Positions 1 through 64,000 of a stretch of 64,000 bases of DNA are shown piece after piece. Position 1 is the first letter of the stretch. The number at the start of each line of letters is the position of its first letter. This stretch comes from Pelodera strongyloides. Taxonomy: Eukaryota; Nematoda; Chromadorea; Rhabditida; Rhabditidae. The notes below the pieces were generated by a model that made no database searches, was not told where the DNA came from, and was given only the letters and a program-made list of their open reading frames with translations. Both the position numbers and the translations under genes were made by a program. The DNA lies in the NCBI GenBank assembly GCA_036852015.1, contig JAANDG010000445.1, positions 59,389 to 123,388 on the forward strand, read 5' to 3'.

Positions 1-2117
1 CGAAGTGGGCGGTCTGGAGGCGGCCTTCCGCGCTCTTATTCACTACAGTGACAATTCATCCGTACAAACGAAAGTTCTGGGATTGTTGGTCAGTTTTAGC
101 TGCCTCGTATCGTTATCGCCTTGGTCTTGTTTTTTTTGTAAGTACCCGCATAAGCTCTTTTTTTCCCGTGATGTTGGTGTTGGGTTATTTTCTTTTTTTG
201 GTTAACTTATTGTTGTTTAGAACAACCTGGCTGAAGTGCCTTCAGTGCAGAACGCTCTCCTGGACCCGACGTACTTGAACCATATTATGTGAGTTTTTTG
301 AGTTTCATCGTTATTGAAGTTCGTTGTTGCAATTGCGAATTTTGTTTCCTTTTCATCTCGTTGAGTAACCTATTTTTTTGGTAAGGATAAAACATTTTTC
401 AGTTGCCATTTTCATTTGATAATCCTCTCATTCAGTGCTCATCTGGAGAGTGGTTTCGACGAGGACGTCGTGGTGGAGGGCACCGACCGCAGGATGGACA
501 TGTCCTATTTTGCAGCCGGAATCCTGTCCAACCTCCTCTCAACCAACACGTGGGACTTTGAACCCACACCCAAGCAGATCAATGATCAATTGGTGCGTAT
601 TACAGTAGTAGCAGTGGTTGCTGCTTGGCTTAAAGTAACAATCCTTGACTTTATTACCGACGTATGATCAAGTAAAGTAAAATGCAACTAGAAAATCCGT
701 AATGTAGTAAATGTGAGGATTTCACTTTTCACTATATTCCCTACAAGAGATATGGATACCTACTTGGGTCCTAGTTCATGGGTGGGTGCCTCCACGCCAT
801 AACCCTCATATGAAACTCTTTTGTGTGATGTATGTTTGGCTTTCCAGGTGAACGTTGTGCGCCGCTGGGTTTCGCCGAAGCACACTATGGTTGCATACAG
901 GTTAGTTCGGAGATGCGATATGTTTCGCCGTGGTTTTATGAGGAAACAGTGGCTGGTTATGTTGCTGAATATGCAACCAATGACCGTTGGTGAAGTGAAG
1001 CTTCAGTCACATGTTTGCCATATTGCCAATCGTATAACTTTGTTAGAAACTTATTAAAGGGAATGTCAAGCCGGTTTTTCATGTTGGGCTCAAAAAAAAA
1101 GCTTATGTTTTGAAGGTAAGGAAAGTGAAAATAAAAATAAACAAAAACTTTCATATAAGAAGAAAAACTATTTCAAACCCCTCCAAAAACTCCTTAAATA
1201 TGGGATTCTGGTCATTTGGACAAAATCAGAACTATTCTCTGTCCGCAGGACCGTTTGCTGTTAGACAGCAAAGAAAAAGAGGAGGGCGCGAGAGAAATTT
1301 TTTAAGTCAGCAAAGAAACAGAGGAGAGCGCGAGAGAAATTTTGTAAACTACGGTATTTCGTATTTGTGACAGCGTGTTATAGAATATCTGTGAATCAGG
1401 CTTGACATTCGCTTTAATGCAGTCCGTGGGGCAGCGACACAGAGACAGAGATTTCATACATGGGGTGTGTAGCACAATAATTGAGATTGAGTACCAGAGT
1501 ACCGCTTCTCTGTATATTTCCCGTGCAAGGAAATAATGCGTAACGGTTCAGATCGTTTGTGCCCTTCCTTGCCCTCCTCTCCAACGACTCGCTGCCCGGA
1601 GTGCAAATGTGGGCCGTCTGGGCCATGCACCACGTCTGTCTGGCCGAGAAGACCAAAACTTACTCGAGGGATTATGCGGCTATGGTTAGGGGTGAGTTAG
1701 TTTTATCGAGATTAAGTTGTCCTTCTGTTTTTCACAAATACCTCCTCCCACATATTGTGGGTCTTTGTTTTGTGTTGTTCTTAATAAAACTTGCAAATAT
1801 TTTTTACACATTTCTACTAGTGCTCCTTTATGTAAGGGTGTTTGTTTAAATAAGCATAAGCTTGTTCCGCCGAGATCTTGGCGGAATAGGCGACGAGTTC
1901 TATGTGACAAATTTCTCGAGGTTTTCAGGTTAGACATCTTAATTGTTTTGATTCAGAAAGCGGTGTCGATGACGTGTTGTGGAGATTATTCGAATCTTCG
2001 GGTCTTCCCCTTTGCACGAGGAATCTTGCACTGGAAATTGTGACGATGAACGGAGTGAAGACAAGGAATATCCAATCCCCTTCCCCGGATGAACACGCTA
2101 CGGTGGAGGCACAGTGA
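1..2117 (+). CDS. zyg-11: ZYG11/ZER1-family CUL2 ubiquitin-ligase substrate receptor, C-terminal part (partial gene)
   Basis: Six exons: 1-88, 221-288, 436-592, 848-900, 1552-1691, 1957-2117, ending at TGA 2115-2117. All junctions use GT...AG and every phase agrees, giving about 221 residues. The protein begins upstream of the window. The family-typical stretches seen are SVQTKVLGLL-NNLAEVP, MSYFAAGILSNLL, MVAYRSFVPFLALL and PGVQMWAVWAMHHVC. These belong to the armadillo-like C-terminal repeats of ZYG11A/B and ZER1. The YRSF...GVQxWAVWAMxHVC segment resembles ZYG11B more than ZER1, so the symbol is tentative. Known family role: leucine-rich and armadillo repeats bind Gly-type N-degrons and link them to the CUL2-elongin ligase. 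What follows the family block (acidic, ending TVEAQ) is lineage-specific. Intron 4 (901-1551) is enlarged by a palindromic element. No AATAAA was seen in the kilobase after the stop. Confidence 0.92.
1054..1417. mobile_element. TTAA palindromic-end element, short copy (family M1)
   Basis: Starts TTAAAGGGAATGTCAAGCC and ends with the near-complement GGCTTGACATTCGCTTTAA, so it has about 19-bp terminal inverted repeats including TTAA. It sits in intron 4 of the ZYG11-like gene. A longer copy at 16777-17324 shares both ends and most of the interior but keeps about 240 bp that are missing here (deletion near 1090). Each copy carries a repeated AGAGGAGGGCGCGAGAGAAA-type motif. No transposase is encoded, so it is non-autonomous. 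Confidence 0.85.
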
Positions 2118-2430
2118 GGCATTTTAAATTTACGTGACTACGGTATCTACGGAGCTAAAGTCTACGGTAGACTCCGACTTCTAAAATATGTGGCAGTTTG
2201 CTAATTGATGGACCTCTAAGCTTTTCACCCAAGGCACCTAATGGATTATTACAGAGTTTGTATTTGTAAGGAACAAGTATATTCGGTTAGTGGTTAATGT
2301 CCCTTTTCTGTTTTTGATTGATTTGGTCCAATTCCCATGCATATATTTGTGCCATTTATTCCTCTCTTTCTTTTCCCCCTCTTGCTCTCCATAATTCTCA
2401 ATCTGTTCTTATTGCGGGTAGAACCGTTTT

Positions 2431-2436
<6 letters not shown>

Positions 2437-2475
<39 letters not shown>
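2437..2475 (+). repeat. poly(T) run of 39 bases
   Basis: An uninterrupted T tract. It could be the reversed tail of a retroposed sequence on the - strand, but no flanking duplication is evident. Confidence 0.9.
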
Positions 2476-2477
<2 letters not shown>

Positions 2478-4070
2478 TCAAACTAACCATCATCTTTTTA
2501 CTTCTTACTACAGCTGTTTTTTGTAGGATGAATAGGTCAGCCACCTTGTCAACTTCTAAACCGGGTATTCGTTTTATTTTATTTGGAGTGTTATTTATGT
2601 AAAATATGTAATTTCTACTATATGTTTTATGTAGAAGAATTTGGTTCACTATCTTACGGAAACATTTTGTGACCCTCTGTTTGCCATATTTTTTTTTTAT
2701 TTTTTTTTCTGTGCACATTTGATAAGTGAACCCTGAGAATGCCATAGATGTACGCACGTGTGCGTGCGCTAATTTTGTACGCATATTTGATATCTAGGCA
2801 AATCTGTCGATGTTGTACGAATGGTATGACAGTGCTTCAGTGTTCATACCCAAATATTTCATTGTATATATATATATCAATATAACCAGTCGATAACAGC
2901 ATAATCCGTGTAAATATGCTTGTGCTTATTGTCTTTTATTGTTGCTCAATTGTTAGTTCAATATCTTCTTCTTGTTTGATAATTTACTGGTCCAATACTA
3001 ATTCTAGTACGCATATGTGTGCCTATTTTGTGAATATTAACACATTTTTTTATTAAGGATCCAAATATTAGTTGTCCTTTTTAGTTCTTTTCTCCTTTAT
3101 TTCTGTGATCCGGTTTTTTTATTGGTTGCTCTTTCCCATATTTTTGTTGTCTACAGTGGATTTTTGAAGTGTATTTTGGGTGAACCATTGGCCGTTTTGG
3201 AAGATTTTGTAGTATTTTGTTTATGTAATTACTGGCTATTCTTAATTATTCTGCCAGTGGTTGACTAATGATGTATTTTCGGGTCCCTTCCAATTAGTCT
3301 GAGTGATGACAAATGAAGTGCCTTGCTATGAGATTCTTGTTTATTTTTTTGTGACATTTGTGATTCAAAATGCTTATAAATGTTTATTTACCGCATTTAG
3401 TTGTTTTCCTCTTGTTACACTGCATTTCTGAAGGCGTTTTCAGTGATTGGTGAGATAAAAGTGGTACTACTCGGAAGACAGATAGATAGCTTACAATTAG
3501 GTAAGGAAGTAGAGGGGTAGGAAAAGTAGTGTACGGATTTTGACTTTATTTTGTGAGTAAGATTGAACGCGGGGAGTTTGAATGGGAAGAGCATCTAGAA
3601 ACAAGTTGAACCTATGCGAAAAGGCGGCATAAGTGAAGAATGTCAATATTCATAATGTGTCAATAGAATAGTAATGTGGTTTGTATTAATAACTGCGGTT
3701 TGAAAGATAGCTGAATACCATTGGATAGCACTTGTGATGAACATAGTCTGAGAATCAATGGGAAACCTTTTTTGGCCGAAAGTGGCATGTTTCAGCGCGT
3801 TTTATTATTCTGCTGGGTGGCTCTTGTCGCATTATACGCTTGGGTGCGCTGAAGACATACCATACTGTATATGGGAGGGTGAAGCTTCAAAGGACTGTCA
3901 GTGATAAAAGTTTATCATTTTTTATGAAAAAGACAAAATTTGTTATTTAGGGTTTGAAGTTTGAAGAGGTAATCTAGATGGCAGCACACAGTAAACTGGT
4001 AAGCCGTTGTGATCTCGTTCAAGTCTAACATAGCAGCGCAATCATCTTCACCACTAAATGTAATTTAAAA

Positions 4071-4122
4071 TGTTTATCGAAAAGAATATGTTTATCGAAA
4101 AGGTCTGTTTATCGAAAAGAAT
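4071..4122 (+). repeat. three spaced copies of TGTTTATCGAAAAG
   Basis: The 14-mer TGTTTATCGAAAAG occurs at 4071, 4089 and 4106, with spacers of 3-4 bases. It lies about 100 bp outside the left edge of the mirrored locus and is not found at the right edge. Confidence 0.8.
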
Positions 4123-4220
4123 ATTACTTCTCTTACCTCTTACCACCGATACTGTATCAAAATAACATTGCAGTATTTTAGTACAATTTGTAGTAAAATT
4201 TCAAATAATTGACCTCCAAA

Positions 4221-5200
4221 AGATCTAAATTCCACTGAAAAACAGCAATCACAAGCAGTAAATTAAAAGTTTATTTCGAAATATCGACACAACTATAAAA
4301 TCAGTCTCAATGGACGAGGTAAAATAAAAATAGAGAGATGTAGTTCATGGACTAGATATGTACTTGATGCAGCACATCTTCCTAATTATCACTGTGTGAT
4401 AGTGGAAGACACTGAACTTGTGAAGTGTCATGCAGCTCAATTCCAAACAAATTACATAACGAATGAAATGGATGGCGTGCATATGCATGCTGATATACAG
4501 AGATTCATGCGAACTCGTTCTATGCACGATTCACTTCAGTAAAACTAAACGGAATGGTACAGAATGTATAACAAAGTAAAGCAAACATCCCTTAATGTGC
4601 AAAAGTCTCTCAGGTCATATAATAGTCCATATTCATATTCTCTCGTCCAATACAGTATGTCATATTGTCAAAACACGATTTCTCTCCTCTACAATCTACA
4701 TATTCATTCTACCGTAGTTAGAGGCTTTGAGGTTCCTAAAAGCTCTATTCTCAAACAAGTTCACCCACCTCATCTCACTCACTTTAATTCAATCGTTCAG
4801 CTCCTTCACATACAGACTCGCCCTGTCGCTCCTTCATGTTGAGGACCAGTCCTGTCACGTCCATGGCCAGTACCGGACCAGTCCAGAACCTGGCCAGCAC
4901 CAGCCCTCCCTCCTGAGGTCCAACCCTCCCCCCTGACCCGTGGATCCCCGGGGAAGCACACCTCCCAGGGGAACCCCGACTCCAGGCCAACTCTCCCGAG
5001 GAGCCATGTCCACCAACCCTTTGAGAGCAAAAAGATTCACCGTTGTCATAAACTTACCTGTTCTAACTCACATTTCCTCCAATTGCTTCATTGATTGCCC
5101 CCATAGCTTTGCATCTTTGCATTCCAGATCCATGGAAGACAGCCGAATTGCCGATTCTCTGAAATTATGCCACATTTAGAAGGAAAATCAATAGTTTTTC
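4221..5200 (+). repeat. R1 repeat, outer left copy
   Basis: Matches 48320-49250 in reverse. The best part (4564-4842) translates to 92 residues differing at three positions from the 48669-48947 translation, implying about 97% nucleotide identity. The core at 4800-5040 is GC-rich in an AT-rich setting and reads open in several frames because of composition (Pro/Gly-rich). I do not regard it as a gene. The core recurs at 10734-11060 and 42480-42813. Confidence 0.9.
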
Positions 5201-5430
5201 TAAAACATACTCAGCGGATCCTCATGTCGAAGCTCGGTACAAAAGAGAACACAAAGCCAAGAAAAGCAGATAAAAAAGTAGACATAAACGATAAACCCGA
5301 AAGAGAATTGAAGCTAGTACAAAATAGTAATAGGAGAAATGTTAACACACTAGTTGTACTACTAGATTAGCTCTATCTGTATGTGAATTCAATTAAAAAT
5401 GACAAGTGAATTATTTCACCGAGTGTCTGT

Positions 5431-5516
5431 TTGCAAATGCGAATCCTAATTAGAATACGAGCGCGCATGCAAATTTGTGAAGTTTGTCTAAATTTCGAAA
5501 TATGCTAATTTCGAAA
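5431..5516 (+). repeat. AT-rich box with GCGCATGC core, copy 1
   Basis: A TTTGCAAAT-like start, CTAATTAGAATACGAGCG, then GCGCATGCAAATTTG and an AATTTCGAAA end. Four copies flank the two tRNA-like sequences: 5431, 6187, 47040 and 47965. The last two are in reverse orientation. Confidence 0.8.
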
Positions 5517-5780
5517 AGGCTGGGGTTACTGAACTTTATATTTTTTACTTTCACCATTGTTTTGAAAATGTGTTTTGCTATTAGTTAACTGGTAGTGTTA
5601 ATGAGTTTTGAATGTTTATTGTGCATTATGGCGAAAACACACTTCACTGTTGGTTCTCGTGGGCTCAGATTTAGAAAAATTTAAGTCAACATAATTTAAA
5701 AGCAAAGGGAAACATTTTTCCTAATCCTAAGTATGTTCGAGCGATGATTAGTGCAAATAAAAGAACATGAGGCGCATGTA

Positions 5781-5842
5781 GCTAGACTCGAACATCTGTG
5801 CCGTGGCTCATAACCCGGGCATTTGCCAGTGAGCCACGAGCC
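5781..5842 (-). pseudogene. tRNA-like sequence (left member of mirrored pair)
   Basis: On the - strand an A-box-like TGGCTCACTGGC is followed about 30 bases later by a B-box-like TGTTCGAGTCT. Anticodon and acceptor stems do not pair properly, so it is a tRNA relic or tRNA-derived repeat and not a working tRNA. It aligns along its length, flanks included (ATTAATTGCGCC...), with 47466-47526. Confidence 0.6.
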
Positions 5843-6186
5843 GCACCCGCGGGCGCAATTAACATAGTTTTAACTTATTGCACGTTGAAATCCTTTTGTA
5901 TCAACCCGAAATTGGTCATCTCCTCATGAAAACAAAAAACAAGCTTCCTTGTAAAGAAAAATAACGTAAAGCAAAAATAACTGAATAACGTTTGCAGTAA
6001 TATTAATTAGAACAACAATATCACATGAAGAAAGGTGAACAACTGAGTGTACTATTTCGATAAAGGAAGTTTATAAGAGAAATACAGTATAATGAAATAT
6101 TTACATTTAGTTTAGTTAGCTCTACTAATTTAATGTTAGAAATCATCAAAACGCAATCATGAAGCGAACTACATAACCGCGTGCCG

Positions 6187-6296
6187 ATTTGCAAATCGTT
6201 CGGATGCTAATCTCTAATTAGAATGCGAACGCGCATGCTAATTTTGAGTAACAAAACACGAAATATTCTAATTTTCGCTATTTCGAGAATGTTGCT
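6187..6296 (+). repeat. AT-rich box with GCGCATGC core, copy 2
   Basis: Same family as 5431-5516 (CTAATTAGAATGCGAACGCG, GCATGCTAATTTTG), ending in an AAATATTCTAATTTTCG-like stretch. Its mirrored partner is 47040-47135. A 134-codon hydrophobic open frame beginning inside it (6223-6627) shows no family features. Confidence 0.8.
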
Positions 6297-8339
6297 ATTG
6301 ATATTGCTTTTCATCGTATACTCTGTGAATGTAATTTCCAAACAATTGCAGTTATACCTATTTTACATTAGTTTCGGGGTTTATCTCTCTGTGCATTATT
6401 TTCGGTCTGTTCGGAGGTTTCTGCCAGTTGTGAATGATCTGTTACTTTTTTTACTTTATTATGATACCAATCTCGGTTTCCCTTTTAAACCTGGCAATAT
6501 TTGCTTGTTCCTAAATTGTCCTATTACAGATTTCGCTTGCAAACTTGAGATCGTACGCCAAAATACGACAGGTAAGGGGGCATTCTACAGAAGCCTGATG
6601 TTTTCCACACGACACACGCTACATTAACTTGTGTAAGTTTTGCTTTTGCTATAATCTATAATGACAATAAAATTGATAACTTGTTGAGTAAAGATATAAC
6701 CATATATAGCATGACTACAAACTACAAAGTTTGTTACTGCGTATCGAATATAGACTTACTGAAGAGACTTTACACGGATGGTTTCTAGCTTTTTTGCTTA
6801 TTAGTATCAGTCAAATTAGAAACAAATTCTGATTCGATTGAGGCCATTAAAATCGACAATCCTCGTGACAAAATACCGAAGTTTAGCCCTCCTTGTTATT
6901 TTTTCTTGTGAGAAAATATTGATGTTGTTTGGTATGAAATAAGTAGCCACTAAATTTGGTATTTTTAGTGTGTCAGGATCCAGGGCCTGGCTGGACCCAG
7001 CAAGACATGGTCCCTCCCGGAAGACTGAAAACTTCGTCACAGTTCTCTTCAAAGTGACCGAACCACAACATTTGGAAGTATTTAAGGGTTAGTTGTCGTT
7101 GCTAAATATAATTGGAAACATCTTTTCTGAAATGGAAGGTACTTCTAGCTTCTAGCAGAGTGATTCTTTAGAACTTTAGACGCTGACAGTGGCGGCCATC
7201 CTTGCAGAGCGTGCGCGACCCACCCGCTCTGGCCCATGTGTGAGCCTGGAGCATGAGCGGTGGGGGGAAAAGAGGAGATATTTGGCCGCGCACATCTGGT
7301 GCGTTTTTGGCACTCTACATAGATGCATGTCGTACTGTACCGAAACAATACTGCAAGTTTACAGAGTAGATATTCTCTTACTAACTTTATCATTGACTAA
7401 CTATGATTGATTTCAGGTGCAGGCTGACATCCGAACCGAACCACGGTGCCTGCCGGAGGTTTGACAACATAAGGCGCTTTTCTATCTCTCTGCTTACTCC
7501 GCTTCACATTTCTCCAATAATAAGGTATGTTTTCGGTATTAACGACTATCCTTATCTTAATACTTTTTGAACTGTTGCAGTAATTGACATTCCTCATTCG
7601 TTTCATCCGTAAAAGGTTATTCATCGTCTTTATTTAAAGTCGACTTTTAAGGAGCGTGCCACAACTGACCGTTAGCGCCTAGCCTGGCCCAGGATGGATG
7701 TGGATACTTCATTTAGCGCCACAATTCAGCAAATTGAGTAAGTTGAAACTTTTGTTCCTTTGTAGATTTCCATACGTTTATTTCCAACCGGTAATTATCG
7801 GTCCTTTTGGGAACCATGAACCGACGAATTTGTATGAAATAAAAGTAGTAAACAACCTATACTTTGGTGTTGAATGTATGATAAAACAATAATGTTGCGT
7901 TGTTTCAGATGTTTTACTCCAACGTGCAACAACAGAGATTTGGTATGCTGAACTGCAGAAAGCGTGTCCCTTCACTCTAGGAGTTATGAAGAAATCTACA
8001 ATCTACCGTCCTTCTTACAATTCAATTCATGGTATGCCTTACAAATAGTTTTACTGTTCAATCAACGAATTCGTTTTCCGCCTCATTGTTAATATGAGCA
8101 CTGAAAAAATACCAAATCATCATTTTCTGTAAATCATTTTCGGCCGTTGCGTCAGTTGATCATGGAATAGAAATACCGTATGCTGTGGATAAGAATAGGA
8201 TTCCAAACACCGCTAAAGGTCGCCGCGCACATGTTTGCGCGCGAATGCGAAACATACAATTGGCGCGCTTATTGCACAGTCGCGGTATTTCTGAAGGTGC
8301 GCCATGTGTGCGCCAGGTTGTCGCCCCACATACTTCATG

Positions 8340-8525
8340 CGCCTTAATTAGGTATACAGTGCAAAGGCGGAGTTTTGTAATTGAAGACTTCAATGATAAG
8401 GTAGAGCAGCGTCAGCTTCTGAACCGGACAATAGAACGCTTTTTAGACATCGGAGACCTCTTTGAATGTGGAGCCAGCACTCTACTAGGCTCAGTCAGAG
8501 GACTGCACGCCGCAGATTTAGCAAA
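8340..8525 (+). pseudogene. unidentified exon-like segment
   Basis: In the frame open from 8185 to 8592 the stretch reads like protein (VIEDFNDKVEQRQLLNRTIE, FECGASTLLGSVRG). It stops being protein-like at a GTTAGT donor at 8526. Joining that donor to the acceptor before 8716 makes a stop codon, so if this was a gene it is broken or I have the junction wrong. No family recognised. Confidence 0.35.
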
Positions 8526-8715
8526 CTGGTTAGTTTTGCATCTGTTTTGTCTATCCATATACGACTCTGGACCTTATTTCGGCATCGACTGATGCATTTA
8601 TTTATTTTTGCGGTTTGTACAATTGACAAAATCCACACCGTGCAGACAATGCATGTACATGCAATTAGCGGTTTCTTTTCGTCTTCGCTTTTGTCTAAAT
8701 CATAGTTTTCTTTAG

Positions 8716-8839
8716 ATTCGATCTGCAATGGTGAACGATCGACATTCTGGAGCAGTCGGAACGGCACTACGTCGGTTGTCGGTCGGGCTTCGGACTACTC
8801 TAACGTTGGACCCGGAGGCTGGTGATAAATCCCAGATGT
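8716..8839 (+). pseudogene. unidentified exon-like segment
   Basis: Bounded by a TTCTTTAG acceptor and a GATGTG/GTACGT donor. One frame reads MVNDRHSGAVGTALRRLSVG and on to DPEAGDKSQM without a stop. A second frame is also open for most of its length. No domain recognised. The next exon-like segment follows after a 140-bp intron. Confidence 0.35.
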
Positions 8840-8980
8840 GGTACGTTTGCTTCGCTGTTCTAACTATTAATTTGAGTGGTTCATTGTAAGTTTCAAATAT
8901 TGCCGAATGACTTAAAAGCCACATGGGACAGCTATCTGCTTTTTTTCCCGAAAATATATTGTACAACCTACTTTTTCAGT

Positions 8981-9101
8981 TGAGGATTCCGCAAAAAGAA
9001 TGTTTTGCGCTTCACGACGGAATCTGGGGAAACAATTCTTCCAGAGGACAACCAATTTGGTTTGGCGTGTGTTCCTGAATCACCGTGGAAATGGATGGTA
9101 C
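8981..9101 (+). pseudogene. unidentified exon-like segment
   Basis: Bounded by TTTTTCAG and TGGTACAG/GTAAAT. The frame beginning one base before the junction reads VEDSAKRMFCASRRN and on to FLNHRGNGWY. The late part is also open in another frame (ETILPEDNQFGLACVPESPW). With 8716-8839 it may be the remains of a multi-exon gene directed towards the array. Confidence 0.35.
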
Positions 9102-9938
9102 AGGTAAATATTACATTTGTTAGTACTTGTGCATTTGGTTATAATAACATGCAAATCACGCCTGGAAGGTAGTACCTGTGGTCATCGAAAGTGAAAAGTT
9201 AAAGCAAACTTTGCCCGCACTGAAAAAGATGTCTGACGCAGCTTGGCGGTGGACTCGTAGAGTGCGCGGCGGCCTCCATGGGTGCGATAGGTGTTATAAA
9301 GTACAGTTGGCTCACCTCTGGCGCACCTGCCACGCCACAAGCAAAAAGTGTGCCACAAATGTGCCAACTGGAATAACCCACAATCAGTTGTGACCTAGCG
9401 AAACAAGCAGCCGGAGGCATTGGTTTTGGATCGAAGTTATGCAGATTTTTTTCTAACTAATGCCTTTTAGTATCAAATCGACTTTAATCTTCGGTGAACC
9501 AAACCAGGAGATGTTCGGACGAAACCTAGAAAGTCATCGTTACTGAGGTTTGTGATGAACAATTTAAGTGATGACATGTTAAAGTAGGATTATTCTTTTG
9601 CAGGACGGATATGGTTTTCTTCTTCTAGAGGATTCATTTTGAGTTTTCCCATTTCAGAAACGATCTTCAAAGAATGAGAAAATGTAAGTGCTCTCATCGC
9701 TTCGTGTTGATATCAAGATGCGTCGCAACCCAAAACTCATCAACTAAGCATTCAAGAGAGATGCAACGAGCCTCTCAATTGCTTCTTATCTACAGTAAGG
9801 TCTACTAGTAGGGAAATTACTGTCTTCAGACTTGACTGTTTGTCTCGTAAGAAGAGCTTTTTACTTTATTATGCCCCAAATTTGTACATTTTGCTAAGGA
9901 GCAGTTTTCATTGAGAATTCCTGCCTTGAAAGAAAAGG

Positions 9939-10012
9939 AGAGAGAGAGAGAGAACTGAGAGATAGGGAGAGAAAGAGAGAGAAGGATAGAGTCACAGAGA
10001 GAGAGAGAGAGT
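9939..10012 (+). repeat. GA-rich microsatellite
   Basis: Imperfect (GAGA)n. The mirrored partner on the other arm is the CT tract at 43533-43623. Both are followed by sequence containing a CAAATTTG-type element and a TGGCATA motif. Confidence 0.9.
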
Positions 10013-10079
10013 TGTTTTGTTATTTGGTCCCTAAATGCAAATTTTTGGCATAGTACTGTAAGACTTAGTGCTTGTAAAA

Positions 10080-10730
10080 TACGCTCTCCACTGCTGTAAT
10101 ACCTCTTTTTTTCTAGAGTTCGTAGGCTAGTTTCTTTGTACATATTTGCGACATTTTTCACTTTTCTATAGCGTTCATTTTTATACTTTGATATACTCTT
10201 TACTTTGCAATAGACTCCTTGTACATACATCCAATTTGCCTCATTGTGCAACATTTATTCATTTTTAATGGCTCTATTTTTTCATAGTTGATATATTCTT
10301 TTTACTCCCCTTGTATATAGCCCCTTTGTATTAATAATTTCTTTTATTTTGGAAGGAAGGGTGGGTAGGGTAGGGTAGATTCTTTGTACATATTTCTGTA
10401 ATATTTGTTTGCACTTGGTACATAGCTTTATTTTTATACTTTGATACAGTTTGCTTTAATTTTATACTTTGATACACTTTGCTTTATTTTCATATACTTT
10501 GATATACATTCCTTATTTTGATCTAGTTCCCTTGTACGTATTCCCTTTTCGTACGTAATTTCCTTATATTCTGGATGGTTGGGAGGGTAGGGTAGGTTTT
10601 TTTGTACATATTTCTGTAACATTTTTCATTTTGCTATATTTCTTATCTTGCTCTATTTTTTCACTTTTATATATTTTGTAACATTCTCTACTTTGCATTA
10701 TTCCCCCTTGTACATATCCCCCTGCATCCC
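10080..10730. repeat. T-rich low-complexity stretch with GGAAGGGTGGG motifs
   Basis: Irregular repeats of TTTTATACTTTGATA and TTGTACATATTTCTGTAA, with G-rich islands at 10345-10380 and 10570-10595. The mirror copy is 42830-43430. Confidence 0.8.
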
Positions 10731-10733
10731 TTA

Positions 10734-11060
10734 ATGTGCAAAAGTCTCCCAGGTGAGGTTCTTAGAAGAAAACACCTACCTCATCTTTCAGCTCCTTCAC
10801 ATTCAGATACAGGCTCGCCCTGCCGTGGCCCTCGTGTTGAGGTCCAGGCGTGCCACGATCCATGGTCAGTGCTGGCCCAGTTCAGAACCTGGCCGGCACC
10901 GGTCCTCCCTCCTGGGGTCCAACCTTCCCCTCTGGCCCGTGGGTCCCCGGGGGAGCACACCTCCCGGGGGGACCCCGACTCCAGGCCAACTCTCCTGGGG
11001 AGTCATGTCCACCAATTCTTTGAGAGCAAAAAGATTCACCGTTGTCCTTTTTTTATTTTC
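10734..11060 (+). repeat. R1 repeat, inner left copy
   Basis: Begins TGCAAAAGTCTCCCAGGTGA and ends in AGATTCACCGTTGTC. GC-rich core. Closest to its mirror copy at 42480-42813 and clearly related to the outer pair. The overlapping Pro/Gly-rich open frames on both strands are a composition effect. Confidence 0.9.
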
Positions 11061-12658
11061 TAATCAATTTCAGGTTTCATTTTTTTTTCTAATCCATTTC
11101 AGGGTCGTCAATAAGTAATACGTATAAATATGCTGCATTAATTCTGTATATTTTCAGGAATAGGTCTACTCCTCCGAATAGGGCTGCATGTCAGGTGTTA
11201 CCGGGGAAAAGTGTTGCATTTTGAAGAACTTATTGTTTCGTTTGTGAGGAAATAATTCGGTTATGAGGCTAAACGGGGTTGTTTTATAATATTCACATAC
11301 AATGCAGTTCGCAATTGATGCTTCTTTCGTTTACGATGATTCTAGCAAAGACTGATAGAAAAATATTAATTTGAGACATTTGAGGCTTGGGGATATTACT
11401 GTAGTGTGAGTAAGTTCACGTGTAGTTTAGCTTGTTTATAAGTTGAAATAGAACATGCAATGCTGAATTTACTTACTAACCCGATTTCAGGAAAGTTACT
11501 CGGCATTCGATTAAGGAAAGAAGGTAATCAAATATAAATTCGTAGCAATAACACAGCCACATTTAGTTTTGTAGATAAATAACACCGCCTTTAAACTTTA
11601 AAGTCCAACCAGTTTTTTTTATGAACTCCTGGAAAAAACCTACCGTAGATGGATTCGTGAATCGCTTGTTTGCGTCAAAATGTGATACTCATTGTTCAGG
11701 CTGCCTATCCAAAGGAGGAGTGCCTCCACCATGAAATGTTCATCGGATTGTGGATGCCGAGGAGGTGGTCTTGATGGTCGTTGTAGACGTGGACGTGCTG
11801 GAAGGGGAGAAGATGGTTGAGGACCTAGGACCGACATACAATATATAACCGAAACAAATATACGTATGGCTAGCGAGGCGAGAGAAGAAACAGGTGCGTA
11901 TCATGGTAGAATTGGTGGTTTTATGATGTGGTCTCAGTTCAAACCGATTGAGATATTTTTTTAATGTTCAGATTGTCGGGAAAGTGGGAGGGTTCACGTG
12001 TCGAGGACATCCTCATCGGCATTTGATAGAAAACAAGGATGTCAGACGAGATCAACAAGGTCGTTGAGGTGTCCGTGGTGGCCGTGCGGGAAAGGGTAGG
12101 TGACCGAACCCGGACCGAAGGCCAAACTACAGTACTCTGTGAACAAACAGGTTCGAATTATAAATTTTAGTCAACCACTAGGAATGCAAACGTAGTTTTG
12201 CTTTCAAATGTATTACAAATTTGTCCAAAACTCCGTACTTTGGCGTCCACTTAGAGTATCCTAATCCTACTCTTAAACTGTCTCGAAGTTTCACTTGGGC
12301 TACACAGCTTTTCTCACCGCCCCCTCGCGCAACTATCACAAAAATGAAATTCGCAGTTTGCTTTGGTGGTCTCATGTAACCAAAAGAAAAGCAGTGGATG
12401 GGCGTTTAACCTTTCGCTGATCGCTTTTAGCCGCAAATGTTATGCGTATGATCGTCCGTCTACATGAACGTTTTCCGCCTCTTATTTTAGTTAGCGGCCA
12501 CATTTTTTAATAATGTTCATGTTCAGATTCACGTAAAATTGTGATCAAACGCGAGAGTGCGGACTGTGAGGGACGAAGACGAATCATAAATGCAGAACAA
12601 AGTACAGTATGCCGACGTGAAGAGGTACACTCAGGTGTGAATTATCGTAAGACTTGTC

Positions 12659-12829
12659 TTAAAGCGAAATGCCAGCTCCTTTGGAAAATTTGCATATGAT
12701 AAGCAAATCCTATGTATCCTATGCTAATTTTGCGCGATTGCCGTGGACGATCGCGCAAAATTAGCATAGGATACATAGGATTTGCTTATCATATGCAAAT
12801 TTTCCAAAGGAGCTGGCATTTCGCTTTAA
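12659..12829. mobile_element. near-perfect palindromic TTAA element (family M2)
   Basis: A 171-bp nearly perfect palindrome running from TTAAAGCGAAATGCCAGCTC to its complement. The centre is GCGATTGCCGTGGACGATCG. It would extrude as a single long hairpin. A second copy is at 17321-17482. Confidence 0.92.
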
Positions 12830-14278
12830 AAGACAGAGATAAAGTGGGCCCACCCCGTTACACCAGCCGAAATCTGTCTAAACGGCGTGTAGTCGACTGT
12901 GCAGTGCAAGGCAGCATGACCAACTTTGAGTCTCCCAGTGACCAATCTTCTCGGGAAGCTATTTTATCTTCGCCTGAGTTACACAGCCATCAATTTTTAC
13001 ATTTTTGGTGCGATGTTACCGCCTGTGATACAGGAATCGAACCTTTGCGTTCACAAATAACAACTACTTCACCAGGCTGCCGAATGTCTTATCCTCACTA
13101 AAATACCAGCAAAAGGTGGTGCTATGGTCTTAAGTAGAATCGTTCTCGGAATCAGACCGATCAGACACTCTTCTAATATTGTGTTTGCTGCACGCAAAAA
13201 ACCTCTACAGACAGCTGCAATTGTTGAGCGTAAAAATATCGGAGAGATAAATTTTGGTTCGAATAATCTCGAAATGTTTGCATGTTGTAGTTTCTTTTAG
13301 CGTGAAATCACCTGCTCGGTCGCATTGTCGCCAAGAAACTCGCCAACGACATAATTTTAAGCACCAACAACAAAAAAGTTTCGTTTTTGCCTACTTTAAT
13401 TTCATTTCATGAACGTTTGTAGGGACCATCCCCTTTGCGTTTACGTCATCATCATACATTTTCGTGCGTTGAATTTCTAAATTTTGTAGGGAAAACAAAA
13501 AAATAGTAGCACGGTTATCGACTTCACAGAAGCGTAAAGTAATCATGTAAGTTTATGAAGCACAAAACACTTGTTCACGCCTTTATAATTCTTTATTTCA
13601 GATAGACTGTGTAAGTGACGCGTTTCTCCTAACGTTGAGGACATGCTACATGCTCGATGGTCGCGTCATGGAGAAGATATCAACGGTAGGTAAGGTGATC
13701 GAACGAGGAATGTATGACACCGTATTCCCAGGAGTGTGGGCAAAAAGGTGCGGATTACTGTATAGTCTGACTACAAGATACGTTAAAAGGCCAGGCCCAC
13801 TCCAGGCCCTATTGTTTATTTCTCCATCTGAATACCTGCGCGGAATGTCGTAGGATGCAATATTTACCTTATTTTTATGCACACTATATACGTGGCAATT
13901 TATCATACCCAGAAATCACTCGCAATTGTCACGCACATCGGGTTGATTGGCCAATATGCTATAGAATACACTATATACGTTCATATTGATTGCCCGCATT
14001 CATATTGATTGTCCGCAAAGTTAGAAGATAAGAGTCGGAGAACTGTTCGTAGGGTTGTGATCGAGGTCGAGGATGTCGATGAGCTCGTCGAGGTGGAAAG
14101 GGAAGACGAGATGTTGTCCGAAGTCAGACGAAGTATAAACGGAACAAATCGACAGAAACAGGTGATCTTATTGATATCATTGTTTATGTGTTTTATAATG
14201 TGGAAAATAAATCCACATAAAGTTTGTTTTAGATTTCTTTTCGCGCTTTTTTTGAGCTCACTCTAACAATAAATAAAG

Positions 14279-14303
14279 TGGGCGGGGGGCGGGGGGGGGG
14301 GGG
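14279..14303 (+). repeat. G-rich tract
   Basis: G runs of 3, 6 and at least 13 separated by single C bases in otherwise AT-rich sequence. G-quadruplex-forming potential on the + strand. Length may be affected by assembly. Confidence 0.75.
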
Positions 14304-16776
14304 TATGAAACTCTAATGGCTGACGTGCTCAAGGCATTGTGTAATTACTGCCATGCAATTACCGAAGGGAAATCGCCCAAATCAAACATTGTATCTCAGT
14401 AAGCGGTCTGCTAAAGGAAACTCGTAATCAGGCACTCTGCATTGAGTGAACGTGTTTTGAAGACATGCTAAATGGGTTTATGAAACACGTTTTTTTGCGA
14501 CTTAAGAGATTATTTTATGTTTAGATTGATTGTGAGGTGAGTGGCTTCTCCAAGATCGAGAAAATCTTCGTCGTTTTGTGAGACGGGAAGACCAAGGTCG
14601 TCGACGTCGAGGTGTCCGAAGTGTCCGTGGTGGAAAGGGAAGACGAGTAGGTGGCCAAATGCAGAACAAGTACAGACACAACGGGGAGTGGGAACATTGT
14701 GGTAGAATATGTTTTGTAATGTAGAGAAAAATGGCAGTTATAGGGTATCAGTATTTCAAATCATTTGGTGCCCACTCGTTGATTATTCGAAAACCGTCGG
14801 CAATTGTCAACAAGACGCTCTAATTATAAGTAACTGCCATCGGTCATCTTCCCGTCTCCAAATCAAATTTTGTATGCCAGTATGATAAAATATTATGGGA
14901 CAATACTTGTAGCTCCCTATTTATTCATTTAGTTTCTTGGAGAATATCTTCTAATTTAACACCGACAATTGGAGTAAAAACAAGAGTCCAACAACCAGCA
15001 CGGACTTTAGGAGGAAGGAAAAGTCGGCTATTTAAGGTAATTGATCATTTACAGGATTTTGAGCACGAACAGATGAGCTAGAAATGATTCGGTGTCGTTA
15101 TCCTGGACTCCACTGTGCTGTACACTTAGTTAACCCTCAATCCCTCAGTGTATGACAATATGTTTAAGCTGGATATCCTCTGATGGATATCCTGGATCTA
15201 GGCTGATAGGACAGTGATATCCTCGGTTTCAAGGATAAGGGTACAGACTAGTTAATCAGAGTTATTGTGAGTGTATTTTAGTTGTTGTTGAGGACAAAAC
15301 GTGAGAGCAAATTAGTCTTCTGTCGGAGAAAACGACAACTATATGAAAATGTCAGTCACCCATAAATTGTAGAGTGCAACGTACTGAATCTCAAGAGTGG
15401 TGCAAATGAGGCGGAGAATCGTATTTGTGGCATCTGCATATCATCATGAGGTTATCTGACGTTTTTATTACCGAAATTATAATTGTAGGGTCCAAACCAA
15501 ACTTTTCCTCCCTTGGATGGCTATGTTGAATGTTTCGTATATAATGGGGTTTCCAAGTATGGTGAAAATGTGCAGTATCTTGAAACTACACGGGAATGTT
15601 TTTATAATTTCTCATGTTATATGAAAATTTCGTGCAGAAATACGGTTGACAGAAGCACACCGGTTTTTTTTTGGGATACTTGGAAACACCATTAAACTTT
15701 TGAGAAATGTTAGGACATCAAACTGTTAATGACCTGCGAAGTTGAGTTTTTAACGATATACGGACCATATCCTATTGTTAGTGTTTAGATTACTGGAAAG
15801 GAGCATGCTTCTCCAAATGCCGAGGAATTCTTCATCTGTTTTCAATCGAGGGAAAGAAGCAGATTGGAAAGAAGGTCGAACGAAGACGCAAGGCCAACTT
15901 TGAAACGGAGACGAAGGTACTGTATGCCTAGGAGGTGAACAACAAGTGCGTATTATGCCATTATGGTACATATATAGAGTTTCTGATATGACTTAGTTAA
16001 CAACTTGATCTATAAGTGAATGTAGGCGGGGTTCTTTTGTTGACCATTTGCTGAAAACTGCGAAAATTTCTTGTGCCTTTTAGTATCAAGTGATTGCGAT
16101 GCAAAATTCTATAAGCCGGCGGCTCACAGTGTTTCTAACCGCCCGCCACTCGCGCACCAAAATTGCAGTGGGAGATGGTACCAGGGAAGTGTCTGTGGTC
16201 CCAGCAGTCAGGGACGCCGAGCACTGTAAGCATTTGAGCGACGGCTAAACTTAGAAACCAAGTTAACCCGTGCAGCGTTCGCTTGGAATCCCTTTTCAAA
16301 CTACGGTAATCAATCGAAGTCTCGTGTTAAATTTTATGAGTACGGTCCATTGACAGGAGTGATATACCGCCCATAATGAACACTCCCTGTTAAGGCACTC
16401 CCTGTTATTTTCAGAGTAGTTGGAATGCCAGTCGCTCTTGTTAGGTTAAATAATAATTGCAGGTTCTACATTCTGGTTCACTACAGTGTCGACAGTCGAG
16501 AATGGAAATGGAGAATCGGAATTGTTGTACAGGCATACCACGAGGGTTACCTGACTGACATAGTGACATAGTTCGTTTTTTATTCAAAATAACTTCTCTT
16601 ATTTCTAAACTTTAACAGATTTAATATAGCTTACGGTATTCCACCGGTTCTTTTCAGTGGGCAACCGGTGGTGCCCATACCCCTGAGTTTCTGGTGCGCG
16701 ACTACTAAGATTCCTCCACAGTATTGGTCATGGGAAGTAAACAGTAAACTGTCCACGATATGTAGTGTAGTTTTCT

Positions 16777-17324
16777 TTAAAGGAAATGTCAAGCCGGTTT
16801 TTCATGTTGGGCTCAAAACAGGGCATAAAGCTCGTCGGGAAAAACTCAAAACCACCATCCAAATATATGCACTGTTTCCGGAACTTGCATCGCTTTATGG
16901 TACGTTTCTGATTTTCACCATACCTATTATTCTAATCCCGACGGTGGTATGGCTACGAGCTCAATACCACCGTCTAACTTTATGCAATATGCTAATTCGG
17001 ATGGTGGTTTCGTCGGGCAGAGCGTCAACGAGTTTATGCCATGGCTCAAAAGAAAGCTTATGTTTTGAAGGTAAGGAAAGTGAAAATAAAAATAAACAAA
17101 AACTTTCATATAAGAAGAAAAACAATTTCTGTTAGACAGCAAAGAAAAAGACAGCAAAAAGACTGTTAGGCTGTTAGACAGCAAAGAAAAAGAGGAGGGC
17201 GCGAGAGAAATTTGTTTAAGTCAGCAAAGAAAAAGAGGAGAGCGCGAGAGAAATTGTGTAAACTACGGTAGCTGTGACAGCGTGTTGTAGAATATCTGTG
17301 AATCAGGCTTGACATTCGCTTTAA
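16777..17324. mobile_element. TTAA palindromic-end element, long copy (family M1)
   Basis: Same termini as 1054-1417. Retains an interior of about 240 bp that the short copy lacks. Shares its right TTAA with the adjoining M2 element. The 155-codon frame 16668-17135 runs across the left edge of the element and has no recognisable domain. Confidence 0.85.
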
Positions 17325-17482
17325 AGCGAAATTCTAGCCCCTTTGGAAAATTTGCATATGATAAGCAAATCCTATGCTAATTTTGTACGATTGCCGTGGA
17401 CGATCGTACAAAATTAGCATATGATACATCGGATTTGCTTATCATATGCAAATTTTCCAAAGAGGCCAGCATTTCGCTTTAA
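17321..17482. mobile_element. palindromic TTAA element (family M2), second copy
   Basis: About 90% like the copy at 12659-12829 (TTAAAGCGAAAT...GGAAAATTTGCATATG). Abuts the long M1 element through a shared TTAA, which indicates one inserted at the end of the other. Confidence 0.9.
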
Positions 17483-19483
17483 AGAAAACTTTCATACAAG
17501 ATGTTTTTTAGGCAAAATATACTATCTCACTCAAAGTGAACTATCTAAAGCAAATGTGGATTCTAGAATGATAAAGTTCCCCTTTGTAGGACTTCGTGAT
17601 CTATTCTGAATGGAGCAAACCCAAATTACTCTGACGAAGAAGTGTTTATCGATTTGTGATCGACAAGACAGAGTGGGAAGTCAGTGGAGCGAAGAACGAA
17701 GTCCAAAATACAGCACTCGAGAAGAGGACTGTGGACAAACAGGTTCGGATTATTGTTAGCTTTTAGCTACTGCTCTTCAGTTGTTCTGTTTAAAAAATCT
17801 CAATTTTAAATACTGGCGATGCAAAATGTTGCAGCCGGTTTCTCAACGTCTACAGTACACGTACACGAGCAAAAAAAAACTACAAAATTGCGTTGTATGT
17901 TGCATGTGTGCTACCGTCAACTCAACTCGCATTGGCATTTTGATGGAACAAGAAATAATAATAACTCCGAGTAATTCCGAAAAACTTCAAGAACTCGCCC
18001 TTGCGTTGGTGAACATTCCGTAATCGCCCATAATTCTGAAGTAGAATCCATATTTCTCAAGCTTTCCGTTATAAAATCCAAAGTGCAGTATGTACACAGG
18101 AAAGTGGAAACCCTGTTATATGCCGAATTATTTTTGAAAAAATCCATATGTGCCTGACTAACACCATTGTGTTGATTTCTAGGAGCCCAGCACAAACGTC
18201 CGCTTGGTGTCGCACGTCTCATGCATGAAGCAGTCGATAGATAGCAAAAACTGCTTAGGTAACCCACGCTATCTTCAGAATAATTGGTCGTAGATGTACA
18301 GTAAGTTGGAGCCAATTGGTGTTCTTCCTGACTGAGAAAAGGAGCATTATATTTATATGATAATGTTAGCTGCATCAAATGTCTTTCGTTTATTTCTAAC
18401 ATGCGTTCTATTGGTGATGTTTTGTGATTAGAAATGAGAGAGTAGTTGGGTAACAAGCTGTCCCGTTACAGGACATCAAAACCATTCCTCAGTTTTGAAT
18501 GGAATCCCATGGAAGTCCAATTAGATATGTGGGACGCAACACACTATTTTTCATTTCGTGTCTTACTGGAATAATTCTTTTGATTGTTCAGGCAAGTCAC
18601 ACGTTTCTCCATGTGTCGTGGAACGTGGAACCGAAGTGTGACCGAGAGTAAGAGGGAAAAGATGGTCGAAGGAATCGAGCCCAATGACTTATTGAGACTC
18701 ACAAATGGAGTGTTCAGCAAACAGGTGCGTTTCGCGGTAGAATGTGCTTTACTTTAGTTAATAACTCAAACCCAGAATGTAAGCGGGTTTTTGCAGCGGT
18801 TTTGTTGCCAATGGGCCACTGGGCCCTTACGCAGAAACTAAGATATTCATCTATAGGGTTCTTTTCTTTTCTATGAGAAATGCTTCCTTGATGTGGTCCA
18901 CAACCAACTTACTTTAGACAAGCAAAAAATCCTTTCAGCGTAATTTCGTAAAAGTGCAATAAGTTAGAGTAATTTAGTTTTCTGACGTATAAAAAGACAA
19001 TTATATGAAAAGGTTAGCCACCTTGTAGTTTAAATCATAAATTTCAGTTTACAACGTCGTGGGCCACGAGAGCGCTGCACGCGTGGAGGAGGAATCAAGC
19101 AAGTCGCCGTTTAGATTGCCTATCAGAGGGATCATCTGATACAGTTCGTTTTTATGCGAACATCTTTTTCTTATTTATGAGGCCCAAACTTCCCTTCGAT
19201 GGAGTTGAGAACATCACATTTTTTATTTCTCAATCTTGTGAATGGAAGTTAGAACCATGGAAATCCAATTAGAAACACGCCGTAAATGAGACACTACACA
19301 TATTTTCCATCTTACAATTCGTAGATATCCCTTAATGTTCAGAATTCAAGTGAGAGGTTTCTCCATCTGTCGTGGAAATCTTCATCCGTTTGTGATCGCA
19401 GGAAAGATAGTCGAATGAAGAAAGAAGTACAAATCTACAAACGAAGATAAATGCTTGGAGGTGTGAGAACAAACTGCGAACAG

Positions 19484-21524
19484 GTGTGTATTATTCGTGT
19501 CTGCATGAGCTTCATTTTAAAACTGACGAAACAGGGTTACAGGGTGGTGCGCGGCGAAATCTTGGCGTAAATTTTGCGCGGCGAAATGTAAAAAATGCGG
19601 CAGTACTAGATAACAGGGAGCGCGGCAACGTCGCAATTTGTTCGTCAGCTTTTGGCGAAAAGGGTTATCGGTGTACTATAGCGAGGACCTGGCGGGGTGT
19701 AGGCGTAGGTGCACCTGATATTGTTTCGCCGCGCTCCAGCAAAGTTTCGCGCCAAGGCATTGTGATACAAATTCTCGTAGCCCATTCGGCCATTCGGGCA
19801 AATATCAGAAAACCCGTTATATTCAACCAACTGGATATAGTCTCTGATTGTTAGTTGCCAGTTTAGACAATAAACAGTAACTCCTCCCTTTGTGTGTACG
19901 TGTGTAGAAACTTGCGCCGAATTTGCTTACACAAAATGGGAGAGTTCAGACATTTTATCTGCGCCGCAAACAAATATTAATCGCTGAGTTATACTCCCGC
20001 CAGATACACTATCAACCATAATCGCCCACAATTTTGAACTCGAAACTATCTTTTCCAAGCTTTTCAAAACTCAAAATAAAGATCATACAGAGTAAAACTT
20101 GAAACCTTTTTGTACAGAGTGCAATGCAGAGTAAAACTTTTGGAATTGCACATTATCATCATTACGTAGAAAATGGGAATTGGAAGCTCAATTGTAGATG
20201 TTTTCAGCAGAGCGAGAAATTCTAGTGCATACTTAGTTCATTACAATCTATCGCATATTTTTTATCTTGGGTCTTGGGGTATCTTGCATTACGTATAATT
20301 TATTTCCAGACATCAAGTTGAATTCGTTTGGTAATAGGTGACAAGTTCCATATCAGGAAAAACTACATTTTGGGCGCGAATTGTGACTGAGTTCCGAAAC
20401 ATAGTTGAAAAATAAAATTCGTCTGTTTTCCCACACCTGTTAATGTAACACATCGGATTTCAGGCTGCCTGGCTTATTAGAAGCTTTGGATCGATTTCCC
20501 GCACGATGGGGAAGCCAGGAGTGGAAAGACCATATCGATCCGAAACAAGCAACAAAATAGGTAAGTACGAATAAGGCTTCCTTCAGACCATGGGCTAATA
20601 ACTACTGTACTTCATCATAGATACTCAAATATATTAGTGGTATTTAAATATGGATATATAAGAAGCTGACTGTACAGAGAGTTGCACAAGCTTGTAATTT
20701 TTGCATCAGAAACATTGCGCGGATAACTTTTGACCTTTCCAAATTGCTCAAGCTTCACACACGCCTTTCTAATGAATCTGATGTGAAGATGTGAGAAAAA
20801 TTTCTGAATTCTGAAGAATTTTCAGTCGATGGCATAAATATTTGCAGGATTTGGTTCACTGATTTCCTCATGAATGGAAAAGGGAAATAATGAAAAGTCA
20901 AGAACATATGAACATACTCCTTGAAACAGGCTATGGAGAAGGCCGCATTTTCAAGTGATGGAGGTGAACCTTTGGGCCAATAGTGTCCAATAGCCATAGA
21001 AACCTTGCTGCACAAGCCCTTTGGCAGCAAACTGCTGCAGCAATAGGAAAAGAATAGGAATCAATAGGGACAGAATAGGAACACAGTCAGAATAGGGACA
21101 GAACTTCATTGAAAAGTTTAGTTACACCCTGATTATAAATTGTATGTTGTTTCATCTTTTAGTTTGGTATCTACACCGACTTCGTTGTCCGCTGACATCC
21201 CGCGAGCAACATTCTCCGTTCAATAATGCAACTTTGAAAATGATTCCTCTTTTCGTTATATGTTTATGTTGTACTTTCACTAACAAAAAGCCTTACTAGG
21301 AAAGAAAGCCTTACGGTTGTATTATTTGTGTTCCATTTTGTTTAACTATTTATTTATTTTTGCTCGTGCTATGTCGTTTATTTGTTGCAATGCATCTGAA
21401 GTAACGAGAAGAAAGAAGGAAGAACGGCAATGGACAACCGATGGAACATTGAGGACTCAAGAATCAAGAATCGAAAAGGTGCGAAGTTTTATGAACAACT
21501 GAAATATAGAAAACTTAAACCAAG
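19484..21524. other. left arm, inner section next to the array
   Basis: Contains a GC-rich island at 19540-19790 with words close to those in the array (GCGCGGCAACGTCGCAATTT, ATGCGGCAGTA). It also has an exon-like 97-bp piece and otherwise AT-rich sequence with no supported gene. Confidence 0.5.
20464..20560 (+). pseudogene. unidentified 97-bp exon-like segment
   Basis: Flanked by GGATTTCAG and AAATAG/GTAAGT. In one phase it reads LPGLLEALDRFPARWG and then SQEWKDHIDPKQATK with a TAG at the edge. In another it is AAWLIRSFGSISRTMGKPGV. Good splice signals, but neither a neighbouring exon nor a family is recognised. Confidence 0.35.
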
Positions 21525-24500
21525 TTGTGCGCTCATTTTGGTGCGGCGTTGTTGCGGGAAAACGTTTACCCGCAGCAACGTCGCAGACAAGGTGAACTAC
21601 AGCCAAATTTGTTATGTGGCAGCTTTAATTTTATGGAGCACGCTTCATAAAATTAATTCTGCCGCATAGTTAAACTACATTTTAATTGGATGTGCGCTCG
21701 CTTTGGTGCGGCGTTGTTGCGGGAAAGCGTCACCCGCAACAATGTCGCAGACAAAGCGAACTACTGACAAATTTTCTATGTGGCAACATTAATTTTATGT
21801 AGAAGGCTTCATAAAACTAATGCTGCCGCATTGACAAATTAAATTTTAATTGTCCGTGCGGCCATTTCGGTGCGGCGTTGTTGCGGCAATGTGTACGCCC
21901 ACAACAATGTCGCAGACAAAGCAAACTACTGCCAAATTTTCTATGTGGCAGCATTAATTTTATGTAGAAGGCTTCATAAAATTAATGGTGCCGCATTGAC
22001 AAATTAAATTTTAATTGGCCGTGCGGCCATTTCGGTGCGGCGTTGTTGCGGCAAAGCGTTCACCCGCAACAATGTCGCAGACAAAGCGACAACTGACAAA
22101 TTTAATATGCGGCAGTATTAATTGCATGGAGAACGCTTCATAAAATTAATTCTGCCGCATAATTCAATTCAATTTTAATCGGCCGTGGCGCGCGTTGGTG
22201 CGGCGTTGCTGCGGCAAAGCGTTCACCCGCAACAACGACGCAGACAGAGTGAACTACCGCCAAATTTATGCGCTATGTATGTGGCGGCATTAATTTTATG
22301 GAGAACGCTTCATAAAATTAATTCTGCCGCATAATTCAATTAAATTTTAATCGGCCGTGGCTCGCTTTGGTGCGGCGTTGCTGCGACAAAGCGTTCACCC
22401 GCAACAATGTCGCAAACAAAGTGAACTACCGCCAAATTTATGCGCTATGTATGTGGCGGCATTAATTTCATGGAGAACGCTTCATAAAATTAATTCTGCC
22501 GCATACGCATAATTAAATTTAATCTTAATTGGCTGTGCGCTCGTTTTGGTGCGGCGTTGTTGCGGCAAAGTGTTCACACGCAACAACGTCGCAGACAAAG
22601 TGAACTACCGCCAAATGTATGTACTGTGTGGCTGCATTAATTTTATGGAGAACTCTTCATAAAATTATTTCTGCCGCATACGCATAATTAAATTTAATCT
22701 TAATTGGCTGTGCGCTCGTTTTGGTGCGGCGTTGTTGCGGCAAAGTGTTCACACGCAACAACGTCGCAGACAAAGTGAACTACCGCCAAATGTATGTACT
22801 GTGTGGCAGTCTTAATTTTATGGAGAACGCTTCATAAAAGTTAATTCCGCCGCACAGTTATATTTCAATTGGCTGTGCGCTCATTTTGGTGCGGCGTCGT
22901 AGCGGGAAAGCGTTCACACGCAACAACGTCGCAGACAAAGCGAACTGTCGCCAAATTTACTATGTGGCAGTCTTAATTTTATGGAGAACGCTTCATAAAT
23001 TTAATTCTGTCGCATAGTTAAATTAACTTTTAATTGGCTGTAGGCTCATTTTGGTGCGGCGTTGTTGCGGGAAAGCGTTCACCCGCAACAACGTCGCAGT
23101 CAAAGTGAACTACCGCCAAATTGGCTATGGGCATTATTGATTTTATGGAGAACGCTTCATAAAATTAATTCCGCCGCACAGTTATATTTCAATTGGCTGT
23201 GCGCTCATTTTGGAGCGGCGTTGTGGCGGAAAAGCGTTCACGCGCAACAACGTCGCAGACAAAGCGAACTGTCGCCAAATTTTCTATGTGGCAGTCTTAA
23301 TTTTATGGAGAACGCTTCATAAAATTGATTCCGCCGCATAGTTAAATTATATTTCAATTGGCTGTGCGCTCATTTTGGAGCGGCGTTGTGGCGGAAAAGC
23401 GTTCACCCGCAACAACGTCGCAGACAAAGCGACAACTGACAAATTTAATATGCGGCAGTATTAATTGCATGGAGAACGCTTCATAAAATTAATTCTGCCG
23501 CATAATTCAATTCAATTTTAATCGGCCGTGGCGCGCGTTGGTGCGGCGTTGCTGCGGCAAAGCGTTCACCCGCAACAACGTCGCAGACAGAGTGAACTAC
23601 CGCCAAATTTATGCGCTATGTATGTGGCGGCATTAATTTTATGGAGAACGCTTCATAAAATTAATTCTGCCGCATAATTCAATTAAATTTTAATCGGCCG
23701 TGGCTCGCTTTGGTGCGGCGTTGCTGCGACAAAGCGTTCACCCGCAACAATGTCGCAAACAAAGTGAACTACCGCCAAATTTATGCGCTATGTATGTGGC
23801 GGCATTAATTTCATGGAGAACGCTTCATAAAATTAATTCTGCCGCATACGCATAATTAAATTTAATCTTAATTGGCTGTGCGCTCGTTTTGGTGCGGCGT
23901 TGTTGCGGCAAAGTGTTCACACGCAACAACGTCGCAGACAAAGTGAACTACCGCCAAATGTATGTACTGTGTGGCTGCATTAATTTTATGGAGAACGCTT
24001 CATAAAATTATTTCTGCCGCATACGCATAATTAAATTTAATCTTAATTGGCTGTGCGCTCGTTTTGGTGCGGCGTTGTTGCGGCAAAGTGTTCACACGCA
24101 ACAACGTCGCAGACAAAGTGAACTACCGCCAAATGTATGTACTGTGTGGCAGTCTTAATTTTATGGAGAACGCTTCATAAAAGTTAATTCCGCCGCACAG
24201 TTATATTTCAATTGGCTGTGCGCTCATTTTGGTGCGGCGTCGTAGCGGGAAAGCGTTCACACGCAACAACGTCGCAGACAAAGCGAACTGTCGCCAAATT
24301 TACTATGTGGCAGTCTTAATTTTATGGAGAACGCTTCATAAATTTAATTCTGTCGCATAGTTAAATTAACTTTTAATTGGCTGTGGGCTCATTTTGGTGC
24401 GGCGTTGTTGCGGGAAAGCGTTCACCCGCAACAACGTCGCAGTCAAAGTGAACTACCGCCAAATTGGCTATGGGCATTATTGATTTTATGGAGAACGCTT

Positions 24501-27500
24501 CATAAAATTAATTCCGCCGCACAGTTATATTTCAATTGGCTGTGCGCTCATTTTGGAGCGGCGTTGTGGCGGAAAAGCGTTCACGCGCAACAACGTCGCA
24601 GACAAAGCGAACTGTCGCCAAATTTTCTATGTGGCAGTCTTAATTTTATGGAGAACGCTTCATAAAATTGATTCCGCCGCATAGTTAAATTATATTTCAA
24701 TTGGCTGTGCGCTCATTTTGGAGCGGCGTTGTGGCGGAAAAGCGTTCACCCGCAACAACGTCGCAGACAAAGCGAACTGTCGCCAAATTTTCTATGTGGC
24801 AGTCTTAATTTTATGGAGAACGCTTCATAAAAGTTAATTCCGCCGCATAGTTATATTTCAATTGGCTGTGCGCTCATTTTGGTGCGGCGTTGTAGCGGAT
24901 AAGCGTTCACCCGCAACAACGTCGCAGTCAAAGTGAACTACCGCCAAATTTACTATGCGGCAGCATTAATTTTATGGAGAACGCTTCATAAATTTAATTC
25001 TGTCGCATACTTAAATTAACTTTTAATTGGCTGTGGGCTCATTTTGGTGCGGCGTTGTTGCGGGAAAGCGTTCACCCGCAGCAACGTCGCAGACAAAGTG
25101 AACTATCGCCAAATTTGATATGTGACAGTCTTAATTTTATGGAGAACGCTTCATAAAATTAATAACGCCGCATAGTTAAATTAACTTTTAATTGGCTGTG
25201 CGCTCATTTTGGTGCGGCGTCGTAGCGGGAAAGCGTTCGCCCGCAACAACGTCGCAGACAAAGTGAACTGTCGCCAAATTTGCTATTGGCAGTATTGATT
25301 TTATGGAGAACGCTTCATAAAATTAATTCCGCCGCATAGTTAAATTAAATTTTAAATGGCTGTGCACTCATTTTGGTGCGGCGTCGTAGCGGGGAAGCGT
25401 TCGCCCGCAACAACGTCGCAGACAAAGTGAACTACCGCCAAATTTGCTATGGGCAGTATTGATTTTATGGAGAACGCTTCATAAAATTAATTCCGCCGCA
25501 TAGTTAAATTAACTTTTAATTGGCTGTGCACTCATTTTGGTGCGGCGTCGTAGCGGGCAAGCGTTCGCCCGCAACAGCGTCGCAGACAAAGCGAACTGTC
25601 GCCAAATTTTCTATGTGGCAGTCTTAATTTTATGGAGAACGCTTCATAAAATTGATTCCGCCGCATAGTTAAATTAAATTTTAATTGGCTGTGCGCTCAT
25701 TTTGGTGCGGCGTTGTAGCGGGAAAGCGTTCACCCGCAACAGCGTCGCAGACAAAGTGAACTATCGTCAAATTTACCATGTGGCAGTCTTAATTTTATGG
25801 AGAACGCTTCATAAAAGTTAATTCCGCCGCATAGTTAAATTAAATTTTAATTGGCTGTGCACTCATTTTGGTGCGGCGTCGTAGCGGGGAAGCGTTCGCC
25901 CGCAACAACGTCGCAGACAAAGTGAACTACCGCCAAATTTGCTATGGGCAGTATTGATTTTATGGAGAACGCTTCATAAAATTGATTCCGCCGCATAGTT
26001 AAATTAAATTTTAATTGGCTGTGCGCTCATTTTGGTGCGGCGTTGTAGCGGGAAAGCGTTCGCCCGCAACAGCGTCGCAGACAAAGCGAACTGTCGCCAA
26101 ATTTTCTATGTGGCAGTCTTAATTTTATGGAGAACGCTTCATAAAATTGATTCCGCCGCATAGTTAAATTAAATTTTAATTGGCTGTGGGCTCATTTTGG
26201 TGCGGCGTCGTAGCGGGGAAGCGTTCGCCCGCAACAACGTCGCAGACAAAGTGAACTACCGCCAAATTTGCTATGGGCAGTATTGTTTTTATGGAGAACG
26301 CTTCATAAAATTAATTCCGCCGCATAGTTAAATTAACTTTTAATTGGCTGTGCACTCATTTTGGTGCGGCGTCGTAGCGGGGAAGCGTTCGCCCGCAACA
26401 ACGTCGCAGACAAAGTGAACTACCGCCAAATTTTCTATGGGCATTATTGATTTTATGGAGAACGCTTCATAAAATTAATTCCGCCGCATCGTTAAATTAA
26501 CTTTTAATTGGCTGTGGGCTCATTTTGGTGCGGCGTTGTAGCGGGAAAGCGTTCGCCCGCAACAACGTCGCATTCAAAATGAGCTATCGTCAAATTTACC
26601 ATGTGGCAGTCTTAATTTTATGGAGAACGCTTCATAAAAGTTAATTCCGCCGCATAGTTATATTTCAATTGGCTGTGCACTCATTTTGGTGCGGCGTTGT
26701 AGCGGATAAGCGTTCGCCCGCAACAACGTCGCAGTCAAAGTGAACTACCGCCAAATTTGCTATGGGCATTATTGATTTTATGGAGAACGCTTCATAAAAT
26801 TAATTCCGCCGCATAGTTAAATTAACTTTTAATTGGCTGTGCACTCATTTTGGTGCGGCGTCGTAGCGGGGAAGCGTTCGCCCGCAACAACGTCGCAGAC
26901 AAAGCGAACTGTCGCCAAATTTACTATGTGGCAGTCTTAATTTTATGGAGAACGCTTCATAAAAGTTAATTCCGCCGCATAGTTATATTTCAATTGGCTG
27001 TGCACTCATTTTGGTGCGGCTTCGTAGCGGGGAAGCGTTCGCCCGCAACAACGTCGCAGTCAAAGTGAACTACCGCCAAATTTGCTATGGGCATTATTGA
27101 TTTTATGGAGAACGCTTCATAAAATTAATTCCGCCGCATAGTTAAATTAACTTTTAATTGGCTGTGCACTCATTTTGGTGCGGCGTCGTAGCGGGGAAGC
27201 GTTCGCCCGCAACAACGTCGCAGACAAAGTGAACTACCGCCAAATTTTCTATGGGCATTATTGATTTTATGGAGAACGCTTCATAAAATTAATTCCGCCG
27301 CATCGTTAAATTAACTTTTAATTGGCTGTGGGCTCATTTTGGTGCGGCGTTGTAGCGGGAAAGCGTTCGCCCGCAACAACGTCGCAGACAAAGCGAACTG
27401 TCGCCAAATTTACTATGCGGTAGCATTAATTTTATGGATAACGCTTCATAAATTTAATCCTGTCGCATAGTTAAATTAAATTTTAATTGGCTGTCAGCTC

Positions 27501-30500
27501 ATTTTGGTGCGGCGTCGTAGCGGGAAAGCGTTCGCCCGCAACAACGTCGCAGACAAAGCGAAATGTCGCCAAATTTACTATGTGGCAGTCTTAATTTTAT
27601 GGAGAACGCTTCATAAAATTAATTCCGCCGCATAGTTATATTTCAATTGGCTGTGCGCTCATTTTGGTGCGGCGTTGTAGCGGAAAAGCGTTCACCCGCA
27701 ACAACGTCGCAGACAAAGCGAACTGTCGCCAAATGTACTATGTGGCAGTCTTAATTTTATGGAGAACGCTTCCATAAAATTAATTCCGCCGCATAGTTAT
27801 ATTTCAATTGGCTGTGCGCTCATTTTGGTGCGGCGTTGTAGCGGAAAAGCGTTCACCCGCAACAACGTCGCAGACAAAGCGAACTGTCGCCAAATTTACT
27901 ATGTGGCAGTCTTAATTTTATGGAGAACGCTCCATAAAATTAATTCCGCCGCATAGTTATATTTCAATTGGCTGTGCGCTCATTTTGGTGCGGCGTTGTA
28001 GCGGAAAAGCGTTCACCCGCAACAACGTCGCAGACAAAGCGAACTATCGCCAAATTTGCCATTGGCAGTATTGATTTTATGGAGAACGCTTCATAAAAGT
28101 TAATTCCGCCGCATAGTTAGATTATCTTTTAATTGGCTGAGAGCTCATTTGTGCGGCGTTGTAGCGGGAAAACGTTCACCCACAACAACGTCGCAGACAA
28201 AGCGAAATGTCGCCAAATGTACTATGTGGCAGTCTTAATTTTATGGAGAACGCTTCATAAAATTAATTCCGCCGCATAGTTAAATTAAATTTTAATTGGC
28301 TGTGGGCTCATTTTGGTGCGGCGTCGTAGCGGGAAAGCGTTCACCCGCAACAACGTCGCCGACAAAGCGAACTGTCGCCAAATTTACTATGTGGCAGTCT
28401 TAATTTTATGAAGAACGCTCCATAAAATTAATTCCGCCGCATAGTTATATTTCAATTGGCTGTGCGCTCATTTTGGTGCGGCGTTGTAGCGGAAAAGCGT
28501 TCACCCGCAACAACGTCGCAGACAAAGCGAACTGTCGCCAAATGTACTATGTGGCAGTCTTAATTTTATGGAGAACGCTTCATAAAATTGATTCCGCCGC
28601 GTAGTTAAATTAAATTTTAATTGGCTGTGCGCTCATTTTGGTGCGGCGTTGTAGCGGGAAAGAGTTCGCCCGCAACGGCGTCGCAGACAAAGTGAACTAT
28701 CGTCAAATTTACCATGTGGCAGTCTTAATTTTATGGAGAACGCTCCATAAAATTAATTCCGCCGCATAGTTATATTTCAATTGGCTGTGCGCTCATTTTG
28801 GTGCGGCGTCGTAGCGGGAAAGCGTTCACCCGCACAACGTCGCAGACAAAGCGAACTGTCGCCAAATGTACTATGTGGCAGTCTTAATTTTATGGAGAAC
28901 GCTTCATAAAATTGATTCCGCCGCGAAGTTAAATTAAATTTTAATTGGCTGTGCGCTCATTTTGGTGCGGCGTTGTAGCGGGAAAGAGTTCGCCCGCAAC
29001 GGCGTCGCAGACAAAGTGAACTATCGTCAAATTTACCATGTGGCAGTCTTAATTTTATGGAGAACGCTCCATAAAATTAATTCCGCCGCATAGTTATATT
29101 TCAATTGGCTGTCAGCTCATTTTGGTGCGGCGTGTAGCGGGAAAGCGTTCGCCCGCAACAACGTCGCAGACAAAGCGAACTGTCGCCAAATTTACTATGT
29201 GGCAGTCTTAATTTTTTTGGAGAACGCTTCATAAAATTAATTCCGCCGCATAGTTAGATTATCTTTTAATTGGCTGAGCGCTCATTTGTGCGGCGTTGTA
29301 GCGGGAAAACGTTCACCCACAACAACGTCGCAGACAAAGTGAACTGTCGCCAAATTTGCCATTGGCAGTATTGGTTTTATGGAGAACGCTTCATAAAAGT
29401 GAATTCCGCCGCATAGTTATATTTCAATTGGCTGTGCGCTCATTTTGGTGCGGCGTTGTAGCGGAAAAGCGTTCACCCGCAACAACGTCGCAGACAAAGC
29501 GAACTGTCGCCAAATTTACCATGTGGCAGTCTTAATTTTATGGAGAACGCTTCATAAAATTGATTCCGCCGCATAGTTAAATTAAATTTTAATTGGCTGT
29601 GCGCTCATTTTGGTGCGGCGTCGTAGCGGGAAAACGTTCACCCACAACAGCGTCGCAGACAAAGCGAACTGTCGCCAAATTTACTATGTGGCAGTCTTAA
29701 TTTTATGGAGAACGCTTCATAAAATTGATTCCGCCGCATAGTTAAATTAAATTTCAATTGGCTGTGCGCTCATTTTGGTGCGGCGTTGTAGCGGAAAAGC
29801 GTTCGCCCGCAACAACGTCGCAGACAAAGCGAACTGTCGCCAAATGTACTATGTGGCAGTCTTAATTTTATGGAGAACGCTTCATAAAATTAATTCCGCC
29901 GCACAGTTATATTTCAATTGGCTGTGCGCTCATTTTGGTGCGGCGTTGTAGCGGGAAAGCGTTCACCCTCAACAACGTCGCAGACAAAGCGAACTGTCGC
30001 CAAATTTTCTATGTGGCAGTCTTAATTTTATGGAGAACACTTCATAAAATTGATTCCGCCACATAGTTAAATTAACTTTTAATTGGCTGTGGGCTCATTT
30101 TGGTGCGGCGTTGTTGCGGGAAAGCGTTCACCCGCAACAACGTCGCAGTTAAAGTGAACTACCGCCAAATTGGCTATGGGCATTATTGATTTTATGGAGA
30201 ACGCTTCATAAAATTAATTCCGCCGCACAGTTATATTTCAATTGGCTGTGCGCTCATTTTGGTGCGGCGTTGTAGCGGGAAAGCGTTCACCCGCAACAAC
30301 GTCGCAGACAAAGCGAACTGTCTCCAAATTTTCTATGTGGCAGTCTTAATTTTATGGAGAACACTTCATAAAATTGATTCCGCCGCATAGTTAAATTAAA
30401 TTTTAATTGGCTGTGCGCTCATTTTGGTGCGGCGTTGTAGCGGGAAAGCGTTCGCCCGCAACAGCGTCGCAGACAAAGTAAACTATCGTCAAATTTACCA

Positions 30501-33500
30501 TGTGGCAGTCTTAATTTTATGGAGAACGCTTCATAAAAGTTAATTCCGCCGCATAGTTATATTTCAATTGGCTGTGCGCTCATTTTGGTGCGGCGTTGTA
30601 GCGGGAAAGCGTTCACCCGCAACAACGTCGCAGACAAAGCGAACTGTCTCCAAATTTTCTATGTGGCAGTCTTAATTTTATGGAGAACACTTCATAAAAT
30701 TGATTCCGCCGCATAGTTAAATTAAATTTTAATTGGCTGTGCGCTCATTTTGGTGCGGCGTTGTAGCGGGAAAGCGTTCGCCCGCAACAGCGTCGCAGAC
30801 AAAGTAAACTATCGTCAAATTTACCATGTGGCAGTCTTAATTTTATGGAGAACGCTTCATAAAATTAATTCTGCCGCATAATTCAATTAAATTTTAATCG
30901 GCCGTGGCTCGCTTTGGTGCGGCGTTGCTGCGGCAAAGCGTTCACCCGCAACAACGTTGCAGACAAAGTGAACTACCGCCAAATTTATGTACTATGTATG
31001 TGGCTGCATTAATTTTATGGAGAACGCTTCATAAAATTAATTCTGCCGCATAATTCAATTAAATTTTAATCGGCCGTGGCTCGCTTTGGTGCGGCGTTGC
31101 TGCGGCAAAGCGTTCACCCGCAACAACGTTGCAGACAAAGTGAACTACCCCAAATTTATGTACTATGTATGCAGCATTAATTTTATGGAGAACGCTTCAT
31201 AAAATTAATTCTGCCGCATAATTCAATTAAATTTTAATCGGCCGTGGCTCGCTTTGGTGCGGCGTTGCTGCGGCAAAGCGTTCACCCGCAACAACGTTGC
31301 AGACAAAGTGAACTACCGCCAAATTTATGTACTATGTATGTGGCTGCATTAATTTTATGGAGAACGCTTCATAAAATTAATTCTGCCGCATAATTCAATT
31401 AAATTTTAATCGGCCGTGGCTCGCTTTGGTGCGGCGTTGCTGCGGCGAAGCGTTCACCCGCAACAACGTCGCAGACAAAGTGAACTACCGCCAAATTTAT
31501 GTACTATGTATGTGGCTGCATTACTTTTATGGAGAACTCTTCATAAAATTAATTCTGCCGCATAATTAAATTAAATTTTAATCGGCCGTGGCTCGCTTTG
31601 GTGCGGCGTTGCTGCGCCAAAGCGTTCACCCGCAACAACGTTGCAGACAAAGTGAACTACCGCCAAATTTATGTACTATGTATGTGGCTGCATTACTTTT
31701 ATGGAGAACTCTTCATAAAATTAATTCTGCCGCATAATTCAATTAAATTTTAATCGGCCGTGGCTCGCTTTGGTGCGGCGTTGCTGCGGCAAAGCGTTCA
31801 CCCGCAACAACGCTGCAGACAAAGTGAACTACCGCCAAATGTATGTACCTTGTGGCTGCATTAATTTTAAGGAGAACGCTTCATAAAATTAATTCTGCCG
31901 CATACGCATAGTTAAATTTTATTTTTTATTGGCTGTGCGCTCGTTTTGGTGCGGCGTTGCTGCGGCAAAGCGTCCACCCGCAACAACGTCGCAGACAAAG
32001 TGAACTACCGCGAAATTTATGTACTATGTGGCTGCATTAATTTTATGGAGAACGCTTCATGAAATTAATTCTGCCGCATACGCATAGTTAATTTTAATTT
32101 TTTATTGGCTGTGCGCTCGTTTTGGTGCGGCGTTGTTGCGGCAAAGCGTCCACCCGCAACAACGTCGCAGACAAAGTAAACTACCGCGAAATTTATGCAC
32201 TGTGTGGCTGCATTAATTTTATGGAGAACGCTTCATAAAATTAATTCTGCCGCATAATTCAATTAAATTTTAATTGGCTGTACGCTTGTTTTGGTGCGGT
32301 GTTGCTGCGGCAAAGCGTTCACCCGCAACAACGTCGCAGACAAAGTGAACTGCTGCCAAATTTACTATGCGGCAGCATTAATTTTATGGAGAACGCTTCA
32401 TAAAACTAACGCTGCCGCATTGACAAATTAAATTTTAATTGGCTGTGAGCTCGTTTTGGGGCGGCGTTGTTGCGGCAAAGCGTTCACCCGCAACGGCGTG
32501 GCAGACAAAGTGAACTACCGCCACATTTATGTACTATGTGGCTGCATTAATTTTGTGGAGAACGCTTCATAAAATTAATTCTGCCGCATAATTCAATTAA
32601 ATTTTAATTGGCTGTGCGCTCGCTTTGGTGCGGCGTTGTTGCGGCAAAGCGTTCGCCCGCAACGGCGTGGCAGACAAAGTGAACTACCGCCACATTTATG
32701 TACTATGTATGTGGCAGCATTAGTTTCATGGAGAACGCATCATAAAATTAATTCTGCCGCATAGTTAACTTACATTTTAATTGGCTGTGCGCTCCTTTTG
32801 GTGCGGCGTTGTTGCGGGAAAGAGTTCACCCGCAGCAACGTCGCAGACAAAGTGAATTATCGCCAAAATTGCTATGTGGCAGCATTAATTTTATGGAGAA
32901 CGTGTCATAAAATTAATTCTGCCGCATAGTTAAATTAAATTTTAATTGGTTGTGCGCTCCTTTTGGTGCGGCGTTGTTGCGGGAAAACGTTCACCCGCAG
33001 CAACGTCGCAGACAAAGTGAACTATCGCCAAATTTGATATGTGACAGTCTTAATTTTATGGAGAACGTGTCATAAAATTAATGCTGCCGCATAACAAATT
33101 AAATTTTAATTGGTTGTGCGCTCATTTTGGTGCGGCGTTGTTGCGGGAAAGCGTTCACGCGCACCAACGTCGCAGACAAAGTGAATTATCGCCAAAATTG
33201 CTATGTGGCAGCATTAATTTTATGACGAACGTTTCATAAAATTAATTCTGCCGCATAGTTAAATTACATTTTAATTGGTTGTGCGCTCCTTTTGGTGCGG
33301 CGTTGTTGCGGGAAAGCGTTCACCCGCAGCAACGTCGCAGACAAAGTGAACTATCGCCAAATTTGATATGTGACAGTCTTAATTTTATGGAGAACGTGTC
33401 ATAAAATTAATTCTGCCGCATAGTTAAATTAAATTTTAATTGGTTGTGCGCTCCTTTTGGTGCGGCGTTGTTGCGGGAAAGCGTTCACGCGCACCAACGT

Positions 33501-33620
33501 CGCAGACAAAGTGAATTATCGCCAAAATTGCTATGTGGCAGCATTAATTTTATGACGAACGTTTCATAAAATTAATTCTACCGCATAGTTAAATTAAATT
33601 TTACTTGGCTTTGCGCTCAA
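21525..33620 (+). repeat. 12-kb tandem array, about 73 units of about 165 bp, dual-hairpin unit
   Basis: Units are 164-165 bp in the core and up to about 180 bp in edge subfamilies, all in the same direction. Hairpin 1: ATTAATTTTATG / CATAAAATTAAT stem, extended outward by TATGYGGCAG / CTGCCGCATA, around a GAGAACGCTT loop. Hairpin 2: TGCGGCGTTGTTGCGGG / CCCGCAACAACGTCGCA stem around AAAGCGTTCA. The loops contain GAACGCTT and AAGCGTTC, which are exact complements. In core units the second stem has an A-A mismatch (GTAGCGGG). Open frames inside (for example 23062-23322) merely follow the unit. No promoter, tRNA box or ribozyme core was recognised. Confidence 0.97.
22081..24766 (+). repeat. 1343-bp higher-order duplication inside the array
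   Basis: 22081-23423 and 23424-24766 are almost identical, each about eight units. Only a few base differences were noticed (for example ACGACGC against ACGTCGC near 22230/23577 and ACTCTT against ACGCTT near 22660/23998), so the duplication is recent. Two-unit repeats of about 325 bp also occur near 28661/28985 and 30455/30781. Confidence 0.93.
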
Positions 33621-36611
33621 TTTGGTTACGTATTTTAAATAAATTATTAGGCACTATAGCCCCATAGCATTTTATGTGTCTCATAATTTTGTAAGTGTCT
33701 CATAATTTTGTACATTAATTTTCAGAGATGCTCGGATCATTTTTTGTTTCAAACAAACTTGGTCGCACCTGGATATCCTCCTCCTTTGATTGTTTTGGAT
33801 TGTTGTATTTTGTCCATTGTCTCAAATCTTTTCGTCTCTTTTTGTTCCTTGTCGATAGTCAAAACATTCACGAATGAGAAGAAATGGCCTACATATAATG
33901 AAAAAAGTACACATTTAAAGGCTCTTTTGATAGGAAGGCTATTTTGTATCAATAAAGAATCCACACGCGAATACAAGCAATAAAAGAACTGCAATATGGA
34001 ATGAACAAATGTGACTTTGGAAAGCAAAAGTGATCTTATTTCAATTCTGAATTGTGCCTGTTCCTTCGTTCCACGACGACACCTAAATATTATGATGTTC
34101 ATCGAATAGCTAATTACGTTGTCGAAACGAAAAATAAATAATTTGCATTTGTTTTGTTGAACATGCGGTTGTGCACATGTTGAACATGTCGAAGAAGCGG
34201 TATAGCAGCCGGGTTTTTGAACGTATGAGTATGACTCCATTGCTCTAAGTGCGCTCGGATTGAGATCGATGTTTAGTCTAATCATGCTCATTTATGATGC
34301 CCCAAGGGAATGCAATCTCCCAAAATCCGTTTTAAAACCTGGCTGTTATGCCGCTTTAATTCGTTCTCAGTTTTCATTTTCATTCACTTGCGCTTCTAGA
34401 TGCGTTGTCAGAGTCCAGCAACATTTTGAATAAAAAATTAGATTCCGGAAATACAGTTGAAAATTGGTGCGTGAAATTTACTTTACATGCTTGGAGTTTA
34501 GAAATGAAGCTTGGTACAGGACTGTACCGTTTGATATTCGGCTACAAAGAGTTGGTGCCCCAGCCATGTGACTAGTGTTATACACAGGTGGTTTGTGCTC
34601 TACTGAATACTCCCAAAATTTCATGCTACGTTGAACTTTAACCAACAATGCTAGTGTTTTCTAGTTGACCGATTATGATCTATGACAAAGTAATGAGAAC
34701 GGAAAACCAGCCTGTGAATGAGTAGATCAGCCATGCACCCAACAACGATGTCTCTCTCGAAAGCGACCAGAGCAGCGGTATTCAGATTTTGACAACTGCC
34801 TGAACACATCACAACCATTTAAAGAAAAAGTTTTTCTATATTTTTTTATTTATTGTCTTTTGCAGTAATGAGAGGTCTAGAGGCCTTTTCTTTCTGCGCA
34901 ATAAAATTCATTGAAACGTTTCCCCCGCACACCACGTACTTGTGCATTCATGAGGATGGTACAATGGTGACTTCCCCCCGAATATCAAATAACATACCCT
35001 TACATCGAGAACACTGCTTTATGCACATTTGGTCTCATTTGTTAGCGTAGTTGCTTTCAACCAGAGACTCTTCGAAGAGGTCATGACGTCTTCACATAAA
35101 CGTCGGTGCTCTATATGCCTGAAAGTCGTACTTGGATCCTGTACGGCAAAGTATTTCAAAATCAACACTTTTTCCCGATTCGTTTGCATTTTCACCCGAA
35201 AAACAACTACTAATCATCTTAAGCACCAGCCTCGAAGCGAGCGTTTCTTAAAGGTCAACGCAAAATATCTGACTAAACAACGAACTGTATCAGGAAATCG
35301 GGCTGCTTTACAGCTATAGTGGACTTGGAAACTGGACTCTCCAACTGTAGGTAGATCTTGGACTCCCGGAAAGCTAAAACACTAAAGTTACGAATTACGA
35401 ATGGCACGTAAAAAAAGGTCACGGCAAATTTCAGGTGATGAGATCGTCGACTTTCTGCTATTAATAATACGGATTTGTGCTTCAATTGTTGGTGAAAAAG
35501 CGCCCAGTGTCCTATTATTTGCAGCACAATTTGAAGAAAATGGACAATCTCTTTACACCTTTCCACGTTGTTTATACAATTAATATTAATTCTCGGGAAC
35601 AAAAGTGCGCTTTTTTCCTAGTTGTTTTCGAAAACCAAAAATATCCGAACCTGTGTCCCCCACTCATCCTCATATGGTACTGTATGTTGGTTCGGTGTTC
35701 GTTCTTTCCCATAAACATTCTCGATCAAAATCAGTTGAACCCTTCCCCACCACGGAGAAAACTAGTCACTTGCCAATCTACAAATGCAATGTTCCAGAAT
35801 GGTTCAAACAAGTGTTTTGGGTTTCATAAACCGGTAATTTCTGTGAAACCGCTTACCACGGTTCCATTTTTCAAGACAAAATTTTAGCACGAAAGCGCTC
35901 ACTGGCGGGCACGGTACCTACAAAAGTTCATTGAACACAATTTGTTCCTTTGTTGATTCCATCCACAACTTTACTTCACGGAATTTATGATGTCTTACCC
36001 AGTAAGTGAATTCAAAGCAGTCTCTGCCGTAGTACTTACTTGTTCACTGAGCTGGTTTCAGCTGGACCTTCTCTCCATTACATCCTAACGCAGGAAACCG
36101 ATCAATTCTTCTAATTTGTACTGCAACCTGTTCTTTGATTCCCCTCCTGGTTCACGACGAAGAAAACTGAAACTTATGATTTAACATAAGAATTTTTCGG
36201 CTCTGTGGGCTAACGACCGACCCCACTTTTTTGCATGCGCACAAAAAAATGTTGTGATTTGAACATATGTAGGGGCTTAGGCAGTTGCCGCCCTTTTCGT
36301 ATTCCTTACGTCTAACCTTTGTAGTGTCTAACCTTGTTTCACTCAGAGCTGTTGCCGCAAATAGTTGTGGCTCGATAGTCTTCGGATCATAAGATGCAGT
36401 CCAAGCAAGACCATGACTAAAATAATTATGTTAGGGTTTAATGCACACGTTAGGTCATTGTTTCGCAGTCGCTACTCAATACTTTGGCACATTACACATT
36501 GGCTCAATACTTTGGCGATAGTGAAACCCGAACCCTTGGACTTGGGATCAGGGGAGTTAGAATCAATCCCATGGTATGTAGGTTTCATTAATTTGGTAAA
36601 ATTTAAATGAA
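33621..36611. other. right arm, inner section
   Basis: AT-rich, with no supported gene. A 180-codon frame at 33749-34291 on the - strand is not protein-like and has no homologue that I recognise. Near 35730-35780 a weak - strand relative of the Arg/Gly-rich unit can be made out (CTCCGTGGTGG after a TTTGTAG acceptor). Confidence 0.5.
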
Positions 36612-36792
36612 TTAAAGCGAAATACTGGCCGGTTTTTGAAACGCATCGTGGACAACTGAATTCTTACGTATGTATGTTAAGTTGCTCGAATTTAACTCGT
36701 TTTCTATGCAAATTTAAGTTCATTTGCATAAGCTGCATAAGAATGCTGGTGTACACGATGTGTTTCAAAAACCGGCCGGTCGTTCGCTTTAA
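36612..36792. mobile_element. TTAA element with GGCCGGTTTTTGAAAC ends
   Basis: TTAAAGCGAA-TACTGGCCGGTTTTTGAAAC at the left end and the matching inverted GTTTCAAAAACCGGCC...TTCGCTTTAA at the right. It shares its outermost 10 bases with M2 but has a different interior, which contains direct GCATAAG motifs. Non-coding. Confidence 0.85.
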
Positions 36793-37056
36793 TAGGATCT
36801 GAACACGCGGGTTCGCTATAACACAAATTACATGATTTTTGCACGAATAGGCGCTGGGAATTGCTGTATCACTCGGAGTACCATATTTTCTGTCACAATC
36901 ACGTGAAAGAAAGCAGAGAGACACTAAAGAAAATCCAATAGTATTTGTATTCCCTTCACGCGTTTACTTCAACTCGGTAGCAAATCTACGACTGCGTTGT
37001 TATTTTCCATATTTCACTAACACCAAGACAATTTTCTGAAAATGGGTAATGCGTAC

Positions 37057-40000
37057 CTGTACTGTATCCATTCTCTTCTCCTCGGTATACGGTACTTTAC
37101 TCTGCATCTATGACTCGTCGTCGTTCCCTCGCCGTCCGCACTCTCGCGCTCGATCACAATCAGTTGGACCTCCATCCAAATTCCGAGAATACAAGTTGGT
37201 GAACGTTGCCACTTGCCAGTCAACCTAAACACTATTGAAAAGTTTAAAGTTTAGCGGCTAACAATGGCAAGCAAAATATATTCATGTAGCTGAGCGAACT
37301 TTAAAAAATATTAAAATACTCATACAATTCCCCTATGATGTTTTCTGTTGGTTACCTCTGATTCCTCTTCATTCGATTAACATTATCGTTTCTATGTCCT
37401 CACATCACCGTCAGAAGGCTGAATTCACAGAAAATATAGAACGACTGGCCTACGCAAAAATTATTTCATTTCTAGCATGCGCGCAACTTTCTAAACGACG
37501 ACATAAATAATTGGCGAGTGTCTGACAAACGCTTCCAGAATTCATTGGTATTGATTGCTTTTGAAACAGAGTATGTTTACGAACACTGCTATTGAAGATA
37601 ATACCGCCCTTAGTAGGATTTTTTCCCTGGGGTACCTACCTACGATCTACCGTAGTTTATATCTATAAAAAATGGTTGTGCAAATTTTTTATGCCTCCTA
37701 ACGTGAGATATCTTTGATATAGATGTCAGAGAAAACTGCTTGAACTCTCATAAAGAGCAATTGTTTCGGGTCTGTCAGTGCCGGTCCCACATAAGCCGTC
37801 CATTTACAACAGAAGTTCATCAACACAAGATACTATTTCTTGTTCAAACTGGCAATCAAATAAAGACTACATTTTCGATATTTTTGCGCAAGTAAGCGGT
37901 GAGAAGCGCTCAGAGAGCAGATTTTTTCAGCGCAACAATTTAAAAAAAAGGATACTCAAAGTTAGACGCCAAAATACGGAGTTTCGGACAAATGTAAACT
38001 ACCTTTTAAAAGTGAATTACCTACGTCCAAGTTGTTGACTGAAATTTATAATCCGAACCTGTTTATTCACAGAGTGCTGCAGTATGGCGTCTTTCTTCAT
38101 TCGACTTTCATTTCTTCATTCCACCACGACCACAGCCGACACCTCGGTAACATCGGACACCTCGATGGCCTCGGTCTTCTCGTCTCTCGTTGCCCTCACG
38201 TGCCAATGAAGAGTTCCACGACACTTGGAGAATCTTCACACTTTCCAGTCAATCTAAACATTAAAATAAAAGTACATGTCGCAAAAATATGGTGTGTTTT
38301 TATAAACCAATTTACCGTGACATCGCGCATACAATATTTCAACGAAATGGATTCAACGAAAAAAAGTCTTTTGGTAACAGATCACAGACTGCAACCAATT
38401 AGAGGCTGTTTATTGCACTGGCAGATGGCTTGTTCATTGTTTGTTGATGAAAAAGTGAGAAACGCAGCAGCACCGGAAAGTCCTAAATTGCATCTCAATC
38501 GGTTGGAACTGAGTGAGAATGTACGACAAAATCCGAGCTTTATTTTTCCCCTCCACAGTTCTGACAAATATTCTACCATAATAATAATCACCTGATTCTT
38601 TCCACTCCTCATTAGGCACGCGTATGTACTTGCTATACGCTCGAACATCTTTCCGTCTTCCGCTTCCACCATGGCCACCACGGCCACCACGTACATCTCG
38701 CTGACCTCGACGACCTCGGTTTCCAGTCTCACACCATCACCATCCGACGAACATTCCATCGGAACTTGGAGAAACTTCTCGCTTGTCCGACAACCTGAAC
38801 ACACTAATGACGAATGTCACATTTTGAAAAGAAAAGCGCTTGACGAGTCCATCTACGGTAGATTTAAGCGCAAGAGCTTTTACACTTTCATATCGGTTTA
38901 CATTTATTGACAAAAAGTGACGAATTTATAATGAGACCCTTGAAAAATAGTCCTAGTTCGCATTTAAAGGATCGCAGTCACTACAAATTCGTATTTTTTA
39001 TTCGCTTTTCATTAATTGTTCAAGTATGTGAAGAAAACGACGATTCCAGCGCCAAAGTACGGCAAAACGAACTCAGGGAGAGAAATGCCTGTTTATGACT
39101 TTTACTTATATACCGTAGTTTATAATTGCCCGTATAGAGTTTCATAATAAATACCCTGCAGTGATAAACCACGCGCCAGGTGTAACACTGCAGGCTGTTC
39201 ACTTCCAAGTACCCCTTGGCAATTGCATATATGCACCGGCGACGGTCATTTACCAAAACCCATTTCATTGATTTCTCTCCCTGAGTTCCATTTTATGTGG
39301 ATTTTTATGGGCTGCATATTGTTTTATAAATCTGCTTGCATCTAATAAAAATCGAATAAAAAAGTTGATTTTGAAGTGACTGCCTTCCTTTAAAGGGATA
39401 GTTCATTTCAAATCACCCCGTTTTTTATTGTTTTCATTAATGGTAGCACAAATATCATTCACAATGAGAATTAATTCAATTACAGAACCATACGCCTCGC
39501 AGAAAAAGCTTCCTTTATTGGAAACTAGGTGATCGGAAGCCAAAATCTAAACGCAAAAACTAATACCGTACACAGATCGCGCGGGCTAATGGCAATTAGC
39601 CAAGATACAAACTACACTCGGCCAAGTGCGATTACACGATAATTCACCGTGGGAAATAATGTTCTGCCGAGTGTAGTTTGTAACTTGGCTAATTGCCATT
39701 AGCCCGCGCGATCTGTGTACTGTATTAGTTTTTGTGTTTAGATTCTAGCTTCCGATCACCCAGTTTCCAATAAAGGAAGCTTCTTCTGCGAGGCGTATTG
39801 TTCTGCGATTGATTTACTTTTCATTGTGAATGATACTTGTATTGTTATTAATAAAAACAATAAAAAGAGGGGTGATTTGAGATGAACCTATCCCTTAAAA
39901 CTAGATTTTTTTGGTGAAACCTTAAAGCTTCATGTACTTACTTGTTTTGCTTGGGTTAACCTCGATTATCCGATTCCTCTAAATTCGCTACGGTAACCAG

Positions 40001-41865
40001 CTCGCACGACAACGTTCATTTTCTTCATCTCACGTTAACAACTTTCTAAAATATTTGGCTTTGATCCCGTAGATGCCACAAGAATTGATTAGTATCGATT
40101 GCTTATGCAGGAAGAGGATGGATTTATGAACATTACTGTAAAAGTGAATACCCCATTCAAACAACATTCAAAACATGCCGAATTATTAACATGCAGGCCT
40201 ATCTACGATCTACTTCCCGGCAAACTGTTCCACCAGGTACCGCATTCGGAAATGCCAAACTACGTCTTAATCCTTCTTACATATATCCGTCAATTTTCAT
40301 TCGTTCAGTCATAAAAATGCTAAGATATGTCTCTTACGATAATAACAAAAACAAGGGGTTTCTAATGCGGGATTGTCCAAAAAGCGCAAAAATTGAGTTC
40401 TAGGTGTTTATAATCCGTACTTTTTGCACAGTGTTGGTCCTTTTTCTTCTCGTTTTCCATTTCCACGACATTCACCCCGGCCACCTCGACGACCTCAGTC
40501 TCCTCGACAACCAACCTGATCCTGAACAATGCGAGAGTCAGTAAAGACGCAGAAAATGTGTTTACCCATTTATAATTCAATTCTGAATGAAGTTCGAGTT
40601 CTTTCATTTTTCATGCACAACAAAACTTAGAAAAGCGCCGTATTGAGGGACTGCTATGTGCACATTTTCGTCTTGTCGTCAATCATCACTAGCGGCCACT
40701 GAACAAACTAAAACTGCCTCAATCCCCCTCCCCTGCCCCCGTGTTTACTAAGGTTGGAAAAGTAGTTGCCCCCGAATGTCCCAAGTGTCATCGCAATCAT
40801 TTACAACTGAAAAATGTTCAAGAAAAACCGGCTATATGCAGATAGTTTCGTCTACAATATAAACCATATTCTACCTGAGCCTCTACTTATATATAATGTG
40901 TCAATAAATTATTGTTATTGACCTCTTTCTTCTCACTCCTCATTAGGCGCGCGTATATTTGTTTTATTTGTACACATCCGCCCTTGGTCCTCGATCACCT
41001 TCCCGTCTTCCTATTCCACGAGGCTCACCTCGGCCACCTCGACGATCTTAGTCTTCCCGTACCGTATCCTCGACAGACAATCTGAACCTGAGCAATACGA
41101 GGGTCTACGAACGCGTAGAAATTTATTTGTTTCATTGATCATTGAATTGTAAATCAATTTTCAGATTTTTGATTTGTCATGCACAACAAAACGCCACATC
41201 AAGATCAAGGGAATGCAAAATTTTCGTCGAGCTGTCAAAATTAGTCATCAAGAGGTCTTCAAGTGAAAGGGACAAGTCCATCAAACTAAACCACATTTTC
41301 GATATTTTCATAATTAACATAAAACATTTTTATTATAATACATACAAACCAGATTTCACCTTCACCCTGGGGAACTTTTCCAGTGAGCCCATCATAAATG
41401 TATACCGTAAAACTGCAGATTTCAAAGCTATGCAAATTTTGAACACATTATAATTTCACGATAAATTTGCGGCAGAGTCGCAGAGTGGATGTTTGCACTT
41501 TTAAGGTATGCATATATGATGAGCGCATCGGGAAAAGTTTTCCAGCGTTAATAAAGATGAAATTTGGTTTGTATATATGTAATAATAAAAATGCTTCATA
41601 ATCATTATGAAAGTGTCGTAAATATGGGTTTACTTTGATGGACCTGTCCCTTTAAAAAAAAGACGTACCTCTTTTTTCCTCTCTTCATTAGTTGCATTGG
41701 TTTCGGTTTCTACATTGTATGTGGGTCCTTCCTCGACCTCCTTTCCGTCCTTCTCTTCCACCACGTCCACCTCGGACACCTCGACGACATCAGTCTTCCA
41801 TTCCTCATTCCCGCCCTCGATCACAGAACATTCGACACCAGGTGGGTCTTCATTTTCCAGTTAAT
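37057..41865 (-). pseudogene. array of decayed Arg/Gly-rich exon-like units, right arm
   Basis: Mirror of the left series. Units: 41669-41865, about 40940-41081, about 40420-40521, 38592-38794, 38059-38253 and 37057-37224. They open after (G)TTCAG or GTTTAG and close before GTACGT, GTGATT or GTTCGG. Unit 37057-37224 pairs specifically with 12527-12633 (shared GAGCGCGAGAGTGCGGAC-like core). Unit 38592-38794 is fully open in the VEVSE frame and in the later two-thirds of the RG frame (RGGRGGHGGSGRR). Other units carry stops. The four-base-regular GGT/CGT/GGA pattern favours an Arg/Gly-rich ancestor, but no intact gene remains. Confidence 0.55.
39390..39898. mobile_element. long palindromic TTAA element
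   Basis: About 509 bp. TTAAAGGGATAGTTCATTTC at the left end is mirrored by GATGAACCTATCCCTTAA at the right. Inverted similarity continues through the interior (AATTAGCCAAGATACAAACT / AGTTTGTAACTTGGCTAATT) to a centre near 39645. It lies between two exon-like units of the right arm. Confidence 0.92.
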
Positions 41866-42479
41866 CTGAACAACAGGGAAGTCTATAAAGAAACATGTTT
41901 TATATAACCCCATTTATCGTAGATTTTCAAATGAATTTTCACCTTTCTATTTGTCATTCACAGCAAAAGTAGGAAATGCGACGCTTCACGGGAATATTAT
42001 GAATTTCACCCAGGCGAACGATGCACACTAGGGTGCGTGGAAAGTTAATTATTTAGTGATAAACATTTTTCATTTGATTACCTTTGATTCGCGTCCCCTA
42101 GAATTTAATTGGGAGATTATTTGGGCTACAGTAACTTTCCTGAAATTGAGTATTACACTGTGAAGATTTTTCAGCTACAACTGAAACAACTTATAAAATA
42201 TTTCAAAAACTGAAATTCCACAATTTTGGGATCTTATTAGACCAATCCATTAAGCTCAAAGAAAATAATGATTCCTAAATGAAGATCAGTGCTGAATCTC
42301 ACTCTCACACACTATCCAACAAATTCTTCCACGCGCGTGATTTTCCAGGACACTAATTCACATGGCTGCATCCCAACCAAAAGAGTAGATATATTCCTGA
42401 AAATATGCAGAATTAATGCAGCATGTTTATAATTATTACTTACTGACGACCCTGAAATGGATTAGAAAATAAAATAAAA

Positions 42480-42813
42480 CCTGAAATGGATTAGAAAATA
42501 AAAAAGGACAACGGTGAATCTTTTTGCTCTCAAAGGATTGGTGGACATAACTCCCCAGGAGAGTTGGCCTGGAGTCGGGGTCCCCCCGGGAGGTGTGCTC
42601 CCCCGGGGACCCACGGGCCAGCGGGGAGGGTTGGACCCCAGGAGGGTGGACCGGTGCCGGCCAGGTTCTGAACTGGGCCAGCACTGACCATGGATCGAGC
42701 AGGCCTGGACCTCAACACGAGGGACACCACAGGGCGAGCCTGTATCTGAATGTGAAGGAGCTGAAAGATGAGGCAGGTGTTTTCTTTTAAGAACCTCACC
42801 TGCGCGACTTTTG
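42480..42813 (-). repeat. R1 repeat, inner right copy
   Basis: Reverse-orientation partner of 10734-11060, beginning GACAACGGTGAATC on the + strand and ending GCGCGACTTTTGCA. High identity throughout the GC-rich core. An upstream GAAATGGATTAGAAAAT element is tandemly doubled here just as in the left arm. Confidence 0.9.
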
Positions 42814-42829
42814 CACAACAAGGGATGCA

Positions 42830-43430
42830 GGGGGATATGTACAAGGGGGCATATAGCAAAGTAAAGAATGTAACAAAATATATCAAAGTGAGAAATAGAG
42901 CAAGATAAGAAAGAAATATAGCAAAATGAAAAATGTTGCAGAAATATGTACAAAAATCCCTACCCTACCCTCCCAACCATCCAGAATAGAAAGAAATTAC
43001 GTATGCAAAGGGAATATTTACAAGGGGACTAGCTAGATCAAAATAAGGAATATAACAATGTATATCAAAGTATGAAAATAAAGCAAAGTAAGTATATCAC
43101 AGTATAAAAATAAAACAAGGTAAGCATATCAAAGTATAAAAATAAAGCTACGTACAAAGCGCAAAAAAATATTACAGAAATATGTACAAAAAATCTACCT
43201 ACCCACCCTTCCTTCCAGAATAAAAATAAATTAACAATGCAAAGGGGATATTTACAAGGGAACTAGAAAGAATATGTCAAAGTACAAAAAAATGAAAAAA
43301 TGTTGCAAAATGATTCAAAATAAAGGTCTATCGCAAAGTAAAGAATAGTACAAAATATATCAAAGTATTAAAAAAAGCAAATTGATAAATTTACATAAAT
43401 ATGTACAAAGAAACTAAGAAACTACCCTAC
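42830..43430. repeat. A-rich low-complexity stretch (mirror of 10080-10730)
   Basis: Repeats of TATCAAAGTATAAAAATAAA and TTACAGAAATATGTACAAA with CTACCCTCCC islands, the complements of the left-arm motifs in mirrored order. Confidence 0.8.
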
Positions 43431-43532
43431 CCTCCCTTCCAAATTAACACCGACTTACAGTAGTGGAAATCGTATTGCTATGTTACAACATTACTATGCC
43501 AAGAATTTGCTTTAGGCTCTAAATAACAAAAT

Positions 43533-43623
43533 AACTCTCTCTCTCTCACTCTCTCTCTCTCTCTTTCTATTTCTCTCTCTCTGTATCCCTCTATATACCT
43601 CTCTCTCTATCGTTCTCTCTCTC
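43533..43623 (+). repeat. CT-rich microsatellite
   Basis: Imperfect (CTCT)n, the mirror partner of the GA tract at 9939-10012. Flanked by TTGCAAATTTGTGGCATAAT, matching the left arm in reverse. Confidence 0.9.
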
Positions 43624-46600
43624 AATTCATATGTTCTCAAACAAAACTCCTACAAATGATATTTTGCAAATTTGTGGCATAATAACAGTAACGTACGTCA
43701 AAGAATGCTTCTATGACAAACTATAGTAATTACCCTAAGATCTGGCCTTACTGTGGAAAAGCAGAAATTGAGATCGAGGGTATTCATCGAAAGGAGCTTT
43801 GATTGCAGAAATCAACGATCGTGAGTAGGCCATCCTCATCAGTGGATGACACTATCTGAAATGGACGCTTAAGAAGATGATATGTGAAAGAATTCTGACA
43901 TTGGAGTACAACGATGACGATTCTGTGTAGATATTGAACACCCCACTCAGAAACGAAACATAGAGTAGTTACTTGAATGCTTCTTGAAAGTCTCAGCTGG
44001 TTTTTTTTGCGCGATCTACGACGTTTATGCTCATATTAACTACCATACTTATTCAACACCAACCTTAGTAACGATCAAGTTGCTGAGTTCCCTCCGTGAC
44101 CACCTAACATCTCCTTATTTGGCTGACAGGAGATCGAGGTCGAGTGGACAAATCCTGCCAGAACTAAAAGACATCGTTTACAAAAATGCATAAATGCGAC
44201 CAAAACTAAACTTCAACTTCGCTGCGCACTTTTTGGTCAAGTACGCGGTACCGGTCGCGTACATATAACGCGGTTTTTTCATGCTGTGTCATACAGCCTA
44301 GAATGCAAAAAGCATAACACCTATGTCTATGCACCTGTAGTCTGAAGGACGAAGACGTCGAAGATGACCATCACGTGGTATCACCGTCACCGTCACCATC
44401 ACGCATCACCATCACGCATTTAGTGGCAAGGTGAAACCACCATATTCGTTTAGCTGAATCTGAAAATTTAGGGGTTAGACAATGTTTGTTGGAAAATCAA
44501 CAACAAATAAACAATTAGCACGAGGCGAATTGATTAGAAGAAGCGACGAGTCATGTTTAGTTTAAGCCATTCGCCAATATTTTGAACATCAATCAATATT
44601 TTGAAAAGCGGATAAAAACACACCACATCCGCGAAAACAAATTCATCGAAACACCGATGCTGAAGTCTTCAGTTCGTTGCGTAAAGTTGCGCCAATGTGT
44701 TCAGCTCCACACTTGGATTTGCGTCGATCCTTCGATGTACTGAAAAACATAATTTTGTTTGAATACAAAAAAATCATTTTTTTAAGCACCTGTTGACCTG
44801 TTATACAGGCGGCACAAAATGTTTGAGAAAGGTGCTGCGCCGCGCACAAAGCAGAAAAAGAGTTAAAAAGGGTTACGAAAACATGGTGGCGAGCTTTTTT
44901 GATGTAATAGTTTGCAAACTTTTGGGCATCCATGGAACACGCTAATTGTAAGCTCGAAAACAACCATACGCCAAATACTGGAAATGAAACTATGCGCCAT
45001 CGTTTCGCAGATTTCCAAGGTACGAAGTCCTACGATTTTGTTTTCATAACATTTGTGAATGAAAGAACCAAATGAAATCCTACCAGTGGTAGAACGACGG
45101 TGAACTTCTCCAGAAAGGGAAGTTGGAGATCTCGACTTTAGCACAAAAAGTTGAGGTCGAACATCTGAAACAACGTAAATTACTAAATTACTACACTTAC
45201 AAGCGCTTTCTCACACAAACACAATACGGAAATAGTCAATATTTTTACTTTTAAAAAGATTTGTCTAGCCGTGTACCATTTGAAAAGATGCATATTTTGG
45301 GGCTGAACCTATTGACAATCAATAAAATGTTAAACTCACTCCGGTCGAATTGTGCTCTTAAGCGGTAGCATCCCCAATGAAGTTCCCGCTTCGGGTCCTG
45401 CTACCCGCACATCATTGAAAGTAGTCGCGTATGACCATCATCGAAAGTTCGTGGGCGACCAATTCCTTATATCAAGAGACCTAAAGAAACAAAGGGTAAG
45501 TTTAAAAAAAATGAAAAAAACGATGCATGAATATTACATCGTAGCTAGTACACACAATACTGCAGATCTTGTTCACGCGAGGGTTGGAAATAAAAACAAA
45601 TTAACATTTTCCTAATTATTCCCATATTGGAAGTAATTATTCCCAAACGCTTACCATGAAAGTTTTCGCAGAGGAATGCAAACAGTAGTAGAGGAAAGGC
45701 TCGACTCGGTAGCCACAAATCGGGGTCGAAAGTCAGTTTGACACCTAAAATCTATCTGGTTAATGAAGAAAAAATGGGTCCCATGCAATTTTCATTATTC
45801 TGCCAGTAAACTAATGACAAATATAGTACACTGTCCCATTTTCCTTAGGACCTAGGCCCAGAAATACAGTAATACAATAGGAGACTTAGTTACACTTAGA
45901 AAAATTGGCCGGTGCGCGGCCTACACTGGGAACGAAATGGGTGCCCCCCCCCCATTTTTTTTGTAGTCCTCGCACCAGCCAATGTTTCGCGTCGCATTGT
46001 CGCACGCTACTGGCACACACCTGGCTCAACAAAGCATGTGCGCGCGCGACTCTGTACAAGGTTGGCGGAAACCCCTGCGCGCAATCCCTTTGGTCACCAT
46101 CCTGCCAATCAGCCAAGCTTTTGCGCTGTTGTTCTTTGCGCTTGTTATACTTTGCGATAAAAAGATCCAGGCTTTCACAGTAGGAGAATCCCCTATGCGC
46201 TCAACAACAAATCAGTTTTTGATTTTGCTCGTGTTCAGAATACTTACTAAACCATCTCTGCGAACTTTATATAAAACAACGTTATCACAAAACTAAGCGC
46301 AACAACAAAAGCTAAAATCCCAGTAAAGTTATGCGATACACACAAATATCAGCGACAACTAACCTCAAAATACTTCCCAGTATTTTGTCCAATTAAGCTC
46401 AATTTGGACTTTTTTGTGGGATCCGGGTCTTGGCTGGAATCTTCACTTCAGTTCATGCTTGTTGGGCCCCATCACGCTGGGTCTCTTTCCTCATACTCTA
46501 AAGAAATCAAATTTAGTGTCATACAAATATCAAGACTGTGAATTCTTTCGATATTCAATTACAATGTGCGCTCATTTTCAGGAAAACACAACCATCTTGC

Positions 46601-47039
46601 TCAAAAGACTACAGTACCAAGCGGTGTACAAGTCTAAATATACCCAATTATAAAGCTATGTTAGTAATAGTAAAACTTACAAAGCAAAAGTTTCCTTGGC
46701 GCACAAATCGGGTTTCTGTAGAATCCCGTTCTTGGTCGTATTTGAGGCATACGACCTCAGGTTTTTCAAGCGAAAATCTGCAATGTTAAATTTAGTCAGG
46801 AAATAAAAACACTTTCAAAATAAATAAGGAAGACGAGATTGGTTACGTCCAATTAACAGAAAACAATAACATTTTCTCGTAAGAGAGGATGAGAGGGTAA
46901 ATCATAAATGCACAAAGAGATAAACCATGTAAATCTAATAAAGAAAGTAATTAGCAATAATTGTTCGCAAATTACATTAACAAAGCATTGGAACAATAAT
47001 CTTTCATAAAGTTCAGTAGTAACCTTCTCGCACTTGCGA
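43624..47039. other. right arm, outer section
   Basis: No intact gene. Near 44380-44420 there is a short CACCATCACG repeat. A GC-rich island at 45905-46130 has a run of ten C followed by eight T (45945-45961). A + strand frame at 45352-45615 contains EVPASGPATRTSLKVVAYDH but no recognised domain. A - strand frame at 44863-45144 is similarly featureless. Confidence 0.5.
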
Positions 47040-47135
47040 ACATTAGAATATTTCGTGTTTTGATTCTCAAAATTTGCATGCGCGCTCGTATTCTAATCAA
47101 AAATTAGCATCCGAGTGATTTTCTAATCGGCACGC
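47040..47135 (-). repeat. AT-rich box with GCGCATGC core, copy 3
   Basis: Reverse partner of 6187-6296 (TATTTCGTGTTTTGATTCTC, TTTGCATGCGCGCTCGTATT). Confidence 0.8.
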
Positions 47136-47465
47136 TTCGAAAAAATTCACTCTTACTTTTCGATTGGTTGCTAGCCTAACTAAATAGAAATATTCCATTC
47201 ATCTTTTTTTCATTCTTTTTTTCTTACACTTTTTTCATAAAGTTAGTCTTCTCTCGTTTGTTCTAGCATTATTTGCAAAAGTGAAAAGTGACACAGTAAG
47301 TTATTTTTTCAGTTTTTCATATCATGCTATATTGTTTTCATATTTTCATACAACTTAAGCATTATGTATTTTAGACTTAATCCATTAGCTTTGTAACCTA
47401 AATATTAATCCGAATCAATTGCCTTGATTGGCTGTTTAGGAGATTAATTTTTGCGCCGCGCTCCA

Positions 47466-47526
47466 CGGTGGTTCAGTGACAGAACCCGTGTATTTGAGTA
47501 ACACAACGCGTGTTCGAGCCAATCCA
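47466..47526 (+). pseudogene. tRNA-like sequence (right member of mirrored pair)
   Basis: TGGTTCAGTGACAGAACC forms a fair D-arm (GGTTC/GAACC). GTGTATTTGAGTAACAC forms an anticodon-arm-like hairpin whose loop would show TGA. TGTTCGAGCC resembles a B box. The T and acceptor stems do not pair well. Homologous to 5781-5842 in reverse, including flanks. Confidence 0.6.
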
Positions 47527-47964
47527 TGTACGTTTTCTGTTGATATATTTGCACTAACAACCCCTGAACTTGTGATAAACTCAGTAGAAATGTTTTCATT
47601 CTTTTTTAACTTGTTATCGCTGGAAAATACTTTGCTGTATAAATGAATAATCCTAATTAGCTCCACTCTGTAATATGTAATTGATTCACTGATCTTGCTC
47701 AAACTTATGTTACGCGGGGGTCCGATGCATTAAAATTGAACGATTAAAATAAACATAGATTGCGTAAGAGTGAGGCAGGAGATCATTTAGAATGTACTTA
47801 CGTACTTCATTCTTTTACGGTAACGAATGGAGCTTTTTGTAATCTTTATGAACAAAATCGCGTTTTGGATTTTCTAGAATTACAAGCGTATAGAACAATC
47901 AAAACGCATACGAAACTAATCATACATAATATTCACAAATAAAATAAACAAAATTAGATATTCA

Positions 47965-48078
47965 TGAGTAGCATTTTCGAAATCTGCGAAAATTAGCATG
48001 TTTGCATGTTGCAAAATTTAGACAAATTTGCATGCGCACGCGTATTCTAATTAGAATTAGCAACCATTTTGCAAATTG
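47965..48078 (-). repeat. AT-rich box with GCGCATGC-like core, copy 4
   Basis: Reverse partner of 5431-5516 (AATTAGCATGTTTGCATG, TTTGCATGCGCACGCGTATT, CTAATTAGAATTAGC). Confidence 0.8.
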
Positions 48079-48319
48079 AAACGCAGTGAAATAAAGCATT
48101 TGGAAATTTTGAATAGTTTCCGTACTAGAGTTGATCAAGCATCGTTCTGATGTTAAAATCTACTATGACTAGATAGACTAGTGTTTTCGAAAGTTCTTAT
48201 ACTTACAGTGCAGTTGCTGTTCTTTCTTCGGATTTATGAATGCTTTCCTATATTTGTACATACTTTCCCGTTCATGTATTTTTTTTGCGCTTCGATGTTC
48301 GATGATTGCGTGAAGAGCT

Positions 48320-49250
48320 CAAACTATTGATTGTCTTTCTAAATGTGGCATAATTACAGAGAAGCAGCCCTTCGGCTGTGGATTTGGAATGCAAAGCTGC
48401 AAAGCTATGTGGGCAATCAATGAAGCGATCGGAGGAAATGTGAGTTAGAACAGGTGAGTTTATGACAACGGTGAATCTTTTTGCTCTCAAAGGGTTGGTG
48501 GACATGGCTCCTCGGGAGAGTTGGCCTGGAGTCGGGGTCCCCCTGGGAGGTGTGCTTCTCCGGGGACCCACGGGTCAGGGGGGAGGGTTGGACCTCAGGA
48601 GGGAGGGCTGGTGCTGGCCAGGTTCTGGACTGGTCCGGTACTGGCCATGGACGTGACAGGTCTGGTCCTCAACATGAAGGAGCGACAGGGCGAGTCTGTA
48701 TGTGAAGGAGCTGAACGATTGAATTAAAGTGAGTGAGATGAGGTGGGTGAACTTGTTTGAGAATAGAGCTTTTAGGAACCTCAAAGCCTCTAACTACGGT
48801 AGAATGAATATGTAGATTGTAGAGGAGAGAAATCGTGTTTTGACAATATGGCATACTGTAATGAAAGAGAGAATATGAATATGGACTATTATATGACCTG
48901 AGAGACTTTTGCACATTGAGGGATGTTTGCTTTACTTTGTTATACATTCTGTACCATTCCGTTTAGCTTTACTGAAGTGAATCGTGCATAGAACGAGTTC
49001 GCATGATTCTCTGTATATCAGCATGCATATGCACGCCATCCATTTCATTCGCTATGGCACACTTCACATGTTCATTGTCTTCCATTATCACACTGTGGTA
49101 ATTAGAAACACACAATTAATGATAAACACCTATCTAATCCATGCTCTCATAGTGATTCCTCATTGAAACCGCTTGTTTTAATTGTGTCTGCATTTCAAAT
49201 AAACTTTTAATTGATTGTTTGTGATTGTTGTTATTCGGTGGAGTTTTGGA
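48320..49250 (-). repeat. R1 repeat, outer right copy
   Basis: Reverse copy of 4221-5200. About 97% identical through 48500-49045. Identity falls beyond 49050 because of indels but remains traceable to GAGTTTTGGA at 49241-49250. Confidence 0.9.
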
Positions 49251-50012
49251 TGATACAACGGGGAACTAATTGTTAGGTATTTTGGAGACTGTGTCTGTGT
49301 CGTTGGAATAGCACTTTTTTGTAACGCAAGCGGAAGACCCACCCACGGTAATACTCCTTTCGCTGGACAGACAACAATTTCCTAGAGCAAGGAAGAAGGC
49401 GCTACATTAGACTGAGTGATCTATATACGACAACAGATTAGCAGTTTACCTGTGAGATTCCCGTTTTGTCATTTTTCAAGCAAACTTCCGGCAGAAATGT
49501 TTTTTTTGGTTAGTTATAACCGTAAGATTCATTTGTGGAATATTTCCTGGCTCCCTTGCTGTTGATTAGCTTGCTTTACGTACTTTTTGAATAAAAGTAT
49601 TGTTATGAATATTTATTCACCGAATTATTTCAAATTGCACATCATTTCTAAAACGTAAAGATTGCACACACAAATCTAAATATGTTACTTTTGTTTACAT
49701 ACACATCTTTATGCGATTAAAATGGGTGATATGTACAAATTCGGCGGTTTTGGTGTGTGGCTTACGGTTAGTGAAGCGAAGAGAACGCTGCCACGCTTTG
49801 CCTTTACAATCTTGATACCTCGCGGCGTTGTTCTTTAATAAATATATAAATTAATAATAAGTTAAAAACGGTTAGTTACATTAAACCACGCCTATTGACT
49901 ACATCTATGGTTAATTTTATTTGCTCATTATTAAATGGGATAACGCGAGAACTACATTATACGATTATGCCCCATGATACGGGCTAATTAATTAACAATA
50001 TTCAGTATATAT
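49251..50012. other. AT-rich spacer holding the 3' UTR of the orphan gene
   Basis: No gene seen. The AATAAA signal of the neighbouring - strand gene lies at 49917-49922. Confidence 0.6.
49917..49922 (-). promoter_or_regulatory. polyadenylation signal AATAAA for the orphan gene
   Basis: AATAAA on the - strand about 90 bases after the stop codon at 50013-50015. Confidence 0.6.
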
Positions 50013-51409
50013 TCAGTATACGAAATCCTGCGTCTTCACGTATATCTTTGTGAATCTCTTGGATCGTTCGTTCTGTTTCTTGGAGATTGTCTGATACAGA
50101 CGATTATTCTTCTTTTCCAGCACACGTTTAGTCTGAAATGGTGGATTCTGGCAAAAAAATAATCAGCATGTTTCTGAGGCTACGAGAATCTTTGTTCTTT
50201 ACTATGATAAAAGAATGCCGAAGTATTCTTTTTGTGAAGGAAAGTAGCGTACACTAAGCTTCAGCTAACAATAAGCTCCATAAATGGTAGTTTCCTTAAA
50301 AATCCAATCGTCTCATCAAAATACCTGTTGTGGCCATCGTTTTTGTAAATGAGGCAAAGTGTTGAGATGTTCAGTCTAAAATGAAGAGCAATTATTAAAT
50401 CACGATCATTGTTCAAAACTTCAAAACTATAAATATGGTAATTATTCTGTATGCGCTATGGTTACCGTAAGCGAGGTACCCAGAGAACAAATTATGAAGT
50501 AAAGCAAAACGGGGATTTGCAGACTTCACGACAAGTAAATCCATACTTGTTTTATTTTATCTACTCACCACAAAGTGTATTGAATGAGCATCGAGGCCAC
50601 GTCTCTGGATAATACCTTCCTCGATTGAATTGAAACCTGGAAGGGAGGAAATGAGGATATTACTTAAAACATAAAAATTATAACATTAATAAGCAGCCAA
50701 TCTAGGATTAGGATTACAGACAGTTATGGGATTTTCTCCAAATTATTGTTTCTGTTTCCGTAGTGGGCGGGCGCGCAAGGAGACAAAATTAGTATATTCG
50801 TCAAGATGGTTTTTCTTCCACTATGGCACTGCCCTTACCCATATTCGACGTCGTCAACAAGGCCGCTTTCTGTTCTTCTAAACCTGCTGGGTACTGTCTT
50901 ATTGTGAGGAAACCACTTGTTTGGTGAACTTCTGTAGGATCTTCTAGAGAGATTCCAATTGATCTGAAAGGTGAACAACAGTAATTCTAAACTCGAAACT
51001 ATATGGCGAAGATCAATGAAGTATGGGATATTTTTGTATGCAGTCGTATATGGAGTGTTTACTTGAACTCACGTAAAGTTGATTGCCGGAGTTCCGAAAA
51101 CTAATCCAGGCGCCACGCTGAATGTCACTGTTTCGTTGTAAGAAGACGTGGAGAAATCGAATGGAATATCAGCTGCTTTGGATCCACGTGCTGAAAATGT
51201 ATAAATGGTACCGAACGTATGAGTTGCATCGCTTTCATAGGCTTCGCCTTATTTGAGGATCGCATGCGAAACACCAGTCTATTTAAACAAAGCGGTTAGT
51301 TGGGTCTACCGGTATGGTAATTGTTCCTTACAAATAGGTAACCTTTTACAGAAGTTTCCCACGTTCCGAGGAGCCATGCCAGATAAAGGAGCACTGTGGG
51401 AAGAGGCAT
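50013..51409 (-). CDS. small secreted protein of unknown function, 187 residues
   Basis: Six exons (- strand order): 51409-51343, 51190-51073, 50963-50839, 50636-50569, 50375-50325, 50147-50013. All junctions keep phase and the gene ends TGA 50015-50013. ATG 51409 was chosen because it starts an N-terminal signal peptide (MPLPTVLLYLAWLLGTWETS) 11 bases behind a TTTCAG site. The mature part has an NETVTFSVAPGLVFGTPAIN stretch with an N-glycosylation sequon and no cysteines. The C-terminal third is basic (KRVLEKKNNR, KKQNERSKRF). I recognise no family. It follows the Reeler/EGF gene on the same strand at about 260 bp and is probably its downstream operon partner. An upstream-exon relationship is excluded by the stop at 51669-51671. 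Confidence 0.8.
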
Positions 51410-51419
51410 AGTGGTCCGG

Positions 51420-51422
51420 ACT
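51420..51422 (-). promoter_or_regulatory. probable spliced-leader trans-splice acceptor of the orphan gene
   Basis: TTTGCATTTCAG on the - strand, 11 bases before ATG 51409. No donor-bearing upstream exon is evident between it and the preceding gene's AATAAA about 115 bases away. This spacing is what downstream operon genes of nematodes show. Confidence 0.65.
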
Positions 51423-51535
51423 GAAATGCAAATTTGACCAAAATATCCTATCCACTGTCACTTATTTCTCATGTATATTATTTCTCATGTACCAAGTTAC
51501 CACATCTTATTCTTCTATAAATACCTGAATATGTA

Positions 51536-51541
51536 TTTATT
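51536..51541 (-). promoter_or_regulatory. polyadenylation signal AATAAA for the Reeler/EGF/ShKT gene
   Basis: AATAAA on the - strand about 128 bases after the stop codon and about 115 bases before the trans-splice site of the next gene. Confidence 0.65.
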
Positions 51542-51668
51542 GCAGGGCTAACAATAGAATCGTCTACATCTCCTTTTTACTAACAAGCATGATAATTATT
51601 TCAGAATTGTGACAAATAGTTTGTTTGAATAAATTTTCGCAAATAAACGTTGATGCATATATATGGTT

Positions 51669-54600
51669 CTATAATAGTATTGTGAACAAACTTGTCTCAT
51701 TCTTGTATGTGCACTGTTCACAGGTTACTGCACAATTTGTTTCGAAGAAGTCGGTGTCATCTGCTAATTCACACTGTCCTTCTCTCTTCCAGATACGACA
51801 ACTACCGTACACATCTTGGCAGGGTCCTGGAGGGAAAATAATTAGCCTACATATAATTCCGAGTTATTTCCACATGGTCACTTATCGTGCATACATAAAG
51901 TGCTAGTTATTCGAAGCCTCTGTCCTCAATCCTAGTTAGGTTTATTTATTTATCAAAGGTTACGGAAGTATAATGAAAATGACGTACTCTGACAATCCTT
52001 CCCCATCCAACCGTCTTCACAAACACACTCGTAATCGTTGAATTTATCCACACATTTCTTTGCGTTTTGACAGCGCAACCAATTGCATTCGTTGATTTCT
52101 GAAGATATTTTAGATATTAGTTTCATGTACATGGCAAGTATTATTGCAATGCTGTCTCTGGTTTCAGCTACAAATTCCTGATCAATGTCAACGATTCTTG
52201 ATGAACAAATAGTTAATATAATGAGAGCTTCTTCCGACTCCCAATATAAGATTGACACACACATTCAAAGCGGGTTTACCGACCGGCTTCGGCTTTACGC
52301 CATCATGAGGAACAACATCTCTCAAAAAATTCAGAAAACTGTATAGCTACAAACATTACAATCAAACTTACCAAAAACCTAATTGTTTACATCTTATATT
52401 GGGAGTCGGAAGTATCTCTGATTATATCATATATCTGTTCATTATGACGACATCCCTCCAGCAGCACGCCAAAACAAATATTGACTCTTGATGATAAGAT
52501 TTTGTACTGTATCGTCGATGCATTTGCTTTCTTCTATGAATGTAATAGTCACCTCTTTCACATCGTCTTCCGATTGCTCCCTGTGGACAGTCGCAGTACA
52601 ATTCTCCTTGTTCGTCAGATAGACATTTGCCTCCATGATTACAGTAATCGGATGGACACTCCACTAAATACAGCACGACAATGCCAATTAATAAGTTCAA
52701 TATCGCAGTTCAGGCACCGCTCGCAATTGAAAGGCTATCCTTTTAATTTTAAAGATGTCTTCACGTTTAGTTCAACCAAACTATTAGGTTTGTTGTGACA
52801 GCGAGTGAAGGTGGAATAATTTTGCCGTGAATCTTTTCTTCATTCATTTTCTTATATTTTTTGCAAATCAAGAATAATACTGTGCGTGCGTGGTATGCGC
52901 ATATGAAACGAAAGGTTTCAGAAAAATGTGTTGGATAGTCTGTACGTGCCGAAACACTAGTATGCAAGATTGTTCAAATTCATGTTTATCATTAATTTGA
53001 AACATTTACCTTCGCATAAAGATCCAACGTATCCTTGGGTGCAATTACATGAATATGTCTCATTGTATACATTATTCACACATTCTCCACCATTGCGACA
53101 ATTGTTAGACACACAGTAGTCGACGTCTACAAACGAGTAACAAGGTCTGCACTTACATATACCAGTTGTACGTATTTCTGAACAATTACGAAAAAACAAT
53201 GGTCGTACAGCCCACAATTTGCTCGATGAACAAGCATAGCTCAACTTTCAATTTATGAATAAATTAATGACTAACCTTGGCAGTGTTTTCCCGTGAAACC
53301 ATCCACGCATTCACAATGAATTGTTTCATTCGAAAAGGTGCATGTCGCACCATTCTGGCAAGGGTTCTTGGCATTACAAGCAACTGAAACCAGTATTCAA
53401 TGAAAAAAACATGCAAACCTATTTAGGTAGCACGGAACGAGAAATAACCTACGCCGAAAACTGATATGTTTGTTCCTTAAAATAATTGACTGAAACCTAT
53501 TTGGCAAAATCCAGCATAGTACAGTACAGTGGGCCATAGCTAGCATCAAAAGAATAGTTGTGCTGAGCGATTCGTGTAGCATAAGGAAACCAAAGAAAGG
53601 CAAACTATGTACTATGAATAGTATCTTGAGATTTCCATACCGATGTGTTCCTCCTCTACGTCTTGTTCTTTGACTGTCGGTAGCTCTTCTACTTCTCTGT
53701 GATCTCTCTTCTTTTCATCCTCTGCATGTATTATCTGATTCTCTTCCTCTCTCTTCACTCTCGTTTTCTTCGTTTGCGAATTCAGAAATCTCAGATCAGC
53801 TTCATCCAGTTGAAGACTTGATGGAAAAGTTTTTCTTATTCTAATTTCCTCCTCGCTCGAAGAATTCGGATTCGAAGCTGAAGTGACAAGTGCGTTAGCA
53901 AATAATACGGTGGGAAGCTAAAGCGGTGACACGCAGAATTCAGAAGCCGGCTAGAGTTTCGCGAAACGTGGTCTATTTTGTTTGGCGTCAACATTATATA
54001 TTGGAGGACATTACATAATAGGGAATGTGTGCATAATCATATGAAATGAAAATACATGAAAAAGACATCATGAAATTTCTTTTCAATCACATTACCTGGT
54101 GGGTGTAGAGTAGTCGTTGGAAGAGCCGGTCGTGTCGTTGTTCTTCTTGTAGTTGCAATTGTATGTGGAACTCGTACTTCAATCACAGGAGATGACCGGT
54201 CTCCGACTATTGTAAGTTGGGGTTTGAGGAGTGAACCTTAAAGAGACACAACCTCTGAAGAAACCTTACCTTAGAAGAAAACACCCGAAAGATCTTCAAC
54301 CCAAACAAATTAAAAATATTACGTTTCCAGTTATAGTTGTGAAAGTGCGGTAATTTTTCAATGACCTAGTTTATTATTCTGTTAATGCTTTGCACAACTG
54401 TTGCAATTTGTTTTGCAAATACAAGACTACAAAAAGAAAACGCATATGCGGTTTGATGAGAAGTTTACATAAATTAACGTCGCAAATGAAACGAAAGCCA
54501 TGCGCACCATCAAGTTCAGTTTCTGCTGAAGATATGTCAAAAGGAAGTGCTTCGGAAGAACCCGTCGAGATGTTTCGCATTGACGAGCCAACTTTCTGAA

Positions 54601-57600
54601 GAAAAAAACAGTCTCGTTCACAATCTGGCGACAGATCGAGATTAAAAACCATGATTTGCGCTAGAGATGCGACGTCCTCTGTATTGTCAATTCGAATAAC
54701 ATCCTAAACTCAATAGACCAACCTTAGTAAACGGTGTAATAGTTGCAACTTCAGATGAGTCGGTTAGAGGTGTCGACGTTAGTGCCGTAGGTGGTAGTGT
54801 TGAGGATTGTTCTACTCCTTCCTTGATTGCCTTAACTCGTCTTTCAGCATTCCAACGTTCCTACAGCATGTACAGAAATAAAAAAATGAAAAAGTATGTT
54901 ACTCTGCTGCCTTTCAGTACAACTACTTCAGCACATATTCCTATGTCTCTGTAGTGTCAGTAGGTCTGTGACTAGTGAGACCCTTTCTGCAAAGAAAAGC
55001 TGCTTGCTCTGCCTAGTTAGCGGCTAGCCTAAACTACAACGGCAAAATTGAAGCAACGTCATTTTCGGTTTCCGGAAACAAGTAAATGTGAAAACACACC
55101 GTGAGTATTTCGAGCAGTTTTCGTTTAGCCGTTTTCTTCTCCGAATTCTCTGTTTCCTCTTTTTCAAAAAGAATCTTTCTCTGAAAGAGTCGGGCTTCAG
55201 GGGAAATCCTTCTTTGTCGGATGACGTCACGAGAAGACCAATCAATTGATTGAGAGGAAGTTGCTGAAGAAGAAGATTACAGTCCTAGAGGAGTAAACTG
55301 GTTAGAGCGGTCGTTTTTCCAGTATCATTTTGTTCAGAGAGAGATAAGCATTGGGTACAGTCCTTCAGTTATTTTACATGCAACAAAATTTTTGTGAACT
55401 GTTGATAATGACCGCTTTTGGCAGCCCTCTGTTTCGCTATGACCACTTAAAAGAATTTTTCTTTCGAAAAAGTAATGTCAAAGTTATTTGCAAGATCCTC
55501 AGACATGCACCGCAGTTTGAACATGTTTATATTGACAATGTCTGGTGTTTTTTAATCAGAGTTCAGACTACATACTGTATAATGTTGAGGATCTTGTCGT
55601 GAATAGGAATAGCTTTCTGCCTATGAGTTTTACACAAGTTTGGGTTCCGCATAGAAAAATTCTTTACTTCTCAGCCTTTTTTGTAACACAGTTACATCGG
55701 GGTATGGGACCGATCGGTCTTTATAACTTGTAAGCGCGCTTTGAGGTCTTTTGTCATGCTGAACGTCGTATTAATTCGTTTAAATAATAGAGTCATGGTT
55801 CTTTATTACATAGCTTCCTTATTATAGAAATTCAAAACATTCTACACGGTGAGATCAGTAAAATTAAAAATCAGAGAAATCGTTGGTATAGAGCGAATGG
55901 ACACATTTTAAGTGAGGAGATAAAGCACGAAAGATCAAATATCAAAAATGACAAGTTACAACAACCAATCTTCACCGTTATTGATTTCCTCTGAAGAATC
56001 TGCTTGGCCGATTGGAAGGAGGAATCCTGACTGTGGAGTCCATCGTTCCCAGATTCTATCCATTTCTGATACCAGGGTCAACCTGGAAGAAGAACTTTTA
56101 TTACCTCGTCTTACGTACAAGTTGTTTTGACATTTAGATTTAATGTTCGGAATTATTGTTATGTTGTCACATGTCCCTTACTGCCGTTTTGCTGTCTTAA
56201 TTTAATTGTATCTATTATTTAATTACCAGCCGTTCGAAGAGCCCTACGGGCTCTTCTCCGACTGGAGGAATCGGCCTTCGGCCGATTGTTTCCCTATTTG
56301 AAAAAAGAATTGCTGCAATGTAAAAAGTTAACTCTCGTCTCTTTCTCTTCCGTGCCACTTACATTCACACGTCTCTGATTGTGGAAACGTATAATAATCA
56401 GTTTGGATCTCCACTCGACTAATGCTACCATGCAAATTTGCCATTGACGGTGCTTATGTAGAGCATATTGCTACCCCTATAAAAGCTAGCATAGCTCAAC
56501 CGGTAGAGCGTCGGACTGTGAATCGAGAGGTTGTGTGCTGCTGTGGGTTCGAATCTCGCCAGCGACAAAGATTTTGTATTCTCTTTCGATCGAAGAATTT
56601 TCTTTATGAAGGGATTTCGTTGTGCACATAAAAACAAACCCGTGACAAACTCTTCTCCTTTATATAATAAGATATATGTTTCTGGGCGCTTCTTTGTGAT
56701 GTAATAAATTATTATTATTATTATTATTATTATTATTTGATTTTCCATTTACAGTATTATCACCCTTTATCAACTGAAAGAATCGATGCAACTGGAAATA
56801 AATTATTATTATTATTATGTCATGTTTTCTCGGTCGGGAATATATTACATTAATTTTTGTGGCTTGAGATGTGCTGGTGAACTGTTCTGGGGTGATATGT
56901 GTGCGCGTGTCATACTTGTGCGCAATAGCAAAAAATGCATAGTCTACGTGCTACTGATATTTTATAAAAGTAGAACTCACATAAATTGTACAGGACCGAC
57001 ATCTTTCTCCGATATCCAATCTACTTCAAGTTCCCATTTTCTCTCATCATTTGAATGCGTGATTGTATCATTCAGACCTGACACCGCACAATCCAAGTAT
57101 CGTATTCCTAAAGTTCTGATCTCTTACGTTCTGATTTGTGCAATCCATAATGAACGACATATACGTCGTGAGTGTCGAGCTCAACTTGGACTCACAAGTA
57201 AAGGCTCATATAACCCAACCGAGTTTTCCTCAAAAAATACAAGATACTCGATCGGAACTTCTCCTACAACAATTGCACCATAAGAACAACTTTAAAAAGT
57301 CGACTACCGTAATCCTGCCATTTGTTGTCTTTTAGGAATGTCCCTCCTCGAAGCGATCCGATCAAGAATCCATTTGGAAGGGCAAGTCTTGGTTCCAGAA
57401 GGAGACCTCGGAAGTGGACGAGGCCAACTAAGCGAACTGAAAAATCTTATTGTTATACTGAACCTCTACAATGGTGCACCCACTAAATTTGACTTTAGAA
57501 ATAGCATACATGTTCTCAATGAAACATCATTCCTTTCTCTCTCTACTCCGTTGTTTTTCAACCAAGAAGTTGATCTTTAGCATGCATGAATGTATCCAGT

Positions 57601-58197
57601 GTGCATATGTTTTTATACCCATCTAGATCTAAATCATGAACGCGAATATTATCTATACTAGTTCCCCGTCACTTTTTACATTAGGCAGATAAACCACTGT
57701 AAAGAGAAAGACATAAAAAGATAAAAGGCGAGGGTAAACTAGTTTCGCTTTTTCTTTCAAACTTGCAACAACAAAGCATAGCTTGAGAAACTAGATATTA
57801 CATGTTAACGATATCTTATCCATGCATGATTCGAACGTTGAAGGATACCAATAACGTCATATATGATATATTGGGAAATAATGTATTGAATCAAGTTATC
57901 TCGCTTTTACGAAATCCATGTAACCAACAGTAAGCCTTTGAAGAAAAAGATGGAATTGTTACCTTTTAACTTTGTGCCCGGAGTGTATGCCTTGACTTGG
58001 TTGCCCTTAGAGTTTGTAACGTGAAGTTCAAATGGGGGTTCTGAGTCTTGTGGATTCGAATACCGTCGATGATTCAACCGTAGAGAAGATGACGTCCAAC
58101 ATGGAAATCCAGACGGATCGGGGAGACTACCGTATACAGAAACAGAGAAGGTAGCAGACGACCAGAGAAGCAGAATACTTAGAGGATGATTGTTCAT
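51669..58197 (-). CDS. secreted Reeler - linker - 4x EGF - ShKT protein, 656 residues
   Basis: Fourteen exons (- strand): 58197-57963, 57436-57308, 57107-56981, 56082-55976, 55263-55100, 54860-54723, 54595-54508, 54236-54096, 53877-53641, 53383-53276, 53126-53010, 52663-52553, 52098-51988, 51826-51669. All phases agree; stop TAG 51671-51669. Residues 1-23 are a signal peptide (MNNHPLSILLLWSSATFSVS). About 28-175 is a Reeler domain (FPCW, PPFELHV, YTPGTKLKVRLVG, HFRGLLLEPR, YLDCAVSG, THSN, GPVQF). 176-455 is a Ser/Thr- and charge-rich linker. 456-604 is four EGF modules, each with six cysteines and the C-x-C near the end. About 606-642 is a six-cysteine ShKT domain, followed by a short tail. 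Each EGF is one exon of class 1-1. Likely extracellular-matrix or cell-surface binding; the exact role is unknown. Reelin, F-spondin or a membrane receptor is excluded by the absence of reelin repeats, thrombospondin repeats or a membrane helix. Confidence 0.9.
53010..53383 (-). other. EGF modules 1 and 2 (exons 10 and 11)
   Basis: Module 1 is CNAKNPCQNGATC followed by CECVDGFTGKHC. Module 2 is CVSNNCRNGGEC followed by CNCTQGYVGSLC. Neither has the D/N-hydroxylation pattern of calcium-binding EGF domains except the opening DVDYC of module 2. Confidence 0.85.
56485..56566 (+). pseudogene. tRNA-like / SINE-like sequence in intron 3 of the Reeler gene
   Basis: TAGCTCAACCGGTAGAGC gives a correct D-arm and A box. 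GGTTCGAATC is a good B box. The loop CTGTGAA would show a GTG (His) anticodon. However, the anticodon stem is poorly paired, the variable region is long (about 17 bases) and the acceptor strands (GCTAGCA, CAGCGAC) do not match. A tRNA-derived repeat is more likely than a working gene. It is antisense to the host gene. ATT trinucleotide runs follow at 56708-56738 and 56802-56818. Confidence 0.6.
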
Positions 58198-58207
58198 ACT
58201 TGTTAAA

Positions 58208-58210
58208 TCT
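58208..58210 (-). promoter_or_regulatory. probable spliced-leader trans-splice acceptor of the Reeler/EGF/ShKT gene
   Basis: GTTGTTTCAG on the - strand 11 bases before ATG 58197, with no obvious upstream coding exon. This also decides the start against an in-frame ATG at 58254, which lies before the acceptor. Confidence 0.6.
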
Positions 58211-59004
58211 GAAACAACTGACAGCCAGATACATGAGCTGGTATAGGTGGTCATAGCTCATAGCTCAAAGGCGTAGGAAAATATTTGGCATGCGAGAACG
58301 AACTATGTTTATACTTTTTTCTCACACGAATTGTTCGACGTTGCTGTCCAATAGGCAATAAATAGGGTGCTACAATATGAAACAACAAAAATGACACTAA
58401 ATTGTGACCAGCAATTCTGGCATTATTACTTTGCGAAAAGTTTATGGTATCCATATTTCCATAAAGGGAAAACAATTGTCGAAGAAATGAACTGAACTGA
58501 GCGCATTCGCTGTGAACGTAAGAATGTAAAAACTAGAGCTGCCATGTTAATTTTGCTCCAAGACGGACTGACGATTTCTGTCTTGCTTCAGTGAAAGAGG
58601 TGGCCTGATCTGGGAAAGCAGTTCCCTCTTTAGTATCAAGAAATATGGCTTGGGCCAAACTGCGTACTCTGCATAATCAGTGACCTGAATACTGCATACC
58701 AACTAGTTATACCATGTCAGCACTTTCACTAGTCATGTACTGGAGCCATTACCTCATTGACCTGCCATTTCATTCAAGAAACGAGGACGTTTCTGTGTTT
58801 TATGTCAATGAACCTTTCTTTGTTATGATGGAAGTTGGAAGCATCCTCTATAAGAGTAGTAGTATGGTTTTTTGTGCATAAAATGCATAAACAGTAGCAT
58901 ACAAGGACATACAAGTACGATATGAATGATCTTAATGGTAACTAGGGCGAGAGTATTAGTATTATTGCAGCTTTTTATACCTCCTCAAGCAGTGAACTGC
59001 GATT

Positions 59005-59367
59005 TAAAGGGATCAGCTCACCTTAAGTTGTGTCTGTTTTTTTTTGTTTCTTTATTTTCTATAAGGAATAATAAAAATTTGGAATAGAAAAAGTAGTGTT
59101 CAATTTCAATACTCACGAAGATATTTGGTGATAAAGTGGTGGATTGATCGGGCCGACATGCAAAAAGGGCAATTATCCTATACAAACAAGGCAGGACAAT
59201 TGCCCTTTTTGCATTTCGGCCCGATCAATCCACAACATTTTCACCCAATATCTTCGTGAGTATTGAAATTGAACACTACTTTTTCTATTCCAAATTTTTA
59301 CTATCCCTTATAGAAAATAAAGAAACAAAAAAAACAGACACACTTTAAGGTGAGCTGATCCCTTTAA
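59005..59367. mobile_element. palindromic TTAA element (family M5)
   Basis: TTAAAGGGATCAGCTCACCTTAA at the left is mirrored by TTAAGGTGAGCTGATCCCTTTAA at the right. The arms of about 180 bp are nearly identical (for example ACTCACGAAGATATTTGGTG against CCCAATATCTTCGTGAGT), with a centre near 59186 in AAACAAGGCAGGAC. A partial relative lies at 63058-63275. Confidence 0.92.
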
Positions 59368-59454
59368 GCTAGATTACTACTTTGCTTACTTTGCCACAGC
59401 TAACTGTCAATTCAAGGCTTATGGATCCTATCAAAAGTTGAGTGACGAGAAATG

Positions 59455-59518
59455 AGATGGAAGAGAGAGAGCAGAAGGAGAGAGAGCGAGAGAGACAGAA
59501 GGAGAGAGAGAAGGAGAA
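59455..59518 (+). repeat. GA-rich microsatellite
   Basis: Imperfect GAGAGA/AGAAGG repeats downstream of the palindromic element. Confidence 0.85.
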
Positions 59519-59774
59519 AACTAAAGAGAGATAGCGGGTAAAATAGATAAAAGTGAAAGTTAAGACTGCGCGACGCAGAGAATGAGAAGTGCTTTTCTAC
59601 TTGTTAGCGAATTATTGTGATGTCTTCGTTTTGACTGGAGGTAAATATTTTTCCGATAAATTATAAAGTGGAGGTAGATCTTAGATAAACGTTGGTAAAT
59701 TAACAGCCAAACCTCACTCTATTATTGTTACTGATAGAAATTATCCTGACATAATACTTTGAAATCCAATTGCT

Positions 59775-59818
59775 GGTTTGTTTGTTTGTTTGCTTGTTTG
59801 TTTGTTTGTTTGTTTGTG
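59775..59818 (+). repeat. (TTTG)n microsatellite
   Basis: Eleven tetranucleotides with one TTGC variant. Confidence 0.9.
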
Positions 59819-60190
59819 TGTTTGGTCCCTTATTTTGTTTTGTTGCACTCTTATAACTACTGACTCAATGTGTGCCGTATGTTTCATAACTCAAAGTTGT
59901 TCGTATCTGTGCACACAAAACATTGATAAAGAATGATAGTAAACAGTGGACTCGGAGTGCCTTATCGACTAAAACGAGTTCTAAATACGTGCACTTCTTA
60001 CCTCAACGGTAGAAAGCAAAAACAATTTATTTTATTTATTTATTAATTTTTATATGATTTTTTTATTAATCGCCAATGCAAAAGTCTTTTCTTGACTATG
60101 TGTACGTCTTTCCTGAAGGATTTTCAGCGTTTATTATTAACAATTTCGAAATAAATGTGCTAGATTCTCTAATTTTCGAAAGAGTTTTCA

Positions 60191-60192
60191 GG
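60191..60192 (+). promoter_or_regulatory. possible spliced-leader trans-splice acceptor of the MARVEL-like gene
   Basis: GAGTTTTCAG ends at 60191, 25 bases ahead of ATG 60217, without a recognisable upstream exon. Confidence 0.5.
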
Positions 60193-60216
60193 AATTCTAC
60201 ATATTAAAATTTTGTC

Positions 60217-62986
60217 ATGGCCCTACACGTCTCTCAGTTTGCCCGTTTACCGCACGGTATAAAGGCAGCAACTTTCGTAAGTTATCAGTTAGGTTTAAAT
60301 TGTGATGATAATGTAATGACATAAATAGGAATAGCCATGATCTTTTATCTAGACTTATTTACAAATAGGTATTGATCACCGGACATAAAGAAGAAACATG
60401 AATCTATAAAGTATTGCAGTAACGTAGATTCTATTGAGTAAGAGAGTCAGGTACTGTAAGAGCCAGAGCGCATCGCAGATAATAACAATAGATATGGAGA
60501 GTAAACCATTAGCATCATGACACATCATAACATAACCAAACATAGAAAGCCAATAACAAAATATTACATGCGTAACAAGTAAGCCAGTGACAACACGGCA
60601 GTAAATCCCTGCCATTTTGATAACTGAGTAGAGCTAATGTTCCAAGTGAGATAGAGAGAGGTAAGTGAGAAAAGCCCCCGTGAAGGAACAGGCTTTCAAA
60701 GAGCTATACGGTCACCACTATCCTCCCTTGTGCGATGTTTCTTTTGTTAATACGAAATGGGGGTGTTCCGCTAGGGAAAGCAAGAACGAAAAAGCAAAAA
60801 ATCTGCCAAAAAAGTCACGAAAATTGGTGAAAAGCAGAGATTTTGATGCGCGTAGAAGCAGCCGACAATGGAAAAAATTATGGATTTGAAGCTCGCTTAT
60901 AGTGGATAGTGCATGCTTGAAGTTTTAGAGCATTGTAAAGAATTACAATACTATGTAATATGAAATTTTTTTAGTAATATAGTATTAAAAATGCACGCAC
61001 GCAGATTCAGTCAGACAAGTTCACTTAAAGGGTCAGGCCCATTTCAAATGGCCCCTACGTTTGATGATTCCATCTGATTCTCCATGTCAAATATAGTAGG
61101 ATGCAATATTTTTCTAATTTTCAAGCGCAAAATTCACGCAGTATTCATCGATTTACCCCTGCCAGTCATACCCAACTATTTATCGCATTTGTCACGCCCC
61201 TTCGCGCTAATTGGGCATTATGCTCTATGGGGCGTGGCAACTGCGATATCGGCCAATCAGCGCGAATGGGCGTGCCAACTGCGATGGATAGCTGTGTATG
61301 ACTGCTCACGGTAAATTGCTGAATAATGAGTGATTCTTGCGCTTGAAAATTAGAAAATTATTGCATCCTACTATATTTGACATGTAGAATCAGATGGAAT
61401 CATCAAAGATAGGGGTCATTTGAAATGGGCCTGACCCTTTAATTGAATTTGTCTGAATCTGCGTGAATGCATTTTTTGTAACGGTATATGTCCATGTTTA
61501 ATTAATTTGCTGAATCCTCACAATACATATGTGTATGATGAAAACATAATATGCACATAGTTGCACAATCAGTGCGCTTGAAGCATGTTCCATTATTCCT
61601 TTACAAACTCGTTCACATGACGTTGACATCATGTATCCAGTGACCTTTCACTTATACTCAAATAATGTTGTACTTAATTTAAATAACCCCAATTTCCAGA
61701 TAGTCTGTCTACTCATCATCCTCTGCATTCTTTTCTCCTCCCACTCTCCGCCTGGTACCTCTCTAGTGTGGGTGACTCTCGTCGTCACTCTGCTTCTCGA
61801 TCTCTCCGCGGCAGCGATTCTCGTGTTCGAGTTAGAAGAAGTCGTATTTCCCTTAGCAAGGAAGGTCACTTACGCTATGACGGTAAGATAGTCACTTTTT
61901 TGCTTCAAGCGATGATTCGGGATTTCCTTCCTCTATTTTGTTACTTATAACGTGAAACTCCTCGCACTCAAACAAAGATTGTGCGCCTCTAGGGAATGCG
62001 ATATTGCGTACCCACATGCGGTGTACCCGATGCGCACCTGCCGCACCTCCTTCAACGGGACGCCGCAGAAGTACCAACTGAAATTGTGCGCCGTTCCGCA
62101 CACCTGTGGCGCACCCCCTTCTTGTGCACGGAGTTTCATCAGTGGATGGTGCATACAAATAAACTGTTTATGTAAAAACCTTGTTACACATGGAATAAAA
62201 CTTCGACTCATTCCAATCAAGGAACGCAGTCACAACAAATTTGCCAATTGCAAAATATTTTGTTCAGGAATCCATGGGAGCCCTCCTTCTCTGCATTTTA
62301 TACTTTATCTCAATTTGGATGTGTTATAATGCCAGCAAATGGACGCCAAAGAGCAATTGGACGATTGCAGCGGTGAGCACACAGTTTCAGATCCTATTTT
62401 ATGCGATTTGTAAATTTTGAACATAAGTAGTACCACAGAAGGTTATCGTCGAGTTACGATCCTTAGTTTTGCTTCCATTAGACGGAACAGAGCTGCCGAC
62501 GGTTTGAACTCGATTTCTTGCACCAATATGGAAAGACTAGCATCGGAAAACTGTTTCTGTATCATATACTTATTGAAAATGCTTCTTATGACTGCTTGAC
62601 GTAGAGATTTTTGTGCAAACACTCCTCACATAGATATTCAATTTCATTGTTCCATCCGAAAATATGCAATATGCTTGCGAAATGAAAAATTCCATCTAGT
62701 TTGTGATTATTTCAGCTGTTGTGTTTTGCCAACACTATTCTCTACGCTTTCGATTTCTTCCAATACTTCAGACAATGGTTGAACGAGACACGAGAAGCGG
62801 GTAAGTTATAAATAAACAATAAAATGTATGGGACGAGACAGGCAACGAAAAAAAAAGCTTTCCCTAATTTTTGAATAATTCACTGATTTTTAAACATTTT
62901 TGCTAATTGTGTGTACGGTAGCATTCCCCCATAAGAACTGGGGAAACCTTCGTCACCTGGGCAGACTAAAAGAATACACGAACTGA
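60217..62986 (+). CDS. MARVEL-like four-helix membrane protein, 165 residues
   Basis: Five exons: 60217-60276, 61700-61882, 62268-62372, 62716-62800, 62922-62986; phases agree and the stop is TGA 62984-62986. The N terminus LPHGIKAATFIVCLLIILCI leads into helix 1, at residues about 16-33. Helix 2 is at about 38-62 (VWVTLVVTLLLDLSAAAILV), helix 3 at 82-101 (SMGALLLCILYFISIWMCY) and helix 4 at 112-130 (WTIAALLCFANTILYAFDFF). A basic tail ends the protein. The layout of short cytosolic ends, four helices and an AxxxxAYxxDxF-like last helix fits MARVEL/CMTM/plasmolipin-type proteins that act in membrane apposition and vesicle traffic. Family assignment rests on topology and that last helix, not on a diagnostic motif. 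The 1.4-kb first intron carries a palindromic element. Confidence 0.75.
61025..61442. mobile_element. palindromic TTAA element (family M6) in MARVEL-like intron 1
   Basis: TTAAAGGGTCAGGCCCATTT and its complement bound two arms of about 130 bp (ATGTCAAATATAGTAGGATG / CATCCTACTATATTTGACAT) around a GC-richer middle. The flanks are also inverted: 60987-61024 pairs with 61443-61480 (GCAGATTCAGTCAGACAA / TTGTCTGAATCTGCGTG), so the full palindrome is about 490 bp. Confidence 0.92.
61975..62140. other. GC-rich island in MARVEL-like intron 2
   Basis: Rich in TGCGCC/GGCGCA words, like the islands at 7190-7320, 8215-8345, 9240-9375 and 45905-46130. Possibly a worn dispersed repeat; boundaries cannot be fixed. 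Confidence 0.4.
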
Positions 62987-63057
62987 TTGTCAGGCCTTTG
63001 GGGCCGTTGGCCTCTTACTCGGAAAAAGAAGTGACTATGACTATTTTATCGCCGCTT

Positions 63058-63275
63058 TTAAAGAGATCGGTTCGCCTCAAATAGTGCCTGTTTTTTTGTT
63101 TCCTTATTTTCTATAAGGTATAATAAAAATTTGGAATACAAAAGTAGTGTTCTATTTCAATACTCACGAAGATATTGGGTGATAAAGTGGTGGATTGATC
63201 GGATCGGAGACAGAAAGGGTAATTGTCCTGTCTTGTTTGCATATGACAATTACCCTTTTTTGCATTCCGGACCTT
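63058..63275. mobile_element. partial relative of the M5 palindromic element
   Basis: Follows one arm of 59005-59367 (AATAAAAATTTGGAATA, TACTCACGAAGATATTGGG, TGGTGGATTGATCGG) and then turns through AAGGGTAATTGTCCTGTC / TGACAATTACCC. The second arm is missing. It supplies an AATAAA at 63122-63127, about 136 bases after the MARVEL-like stop. Confidence 0.8.
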
Positions 63276-63540
63276 TAATAATTAATGATTTATTCCAGCA
63301 AATTCTCTCAATATCGGAACACCGGTCATGTACGGGATCTCAACAAATTAATTTTTTTTTTAAATAAATTATTCACCATTCATGTAGTTTTATACACAGA
63401 TTTGTGAATTTTGGCAAGCCGACGAATTCTCACCGAAACACTGTGATCATATGCACTCTTGCCACAGTGCTTTCAGTTGAAAACCGCGCGGAAAGATCAG
63501 TTTAACTTGAAGTACATCTTGCCACAGTGTTTTCGAGTAG

Positions 63541-64000
63541 TGGCAAGATGCTGAGCGGGTAACAAACGAGCTCAAAATCGAACGAGTCAAAAACGAGTTC
63601 TAGATCTCGCCACATTGTTTTTGTAGCCGAAAACCCTGTGTTAAGATGCTGAACGAGTAAAACACGAGTTCCGGATCTCCCCACATTGTTTTTGTAAACG
63701 AAAACCCTGTGGCAAGATGCTGAACGAGTCAGAAACGAGCTCAAGGTCTCCCCACATTGTTTTTGTAAACGAAACCCTGTGGCAAGATGCTGAACGAGTC
63801 AAAAACGAGTTCAAGATTTCGCCACATTGTTTTTGTAAACGAAAACCCTGTGGCAAGATGCTGGACCAGTCAGAAACGAGCTCAAGACATCGCCACATTG
63901 TTTTTGTAGTAGAAAACCCTGCGGCAAGATGCTGAACGAGTCAAAAACGAGTTCAAGGTCTCGCCACGTTGTTTTTGTAACCGAAAACCCTGTGGCAAGA
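63541..64000. repeat. 71-bp minisatellite, at least six units, continues beyond the window
   Basis: Units are recognised by GGCAAGATGCTGAACGAGTC, ACGAGTTCAAGATCTCGCC and ACATTGTTTTTGTAAACG. Period 70-71 bases after 63712 (63712, 63782, 63853, 63924, 63995), less regular before. A degenerate lead-in (GCCACAGTG) starts near 63460. Open frames on either strand follow the repeat and are not genes. Confidence 0.92.

Follow-up and report, generated by a model that had tools for sequence, protein, structure and literature searches.

Is the hairpin structure of a tandem DNA array maintained by selection, or was it inherited from the sequence that founded the array? A locus of the nematode Pelodera strongyloides, where each repeat unit holds two hairpins with complementary loops, raises this question. 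The locus is a natural hairpin-dense tandem array whose 73 copies allow structure that was inherited to be distinguished, by counts of changes, from structure that is selected. We analyzed a window of 64,000 nucleotides, that is, the whole stretch corresponding to bases 59389–123388 of contig C445 (JAANDG010000445.1), which ends where the contig ends. Genome-wide searches covered the 159.9-Mb assembly (GCA_036852015.1) with its 1171 contigs. We conclude that the array is probably a local, single-locus, non-coding satellite (a long minisatellite) with inherited palindromic hairpins, homogenized by unequal exchange.

Extent and composition of the array

The sequence-only reading had described a unit of about 165 bp in a tandem array of about 73 copies. 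TRF confirmed this description with a period of 165 and 73.1 copies, and placed the array at 21526–33626, so that its end lies at 33626 and not, as given earlier, at 33620. Splitting the array yielded 73 units, the last of which includes a partial next unit, with 65 distinct sequences and a mean pairwise identity of 0.876 (gaps ignored). All units point in the same direction, as the core of hairpin 2 matched 73 times in forward and 0 times in reverse orientation (≤3 mismatches).

21526..33626, + strand: tandem array of 73 head-to-tail non-coding units, 159–182 bp, in a single orientation
29433..29597, + strand: representative unit u49, 165 bp

No open reading frame of at least 100 amino acids was found inside the array, and a protein-coding repeat was therefore rejected. 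A known RNA family was likewise rejected, because Rfam release 15 gave 0 matches in the window at the gathering score. As non-coding head-to-tail repeats homogenized by concerted evolution, the units have the properties of a satellite or minisatellite. Classical satellites are abundant and occupy many loci or centromeric blocks, whereas the array is one 12-kb locus, as judged from assembled copies only.

The unit can fold into two hairpins with complementary loops

Each unit contains two strong, imperfect palindromes in adjacent positions. The earlier claim of two strong inverted repeats per unit was borne out by folds of both the consensus and real units. Hairpin 1 comprises 24 pairs and a 10-nt loop containing AAGCGTTC. 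Hairpin 2, for which 32 pairs were used in all counts, has a loop containing GAACGCTT.

29440..29503, + strand: hairpin 1 of u49, from the fold
29467..29474, + strand: loop-1 motif AAGCGTTC of u49, placed by hand count with the start of the unit as reference
29508..29597, + strand: hairpin 2 of u49, counted from alignment columns 76–165
29545..29552, + strand: loop-2 motif GAACGCTT of u49, counted by hand

The majority consensus folded as RNA with –71.8 kcal/mol; in this predicted fold, three further pairs would close loop 2 and leave a loop of 4 nt. Individual units had a mean energy of –63.5 kcal/mol (range –74.3 to –50.0). The fold of unit 29433–29597 corresponded to z-scores of –5.49 as RNA and –4.57 as DNA, and none of 200 shuffles was as stable in either case.

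The two loops had been described as exact 8-base complements. This holds for 45 of the 73 units; in a further 5 the 8-base match is whole via a G-U pair, and the remaining 23 carry at least one mismatch or gap. When 10-nt loops were shuffled with their composition kept, 95 of 200,000 trials reached an 8-base match. For a single founder sequence, the match thus exceeds chance. The 73 units have a common descent, however, and do not count as 73 independent trials.

We observed no covariation between the loops. Within units, 554 of 584 loop-loop positions were paired, compared with 554.1 (sd 1.1) when loop 2 was shuffled among units. Loop 1 is changed in 16 units, loop 2 in 20 and both in 8, and full pairing was regained in 0 of these 8. 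In unit 70, G-C became A-T at one loop position, while the next position is broken. The unmatched loop changes ACACTT and ACGTGT noted by the sequence-only reading are both present in units. Its proposal of a kissing loop or dumbbell is correct as far as the potential to form two hairpins with complementary loops is concerned; a maintained pairing is not supported. An H-type pseudoknot between GTTCAC in loop 1 and GTGAAC 3' of the stem was rejected, because 17 of the 65 distinct units break the pairing (A-T in 28, A-C in 17, G-T in 12 and G-C in 8).

Base pairing and variability across the units

In hairpin 1, 1435 of 1555 cells pair within the distinct units, compared with 1443.5 between shuffled units. 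Taking all 73 units together, a single cell out of 1747 had changed on both sides and was still paired, and in a set of 24 diverse units, 23 of them distinct, changes on both sides were seen at no pair. Hairpin 2 behaved differently on the all-unit alignment, with 1863 of 2025 cells paired within units versus 1848.7 (sd 3.9) after shuffling (p = 0.0005). Changes on both sides had preserved pairing in 23 of 2275 cells and left 8 such cells unpaired. Thirteen of these 23 have T-A in place of C-G at a single pair (columns 87/144) beside an indel, 5 have G-T in place of T-A (84/148), and the rest occur once or twice each. In many T-A units an insertion adjoins the column, so that pairing at 87/144 is sensitive to the placement of the indel in the alignment. 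On a second alignment, made from the 24 diverse units, 89.5% of the cells were paired versus 89.6% after shuffling, and 2 cells had double-sided changes versus 3.4 expected. The pairing excess of hairpin 2 consequently depends on the alignment and is gone on the second one. Covariation, which the sequence-only reading had put forward as a check, amounts to no excess in the loops, none in hairpin 1 and a small, alignment-dependent excess in hairpin 2.

Of the 18 units that have an insertion in the 5' arm, 6 also contain a CGCATA insertion in the 3' arm, which none of the remaining 55 units has (Fisher, p = 0.00011). Four of the six units come from a single duplicated block and two adjoin each other, indicating few independent events. 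Copying between the palindrome arms, without selection, could be the source of such paired insertions.

The stems contain 106 variants. Pairing in a plus-strand RNA is preserved by 30 of them, compared with 21.1 (sd 3.5) expected from the spectrum of non-stem variants (p = 0.008), and pairing in a minus-strand RNA by 27. Stem transitions tolerated by G-U pairing number 25 on a plus and 27 on a minus transcript. They are thus strand-symmetric and favor no strand of transcription.

Column diversity, counted in gap-poor columns only, averaged 0.103 in the stems (105 columns), 0.067 in the loop motifs (16) and 0.213 in other unpaired positions (33). Permutation of columns against the other unpaired ones gave p = 0.0004 for stems and 0.0003 for loop motifs. 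When the masks were slid round the unit, 4 of 164 placements were as low for the stems and 12 of 164 for the motifs, which therefore do not stand out. Counting each variant once narrowed the contrast to 0.95, 1.00 and 1.32 variants per column for stems, motifs and other unpaired positions, respectively, and the loop motifs rank only 22nd and 42nd least variable among 158 eight-base windows. Rates that do not differ between stems, loops and linkers had been named earlier as speaking against maintained structure. The array conforms to this only in part, as stems and loop motifs are at most about half as variable as other unpaired columns. In our view, this lower variability reflects mild constraint, or spacers that align with uneven quality, and does not prove an RNA structure. 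Overall, the change counts across the 73 copies give little support for selection on pairing.

Genome-wide distribution

The exact core of hairpin 2 matched 45 times in the genome, always within the array. With up to 3 mismatches, we obtained 73 matches for this core, 70 for the 5' half plus loop of hairpin 1 and 72 for its 3' arm, again all within the array. The 3' arm of hairpin 2 gave 102 matches (64 forward, 38 reverse) at the same threshold; among the 100 of these that were listed, one lies outside the array (contig C14, 3 mismatches). Chance explains this match, as about half a match is expected in this genome. A BLAST search with hairpin 1, in which 40 of 43 candidates were scored, returned 87 matches, none of them outside the array. 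The corresponding search with hairpin 2 proved insensitive, with 2 matches despite 73 copies, and its negative result was set aside. The joined flanks matched only themselves. They are single copy, which places the array outside any dispersed element that a flank search would find.

With the listed hairpin matches confined to the array, nothing points to a dispersed transposon or, within the assembly, to a multi-locus satellite. On the basis of the hairpin-1 BLAST and the flanks, a dispersed transposon was rejected. A dispersed element with the unit sequence, as expected for a MITE-derived satellite, was not found by the hairpin-1 BLAST, with the flanks or in the surrounding sequence. Compared with the surrounding sequence and the nearby MITEs, the unit showed no significant similarity (best E 0.59), so that a MITE origin can only be inferred.

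The searches also bear on possible targets of small RNAs. Four arm and loop patterns, which cover part of the hairpin-2 arms and were allowed up to 3 mismatches, revealed, among the matches listed, one chance-like sequence outside the array. Any siRNAs made from the arm stretches covered by these patterns would thus lack a close target. In prokaryote genomes, a 16-mer pattern matched at least 120 stretches, each of the 80 listed having one match. As about 120 are expected in this collection, we read these matches as chance. A pattern scan of viral contigs gave 0 matches.

Origin and homogenization of the array

The units carry several marks of exchange. A block of eight units is present in two copies with about 99% identity (6 mismatches listed), and eight pairs of units are identical.

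22048..24777, + strand: block of 8 units recently duplicated in tandem, 22048–23434 repeated at a lag of 1343 bp

Identity between units peaks at lag 1 (0.880), lag 2 (0.882) and lag 8 (0.871), and is 0.84–0.86 at other lags up to 20. Identity to the consensus is 0.84–0.90 in the four units at the left edge, 0.83–0.93 in the eight at the right edge and 0.926 on average in the middle. We read the block duplication, the identical pairs, the lag peaks and the diverged left edge as marks of unequal exchange.

The array occupies one locus in the assembly, has one orientation, contains a recent block duplication and lacks loop covariation. For its origin, we propose a founder unit that would have held two neighboring imperfect palindromes. 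These are plausibly debris of foldback or MITE-like elements, of a kind common in the region. Palindromic elements are frequent around the array and elsewhere on the contig, so that palindromic founders were at hand. The unit may have multiplied in place via unequal exchange or replication slippage, a process that the hairpin-prone DNA itself may have promoted, and repeated local duplication would have homogenized the units. The matching loops would already have been present in the founder and been copied along, in which case the existence of the array needs no loop-loop pairing. The palindromic debris, the hairpin-aided expansion and the absence of an RNA function are what we infer.

A local satellite is favored because block duplication, identical units and lag peaks are typical of exchange-driven homogenization, and because covariation is absent from the loops, from hairpin 1 and, on the 24 diverse units, from hairpin 2. 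It is further favored by the confinement of the listed hairpin matches to the array, one chance-like match apart, by the strand symmetry of the stem transitions and by the frequency of palindromic MITE-like elements with TTAA-type ends nearby. Several observations count against it, namely the lower variability of stems and loop motifs relative to other unpaired columns, the stem variants that keep pairing above expectation, the hairpin-2 excess on the all-unit alignment, the association of 3'- and 5'-arm insertions and the fact that edge units are not uniformly more diverged.

Known systems and alternative explanations

Satellite monomers with internal dyad symmetries and the potential to form hairpins have been described (PMC13081366; PMC12628747), and hairpins alone therefore do not distinguish the array. 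The sequence-only reading knew of no ordinary satellites with such a unit; among the papers listed by our literature searches, we saw none on complementarity between the loops of two hairpins in one monomer. Nematode tandem repeats have units of up to 180 bp, with tracts of up to 50 kb in C. elegans (PMC9071541, the review 'Nematode chromosomes'). The array resembles these local satellites and minisatellites in its tandem repetition and unit size, but differs in that its unit consists almost wholly of two strong hairpins with complementary loops. The satellites of Tribolium species and Trichogramma brassicae also contain inverted repeats with hairpin or cruciform potential inside the monomer, a feature of unproven function (PMC13081366). 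Those of Tribolium are, however, abundant and putatively (peri)centromeric and have long dyads with arms of ~300–470 bp (PMC13081366), whereas the array is confined to a single 12-kb locus and each of its units has two short dyads. Routes from MITEs to satellites via stem-loops have been proposed, with Xstir and miDNA4 as MITE-derived satellites (PMC12628747). The array shares with them the conversion of stem-loop-prone DNA into tandem copies, but no dispersed relatives of its unit were found in the genome.

Among the alternatives to a local satellite, selection on the pairing of the two loops, as a kissing loop or dumbbell in a transcript or single strand, appears to us the most improbable. 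The exact complement in 45 units, rare in random loops, the low diversity of the motifs and the G-C to A-T change in unit 70 are consistent with such pairing, but none of the eight doubly changed units is fully paired, an excess within units is absent, and the motifs rank just 22nd and 42nd in low variability. Furthermore, loop 2, closed to 4 nt in the predicted fold, would need opening to kiss. We give very little credence to the broader idea that one long transcript of ~146 hairpins, with loops kissing within or between units, would act as a structured RNA scaffold or dsRNA source and that this structure keeps the array. CENP-B is a DNA-binding protein that organizes arrays in other satellites, and GAACGCTT on one strand equals AAGCGTTC on the other, so that the two motifs are an inverted duplicate of one site. 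Together with their low diversity, this would suit an 8-bp site for an array-organizing protein. We consider such a role very doubtful, as the motifs are not more conserved than several stem stretches and the array is a single 12-kb locus in the assembly; we know of no protein for the putative site. It is also quite unlikely that the loop match reflects shared ancestry, with the two hairpins being diverged inverted copies of one palindrome. By eye, TGCGGC lies at the stem base of both and the loop motif is common to them in inverted orientation, but arm similarity with masked loops was 14 compared with 13.6 in shuffled hairpins (p = 0.50), and inclusion of the loops gave p = 0.107. As the similarity was not above that of shuffled hairpins, inverted paralogy of the two halves was rejected.

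The strongest rival to a local satellite, albeit an unlikely one, is a hairpin-RNA locus. The array would be putatively transcribed into a long RNA with ~146 hairpins, from which Dicer would produce endo-siRNAs. Nematodes have RNAi, the array has inverted-repeat hairpins tandemly arranged at a single locus (stems of 24 and ~32 pairs), and stem variants stay paired more often than expected. Tandem multiplication of single-locus hairpins is known from Drosophila hp-CG4068, whose hairpin is repeated 20 times in tandem in D. melanogaster, with 9 to 14 copies present in the simulans clade (PMC10317233). This locus is transcribed and yields Dcr-2-dependent siRNAs that target mus308 (PMC10317233). 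The array shares with it the tandem multiplication of hairpins at one locus with changing copy number. Transcription and siRNAs would be putative in the array, and the searched patterns revealed no target-like sequence. The latter result, obtained with four patterns at ≤3 mismatches and one chance-like match among those listed, argues against an siRNA source, as do the restriction of hairpin-1 BLAST matches to the array, the lack of a within-unit pairing excess in hairpin 1 and, on the second alignment, hairpin 2, and the strand symmetry of the stem transitions. If RNA expression supported this explanation, the array would represent a nematode counterpart of tandem hairpin-RNA loci.

Genomic surroundings

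The array is enclosed by a decayed large inverted duplication, which lies outside the array and serves as context.

4227..12624, no strand assigned: left side of the inverted duplication
37073..49246, no strand assigned: right side of the inverted duplication
4227–5197 with 49246–48321: block, 88%
6179–6397 with 47135–46907: block, 76%
9861–11171 with 43691–42383: block, 81%
11956–12262 with 38269–37949: block, 70%
12538–12624 with 37160–37073: block, 84%
5395–5511 and 5449–5539: short blocks that also match the right side
14469–14632 with 38314–38140: out-of-order block, 69%

The duplication is largely collinear, and by arithmetic its center lies at ~25–27 kb, inside the array. It is either segmental or composed of two inverted copies of a low-copy element. 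Seven left-side blocks had no match in a sample of 89 kb from outside the window, of which 39 kb came from the same contig. A low-copy transposon present in both orientations could have escaped so small a sample. A segment of ~260 bp occurs four times (4792–5047, 10783–11046, 42507–42769 and 48464–48719), with one copy close to either end of each side of the duplication and ~85% likeness in the pairs listed.

Palindromic MITE-like elements were observed at the following positions; several end in TTAAAGSG-type motifs, and relatives of three are found elsewhere on the contig and of two on contig C300.

12659–12829, 17319–17484, 36611–36793, 39389–39900, 59004–59367 and 60987–61476: palindromic MITE-like elements

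The 89-kb sample contained one other array with a period of at least 40 and at least 3 copies (66 bp, 4 copies). A second tandem array in the window, at 63580–64000, has a period of 71 and about six copies and runs off the contig end.

Pfam scans covered six frames at 11.5–21.5 kb and 33.6–43.6 kb, two forward frames at 1–15 kb and 10 open reading frames, with ORF 44643–45029 as the only sequence beyond 43.6 kb. The only clear coding match in these stretches was a ZER1-like exon at 1544–1699 (PF22964, 8.7e-16). Matches below the cut-off were DIE2_ALG10 (0.0012; 33749–34291, minus strand), the best among the 10 open reading frames, and RRM_YTH1 (0.0043) and DUF2953 (0.0041) in the six-frame scans.

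In the assembly as a whole, the spliced leader SL1, which is diagnostic of nematodes, gave 460 matches with at most 1 mismatch (199 forward, 261 reverse; control 0) and thereby marks the host as a nematode. An 18S pattern had 0 matches, and histones were found. Many of the SL1 matches are dispersed, and at 1276–12412 of contig C26 SL1 is repeated at ~600-bp spacing, a run that is probably the 5S/SL1 cluster.
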